From the NCBI GenBank assembly GCA_001275005.1, contig JWZX01001935.1, forward strand, positions 1 through 26,782: 26,782 nt of DNA, written 5' to 3'. The stretch is from Chrysochromulina tobinii. Lineage: Eukaryota > Haptophyta > Prymnesiales > Chrysochromulinaceae. Positions 1 through 26,782 of this stretch are shown here, one piece after another. Below the pieces are notes generated by a model. That model saw only the letters and a program-made list of their open reading frames with translations. It was not told where the DNA came from and did not search any database. Position numbers and translations under genes: made by a program. Numbering within the stretch: position 1 is the stretch's first letter; the number at the start of each line of letters is the position of its first letter.

Positions 1-24
1 CCCATACCCGTACTGTATAGATAG

Positions 25-151
25 GGGGACTCAGAGCTCGGCCCTTAGTGGCCAGCTCTCGGGCATGCCGATTATAAATCATCATCCCGGGACTCAGAGC
101 TCGGCCCTTAGTGGCCAGCTCTCGGGCATGCCGATTATAAATCATCATCCC
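25..151 (+). repeat. Two tandem copies of a 63-bp TATA-bearing unit upstream of the TXNDC9-like gene
   Basis: A 63-bp unit occurs twice head to tail (about 25-88 and 88-151) with essentially no differences. Each copy contains GACTCAGAGCTCGG, then CTCGGGCATGCCG, and then ATTATAAATC. The TATAAAT cores lie near 73-79 and 136-142. A TATA box at 136 would place transcription start near 165-170. That agrees with translation starting at 263 rather than at the first upstream ATGs (158/161). The duplication therefore probably doubles a core promoter; this is inferred from position and motif only. Confidence 0.7.
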
Positions 152-262
152 TAACTTGTGATGCACAGAGAAGACTTCCTTTTCCACCCGTCGCGTTCAC
201 GTTCTCACCGCCTCACGTCCTTCGGGAAAGCGTCTTCTCTCTTCGCGCTGCAGCTCTTCACA

Positions 263-1111
263 ATGGCGTCCGGGTTCAACACGAGGCTGAATGGCGAGGA
301 CAACTACGATGCGGCTCGCCGTGGCGAGGGCACATCGCAAGTTGAGAAGAAGATCGACTCAGCGATGGAGGGCATGCACGCAGAGGATCACCCAGACCTC
401 GTCGCCACAATCAAGACAGCGCAGCAGGCCGAGGAGATAGCCAAGGAGGAGGTGGAGCAAGCGTGGCTTGCGGCCAAAGCCGACGGCACTGTACAGGCCA
501 TGAAGGGCGAAATCACACGAGCTAGGCTCGATGCCGTCGCGCCCCAGGAGACGGATAACGAAATCGAGGCGCTGCGCAAGCTCCGGCTGGCCCAGATGCG
601 GGGCCGTGCGGAGCTGCGCGCGCAGTGGCTGGAGCGCGGGCACGGCACGTATGTGGCGCTCGAGCAGGAATCGTCCTTCCTCCAGGCGCTACCGAAACAT
701 GAGCGTACCGTGTGCGCCCTGTGCATGGCGGGTTCGCTCGACGGCGAGCTGCTGCACACGCACATGCGCGCGCTCGCTCGAGTGCACATGGAAGCCTACT
801 TCTGCTGGCTCGACCCGGAGCGCGCGCCCGTGATGATGGGCATGGTGGATGTGGGCCGCTTGCCCGCGCTGCTGCTTTGCCTCAACGGCAAGGTCGTGCA
901 TGCGCTGCACGGCATCGATCGCTCGTTCACGACCGAGGGCGTGGCATACGAGCTCGGCCAGCATAAGCTAGTGGACTTTGAGGAAGGCCTGTGTTACTCT
1001 TCGGTCAAGGGCGGGTGCACGACGGCCACCGCGAATCACTCTACGAGCGGCCGCCACGTGCTCGACGATCCCGACGACGACTTGGATGACGACATCGACA
1101 TCGATGAGTAG
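263..1111 (+). CDS. TXNDC9 / phosducin-like (PLP3-type) thioredoxin-fold protein
   Basis: This 282-residue protein resembles the TXNDC9/PLP3 family, thioredoxin-fold cofactors of the CCT chaperonin that help tubulin and actin folding in the cytosol. The family-typical stretch is visible: an N-terminal helical region, then DNEIEALRKLRLAQM and RAQWLERGHGTYVAL, then a thioredoxin-like core with a helix (HTHMRALARVHMEAYF), the LDPERAP strand and turn, and RLPALLLCLNGKVV. The protein ends in an acidic Asp/Glu tail (about residues 268-282). The Cys normally found in the short active-site-like motif of TXNDC9 is absent; GELLHTHM stands there, so redox activity is unlikely. I chose ATG 263 (MASGFNTRL) because the first 35 codons of the longer frame from 158 look like leader sequence overlapping the expected transcription start. 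No intron is needed. The next gene lies 740 bp downstream on the same strand. Confidence 0.75.
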   Translation: MASGFNTRLNGEDNYDAARRGEGTSQVEKKIDSAMEGMHAEDHPDLVATIKTAQQAEEIAKEEVEQAWLAAKADGTVQAMKGEITRARLDAVAPQETDNEIEALRKLRLAQMRGRAELRAQWLERGHGTYVALEQESSFLQALPKHERTVCALCMAGSLDGELLHTHMRALARVHMEAYFCWLDPERAPVMMGMVDVGRLPALLLCLNGKVVHALHGIDRSFTTEGVAYELGQHKLVDFEEGLCYSSVKGGCTTATANHSTSGRHVLDDPDDDLDDDIDIDE

Positions 1112-1852
1112 GGAAAAGCGACGATCTATTCCTTTGGAGTTGCATTATGCCGGCTTGATGCAGACGCATGCATTATGCCTCGAGTACGGCCTCAGCGGCG
1201 CAGAAAATTCCTATTGTCTTCGTTGATTGTGCCGCCGCCCGTGCCCAACCCCTGAGCAAATATGTCTTTCTCACCGATCCGAGAAAGCTGCACCCTGCCG
1301 CTATTGGTCAAACTACTCGAAATTTTTTGCCGAACGTGCGTGCCGAAAACCCTGTGCGCCGGTCCCACCCTCTGATCCCAGTTTACCGGATTAGAGGCTA
1401 ATAGACGCGTTGGGACCGTAACGGCGAGTAACGGCGTTCCAGGAACTGCCGCGAAACTTGTGTGAAAAGTTGGCGATTAAGTTGACGCATGACGAGGGAT
1501 GTCGATCCGAGCAGGGTACCACAACATCTGTTCGTTGAATTACGCACAACATTCATTGACGGCCCGATGACGCACAAAGAACGTGCACACCGAAGACCGT
1601 GTTAAACCGTGTACGTATCTTGAACGCGAACAGTTAACGGAAAATGTCTCTGTGTGTACAGCTGTTAGCTTTGAACTTGAACTTGAACTTGAACTCGGCT
1701 CGCTTTGATCTTTATTCCTCTCTCGTCTCTTCTTCGGATGTCTTGAACGGCGTTCCTGGAAATTACCTCCGGTCTTCGAATCTGTCGCCTCAGATGCGCA
1801 AAGGCGACTGGGCTGCAACACGTCTACGTCCACTCACAACGCGTTCGCCGAC
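1112..1852. other. Intergenic region between the TXNDC9-like and ABC transporter genes
   Basis: No convincing gene is seen; only short overlapping frames occur on both strands. The interval holds the 3' end of the upstream gene, the (TTGAAC)4 tract at 1671-1694, and presumably the promoter and 5' UTR of the ABC transporter. A CT-rich stretch (about 1705-1740) precedes that start. The motif GTAACGGCG occurs twice, 12 bp apart, near 1418-1435. Confidence 0.6.
1671..1694 (+). repeat. Hexanucleotide microsatellite (TTGAAC)4
   Basis: Four perfect copies of TTGAAC lie in the leader region upstream of the ABC transporter. The tract is short and noncoding as far as can be seen. Confidence 0.9.
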
Positions 1853-4015
1853 ATGAGCGAGCCCACAACAGCCATCACCGTCGTCAGCCCCAAAGAGGCA
1901 CCCACGCGCGAGAAGCCCAAGGAAAAGCAAATGAGGGCCAGTGCGTCGCTTCTGCTGCAGTTTGCGACCGGATGGGACCTCTTCTACATGATCTTTGCCG
2001 CCAGTTTGCAGTTCTTGGTGGGCGGCGCCATGATCATCCCGCTCGTCTTCTTCCAACAATTCTTCGATGCGGCGGGCGAGACGACATCGATCTCCCCCAT
2101 CGACATGGATGTGATTTCCGAGACCGCGCTCAACTTTACGTTGGTCGGCTGCGGGCTGATTGTCGGCTTTTTCTTTTCAGTGTGGCCTGTGATGCTTGCT
2201 GCGGCGAGCCAGAAGAGGAAATGGAAGAAGAACTCCCTTCGCGCGGTCCTCAGCCAAGACGTGGGCTGGTTCGACGTGAGCAACCCACAGGAGCTCGGCT
2301 CCAAGATCACCGCGAGCACGACCAACATCTACAAGTCCCTCGACTTCCCGTCGTACATGATCTTCCAGGGCATGGGCATGGCGATCGGCGGCATCTTATT
2401 CGGCTTCTTGCGCGCGTGGAAGGTCGCGCTTGTCGTCACAGCCGTCATCCCCATTGTGATCTCCATCTTCGTGGTCTTTTTCTACGTACTCTTCTCCGCC
2501 ACGTCGGTTCGAAACAAGGCGTACGCCACAGCCGATGGTCTGGCGACCGAATCGCTCTTCGCGATGCGTACCGTCGCGGCGCTCGGCGTCGAGCAGCGCT
2601 TCGCGGACAACTTCGTCGCCGTCCTCGAGCACGCGACGAAGGTGCAGGTGCGCATCAGCCCGCTCGTCGGCTTCACGGGTGGCACGGCGCTCTCGTCCTT
2701 CCTGTGGCTGCTCGTGACGGGCTTCCTGTCGGGCGGCTACTTCTTCTCGGAGCAGATGGACGAGTCGAAGTTCGACTATACGTACAACAACCTCACCTGG
2801 TGCGCCACCAAGGAGAACGCCCCGTTGTGTGGGCCGACGGGCTGCATCGCAGTGCCAGAGGCGATGGGCTGCGCCGCGGTTCCCGCGGCAATGGGCGGGC
2901 CGTACCAAAACTTCGAGATGAATTGCCGCTGGATGGGCTTCGTCAACTCCGGCGACAACTTCTCGACGATGCTGCTCGCGGGCCTTCAACAGCCATCTAC
3001 CGCCGCCTTCGAGGCATATGCCCAGACGCGGGTCAAGAGCTCCTGGCTCGATGAGCAGCCCGATCTCCTCGAAGGTTGTCCGCTCAGCGCGGCCGCGGTG
3101 CTCATCTGCGTGTTCGCGATGATGAACGGCGCGCAGGGCTTCGGCGCGGGCTTCGGCTCGCTCGCCAACTTCGCGCAGGGTCTCGTGGGCGCAGGCACGC
3201 TCGACCCAATCATCAAACGCAAGTCTCCGATCGACCCCTTCTCATCGGAGGGACTCAAGCCCGAAAGCGTTGAGGGGGCGATCGAGGTGAAGGACGTGGT
3301 GTTCGCCTATCCTTCGGCGCCCGAGCACCTGGTGTGCAACGGCTACTCGCTCTCCGTCCAGGCGGGCCAGACGGTCGCTCTGTGCGGCGCGTCCGGCTCG
3401 GGCAAGAGCACCCTCGTCTCCTTCATCATGCGTTTCTACGACCCGCGATCGGGCATCGTCACCCTCGATGGGCACGACCTCAAGTCGCTCAACGTCCGTT
3501 GGCTGCGCTCGCAGCTCGGCCTCGTCGGCCAGGAGCCGGTGCTCTTCAAAGGCACCGTCGCCGAGAACATTGCGTACGGCTATTTCGAGGCGACGCAGGA
3601 GGAGATCGAGGCTGCGGCCAAGATGGCCAACGCGCACGAGTTCATCACCAAAGACCTCGACGACCAGTACTCGTCCGATGTGGGGCTACGTGGCGGCAAG
3701 CTGTCCGGCGGGCAGAAGCAGCGCGTCGCGATCGCGCGCGCCATCATCAAGAAGCCGGCGGTGCTGCTGCTCGACGAGGCGACGAGTGCGCTCGACAACA
3801 CGTCCGAGAAGGTCGTGCAGGCGGCGCTCGACGAGATCATGACCAAGATGAAGCGCACGACCATCGTGATCGCGCACCGGCTGAGCACGATCCGCAACGC
3901 CAACAAGATCGCCGTCGTCGACAGGGGCAGGATTGTCGAGCAGGGCACGCACGACGAGCTGCTCATGCGGTCAGGAGGCATGTACAGCAACCTGGTTATT
4001 GCGCAGTCCTCGTGA
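1853..4015 (+). CDS. ABCB-type half ABC transporter with a long cysteine-rich TM5-TM6 loop
   Basis: This 720-residue half transporter has one exporter-type membrane domain (about residues 35-440) followed by one nucleotide-binding domain (about 470-715). It would work as a dimer, exporting a substrate that cannot be named from sequence. The ATPase motifs are complete: Walker A GASGSGKST at 512-520, signature LSGGQKQR at 617-624, Walker B VLLLDEA from 637 with catalytic Glu642, and switch His675 in IAHRLST. Membrane-domain hallmarks of the P-glycoprotein family are present, such as the DVGWFD coupling motif. The TM5-TM6 loop is unusually long (about residues 299-409). It has six cysteines and two N-glycosylation sequons (NLT, NFS), whereas family members have only a few residues here. 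ATG 1853 sits in a good context (GACATGAG). No intron is needed and the C-terminus is normal, so this is not a truncated full-size transporter by obvious breakage. Confidence 0.93.
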   Translation: MSEPTTAITVVSPKEAPTREKPKEKQMRASASLLLQFATGWDLFYMIFAASLQFLVGGAMIIPLVFFQQFFDAAGETTSISPIDMDVISETALNFTLVGCGLIVGFFFSVWPVMLAAASQKRKWKKNSLRAVLSQDVGWFDVSNPQELGSKITASTTNIYKSLDFPSYMIFQGMGMAIGGILFGFLRAWKVALVVTAVIPIVISIFVVFFYVLFSATSVRNKAYATADGLATESLFAMRTVAALGVEQRFADNFVAVLEHATKVQVRISPLVGFTGGTALSSFLWLLVTGFLSGGYFFSEQMDESKFDYTYNNLTWCATKENAPLCGPTGCIAVPEAMGCAAVPAAMGGPYQNFEMNCRWMGFVNSGDNFSTMLLAGLQQPSTAAFEAYAQTRVKSSWLDEQPDLLEGCPLSAAAVLICVFAMMNGAQGFGAGFGSLANFAQGLVGAGTLDPIIKRKSPIDPFSSEGLKPESVEGAIEVKDVVFAYPSAPEHLVCNGYSLSVQAGQTVALCGASGSGKSTLVSFIMRFYDPRSGIVTLDGHDLKSLNVRWLRSQLGLVGQEPVLFKGTVAENIAYGYFEATQEEIEAAAKMANAHEFITKDLDDQYSSDVGLRGGKLSGGQKQRVAIARAIIKKPAVLLLDEATSALDNTSEKVVQAALDEIMTKMKRTTIVIAHRLSTIRNANKIAVVDRGRIVEQGTHDELLMRSGGMYSNLVIAQSS

Positions 4016-4438
4016 TGAGTCCCTTTCCCCATTGCTCCGAACTGGCAGTTGGCAGTTGCTGCCCATGCCTGACCTTCGAACGCATGTTCTCGTATGGGCC
4101 TCACGCGTGGGTATGCGTGTTCACAACGTAGAACGTAGACACCCGCGCCCGGCACTCGCCCCTGTTGCCTCATCGTGTTGTGTGTCGGTCTGCACCAGGC
4201 TCCAGGGCGGGGGTGTTCTCGGTCCGCGGTGCCGGCCGACAGGCCCGAGGCCGGATTGCATGGGGTGAAAACTAACCGAACTTTCCGCTTACATCTCTGA
4301 GCACTGAGGTCCTCATCATTGTTCATTCTGATAGACGTGCCGTGATACATGTAGAAGAAGAATTCTTAACGCGGATGAATTTGGATCAAGTTTTGGATTC
4401 ATCTGAAACCGGTAGGAATTCGGAATCCTACCGCATGA
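4016..4438. other. Intergenic region, nothing recognised
   Basis: This is the 3' flank of the ABC transporter and the presumed promoter of the next gene. It is less GC-rich near 4300-4430 than the flanking coding DNA. A short partly self-complementary stretch (ATTCGGAATCC and GGTAGGAATTC) lies near 4411-4432. No ORF or RNA gene is supported. Confidence 0.5.
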
Positions 4439-7400
4439 ATGATCGCGCCGATTCAAGTGAAGAACGGATCGTCTCCGGCACAACACTGCTCGAGCTTCGC
4501 CTCGGACGGGGCGTCCCCTCCTGCCATGGTGCTCAATACCACTTTTAGCACATCTCCCACGAAGCCTCTCCCACAGTCGGCCTCTTTCCGACACTGGGCC
4601 CTACTCTCGCCCATCGACTCGCCACGGAGCAGCCGGATCGAGGCAGCCCGCCTGAAAACGTTTGAGCACCAGGCCCGACCAACAGAGTCGTCGCCGCCTC
4701 CGCCTCCGCCTCCGACGCTCGACCAGGTACTTGCTGATGGAAACGAGACCGAGAACGAATCGTCACCGAAGGCGGTGCCGCCTGGCTCGTTTGGCCTGGA
4801 TGTTAAGTCGCTTCCCTGCCGGAGGACATCGCAGTCAGCCCGTACGGCGGTCGTGCTGCGCGCCGCGTATCAGATCGTCCAGGTCCAACGGCGGCAGCTC
4901 AATGAACTTCAACGCCAGGTCAAGAGTCGCGACAACTCCATCCGCGTCCTCGAATCGGCGCTGCGTGCTGCCGAGGCGCGGGCAGCTGCACCCCGACCGC
5001 CTGTTGCGTCGCCGCCCGCTGCTGCGACTGACATGCCGGCGCCGGCACGGGCACGCTCGAGCAGCAGCGCCACGGAGCCCACGGACGCGGCTGCAGATGC
5101 GACTCCCGAGTGGCAGCGTGTCGAGGCTCTCGCACTCGAGCTCGATGTGCTCAATTGGTGCCTCGGAGAGGGGCCCGCCTTCTCACGCGCAGACTTTTGG
5201 CGTGAAGCTCTGCCGCGCGGCGCAGCGATGCTCGCCGCGTGCGGCGAGGACGCCGAGCTCGCTTGCGTGGCTGCCGTCGCGTGGCGAGCGACTGTCGAGG
5301 TGGCGCATCGGTCGCCTCAGCCACCCGAGAGGCTCGTCACCGCCTTTCGACGCGCGCGCGACCGTGTGAACCTGCGCCTCACCCGTTCTCTCACGCATGC
5401 TGGCTCGCAGCAGCCCTCTGCCGAGCGACTCAGTGCGTGGCTCGGCTCGCTCCGGCCCGAGCTGCCGCCGCTGCCGCTCTCGCTGTGCACGTGCCTTCGG
5501 GACGAGGTGGCCGGCGCCGAGGTGGCGGCTGGCGAGGCGGTGACCACAGTGCTTGTGGCGCCCGAGAGGCGGACGTTGCGTTGCGTCAACGACGCGGGTG
5601 CGCAGGTGGACATCGAGCAGTTTCGCAGCCCGAAGGCGCTCGACAGCGCGGGGCTGGGGAGCGGAGCGGAGGACGAGGACGAAGCGTACCCGATCCGCAA
5701 GGCGGCCTTGCTCGCTGGCGAAGTGTGGAGGCTTGCTCGCAAGGCTGAGGCGGGGCCGGGGGCAGAGCTCCACCTACGTGTGCGAGAGGCGGGCGGGTCG
5801 TGGCAGCGTGTCATCGTGCGTTTCGAGCCATGCGACAGCCTCTCGCAGTACGGGCGCACGACGCAACCACGTGTCTCGCGCGTCCCCAGCGTCAGCCCTC
5901 GACGCAGCCCTCGACGCCCTCGTCGTCAGTCGCTGGCTGACGGGGACGCATCCGGCGACGTGGTCGACACTCATACTCGTGCTCGTGATCGTGCTCGGAA
6001 GGATGATGGGGCGGCTGCCGACGCGGCATTCGACGACGACGCGCCTAGCCTCGACGGCAGCGACGGCGAGGAGGCTCGTAGCCCGAGTAGAAGGCGGCCG
6101 CCGCGCCCTTGCCAGCCGCCGGTGCCCTCGCTGTTACTATCGCCGTTAGGCGCGTATGCAACAGGGCTAGGCGACGAGGGCGCGTCGTCGGGGGCGTTCC
6201 CGCTGTCCCTGCTGTCACGCTCGTCGGCGGCGCTGCTGCCGGCGGCGCGCTCGCCCCTGATCCTCAGATCCAACCGTCGCCGTGGCAGCCTGAGCGCCTC
6301 GCCCGCCGCCGCCGCCGCCGCCGATGAGGGTTGTGCCTCGTCTGTACCGATGTCGCCAGCACAGCCGCAGCCGCCGCTGAGCCCGCTGCCGCCCGCGCAG
6401 GAGGTCGCTGAGGCGGCCGCCGCCGTCGTGAGCGCCGCACGCGAGGCCTTTGGAGGAGCGGTGCGGAATCTCGTCCATGCATGTGAAGCGCCCAAGTCGC
6501 TCGAGGTCGCCACTGCGGTGCATGAGTTGCGTACATGCGCGGACGCCTGTGCGCGGGCCGCACAGGCGCAGCTGAGGCTCTGCGCGTCATGGGAAGAGCG
6601 CACCGCCACGGCACTCAGCGCCCTCACCAAGCCGCCACCGCCTACACGGCGACCCTCGTGCCCACGCAAATCCAGCAGTCGACCCCTGGAGCCACTAGCA
6701 GTCGATGCCCACGAGCCACCGCCGCCGCCCACACACGAGCCTCTAGTCGCGAGGGTGGTGCCGCTGCTGACGAGCGGGTGCCCAGCAGGCGCGGCGGCGG
6801 TGGCAGCGGCCCTCGAGGCACGCGGCGCGACGCTCCTCGCCGACGTGGCCGAGGCGGTGCTCCGCGCGCCCGGCCGCGCGCAGAGTGCACGTCAGCTACG
6901 CCGACTGGACGCAGCGGATGTGGAGGCGCTCATCGAAGCCCTCGAGGCGGCCGCGGCCGCGTCGTCGTGGGCACTCGACGCCGCTCCCGAGGCTGCCGCC
7001 GCCGGCAGTGCGGGGAGCAGCCTGTTGGCGAACCGAGGAGCGGGATGCAGCCTCGCCGCAGCCTTCGAAGCAGCGGCGCCCACGACGGCGCCAGTTGGGG
7101 CGGCGGAGGCGGCTCGCGCTGTAAGAGGCAGCGCGCCCGCAGGTGTGCCATCGGCGGCGGTGCGAGCGGCGGCGGCGGCGGCGGCGGATGCAGCGGCGCG
7201 GCTACGTAAGGGACGCGAGGCGGTCGGCGTGCTCGCCCTTCGTGAGCGCACCGTGCGCGAGAGCGACGAGGCGCACGAGCCCGCCGGGACGGGCGCCACA
7301 TGCATTACCGAGGAGGCCACCTCCCTAGCCAGGAGCTCAACGCCGGTGCCAGCGCCGCCACCGACGACGACGACGGACGCAACGGAGGGCGCGACGGCGG

Positions 7401-7942
7401 CCCCTGCCTCCGCCCCGACGGCGGACGCCGCGCTGAGCGCTTCTCCACGGCCGAGGCGTCCGTCGATCGAGTGCGGCGGCCCGAGCGCCTTTGGCCAGAG
7501 CGGTGGCGGCGGCGGTACGAGCGAGCTCCGATCTCCGGGAGGTCTGCGCGAGATCTCGCCGCATGATGTCAACCTGGAGGCTCTCAACACGACGATCGAG
7601 GAGCACCGCAAGCGGCTGCTCGAAGAGCGTCGTCGGCTCGAGGCGCGCCGTCTCAAGCGGCTCAGCGCCCCCGCCGCCAGCCCAGTACGCCCACCCACCG
7701 CCGCCGCCGCCGCTGCCGCTACGTACAAGGCGCCGCTGCCCACTCTCAGCGAGCGTCGAAGCGAGCGCGCACCGTGCCAGCCGCTCTGGGCCCTCGGGAA
7801 GCCATCGCGGCGCTACAGCGCGTGCGGCCGGCTCGGTTGGTGGGGGTTGGCAAGCGCGCGCGAGTGGCGACGATGTCAGCTCTCTCCTGCAGCCTCCGCA
7901 ACCCCCACCCATCAAGGCTCAGGAGGCGGTGGATCTGCTTGA
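4439..7942 (+). CDS. Large Ala/Ser/Pro-rich protein with coiled-coil segments, function unknown
   Basis: This 1,167-residue open frame is not assigned to any family. A Ser/Pro-rich N-terminus with a Pro run is followed by a short basic coiled-coil-like helix (AYQIVQVQRRQLNELQRQVK, near residues 140-175). A more globular-looking segment (about 225-475, with WCLGEGPAFSRADFWREAL) comes next, then a long disordered Ser/Arg/Ala region. Two further helical Ala-rich segments follow (about 655-715 and 765-850), then a charged C-terminal helix (TIEEHRKRLLEERRRLEARR). ATG 4526 (CTGCCATGG) has a better context than 4439, so 29 N-terminal residues are doubtful. The last ~85 residues look uncharacteristic. 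A splice acceptor with a good pyrimidine tract (CTCTCTCCTGCAG, ending 7892) would give the alternative ending PPQPPPIKAQEAVDLLD with stop at 7944-7946, using a possible phase-0 donor GTACGC at 7685. The composition could suggest a cytoskeletal or scaffold protein, but nothing proves it. Confidence 0.65.
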   Translation: MIAPIQVKNGSSPAQHCSSFASDGASPPAMVLNTTFSTSPTKPLPQSASFRHWALLSPIDSPRSSRIEAARLKTFEHQARPTESSPPPPPPPTLDQVLADGNETENESSPKAVPPGSFGLDVKSLPCRRTSQSARTAVVLRAAYQIVQVQRRQLNELQRQVKSRDNSIRVLESALRAAEARAAAPRPPVASPPAAATDMPAPARARSSSSATEPTDAAADATPEWQRVEALALELDVLNWCLGEGPAFSRADFWREALPRGAAMLAACGEDAELACVAAVAWRATVEVAHRSPQPPERLVTAFRRARDRVNLRLTRSLTHAGSQQPSAERLSAWLGSLRPELPPLPLSLCTCLRDEVAGAEVAAGEAVTTVLVAPERRTLRCVNDAGAQVDIEQFRSPKALDSAGLGSGAEDEDEAYPIRKAALLAGEVWRLARKAEAGPGAELHLRVREAGGSWQRVIVRFEPCDSLSQYGRTTQPRVSRVPSVSPRRSPRRPRRQSLADGDASGDVVDTHTRARDRARKDDGAAADAAFDDDAPSLDGSDGEEARSPSRRRPPRPCQPPVPSLLLSPLGAYATGLGDEGASSGAFPLSLLSRSSAALLPAARSPLILRSNRRRGSLSASPAAAAAADEGCASSVPMSPAQPQPPLSPLPPAQEVAEAAAAVVSAAREAFGGAVRNLVHACEAPKSLEVATAVHELRTCADACARAAQAQLRLCASWEERTATALSALTKPPPPTRRPSCPRKSSSRPLEPLAVDAHEPPPPPTHEPLVARVVPLLTSGCPAGAAAVAAALEARGATLLADVAEAVLRAPGRAQSARQLRRLDAADVEALIEALEAAAAASSWALDAAPEAAAAGSAGSSLLANRGAGCSLAAAFEAAAPTTAPVGAAEAARAVRGSAPAGVPSAAVRAAAAAAADAAARLRKGREAVGVLALRERTVRESDEAHEPAGTGATCITEEATSLARSSTPVPAPPPTTTTDATEGATAAPASAPTADAALSASPRPRRPSIECGGPSAFGQSGGGGGTSELRSPGGLREISPHDVNLEALNTTIEEHRKRLLEERRRLEARRLKRLSAPAASPVRPPTAAAAAAATYKAPLPTLSERRSERAPCQPLWALGKPSRRYSACGRLGWWGLASAREWRRCQLSPAASATPTHQGSGGGGSA

Positions 7943-8611
7943 TTAGACTGTTTAATATGACGAAGCTTGGAAGCACGCCGGGGGGGCAGTACCGGTCTGT
8001 GTTCGAGAGGGGGACCATCGGGGCGACGATGTTGCGACGACAGTATCGAGAGAATGTCTGAGGAGCGACCGTGCGCGGCCTGGGCGGTGCGGGCGAGTCC
8101 TCGGTGGGCGCAACCGTCGACGCAACCGGAAGCGGCCATGCATTGGCCATTGCATGCAAGGTGCCACGCCAGCGTGCGCACGGCAGTGGTTGCACCGCCG
8201 GCGCCCGGTAGCGGTACGCCAGTCGCCAGCAGGCAGCACACGGTTCACGAGGCGCGGTTGCCGGTTCGACGGTCGCCCGGCCGGCGCCGCGCGGGGACCA
8301 CAGTGTTTCAGATTTGTCTACCCGCGCCGGGGTCTGCTCGATCGATGACTTTCGACCGGACTGGGACACTCGACCGGCCGGGACCGCACCGGTCCCAGGT
8401 TGACACGTAACTATCTACTAATACTACTAAACTATACAACGATCATGTGCCATGTGAACCAGCGGCGCACTCGCGTCTTCGAATCAAACCGCCCGAGTCC
8501 CGTCTTCGTCGTTGTGTCACCCCGCGAGCGTCCGATGACCGCCTTGCGCGGCGCGCGCCGCGCGCGCCGGCGGCATCGCATCGACGTGCCGAGCCGCTGC
8601 GCACGCGCCGC
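7943..8611. other. Convergent intergenic region
   Basis: This region lies between the 3' ends of two convergent genes. I see no supported gene; the frames present are short and mutually overlapping. An AT-richer stretch near 8400-8450 (ACTATCTACTAATACTAC) is the likely zone of transcript ends. A GC-rich hairpin at 8380-8396 (GGGACCG, loop CAC, CGGTCCC) precedes it. A very GC-rich alternating tract lies at about 8546-8575. Confidence 0.5.
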
Positions 8612-9817
8612 CTACATTTCCTTCTTGAGCTTCTCAACCTTGCTCATCCCATAGGGGTCGGCCTTGTGCAGCTCCGCCATGATCTCCTCGAGCGACTTCT
8701 CCTCCCGCTTGACCTGGCTCATGTCCGCCTCGGGATGTCCCTTGAGGAGGCGCGGCCATAATGGCAAGTCCTTCTGAGCCTTCTGAAGCGTCATGTGCAG
8801 CTCGCGCCCCTCGCCGTCGTCGGCGTCCTTGAGCTCCCACAGGCACTCCTCGGGCACGATCGCGCCGTGCAGCTCGCCCTCGAGCAGCGCCGGAGCCCCT
8901 TTCCTCGCGGGCAGCCACGCGACCGTGAGCGAGGACGGCCTGAAGCTCACCTCGAGCTGGCGTGCCTTGGTGAGTGCGGGCAGCCCAAAGAGAGTGACGG
9001 TGATGGTCTCATCCTTGAGGGACTGCAGCCAGCGGTAGCCCTCCCCCACGCCGCCCGCGCCACCGTGCAGCAGAACCGGTGACTGCTTCGTCGTGAAGCA
9101 CAGCACACTCCAAGGACTACTCCCCTTCGAGTTCGTGGCTCGCACGCGCGCCTCGTAGCTGATGCCGGCAGAGAGCGGCTTGAGGCACACCTCCTTGTGC
9201 TCGTGCTTCTGGAGCAGGGGGATCCAGCCCTCCTCCGCTTTCGAGTCCGCGGCGGCGACGCTGCCGTCGCCGCTGCTGCTGCCGCCGCCGTGCGTCGCCT
9301 CCTCGCCCACTGTCACCGGGCGGATCTGTACCTCATACCAGTGCGTGCTGAAATCGGACGTCGACGAGTGGTGCCATTTGATTGTCGCCGAATCTGAGGT
9401 GCGTTTCGACGTGCCGAGATCCGAGAGCCCCGCGGGCAACACGTCCATCGCGTCGCCGTAGCACCATCGGCTGAAGCGCACGAGGGCACGCTTGCCGCGG
9501 GCTGCCGCCCAGAAGATGGGACCCTGCTCCGACAACCGCTTCATCCAGCGCAGCTGCTTCATGATGTCGGACGTCAGCCCAAGCAGGTGGCCCACGTAGC
9601 CCAGCAGCAGCAAGAAGGGCACGAGGAACTGTGGCTTCTTTATGAGCATGATGATCAGGAACGGAAGCAAGCCGACCAATGAAAAGAGGAAGGCGCGAAC
9701 AACGCTTTTGCGCTTGGGCAGCACGTTGGAGTAGACGGCCGACCAGAGGCTTCGGGCGCTCATCGCGATCGAATGGATCGCACGCTCGTGGAGCGGGCGC
9801 AACTGCCCCGGCGGCAT
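8612..9817 (-). CDS. Membrane protein with FN3 domain and C-terminal NudC-like CS domain
   Basis: The 401-residue protein has three parts. Near residues 38-82 there are two hydrophobic helices (AFLFSLVGLLPFLIIMLI and FLVPFLLLLGYVGHLLGL). A fibronectin type III-like domain follows at about 128-250, with an ATIKW strand, WYEVQIRPV, and the end motif YEARVRATNSKGSSPWS. At about 258-345 lies a CS (p23/NudC-type) domain: YRWLQSLKDETITVTL, LTVAW, LEGELHGAIVPEECLWEL, LHMTLQKAQKDLPLWPRLL. The C-terminal charged helix also resembles the NudC tail. CS domains of this type are HSP90 co-chaperone-like client-binding folds. The inference is a membrane-anchored co-chaperone, facing the cytosol with its C-terminus. 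The start could be 9817 or the internal Met19 near 9763. The gene is divergently arranged with Dicer, with about 210 bp between start codons. Confidence 0.7.
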   Translation of the reverse strand: MPPGQLRPLHERAIHSIAMSARSLWSAVYSNVLPKRKSVVRAFLFSLVGLLPFLIIMLIKKPQFLVPFLLLLGYVGHLLGLTSDIMKQLRWMKRLSEQGPIFWAAARGKRALVRFSRWCYGDAMDVLPAGLSDLGTSKRTSDSATIKWHHSSTSDFSTHWYEVQIRPVTVGEEATHGGGSSSGDGSVAAADSKAEEGWIPLLQKHEHKEVCLKPLSAGISYEARVRATNSKGSSPWSVLCFTTKQSPVLLHGGAGGVGEGYRWLQSLKDETITVTLFGLPALTKARQLEVSFRPSSLTVAWLPARKGAPALLEGELHGAIVPEECLWELKDADDGEGRELHMTLQKAQKDLPLWPRLLKGHPEADMSQVKREEKSLEEIMAELHKADPYGMSKVEKLKKEM

Positions 9818-10030
9818 TTAGGGCTGGGCGGGCGGGCGGGAGGTGCTCGCCGAGGGCGGGCGGCGGCGCCGCACAGTCGGGCAGCGAGGGAGTCGTCGGC
9901 ACGAAGGCCGTGAACCCTTTTTTTTCTCACAACTCTTGCCCTCCCCTGGCTTCCCTCTCGGTCCCTCCAGGGTGCTAGGCGCGATCTTCGACACACGCCG
10001 GTGTCTCGTGACTCGACATCACTCACGAGG
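9818..10030. promoter_or_regulatory. Short bidirectional promoter region between the FN3-CS gene and Dicer
   Basis: Only about 213 bp separate the two divergent start codons. The interval contains a run of eight T (near 9919-9926) and a CT-rich stretch with CTCCCC, CCTCTCGG and CCCTCCAG (about 9935-9970). No clear TATA box is visible in either direction. Shared control of both genes is inferred only from spacing. Confidence 0.5.
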
Positions 10031-13000
10031 ATGCTATACCCGCTGCGCGACTACCAGAAAGAGGCCGTCGCTGAAGCTGAGCGGCGCAACATCATCTGCG
10101 TGCTGCCGACCAATTCCGGCAAGACCGTCATCGCTGCGGCACTCATTGAGAAGATGCTGGACAAGGAGAATGCCGAGGGCGGCCTTGCGCGCAAGATGTT
10201 ATTTGTCGTGACGACACGGGAGCTCGCAAAACAGCAGGCGCGGGTTCTCCTGGAGCAGATCCCGCGGTTGAGGTATCTTGACGATGAGCATGCAGCAAGA
10301 GACAGCCCGCGACTGGGCATGCTGATCGGAGGAGACTGGGACTTGACAGCGGGGACGCGACCGTCAGCCTTCTTCCAGCGGGCGCAGGTGTGCGTGGTCA
10401 TCGCGGCCAAGCTCGAGGACGCGCTTGTGCACGGCTACCTGCAGATGAAGGACGTTGCGCTGCTCGTCATGGATGAAGCTCACCATACAAACGGCGCCTC
10501 GTTCTACTCCACAATCATGCGCTACTTTTACGAGCCGTGCGAGCCCCGCCCACGCGTGCTCGCGCTGACGGCGTCGCCGGTGGGGGATTCGGTCGCGAAG
10601 GCGCCGTCTGAGTGCGATTTCGAGTCGAAGCTCAAGGAACTCGAGCGCCTACTGCATGCTGCTGCCTGGACGCGGGTCATCGATCGAGAGCACTGCCCAC
10701 ATGCTGAACCGATAGTTCTGGTGCACGAGCCGTCGAAAGGCAGCAACTGGGAAACGGAGAGCAAGGAGAGCTTTGGTTACCGTGCCATCCTCGATGCCAA
10801 GCCGACGCTCGAGGACGCGACGGCTAGAGGCCTCCTCAGCCTTGAAGACGCCACCGAACTGCGCGACGCGTGGGACCGGTGCCTGAACCGCGCCGTCGAG
10901 GTGAGCGAGCCTTTGGGTGCGTGGGCGCTCGACTGGTGCGCCCGCATGCTCGAAAAAGACTTGAGCCGGGGCGCGAGGCGCCTTTCTTGGTACGACAAGG
11001 CGACGGATGAGGAGGACGATCAGAAAAGGTCCGTCGGCGGCACGGACGCGCATGCGCACCTGTTGAGTGAGGCCCGGGCGAGGCTCACGCAGCAGCTGAG
11101 CACGCGTGCAAAGGCACCGCCTGAGGCCGCGGTGGGTGGCCGGCTCGATGCGTTACTCAAGCATCTCCGCACGCGCGATCCGCGCAAGTGCATCGTCTTC
11201 GTGCAGCAGCGCGTGAGCTGCCCCTTGCTCGTCGACGCGGTCAAGGCGCTGCTCGGCGAGACTGCGGATTGGAACGATAACATCGATTGGATTTGCCGCC
11301 CCGGGAGTGTGGGCATCAGCCCGAGCGGCCCCGGCTCGAGCACGTACTCTGAGAGTCAGCTCGAACGGGCATTCTCCGCCTTTCGTGCCGATCGGATACG
11401 ACTGCTCGTGTCTACCTCTATCCTGGAGGAGGGCATCGACGTGCCCGAGTGCGATGCCGTGGTCGACTTTGATGTCGTTACGAGCACGCGCCAGGGGCAG
11501 CAGCGCAAGGGGCGCGCTCGCGCCCAAAACGCCTCGTACGCAGTCCTGGGTTCCTCCGACACCGCCCTTGAGAAACGTCAGCAGAATGAGCACGTGCGAC
11601 TCATGCAAGAGATGACTGTTGCAGTGATCGCGCCGTGCGAGCAGCGGCCGGATCGGCCGGATCCGCCGGATCTGCCGAGCCCCGAGCAGGCGCGTGCTAA
11701 CATCGAGCCCAAGAGCATTCGCACGTACCACCCCGACGGCCGCCCATGCGCACTGCTTCCAATCGAGCGCTGCAAGAAACTGCTCGACGACGTGTATTGC
11801 ATCACGAAATTTGCCGTGCAGCCTGGCGATTCTGTTTTCGAGCTGGACTTGACTCACGATGGCACGCACTTCACAGCCAAACACAAGAAGGCGAATAACT
11901 TCAACGTCGAGTCGACCGCCGACGGTCACACCTGCAAGCTCCACTTGCCGGGAGTGAGAATGTGCAGCGCTGATATTGGCAACATCCTCCCAATTACGCT
12001 GCCTTGGACGAAGGGATCTTCGGTGGTGAAAAAGCAAGACGCGATCGATCACGCGGCACTTGAAGGCGTGAACTACCTCTTAAAGATCGGAGTCCTCGAT
12101 ATGCACCTCCAGGTCAGCGCCGCCGCGGCCTCCTTGCTATCTCTCGCTGTTATCACGTGCATGTGATAACAGCGCACGTGACGCCATTGCTTGCGTTGTA
12201 GCTGCTCACTTGCTGTATGCGTGACCTCGGGCGCAGGTCGTCGGGCGCGCAGCGGCTCTGCAGCAGCTGCGCGAGAAGGCGGGTGTAGGCAAGCGGCGCA
12301 GCAGCACGCGTGCCAACAAGTACGCGCTCCATGTGAAGGAGGCGTGCGTGCGAGAGCTACCTGCTCTCTTCCGAACGTTGCCCTCTGCCGATGTGGCCGG
12401 CAACATGTCCGTGTGGTGCCATCCGCTGACCATCGGAGACGCCCCAACGGGCCTGGCGCTCCTATTCAGCAGCGCATGCCCTGTGCGTGAGCTGCCCGTT
12501 GGCCCAGACAAGCAGCGGCGTCACTGCGTGCTTGAGGACGGCTTTCGGATGACTTTGAGCGCGGCGCAGGCACAGCTTGTCGCGCGATGGCTGGTCGGAT
12601 CCCTTGACCTCACGCAAGCGGGCAATGCGGGCGAGCCGCTGCACGCCTCATTCAATGCGCCACAGCAGCTACTTGTATGGCATCATATTGCCGGCACTTT
12701 TACTCCTAACCCTGCTGCTGAGGTGCCCGCGAAGCGCGAGATCGCCGTGCTCGACTCGTCCCCTTACATTAGTGACTGGCGGAACCATCGGCGCGCGTCG
12801 CCCGACGAGCCCCGCGATGCTGCCGTGGACAAGCTTGCGGAAATCATCACCTCAATTGTGCAAAAGCTGAAGGAAAAGCTGAGCGCCACCTCGGCTGACA
12901 CATCCGCATCTGACGAGGCCATCATCGTGACCGTCGATCTCGACCGCACGCTGTGGAAAGGCGAGTGCCTTGACTGGCCAGTGGGCAGCTTCAAGCGGCA

Positions 13001-16000
13001 TTCCGATACGGCTGTCTTTGATGAGCGGGGCCATCGCTTCCTCGAGCTCCACGCGGAAGTGCCTCTCGTGTTTGCGGCACTCAAGAAGGTGAGAAGCGCC
13101 TCTTGTCCCCCTCTCGAACCCCAAAGCGCCCTTTGTCGCCATCGCCCTCCTAAGAGCTCCGAACGCGCCCTGACGCACTGCGCTCTCGTCCTCGAACTCG
13201 TTGCGAGCAGGCCCGCGTGCGTGTCACAGTCGCCTCGGCCTCCATCGCCGCGGACTCCGCGGACGAGTTGCTCAAGTGCTTCGGCTTGCGCGAGTACGTC
13301 AAAGCCATGGAGATGGGCGACGACGCGAACAAGCGCGAGAGCAGGAAGGTGGTGCACCTGCAGGGCCTCTCCAAGGGGCTAGGAGTGCCTGTCGACCGAT
13401 TCGTCCTCTTCGACGATGCCGAGGCCAACGTGAACAAGGTGCGTGAAGTGCTGGGTCCGTCGGATGCGGAGACCGGCTGCTCGGCCGTGTGCGTCGACCC
13501 GGCCGAGGGGCTGACGGCTGAGACGCTGTTGCGTGGTCTCGAGCACCGGTTAACTGAGCTTAGCCTGCGGGCAAGGTTTGCTGCGGAGAGGGCCCACGCG
13601 ATGCAGCGGGGAAACGCTGGCAAGGAGCCTCTACGCAAGGTGAAGCAGAGCCATGCGGAGACGCTTGCTCAAGGGCAGGCCGCTCTCGATGACCACGTCC
13701 GTGTCGCCTCAAAGCTCGAGAAGCTTGCCGTTGAGCCGGGATGGTGGCTTGCGGCGCCCCTCAATCCTGCTTGCAGCGAACCGCATGCAGCCGTCGAACT
13801 CGACTGGGATTTGATGGAGCACGCGGAGCGGCTCTTTGCAACGTGCGAGTGGCCAACACTCGCCGACGCGGAGTGCGACCGCCTCGTGAGGGCGAATGCA
13901 ACAGTCGTCGACGGCAAACTTGCGGCTGGAAGTATTGGTCTGTGCGCGCTTGCCACGTACGCGACAGAGCGTAACCGACACTACGAACTGCTGCTGCACG
14001 TGAGCGCAGAGGTCGAAGGCGATGTCATGACAATCTCGGGGGACAAGCGCAGCCGTCGAGCCCATGTCGGAGCGACGGCGGCAAACCGCTTCGTGCGAGC
14101 TGACGGCTCGTTCCGTACGCAGGAGACGGAGCGCGCGGTCGGCTACCGACCACGCCACGTGCAGCTTCTGCCCATGCGCTCGTCGCACTGCGACGCGCTG
14201 CGTGTGCTCAAGCGACTCCTCTGGCGTCTAGAGCACCTCGTACGCCTCACCGAGCCTGACGTGGTCGCACATTTCGGTGCACTCGCCATGGCGCCTGTGC
14301 TGCCCCTCGAGCGCCTCTCGGCGGCGCTCACCCATCCGGGGCGCGAGTGCCGAGGCGGTGCGCGTGGGCAGCAGCAGCCTACCGCCGGCGCCGCTCGACC
14401 GTTACGTGCACGATGAGCGCGGCTGCTGCCAGTGGGAGGAGCTCGAATGGCTCGGCGACGCGATGCTGCGCTTCTTTGCGGTGGTGTGGGTGCTCGTCGA
14501 TGAGGACCTCAAGAAGCAGTTCGAGAAGCCTCATGCACCCCCATGCTCCGTCCGAGGCCTCTCGCCTGCCAAGGAGGCCATCGAGAGCAATCAGCAGCTC
14601 CACCGGCGGGCGAAGGAGCTCGGGCTGCCGGTGCTCTCGCTGTGCGCGCCTTTCGTGAACAGCTCGACGTTGCCGCAGCTACGTAAGCAGTCATGTTCGA
14701 TCAAGGACCAGGCGGATCCGATGGAGGCGCTTCTCGGCACGGCCGCCCTTGCCGCGATCGCTGAGGCGCCGAAGGAGCCCGAACTACCCGTCGCCATCGC
14801 CGCGGCCTTTGGCTTCTTTCATTCCGCCGTGCTCTCCACGCAGCAGAAGCAGAGCCTTTCGATGCAGCCACTCGACACGGCGGCGAAGTTGATGGCCAAG
14901 CTCGTGACGCAGTTTGAGGGCTGTTGGAAAGATGTCAAAAACGATGAGGGCGCCACCACTCTGAGCGCAGCCCTCGTCGCGCAGAGCGGGCCGATCCCAT
15001 TCGAGTCCGTACTCGGCATGCTGCATGCGTGCAGCCTTTGCCGCAGCGGCACCGTCTTTGAGCGCGCCGAGTTCTTAGGTGATGCCTTCCTGCAGATCGC
15101 CGTCTCGCTCGAGCTCGCACTCCGCTTCCCCGGGCGCAAAAATGGCGAGGTGAGCGAGATGCGCTCGGCGCTTGTCAACAACCTTCACCTCGGGCGGCTG
15201 CTCATTCGCCGCTTTGGTGTGCCGTTGACCCATCGCTTCGTGGAGACGCGCGGTAGCGGTGTTTCGAGTAAGCAACTCAGGGCTATCCGCACGTTCATCG
15301 CAGCGACATCAAGCTCAAGCGAGACGGCGCTCGACATTGTCCAGGCGATCCACGCCGCATCCCAGGCGGAGGAAGACGGCGACAAGCAGGTGCTCGCCTC
15401 GAATGGCCTCGTCGAGGAGGACGGGCCGGAGGACGAGCCAAGCGGTGAGCCGCAGTACCACAGCAAGCGTGGCGAGGACTACCGCAAGCCGCTCGGGGAT
15501 CAGTACGAGGCGATCGTCGGCCTCGTCCTCTGCGCTTACAAAGGCGATTGTGAGGCCACGTGGCGCTGCTTCGTCGACGACTTCTTCCCGCCCCCTAGCC
15601 CAAGCTCCAGCGCGCCGGAGCTGGCTGACATGGAAGCGACTGAGCAGGCAGTGGACGAGGATGACAACCGCAAGCTCGACGCGGCGCTACGTGGCTTGAG
15701 GAAGACCAGGTTCGTTTCTGCTTTTCGCCGGCTGCAACCAGAGGTGCCGCCGTTAGCTGCGGCGAGGCCGATGGCCGCAGAGTCACCGCCGGTGCAGCCG
15801 ATGGAGGAGTCACCGCCTGTGCTGCCGATGGAGGGAGCAGCGACGACGAGTGATGATCTCGTCCTCGAACCGGACGGCGATCCCTCGCAAGCTCATGCAC
15901 AGAGCGCGCCGAGAGTGGGCGCCTCTCCTCCAGCGGCTGTGCTCGGAGGCGAGGTATGTGACGAGCCGATGGCGCAAGCAGCTGCTCCGCTTGCGTCGAC

Positions 16001-16748
16001 AGTAGATGTTGCGGCGGCCTTCTTGCCTTCTACTGCGGCGGCTCAACAATATTCCAATCCCATCGGCATGTTTAACGAGCGGCTTCAGAAGGAGCAAATC
16101 TCGCGAGACGCGTTCCTGCGAGTTGAATTCTCCAAGTGCGCGCCGTTTCGCGCCGACCTGTTCCACATCGAGAGCAAGCAGCTGCTCGGCTCTGCGGCAG
16201 GACACTCGAAGAAGAAGGATGCCGAGAAGGCGGCGTTCACGGACATACTCAACTGCTGGCACCAACGGGGTGTCCCTCAGCTTCTCGAGCAGGCGCGTCA
16301 AGGAGGGATACAGCCAGCGCTGCAAGCGGGCGTGGGGAATGCGCCGCCACCGGCATCGCAGCCGTTGGCGCAGCAGCCGCAGCATGCACGCAGCAAGCGG
16401 GCGCTCGAGGCCGACATCTGCGATCTACACGCCTTCGCCTCCGGTCGCGCCTCGGATCGTCGCGCGCGCGCGCGCACGCAGTCGCCCGCAGTGGGGATGG
16501 ACGAGACTGCGCTCGACGCGCTGATCGACAAAGTGGAGTCGAGCGAAACGTTCAAACACAGAATTAAGAGGCTCGCCACTAAAGCTGGTCTGCCGCTGGA
16601 CGAGTTGGAGGATGTCGCTGAGAAGGCGCAGGAGATCTCTCGGCCGCCGGAGAAGGAGCACTCGGCAGGGCGGCTTTTTCACGATTGGCTACTTTACGAG
16701 TATAGGCTTACTACGGAGCCAAGTGGACTTGTGCAAGACCCCTTTTGA
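10031..16748 (+). CDS. Dicer ribonuclease with an embedded MDP-1-type HAD phosphatase domain
   Basis: Dicer cuts long double-stranded RNA into small RNAs. Proposed exons are 10031-12112, 12237-13088 and 13211-16748, about 2,156 residues, with a one-base frameshift in the G run at 14338-14341. Domains in order: DExH helicase (Walker A LPTNSGKT, Lys31; DEAH 148-151; ALTAS; QRKGRAR 491-497); DUF283 dimerisation region (about 563-710); platform-like segment (about 750-820, with GLALLFSS and the end VARWLVGSLDL); HAD phosphatase (about 920-1095); connector (WWLAAPLN and VELDWDLMEHAERL) and a noncanonical PAZ-position region; and the pre-RNase III helix (LLWRLEHLVRL). RNase IIIa follows (EELEWLGDA, Glu1390/Asp1394; ADPMEAL, Asp1480/Glu1483), then RNase IIIb (ERAEFLGDA, Glu1598/Asp1602; GDQYEA, Asp1741/Glu1744), then a dsRBD (about 1927-1995, with GHSKKKDAEKAAF). 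All catalytic residues are present. ATG 10031 is used because the helicase begins directly with LRDYQKEAV; an upstream in-frame GTG is not needed. Confidence 0.9.
12113..12236 (+). other. Dicer intron 1
   Basis: This 124-bp phase-0 intron has donor CAG|GTCAGC and acceptor GGGCGCAG|GTC. Splicing joins GVLDMHLQ to VVGRAAALQQLREK, continuing the DUF283 region. Unspliced, the frame meets a stop at 12164-12166. It contains a perfect 12-bp inverted repeat (see findings). Confidence 0.85.
12145..12174 (+). repeat. Perfect 12-bp hairpin inside Dicer intron 1
   Basis: CGCTGTTATCAC at 12145-12156 is the exact reverse complement of GTGATAACAGCG at 12163-12174, with the 6-nt loop GTGCAT between them. 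A G.U pair could extend the RNA stem inward, leaving a TGCA tetraloop. It lies about 30 nt after the donor site. Confidence 0.85.
12915..13560 (+). other. MDP-1-like HAD phosphatase domain encoded within Dicer
   Basis: The segment encodes a magnesium-dependent phosphatase-1-like fold at Dicer residues about 920-1095. Motif I is VDLDRTLW (nucleophile Asp928, acid/base Asp930), followed by a family-like strand and turn (VFDERGHRFLELHAEVP). Motif II is VTVASAS (Ser987 region), immediately after the exon 2/3 junction. The motif III Lys is Lys1024 in SRKVVHLQGL. Motif IV is FVLFDDAEANV (Asp1046, Asp1047), which matches the MDP-1 'FFDDE' element. MDP-1 proteins are small stand-alone Mg-dependent phosphatases reported to act on protein phosphotyrosine and on sugar phosphates. 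Intron 2 splits the domain in phase 0, and both flanks are in frame with Dicer, so fusion is supported at the gene-model level. Confidence 0.88.
13089..13210 (+). other. Dicer intron 2 (splits the HAD domain)
   Basis: This 122-bp phase-0 intron has donor AAG|GTGAGA and acceptor TTGCGAGCAG|GCC. It joins VPLVFAALKK to ARVRVTVASAS, which restores the MDP-1 order of helix, strand and motif II. Confidence 0.85.
14338..14341 (+). other. Single-base frameshift in a G run within the Dicer RNase IIIa domain
   Basis: The upstream frame reads LSAALTHPG, the start of RNase IIIa. It then runs into unrelated sequence and a stop at 14414-14416. The frame offset by one reads GASAEAVRVG and onward to EELEWLGDAM. 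Removing one G of the four at 14338-14341 joins them exactly at THPG. No convincing intron fits. This may be an assembly indel, an allelic pseudogenising change or ribosomal frameshifting. Confidence 0.75.
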
Positions 16749-16986
16749 GACGGGGGAGACCCAATCCTGCGAGCTGCTGCCCCCCACTCGAACTGTGCGA
16801 CGGTTGCAAACACGAAGGGGCTGGGCTGTATCGCATTTACTATTTTGCATCGCCCACTTGGGCGATCTCCTGAAGATGCACTTTGTGCGATACGCCCGTG
16901 CTCTGAATCGGCCAGAAAGTACTGCAGTAAAGTCAAAATTTTCTCTTCACAGTCTAGAGTCTTCTCACACGGTAGCGGGCTAGCCT

Positions 16987-17185
16987 GTGAGGGTCGAACA
17001 CCTCGCACACGTCACAGCCGCTTCATTCTCATGCTCGCGACATGCAACGTGTACCGCGCTCACAGACACGGTTCAGAGTCGCCATACCCCGGGTCAACCC
17101 CGGGTCTGAACCCGTGCAACCACCTCGCCTGGCAGGCGTGTGGACCGTGGCGGACACACAAACACAACACATACAATCACTTCGC
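16987..17185 (+). repeat. Left terminal inverted repeat
   Basis: This 199-bp arm begins GTGAGGGTCGAAC. It contains the ATG at 17031 that may start the element ORF. Confidence 0.85.
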
Positions 17186-18767
17186 TGAACTTATCCCGGC
17201 CAGCTCCCACTTCCCTGAGCTTTTCTCACGTCTGGATGACGGTCGACTCAGCCCTGCCACCATTCCCCTAGGGGCAGCCGCCCACCGCGACCTCGATGAC
17301 TCCCACGATTCCCCCTCCTTCATCTACGACCTGGACGCCCTTGATGCTACTTGCCACCCACACGCTCAGAGAGCAGCCTCGGCAGTGGTAGCTTCACGCG
17401 CTTTCCTTGTCCTCTTGAATGATCCGATCACTACGGCCACGGGCAGAGCCCGCCTACTGGACGGCAGCTCGGCTAAGGGACCCTTTACTTGGCTCCGGCG
17501 CCTCCCCATCCCTTCCAGCGACCCTGGCGACACTCCTTTCTTTGCTTTCCAAGTCCCCCAGCACTTCCCTGTCGCCCTCGCCCTCGACCTTCTACTTTCT
17601 CCGCCCACGCAAGGGGAAGGCACCATCCTCCGCTGCACCGCCTGTGCCACCGTAGCCCAACCTTTAGGCCACCCTCTTGTTGGCCCAGGCGACCGGCACT
17701 TTGTGCCATGCCCCCACGGCATGCGACTCCATTCCACTTGCCATGACCCCGCTGTGCAAGCTCTCGTCCCCTTTCTCGATGCAATCCTGGGTGCCTCAAG
17801 AGTCACAGCCGAGCGCGGCGGCCAAGGAGGCCAAAGAGCTGTTGACCAGTGGATGCAGAATCATTCTATCTCTCACGTCCCTGACATCATCCTCCACGAC
17901 TACGATAGGCCCAACTCCTTTGTCCTCATCGACATCAAAACTCTCGACGCGGCTGGCGCAGCCCACATCGCAGCCCACCACACTGACCGCGCGCGCATGT
18001 CTGCCCACCTTGCCATCGCTGCTCACTCGCGGCGCAACCAGTATGGCGACATCGGGCCCAATATGCGCCTCATCATCATCGCGATCAGCACGTGCGGCGC
18101 CATCAACCCTGAGGGCATCGATTTCATCTCCCATCTCGCCAGGCGCACCGATAATTCCATTCCGCCTGCCCTTCTCCACCAAGCTTCTTGGGCTGCACCC
18201 AGACTGGCTCCTATGATCAGAATGGCCCTCGGCTTCGCCGTCCGGCGAGGCCTCGCGGCAGCTGTCTATCACTGGTGGCGACGCTCCCCTGCCCTTCGCC
18301 AGCGACCCCCGACGCCGCCTCAGCCACCGCCGCCGTCTCTGCTGCAGCCGCCACCGCCGCCACCGCCTCGGCGCCCCCAGCCGCCGCCACCGCCGCCACC
18401 GCCTAGACGCCCCCAGCTCGACGACGACCTCTCCCCGGCCGAGGAGGCCGCTCTGAGCCCCCGGCCACACCACGTGTCGCCTCCGCCCTCGCCTCCCCCG
18501 GGTCAGGACCCTTGGGTGCAGCCCCTGCCCGTCATGCCATGCCATGCCATACCATATCATTCCATGTTTGGCGGAGATGGAGATGGTCCCTCTCTTCACT
18601 CGCCAGCCAGGCGACGTGATAGTATGTGTTGTGTCTGTGTGTCCGCCACGGTCCACACGCCCGCCAGGCGAGGTGGTTGCACGGGTTCAGACCCGGGGTT
18701 GACCCGGGGTACGGCGACTCTGATCCGTGTCTGTGAGCGCGGTACACGTTGCATGTCGCGAGCATGA
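17031..18767 (+). CDS. Element-encoded protein with zinc-ribbon and PD-(D/E)XK-like nuclease region
   Basis: The frame is open from 16845, but ATG 17031 lies inside the element and is a more sensible start (578 residues). The middle part has the layout seen at the C-terminus of many restriction-like-endonuclease retroelement proteins. There is a GPFTWLRRLP segment, then a Cys/His cluster (ILRCTACATV, HFVPCPHGMRLHSTCHD), then a long helix (ALVPFLDAILGAS). The core VPDIILHDYD...SFVLIDIKTLD follows, where Asp of PDI and the DIK (Asp and Lys at 17931-17939) fit a PD-(D/E)XK active site. A proline-rich tract lies at about 18300-18510. The final ~50 residues are read from the right inverted repeat. 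No reverse transcriptase or known transposase catalytic domain is visible. The protein is probably needed for element mobility, but that is inference. Confidence 0.6.
   Translation: MLATCNVYRAHRHGSESPYPGSTPGLNPCNHLAWQACGPWRTHKHNTYNHFAELIPASSHFPELFSRLDDGRLSPATIPLGAAAHRDLDDSHDSPSFIYDLDALDATCHPHAQRAASAVVASRAFLVLLNDPITTATGRARLLDGSSAKGPFTWLRRLPIPSSDPGDTPFFAFQVPQHFPVALALDLLLSPPTQGEGTILRCTACATVAQPLGHPLVGPGDRHFVPCPHGMRLHSTCHDPAVQALVPFLDAILGASRVTAERGGQGGQRAVDQWMQNHSISHVPDIILHDYDRPNSFVLIDIKTLDAAGAAHIAAHHTDRARMSAHLAIAAHSRRNQYGDIGPNMRLIIIAISTCGAINPEGIDFISHLARRTDNSIPPALLHQASWAAPRLAPMIRMALGFAVRRGLAAAVYHWWRRSPALRQRPPTPPQPPPPSLLQPPPPPPPRRPQPPPPPPPPRRPQLDDDLSPAEEAALSPRPHHVSPPPSPPPGQDPWVQPLPVMPCHAIPYHSMFGGDGDGPSLHSPARRRDSMCCVCVSATVHTPARRGGCTGSDPGLTRGTATLIRVCERGTRCMSRA
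18533..18566 (+). repeat. Degenerate ATGCC pentanucleotide tract
   Basis: ATGCCATGCCATGCC is followed by diverging copies (ATACC, ATATC, ATTCC). The tract lies inside the element between the proline-rich tract and the right inverted repeat. Confidence 0.7.
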
Positions 18768-18809
18768 GAATGAAGCGGCTGTGACGTGTGCGAGGTGTTC
18801 GACCTTCAC
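18611..18809 (-). repeat. Right terminal inverted repeat
   Basis: This arm is the reverse complement of 16987-17185, with about seven differences and no gaps. Its outer end reads GGTCGAACACC on the minus strand. Confidence 0.85.
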
Positions 18810-18867
18810 GCTTGTTTGAGTTTGGTCTGTGCGTGTTGGTGTGTTGTGAATGAAACATTAGGCTGCG

Positions 18868-19504
18868 ATGCAACGCGGCTTCGTGCGGGCTGGGTCGCTT
18901 GTTTCTTCGCGCTTGTCGGGGTCCGTTGCCGTTCGCACCCTCGCTACCATACGGCAAAACCCTCTTCAGCTGCTGTTAGCGTCGAAATCTTTGGCGGGGC
19001 CTTCCGTGGATCATCCGCAGCATGATGTCGCGTCAGTAGCTGCCCAATGCTGCACAGGTCCTTCGCGGGCGCTGTCCACGACGAAGTCGCGCCGGAAGCT
19101 GCCACCATCCGTCCATGTGGTGAGCGTGGCCCTCTCCGTAGCCATCACGCGCCGCCTAGCCATGCAGCACCTACTCACCCTGCTCTCCGTCACAGGCTGA
19201 CAACGCGACAAAGCGCATGACGGCGCTCCTAGAGGCAACACCGACAGCGGCAGGCTTGCGCATAGGGATGACCAACGATTGGGGTAGCCCGACAGGGTTC
19301 ACGTACACGCTGAACTTCGTCGCAGAAGCAGAAGTACTGGAGGACGACGAGCGCATTGAGCTGCCAACCCGCGCGGTCCTCTTCGTTGAGCGTAAGGCGC
19401 TGTGGGCGGGCGAGGGTGGGCTGCTCGGTGCGACGCTCGATCTCGACAGCAACTTTAACCTCGTTGTGAGTCACAAAGGTGCGGATGCGCCTGGATCACG
19501 ATAG
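18868..19504 (+). CDS. Divergent mitochondrial ISCA/HesB-like protein lacking the cluster-ligand cysteines
   Basis: There are two exons, 18868-19119 and 19196-19504. The 76-bp phase-0 intron has donor GTG|GTGAGC and acceptor GTCACAG|GCT. The product is 186 residues. The N-terminus (MQRGFVRAGSLVSSRL, Arg/Ser-rich, no acidic residues, then RTLATIRQN) looks like a mitochondrial targeting peptide. The mature part follows the A-type Fe-S carrier pattern: VADNATKRMTALLEA, AAGLRIGM, TGFTYTLNFV, RAVLFVERKALW, LLGATLDLDSNFNLV. In ISCA proteins one Cys follows the LRIG strand and a Cys-Gly-Cys lies near the C-terminus. Here the first is replaced by DWGSPTG and the tail reads SHKGADAPGSR. A TGC GGA TGC (Cys-Gly-Cys) string is present at 19480-19488 but in a different frame, so a one-base indel cannot be excluded. 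Family assignment is by pattern only. Confidence 0.6.
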
Positions 19505-19986
19505 AGTACAGCAAGATCTCCGACCGCCGCGCGCGATGGCAAACCGGAGAGACACACTCCACACCTGGCTCCTGGGCCCGCTAACCCGCTAAGAGACCCG
19601 TTAACGGACCTGAGAGATTCCCGATTTCATATCATACCGTGGAGAGACATAGACCGGTTCCCCGTACTAGAGTCCACAATGGCGTGTGTTTTGCAAGACC
19701 TTCCATTTAAATCGGCACGGCACGGGCCACTAAAAATGGGGCCGCCACACCGCCACACGGCAACTGTGAGGCGCATAACACGGACGTCGGACGGGAACAG
19801 GTATGTACCGACTCGGATCTCGGACCGGACGGGAAGGGGGAAGCGTAGGAGAGATTTAGCCGTGTTCAAAGCCGTAGATCCAGCCGAACCTGAGAGATTC
19901 GGCGCCGCACCGAGGTGCATCCCCGGGGGGAATGGCCTCCCGCCCGCCCGGCTACCTGCCACGCCACCCCGCACACGGTCACGAAC
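19505..19986. other. Convergent intergenic region
   Basis: No gene is supported between the ISCA-like and STPGR genes. The motif ACCTGAGAGATTC occurs at about 19608 and again at about 19888. CCGTTAACGG is a perfect 10-bp palindrome near 19599-19608. These may be relics of a diverged repeat. The base composition is mixed and not obviously coding. Confidence 0.5.
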
Positions 19987-20876
19987 CTAGACGCGTGCAT
20001 GCCCCGGCACGTTGGCGCGCTTGAGGTCCTTCATGCGAGGCTCCAGCCGCTCGTAGCTGCCAGGGCCGGGCGTGGTGGTGCCGAACATAGCGGCTCTACG
20101 CTGTGGCGTAGTGGAGCCAAAACCTGCGCTTGCGAGATGGGCCACGTCGCGCGTCAGAGAAGCGATGTCCGGTCATCGGGAAATCGGCGATGAGTTGATT
20201 CTTTACGCTTACCTGGCCGGATTTTGCTCGTTTTTTCCAGGGTCCGGCGCGCATCATTGGTCAATGATTTCTCGTACTCAGTGTTGTAGCTGGCTGGGCC
20301 CACGCCCACATCGGTAGCACTTTTCTGGCCCTGCATCCCAGGATGGTAGTGCCCGAAGCGTGCATTATGGCTCCTCATGCGAGCAGCTGAGTTGGCAATG
20401 TGCGACTCAACACTGTCCATGTTGAGTTTATAATGATTAGGCCCTGGTACGATTGATTTCGACGAGGGGCGTTGCAACGATTTTGAGCGAAAGACGCTGA
20501 CATTCGCGTCAACCGTCGGGTACAGCTTCTTCTGCGCAAGCCCTGCATCATATGTAAGGCTGCCCGACTCGCCGCCCAGAAATGTGCGGAAGACGAATTC
20601 CCGCACCTGAGATGAGTCGAACGGGGGCCTGTGCTGGTTTTTACCATGAACCCGCGCCTCATCGGACATGAATCCGAAGGCGAACGGATCATATGCACCA
20701 GGGTCTCCCTGCGGTGGCAGCGGCACCGCCTTGGGCAGCTCATCTAGCGACCAGGGCGATGGCTGATTGCGCACCCACGGCTTACTAGTGCGCCCGACCT
20801 CATACTGTCCGAACAGTACTGGCACGCGCGGCCTTCCCCCGGCACTCGCCGTAATCGTCGGGGCGGCGAACTCCAT
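19987..20876 (-). CDS. STPGR (SHIPPO-repeat) cilium-associated protein
   Basis: Exons on the minus strand are 20876-20213 and 20123-19987, separated by an 89-bp phase-1 intron (donor CCAG|GTAAGC, acceptor CGCAG|GTT). The product is 266 residues. It carries the Pro-Gly-rich repeat motifs of sperm-tail PG-rich/SHIPPO proteins: GDPGAYDPFAFG, VPGPNHYKLN, VGVGPASYNTEY and, only after splicing, MFGTTTPGPGSYERL. That the fourth motif appears in frame supports the intron. Such proteins bind microtubules, often as inner proteins of ciliary doublets, so a flagellated life stage is suggested. The gene is divergent from the SLC25 carrier, with about 290 bp between starts. Confidence 0.82.
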
Positions 20877-21168
20877 CGCGGTTGTACTGCCGTCCGGCCG
20901 CGGCCGCGAGCAGGATTGCCGGTGCGGGCAGGGGACCTGGCTTTTTTTGCTTTGCGAAGTTTATTTTCGTTACGAGATTCGAAACAGCTGCGCGCGCGCG
21001 CCGCGCTTACCGCGAACGGCCCCCATCCCCACGGGACTCGACACTATTCGACACATCGACCTGAGCGTCTCATGTTCTTTTTATAGAGCTTGTCACTTGT
21101 TCATCACGGAGACTCTTGAGCGAATTGAGTTTCTTGATGAACCGCCGTCTCTCGGACACGCGCACCCC
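20877..21168. promoter_or_regulatory. Divergent promoter region between the STPGR and SLC25 genes
   Basis: This 292-bp interval separates the two start codons. It includes a run of eight T near 20941-20948 followed by AAGTTTATTTTCG, and a CG dinucleotide run near 20991-21003. No standard TATA box is recognised. Confidence 0.4.
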
Positions 21169-22053
21169 ATGGACCCGTCATCGGACCCGGCTGTCGAGGC
21201 CACCGCGGGCGCAATCGGCTCTTTGATCACGTGCGTGGCGATCATGCCTGTCGACACGGCCAAGGTAAGGATCCAGGCAGGCGTCAGCACGGACGGAGTG
21301 TTAGGAACGATGCAAGCCGTTGTGAAATCTGAGGGACTTCGGGCCTTGTACCGCGGTCTTTGGACCAAAGCGTTGCACACGATGCTCCAGAATTGGCTTT
21401 ACTTTTTCACCTACGAGTGGCTCAAGGCTCGCCGTAAGAGCTTGGGCCTCCGTACTTCAACGCTCGTGAACACAGCATGTGGCGTCCTTGCTGGGGTATC
21501 CAACCTGACTGTGACGCTGCCGCTCGAGACACTCATGGTACGCCTGCAGACTGGCGATGCCTCGAAGAATCTATCACAGCACGCCTCGGAGCTCGTCGCC
21601 GGTGGTCCGTCGAGCGTGTGGTGTGGCTTCGGTGTCTCGTCCGTGCTCACACTCAACCCAGCGCTGACCATGGCCATCTTTGACGCGCTGAAGGCGCGTG
21701 TGTCCAAGCTGACCAAACGGGCGCGGCTGAGCACACTCGAGGGCTTCCTCGTGGGCTCGCTCGCGAAGGCCATTGCGACCATCATCACGTACCCTCTCAT
21801 ACGCACCAAGGTGGTTATGCAGCTCAGCAGCGGTCAGGGCAACGGTCATCCGCCCAAGGGCATGGCAGAGACATTTGTGAACATATGGCGACGCGAGGGC
21901 GCAGAGGGGCTCTTCCGAGGGTGCTCCGCTCAAATCTTTACGGCAGTCAGCAAGAGCGGCATCCAGCTCGCCGGTAAGGAGCAGCTCGCTGGATTCGCGC
22001 TGCTCATCTTGATGAGAGCACCCCCCGCCCCTCACAAATCATGTCACAAATAA
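21169..22053 (+). CDS. SLC25 carrier, peroxisomal adenine nucleotide transporter-like
   Basis: This 294-residue protein is of mitochondrial-carrier-family length, with three repeats of two transmembrane helices. The signature motifs are PVDTAKVRIQ (Pro27), PLETLMVRLQ (Pro118) and YPLIRTKVVMQ (Pro209). The third repeat's PLIRTKVVMQ is close in style to plant peroxisomal adenine nucleotide carriers (PNC) and PMP34, which swap ATP for AMP across the peroxisome membrane. Helical residues such as GRGLW-type YRGLWTKALH and FRGCSAQI follow repeats 1 and 3. ATG 21169 (MDPSSDPAVEATAGAIGSL) leads straight into helix 1. The longer open frame upstream overlaps the divergent neighbour's promoter and is not expected to be translated. 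Substrate assignment is tentative. Confidence 0.8.
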   Translation: MDPSSDPAVEATAGAIGSLITCVAIMPVDTAKVRIQAGVSTDGVLGTMQAVVKSEGLRALYRGLWTKALHTMLQNWLYFFTYEWLKARRKSLGLRTSTLVNTACGVLAGVSNLTVTLPLETLMVRLQTGDASKNLSQHASELVAGGPSSVWCGFGVSSVLTLNPALTMAIFDALKARVSKLTKRARLSTLEGFLVGSLAKAIATIITYPLIRTKVVMQLSSGQGNGHPPKGMAETFVNIWRREGAEGLFRGCSAQIFTAVSKSGIQLAGKEQLAGFALLILMRAPPAPHKSCHK

Positions 22054-22395
22054 ACCGAGGTCCGAGCGGGCCTATATCATCGACGTTTGTATGTGAAACC
22101 CCGAGTAAGATGATCAAATTGCCGTGCAAACACTTATGCTGTCAGACTGGCGACCCGAACGAAATCGTCGTCCGAGAGGACGCCCGCGCCGGAGCACACA
22201 CGACAGACATACTCCGGTCTCCGCTCGAGGTCGGCGCCGTCCCCGCGGCCAAGCCTCCAGGCGTGCCCATTCTCGCCCGTCCCTCCGATGTCACAGCGCG
22301 CCCGTCCCAGCGCGCCCCAGGGGCGTCGCACTTGCCCGCTGCGGCGCGAGATGTCATCCGTCCTTCGCGATTCCGAAGCCTCTGCCAAAGGCTCC
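22054..22395. other. Convergent intergenic region, nothing recognised
   Basis: This 342-bp interval lies between the 3' ends of the SLC25 and RPA32 genes. Open frames exist on both strands but show no family features. It presumably contains both transcript ends. Confidence 0.5.
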
Positions 22396-23464
22396 CTACG
22401 TCGATTTAAAGTGGTCGTCGTCGATGGTGCTGTACAGATGGCCGTCGTCGACGAGCCCCTGCACGATGGAGCGCACCTGCGCCTCCTGCACGCCATTCGA
22501 GGCAAGCGCCTGGGCCGCCTCGAGCACCGTGCACCCCGCGTCGCTTGCGGCACCCTTGCTCTGGAAGAATTTAAGCACGAGGTCCTGCAGCGACGCGCCC
22601 GGCGCCCGTGCTGCCGGAGCGCCGGGGACGGGCGCCGCGCCGCGCACCATGCCGGGAGCCACGGGCGCACCGTACGCGCCTGCGGCAGCGCCCGCGGCGG
22701 CCGCGCCCGGCACGGCGCCCTTGGTGTGGCGCAGGTGCGTGTGGACCACTTCGAGGAAGTGGAAAGTGTACTCGTTGAAATCGTGGATGGGCTCGATGGA
22801 GTAGGCGACGATGTTCTTGGCGTGGTTGAATGAGCGCAACTGGCCGATCACGCGCACGTACGCGCCCTCCTTGCACTGGGCGCGCCGCTCCGCCTCATCG
22901 TCCGGCGCGTCGGCGTCGGTCCACTTCTTGACCATAATCGTGTCGGTGCCGTCGTCGATCTGGTACTGCAGATTGGTCTGCTGCTCGTCGGCGTGCATGA
23001 TGAGCCCCACGACGGTCACCTGGTGCAGGTCGCGCCCGTCGAGCGTGAAGCCATTCTCGCCGTTGGCCACAGCGAGCGCGTTCTTTAGCTGCTTGATGGT
23101 CACTGGGATGAGCGACTGCCTGTTCTTGTCCGACGTGGTCTCCGGGCCGGGCGTCGAGTTGTCAACCTGCATGAAGCCGCCCGCAGGTGCTTGGCCAGCA
23201 CCACCCCCATACTGGCTCGCGCCAAAGCCCTGAGCACACATGGGGCGTGTGGCAGCGAGGTGAGAGACGTGGGAGAGATTTTTGGCGAGGGCTCAGTGCG
23301 GCGCACCCCATCGACAGCAGCGCCGCCGAACTGGTCGCCGCCAAACTGGCCGCCGCCGCCAAAACCACCGTCGAAGCCGCCGCCGTACTGCACACAGAGA
23401 AATTGCAAAGGTGACGAGCGCAGAGCTGTCAGTCGTTGCAGAACGCTCGCACCACGGCAGTCAT
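22396..23464 (-). CDS. RPA2: Replication protein A 32-kDa subunit (RPA2)
   Basis: RPA32 is part of the heterotrimer that coats single-stranded DNA in replication and repair. The main exon is 23229-22396, preceded by a 81-nt exon 23387-23307 (YGGGFDGGFGG..., acceptor TGTGCAG|TAC, donor GGG|GTGCGC). The 77-bp phase-0 intron ends in GTGCTCAG|GGC. A 12-nt first exon (ATG at 23464, coding MTAV) is proposed but tentative. The total is about 308 residues. Visible features are a Gly/Tyr-rich N-terminus, an OB fold (LIPVTIKQLKNA, HQVTVVGLIMHAD, YQIDDGTDTIMVKKW, YVRVIGQLRSFNHAKNIVAYSI), the FNEYTFHFLEVVHTHL helix for trimer formation, an Ala/Gly/Pro linker, and a C-terminal winged helix ending GHLYSTIDDDHFKST. 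These match the family closely. Confidence 0.92.
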
Positions 23465-23959
23465 GCTGAAACACTATAAAGACTCGGGTATCGCCACTAC
23501 GCTCGTGGTCCCGCGCGTAGCGGTGGGAGGCGCATGCGGCACGAGATCGCTTCCAAGGGGGCGCCGACGGAGCACTGAACTCGCGCGCACCATGCCGCTC
23601 GCCAAGGTTGTCGGTGGGCGCGCGCGCGCGCGTCGTCTGTGGCGCCAAGTTTTGTGGCGCGCTCGACGCGGCGCGGAATTCCGAGTAACAATCTACTCTG
23701 TGTACGTCCTGACTACAGTACGAGTACTGTTCACATCAAAGACATGTAACCGCTTATACACGTGTGCGACGTTTCTGCTCAATCGAATTAGTAGCCTCGA
23801 AGTACGTTTACTCAATACTGCTAAAGGTGTAACAAAGGTCGAACTCGTATAGAACATAGATCCGTTAGAAAGGTACCCAAGGCTCTCCGGATCACAACGA
23901 CCACCGACCGGATGTGCTAGAAATCTTCAACTGAACGGAGATAGCTCGTAAACACTGAC
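23465..23959. other. Intergenic region with an AT-richer core
   Basis: This lies between the RPA2 start and the 3' end of the WW-domain membrane protein. It is presumably the RPA2 promoter plus a terminator region. From about 23680 to 23860 it is clearly less GC-rich than its surroundings. It holds a short perfect inverted repeat, ACAGTAC-GA-GTACTGT, at 23715-23730. No gene is supported. Confidence 0.5.
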
Positions 23960-26782
23960 TCAGCCCGACGATTGTTTGATGCCTCCGGCGAGCACGGCGA
24001 AGATGGCCTCGAAAACGTTTACGACGGCCTGGCCGCAGCGGCGCCTGGTTTCCTCCTCGTTGGCGCACAAGGCGCTCCCTAACAACATGGGCAGTCCGTT
24101 GACCGCGAGGATGAGCATGGGCTCGTGCAGCAGCAAGCGCTGCACTGCCGAGAGCGACCAAGCGATCAAAAGCTCATCTGGATTGCCAGGAACCGTCGAG
24201 TTGTCGTCCCCGTACTGCGACGGCTCAAAGAGCTCGCAGCCGTAGAGAAAGAAGACAAGAAGCATGCCAAAAAAGAGGATCACGTTGGCTATCCAGCCAA
24301 AGAGAATCCGCCGGACGTTTCGCCAGTTGCGGCGCTGCCACGAGTGCGTGAGCGAAGCCTGGAGGACACCTTCGTTATCGGAAGAGCGCTCTTGCTGGGC
24401 TGCAGAAGGTGAACTTGGCGATCCATTTTTGCCGTGGGAGCCTGACGTTGCCATGAAGCGAGTTGCGCGTGTGCCAAGTCGCCTCGTCCCCTCATCGCGT
24501 GCGCGTTCATCAGCCCCTGCACTCTTTATCGGCGACGACGGTGCTGCCATCGTTTCTTCGTCCGCAGGATGGACGCGCGCATGGCGTCCGCCCCTTCCAA
24601 GCGCTCTGGCGACCAGTGCATTCGAGGTCCCGGAATTGGGTGATGGTGGAGATGGTGGTGGCGAATGAGAGAAAGATGAGAAGAGCGCGGCTGTCAGAGA
24701 CGAGGCCGCGAGAGCCACCTCGTCCGCCGCCTCTGCCTCTGACGCTGCCTCTGGCGCTGCCTCTGACGCTGCCTCCTTCTCTGCTGCTGCTATCGCCGCC
24801 GCTGCCGCTGCCTCCGCTGCTATGGCTGCCCTTGCCGCCGCTGCTGCCGCCTCCGCCGCTGCCGCTGCCTTAGCTGCAGCGGCTGCTACCGCCGGTGCTG
24901 ACGCCGCCTCCGCTGCTTCGGCTGCTGCGAGCCAGTATGCCGAACTCGCCTTCCCCTGAAGCCTACATACTGCGGAGCTACCCGACACTGCAGCTCCGAC
25001 CTTGGCCTTGACAGACGCGAGGGCCGCCTTCCTCGCCGCCGCTGCCTCTGCCGCTGCCGCTGCCTCCGCCGCCGCCTGTGCCTCCGCTTCTGCGCGTTCC
25101 GCTGCCGTCGCACTCGCCTTTGCTTGAAGCATACTCACCGCCGAGCTACTCAAAACTGCTGCTCCGACCTTGGCCTTGGCCGACTTGAGGGCCGCCTCCT
25201 TTGCCGCCGCAGCCTCGGCCGCCAAACGCGCCTCTTCCGTGCGCCGCTCCTTCTCCTCGACAGCATTCAGCTCGAGCATGGAGGCGATAGATGTCGACTT
25301 GCCCACCGACTTCATCGACGAGGCGAGCTTGGCGCGCGCCGCCTCTTGGCGATGGATTCTCTCCGCTTCTGCCGCGGCTGCGGCCGCGGCCGCCTCCGCT
25401 GCGGCCGCAGCCTCCGCCGCCATGCGAGCCGCCTCCTCCGCGGCCTCGCGAGCTTCAGCCGCGTCGTCTGCCTTCTCCTGCAACAGCTTCATCAAGGCTG
25501 CTTTCTTGCTGACGGCGCCCATCTTTCGCTTGGCTGAGCGCACAACCGACGCCGTGAGGAGGGCCGACCCAGGTGGCGGATGCCACTGGGGAACACGCTT
25601 GTCGACGTGCCAGTAGTAGACCATGCCTGAATTACTATACGCACGCCTCCAGCCGGGTGGGAGGGCCGGAAGCTCCGGCTGCTCTGGCTCAGCTGTTGCG
25701 GGGGCGCTGGCTACACGTGGCTTCTGCACCACCTTCAGCTTGGATGTAGCGTCCGAGGCCCGGATCATCGCGCGTAGACGTTCTTTAGGCAACACCTTGA
25801 CCTCCTCCGGAACGTACTTATCGGCAGGCTTTGACCGGCATTGCAACAGCCAATATGGCCAGCAGACGCCAGCGCGCAGTAGCCACCAACCCACTCTTAC
25901 GAAGACGATGGGATTGAACAGCCACGCAAATGTCACCATGGTCGGAGTGGTGAAAACAGAGGCCACAATTGCGCTGCCGATGACGCCCCCCTGCCACAAC
26001 GAGACTCAACAAGGTCGCTCAGGAAGCAGCTGGCGAAAGCATGGTTCAAGTTGCACAGGCTCGCACTGCGTTGACGGTCGTGGTTGGCTCGCCATCAGCC
26101 CTGGGATCTGGCGGAGAGTAGAACAAGCACAGCATGATGAGCTCGAAGCTGAACGAGTTGAGCAGAATCATGACGGTTTGTGCCCGAGTGTACCCCGCGG
26201 TACCCCGGTGAATGATGCCCGTGATCAGAGTATGGTTCCTTATGCACGTGAGGCGGTGGCGCTGCCAGGCGGAATCAATGTTTTGGCGCGCGCATCGTGC
26301 CGTGACTCCTCGTGTCACAACCCTCAAACTGCTCCAGCAGTCGTGTATTCGTTTTGCTGCGGCATTCACGACCACCCTGGTCCGGTACGAGAGCGTTTTC
26401 TTCCTGTGGATTGCCTCATCAGCCTTTGACTTGAGCTTCGTACCAATCGACTTAACTTTGAGGTATGCTCCGAGCTGCAGCCGCCCGACAGCGGCCGATG
26501 TGGCGATCCGTGCCGCCTTCTCGGCAGCCACCTTGGCCTTATCGTCGGCCTTTGCCTTGAGCTTTGCGCCAATCACGTTTGCCTTCATGGATGCTCCGAG
26601 CTGCAGCCGCCCGGCAGCGGCTGATTCGGCGATCCGAGCCGCATTTTCGGCAGTGGCCGCCGCCTCGCGAGCGGCCTCTTCGGTCTCACGCGCGCGCGCT
26701 TCAACGCGCGAGCGACGTGCGCGAGCGCGGCCGACGCGGTCACGCGCGGCCGCCTTGGCAGCCTCGGCCGCCACATTGGCAG
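23960..26782 (-). CDS. Multi-pass membrane protein with WW domain and Ala-rich helical repeats (5' end outside the window)
   Basis: Visible exons are 26780-26067 and 25990-23960, joined by a 76-bp phase-0 intron (donor GCA|GTGCGA, acceptor GTGGCAG|GGG). At least 914 residues are visible; the frame is still open at the window edge. The order is: Ala/Arg-rich helices with a 42-residue repeat (GRLQLGA...IGxKLKxKAD); a hydrophobic segment (ILLNSFSFELIMLCLFYS); then, after splicing, GGVIGSAIVASVF and TFAWLFNPIVF. A WW domain follows (LPPGWRRAYSNSGMVYYWHV...PQWHPPPG, about 25575-25670), then a long Ala/Glu coiled coil with 56-residue repeats (KAKVGAAV...AVxxLQxKAS), a Ser/Pro linker, and C-terminal membrane helices (FGWIANVILFFGMLLVFFLYG and LLHEPMLILAVNGLPMLLG). 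The membrane parts have a polycystin-like look, but I cannot assign a family. WW domains bind Pro-rich ligands. Confidence 0.7.
26440..26640 (-). repeat. 126-bp tandem coding repeat in the WW-domain membrane protein
   Basis: GCTCCGAGCTGCAGCCGCCC occurs near 26467 and again near 26593, a spacing of 126 bp or 42 codons. The encoded units both read GRLQLGA followed by a Lys-rich helix (IGxKLKxKAD). One flank is partly outside the conserved unit. Confidence 0.7.

Follow-up and report, generated by a model that had tools for sequence, protein, structure and literature searches.

A Dicer gene of Chrysochromulina tobinii with an MDP-1-type HAD phosphatase domain predicted to lie within the platform

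Introduction

Phosphatases of the MDP-1 family (HAD subfamily IIIC) are known for activity on proteins and small molecules, and plant HEN1 is a separate protein that reportedly binds DCL1. In the bacterial RNA repair complexes Pnkp-Hen1 and Pnkp1-Rnl-Hen1, a phosphatase acts with Hen1 on RNA 3′ ends (available text of PMC4411300), and in Dicer the platform domain recognises the 5′ phosphate (available text of PMC9279154). A small-RNA study of Emiliania huxleyi gives DCL and HEN1 a gene model each, separate from one another, the word ‘phosphatase’ being absent from its main text in the form available (PMC4839659), and the accessible part of one review mentions haloacid dehalogenases solely in halogen metabolism (PMC12026948). 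Among the matches listed from the openly licensed PMC literature, at the level of titles and the starts of abstracts, none reports a Dicer joined to a HAD phosphatase or to HEN1.

Here we describe a gene at 10031-16748 of a window of 26,782 nt (the whole stretch of DNA analysed) from the haptophyte Chrysochromulina tobinii. It encodes a Dicer, predicted to cut double-stranded RNA, and differs from human DICER, Drosophila Dicer-2, plant DCL3 and DCL4 and Giardia Dicer in having a HAD domain predicted to be inserted in the platform, in giving no Pfam PAZ match, in carrying a C-terminal SAGR-FHD motif and, in some of its relatives, in being fused to HEN1. The HAD differs from MDP-1 in that it is embedded in a Dicer, belongs to a tree group of its own and falls under the MDP-1 equivalog cut-off. 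In contrast to plant HEN1, the methyltransferase of relatives P0002, P0003 and P0006 is part of the Dicer chain; it is absent from the window gene. The pairing in these relatives is like that of the bacterial complexes, but a Dicer chain takes the place of kinase and ligase. Unlike the Pnkp-Hen1 complexes, the window gene has no Hen1; it may work in a similar way without being a member of that group.

Results

The domain order is a Dicer/RIG-I-type helicase, a weak DUF283, a platform-PAZ-connector cassette with the HAD predicted inside the platform, two RNase III domains and a dsRNA-binding domain (dsRBD). The features are as follows.

10031..12112, plus strand: exon 1, helicase and weak Dicer_dimer/DUF283 match
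about 10040-10588, plus strand: DEAD/ResIII (Pfam ResIII, 1.4e-16)
about 11144-11518, plus strand: Helicase_C (Pfam, 4.3e-14)
11891-12112, plus strand: Dicer_dimer/DUF283 (Pfam, E 0.0017; 18.8 bits, below the cut-off of 23.7)
12113..12236, plus strand: intron 1, 124 nt, GT-AG, phase 0
12237..13088, plus strand: exon 2, first platform part, linker and HAD motif I
about 12351-12620, plus strand: first part of the platform, in exon 2 (predicted structure)
12921..13561, plus strand: MDP-1-type HAD phosphatase domain; its coding sequence is 12921-13088 plus 13211-13561
12936-12950, plus strand: HAD motif I, DLDRT, in exon 2
13089..13210, plus strand: intron 2, 122 nt, GT-AG, phase 0, interrupting the HAD coding sequence
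13562..13732, plus strand: predicted long helical segment leading from the HAD back to the platform (helices 388-416 and 422-455 of the P0001 model)
13742..13762, plus strand: predicted last platform strand, WWLAAPL (strand 465-469 of the P0001 model), conserved in the alignment of 17
13802..14146, plus strand: PAZ-like region, by fold only, without a Pfam PAZ match
14147..14266, plus strand: predicted connector helix (helix 607-630 of the P0001 model)
14303..14777, plus strand: RNase IIIa, active-site E, D, D, E present; frame break near its start
15000..15602, plus strand: RNase IIIb, active-site residues present
16059..16253, plus strand: dsRBD, predicted alpha-beta-beta-beta-alpha (948-1012 of the P0007 model)
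16662..16748, plus strand: the conserved motif SAGRLFHD, followed by a short tail and the stop; in place of this end, P0002, P0003, P0004 and P0006 run on into HEN1

The helicase, in which the motifs GKT, DEAH, TAS and QxxGRAR are present, resembles the Dicer/RIG-I type, and its best solved relatives are the AncD1D2 Dicer helicase (2.3e-36) and Arabidopsis DCL1 (2.4e-25). The Dicer_dimer family scores above the Pfam cut-off in P0009-P0012, P0015 and P0016 and below it in P0005 and P0013, and the Pfam scan listed no match to it in P0014. Helicase, Acid_PPase and two stretches of Ribonuclease_3 exceed their Pfam cut-offs in the window protein, in agreement with the helicase, HAD and RNase III assignments of the preliminary description.

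Both introns proposed there are GT-AG and phase 0, and the spliced junctions run on without a break in the proteins of relatives. Compared at the protein level, the junction of intron 1 is uninterrupted in nine database proteins (P0005, P0009-P0016) and that of intron 2 in all 12 of the relatives that reach it; furthermore, the Acid_PPase score, 41.1 bits for exon 3 alone, reaches 72.2 bits once intron 2 is spliced. Exon 3 is split over two frames: the one entered at 13211 is closed by a stop at 14416, and RNase III is read in the other (14232-16748), so the assembly contains a one-base frame break near 14.34 kb. A 25-nt mini-intron at this point was considered and rejected, as P0007, P0008 and P0004 are ungapped there and the other relatives align across it. 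P0007, a metagenome protein with 134 member sequences, starts within the HAD, is identical to the window protein at 1170 of 1176 residues (99.5%), crosses the site without an indel and reaches the same C-terminus; thus, intact copies of the gene exist. The earlier claim of one continuous gene stands in that helicase, HAD and RNase III are joined within one protein in four relatives (P0005, P0009, P0010 and P0012), which also contradicts a division of helicase and RNase III into separate genes, but not for exon 3 of this assembly, with its one-base break.

The HAD assignment is supported by profile search: Acid_PPase matches at 6e-20 (72.2 bits against a cut-off of 27), covering profile positions 5-164 of 169, and mouse MDP-1 is the closest solved relative (7.9e-11). 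Acid_PPase is the only family listed at E up to 1 for the piece bearing the HAD, and profile scans gave no match to the PNKP 3′-phosphatase family PNK3P in the window or the scanned relatives. Against the NCBIfam MDP-1 equivalog TIGR01685 (cut-off 53.75), the window HAD lies just under the threshold at 52.3, and P0002 and P0005 score 31.9 and 29.6. In the alignment of 17, the catalytic set (DxDxT, Ser/Thr, Lys, DD) is invariant in the rows that reach it, and across relatives the HAD equals the helicase and RNase III parts in conservation. The domain is of phosphatase type and has an intact catalytic set. In the tree, the Dicer HAD forms its own group. The tree lends no support to an origin of this domain from one of the free MDP-1-like genes that the host carries, but two of the host branches are long and of unsure placement.

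The same architecture was looked for in related sequences. Database searches found 16 non-plant relatives, of which 12 contain the complete HAD in an unchanged position and four start inside the HAD; all 16 match the HAD family (two of those starting inside it score below the cut-off), a count that is not the frequency of HAD among the Dicers of this lineage, since the queries contained the HAD and relatives without it score lower. Each search scored the 7976-7986 candidates sharing most words. Because every non-plant relative found matches the HAD family, routine splicing-out of the HAD appears unlikely. Members of the family are only about 35% identical, with catalytic residues kept. Four plant DCL4 proteins without a HAD were also matched (E 1.6e-6 to 1.2e-4); the HAD is absent by domain scan from P0017 and by a precomputed domain list from the other three.

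The surroundings of the HAD were read from a structural model of relative P0001 (mean pLDDT 70.5, pTM 0.52), scores too low to read from it how far the HAD site lies from the RNA-end pockets. The model agrees with the platform-PAZ-connector cassette seen in solved Dicers. It places the HAD within the platform, after a long helix and before the last strand, with PAZ and connector predicted to be kept. The position between platform and PAZ given in the preliminary description was thus off by one structural element; its view that the HAD occupies the RNA-end-binding region agrees with the model as far as the cassette goes, but the PAZ region is not replaced. Foldseek alone, run with the model of the relative, gave seven matches at E 0.001 or better, all of them HADs. 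An hmmsearch of the two HAD flanks against the PDB found no Dicer. When the flanks were joined and compared with plant DCL4 by hhalign, the register was as expected but the match was not significant.

For RNase IIIb and the dsRBD, and for their fold only, a model of P0007 was used, which is poor as a whole (mean pLDDT 52.3) and better scored in the dsRBD segment. Foldseek with this model returned nothing at E 0.001 or better. Together, the two domains match mouse Dicer 3c4b in a loose superposition. Pfam dsrm is barely below its cut-off in P0009 and P0010 and is not listed for the window protein.

Three relatives (P0002, P0003 and P0006) extend into the small-RNA methyltransferase HEN1, and P0004 does so in part. 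In the three, this portion comprises a La-motif-type segment and a methyltransferase with an ExxEH...H pattern, presumably the metal-binding residues. The window protein stops before the HEN1 position, with a short C-terminus common to P0007 and P0008, and a search of its own genome, run without a positive control, found no HEN1 match; HEN1 has apparently been lost in this lineage. A downstream inverted repeat was rejected as the cause of the missing HEN1, as it starts at 16987, about 240 nt past the stop; insertion of the repeat is also disfavoured by the absence of a target-site duplication at its ends and by P0007 and P0008 being equally short. P0009-P0012 and P0016 are likewise without HEN1 as far as their records go, and coupling to HEN1 is therefore not the sole reason for retention of the HAD.

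Discussion

What the sequences themselves show is the order of the domains, the catalytic residues, the conservation across 16 relatives and, in some of them, the continuation into HEN1. The interpretation that we favour, tentatively and at somewhat less than even chance, is that this Dicer uses its MDP-1-type HAD to dephosphorylate RNA ends, most likely 3′ ends, before dicing and methylation. Predicted to lie in the platform, next to where the RNA end is gripped, the HAD would likely take off terminal phosphates, probably those of 3′ ends, and the healed ends would then be suited to binding by PAZ, to dicing and, in relatives, to methylation by HEN1. We infer here that the HAD is active as a phosphatase, that RNA is its substrate and that the 3′ end is its site; the MDP-1-type match and the absent PNK3P match count against an RNA-end 3′-phosphatase.

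The predicted location in the platform could equally point to the 5′ phosphate. The HAD might strip or check 5′ phosphates, for example the triphosphates of RdRP products, and so tune anchoring in the platform or discrimination of self from non-self. The platform is the domain that recognises the 5′ phosphate, RdRP matches occur on five contigs of this genome, and RdRP products carry a 5′-triphosphate. However, small RNAs that have lost the 5′ monophosphate are poor Argonaute guides, in three relatives the HAD shares its chain with the 3′-end enzyme HEN1, and we know of no pyrophosphatase activity on 5′-triphosphate ends among MDP-1-like HADs; a role at the 5′ end thus seems rather unlikely to us.

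Unlikely, too, is a regulatory role in which the HAD acts on proteins and dephosphorylates this Dicer or its partners, as might be suggested by MDP-1, the closest solved relative, whose record 1u7p is titled as a hypothetical phosphotyrosine phosphatase. A regulator could be attached anywhere, and an identical place of insertion within the RNA-end-binding cassette would be odd for one. An insert with long helices, as modelled, may be large enough to shift the cassette, and the HAD might then be a structural spacer, its catalysis unused, that alters the length measured from the end-binding to the cutting site, but its invariant catalytic residues and a conservation like that of the nucleases make this improbable. 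Finally, a merger of neighbouring genes in annotation or assembly, or a decayed gene, as the frame break near 14.34 kb and a C-terminus shorter than in the HEN1-bearing relatives might hint, is scarcely credible given the retained catalytic residues, the unbroken P0007 from inside the HAD onward and the four relatives in which a single protein combines helicase, HAD and RNase III, just as the preliminary description had judged of a neighbouring-gene artefact.

More doubtful than dephosphorylation of RNA ends itself, though worth considering, is a new class of Dicer in which end healing, unwinding, dicing and, in sister lineages, 2′-O-methylation by HEN1 would take place on one polypeptide. Which RNA ends a Dicer accepts, and where it cuts, is set by its cap, and here an enzyme that may alter those ends is predicted to be built into the cap. 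In close relatives, the fusion to HEN1 physically links dicing to 3′-end methylation, and the apparent loss of HEN1 in the window lineage offers a natural comparison of the methylation state of small RNAs, and of the importance of the phosphatase, with and without HEN1. If dephosphorylation of RNA ends by the HAD is correct, end editing would belong to the dicing process in some eukaryotes. If the new class of Dicer is real, its members would correspond, in RNA silencing, to the bacterial Pnkp-Hen1 repair machines, and RNAs whose ends are damaged or phosphorylated could be directed into silencing.

Results

The domain searches describe a Dicer that carries a phosphatase. The preliminary description had assigned a HAD phosphatase domain of the MDP-1 type (magnesium-dependent phosphatase 1), and this was borne out by profile search, with a Pfam Acid_PPase match of 6e-20 across the joined exon 2/exon 3 piece. 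The domain can be aligned to MDP-1 of mouse and human, and its NCBIfam MDP-1 equivalog score of 52.3 falls slightly under the cut-off of 53.75. Exon 1 matched ResIII (1.4e-16), DEAD (4.4e-15) and Helicase_C (4.3e-14), and the closest solved structures to the helicase are Dicer and RIG-I-like helicases. Ribonuclease_3 (3.8e-16) was matched over two stretches in the final part of the protein, and Dicer_dimer (0.0017) lay under the Pfam cut-off.

The window is contig C892 of the host assembly (53 Mb, 2253 contigs) and has a G+C content of 63%. Introns, RdRP and replication protein A mark the host as a eukaryote. The Dicer gene and its neighbours are as follows.

1709-4012: ABC transporter reading frame, flanking the Dicer gene
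8615-9817, - strand: head-to-head neighbour of the Dicer gene (gap ~210 nt), encoding CS and fibronectin type III domains
10031-12112, 12237-13088, 13211-16748, + strand: Dicer gene, three exons and two introns
16987-18809: inverted-repeat element, 199-nt inverted repeats (96% complementary) flanking a proline-rich reading frame
21160-22050: mitochondrial carrier reading frame, flanking the Dicer gene
22399-23292, - strand: replication protein A subunit 2-like reading frame, flanking the Dicer gene
23963-26005, - strand: WW-domain reading frame, flanking the Dicer gene

The repeat of the 16987-18809 element has at least 41 further matching places, its own second arm included (40 of 76 candidates scored). 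No target-site duplication was seen at the repeat ends, and the proline-rich reading frame had no Pfam match.

A set of 5.8 billion proteins was searched three times, giving 6, 12 and 16 hits with an E-value of 0.001 or better; pooled, these comprise 16 distinct non-plant relatives, named P0001-P0016, plus four DCL4 proteins from plants. All 16 non-plant relatives matched Acid_PPase (14 above the cut-off, P0004 and P0008 under it), a proportion that is no gauge of how often the HAD is missing, as the HAD was part of the query regions. Four of them (P0004, P0006, P0007 and P0008) start within the domain, and the other 12 extend far enough to include HAD motif I. A Pfam scan of the plant DCL4 P0017 gave no Acid_PPase match. 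In P0004, an 87-residue insertion (residues 507-593), not found in the other aligned relatives, separates RNase IIIa from RNase IIIb.

Both proposed phase-0 introns held: they have GT-AG borders and are 124 and 122 nt long, and the first exon junction is uninterrupted in nine database proteins and the second in all 12 that reach it. Furthermore, the Acid_PPase score is 72.2 bits once spliced compared with 41.1 bits from exon 3 alone, which supports intron 2. The claim of one continuous gene stood in part. P0005, P0009, P0010 and P0012 each combine the helicase, the HAD and two RNase III domains in a single protein (protein records only), but in the host assembly exon 3 is split over two frames, the entry frame being open until 14416 and the RNase III frame running from 14232 to a stop at 16748, with a one-base frame break near 14.34 kb, within RNase IIIa. 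The metagenome protein P0007 (a cluster of 134 member sequences) shares 1176 residues with the window protein, 1170 of them identical, aligns without internal indels and ends at the same C-terminus. As this near-identical protein is unbroken, sequence comparison indicates that the break is an assembly error or a private mutation, and that intact copies are present in metagenomes.

In an alignment of 17 sequences, counted over the rows reaching each motif, the HAD motifs are kept throughout (DxDxT, 13/13; motif II serine, 15/15; lysine, 17/17; DD pair, 17/17). The same holds for the RNase III active-site residues in every aligned row reaching them, the first RNase IIIb position being E, or Q in P0009-P0016. 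Over nine pairs of the complete members (window, P0005, P0009, P0010 and P0012, omitting the near-identical pair P0009/P0010), mean identity was 46.3% for the HAD, 46.5% for the helicase core, 47.9% for RNase IIIa, 47.5% for RNase IIIb, 38.7% for the first part of the platform and 34.0% for its last strand plus PAZ; the values were similar in a larger set with unequal pairs. Nine Dicer HADs form a single group in the tree (support 100/100) that excludes mammalian MDP-1 and the three free MDP-1-like genes of the host. The simplest reading of these sequences is that the HAD was acquired once, long ago, and retained as an active enzyme.

In P0002, P0003 and P0006, the chain runs beyond the dsRBD into a region resembling HEN1, the small-RNA 2'-O-methyltransferase, so that Dicer, HAD phosphatase and HEN1-type methyltransferase lie in a single predicted protein. 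The Hen1_Lam_C and methyltransferase matches there are under Pfam cut-offs; an alignment of the HEN1 part matched Arabidopsis HEN1 at 3.5e-29, and P0002 matched bacter_Hen1 at 5.4e-32, under the equivalog cut-off of that model. P0004 has just the first part of the region, and the C-terminal ends of P0001 and P0005 are uninformative. The window protein, P0007 and P0008 end without HEN1 and form one group (100/100). Because this group is nested among HEN1 bearers in the midpoint-rooted tree, the data fit a single gain of HEN1 followed by loss in the window's lineage, unless further exons lie downstream. The HEN1 part had no match in the host genome, an empty result that is weak.

Searches of the host assembly show the window gene as the sole Dicer, with one additional RNase III place, two Piwi places (one above cut-off) and six RdRP family places on five contigs (C990, C1842, C1819, C514 and C1320). 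Three free-standing MDP-1-like phosphatase genes lie on contigs C1948, C307 and C21.

Discussion

Sequence comparison establishes the domain architecture, the motifs, their conservation and the HEN1 extension in relatives. Among the matches listed from the openly licensed PMC literature, the titles and abstract openings disclosed neither a Dicer with a HAD phosphatase nor a Dicer-HEN1 fusion.

A structural model of P0001 predicts that the HAD lies within the platform, and inside the Dicer cap (platform, PAZ and connector, the RNA-end grip) a phosphatase would be favourably positioned for action on RNA ends. We infer such an activity, RNA as its substrate and the end acted on. A 5' phosphate is required by the platform and by Argonaute. 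We therefore favour the 3' end, as a 3' phosphate would block 3'-end methylation and three relatives have HEN1 in the same chain. The 5' end is a less favoured candidate target, for which the predicted seat of the insert in the platform speaks. If the 3' end is the target, relatives carrying HEN1 may remove the 3' phosphate first and then methylate the 3' end. This would resemble the order proposed for bacterial Pnkp1-Rnl-Hen1, phosphate removal and then methylation (PMC4411300). The window protein is a Dicer by family, yet a striking variant.
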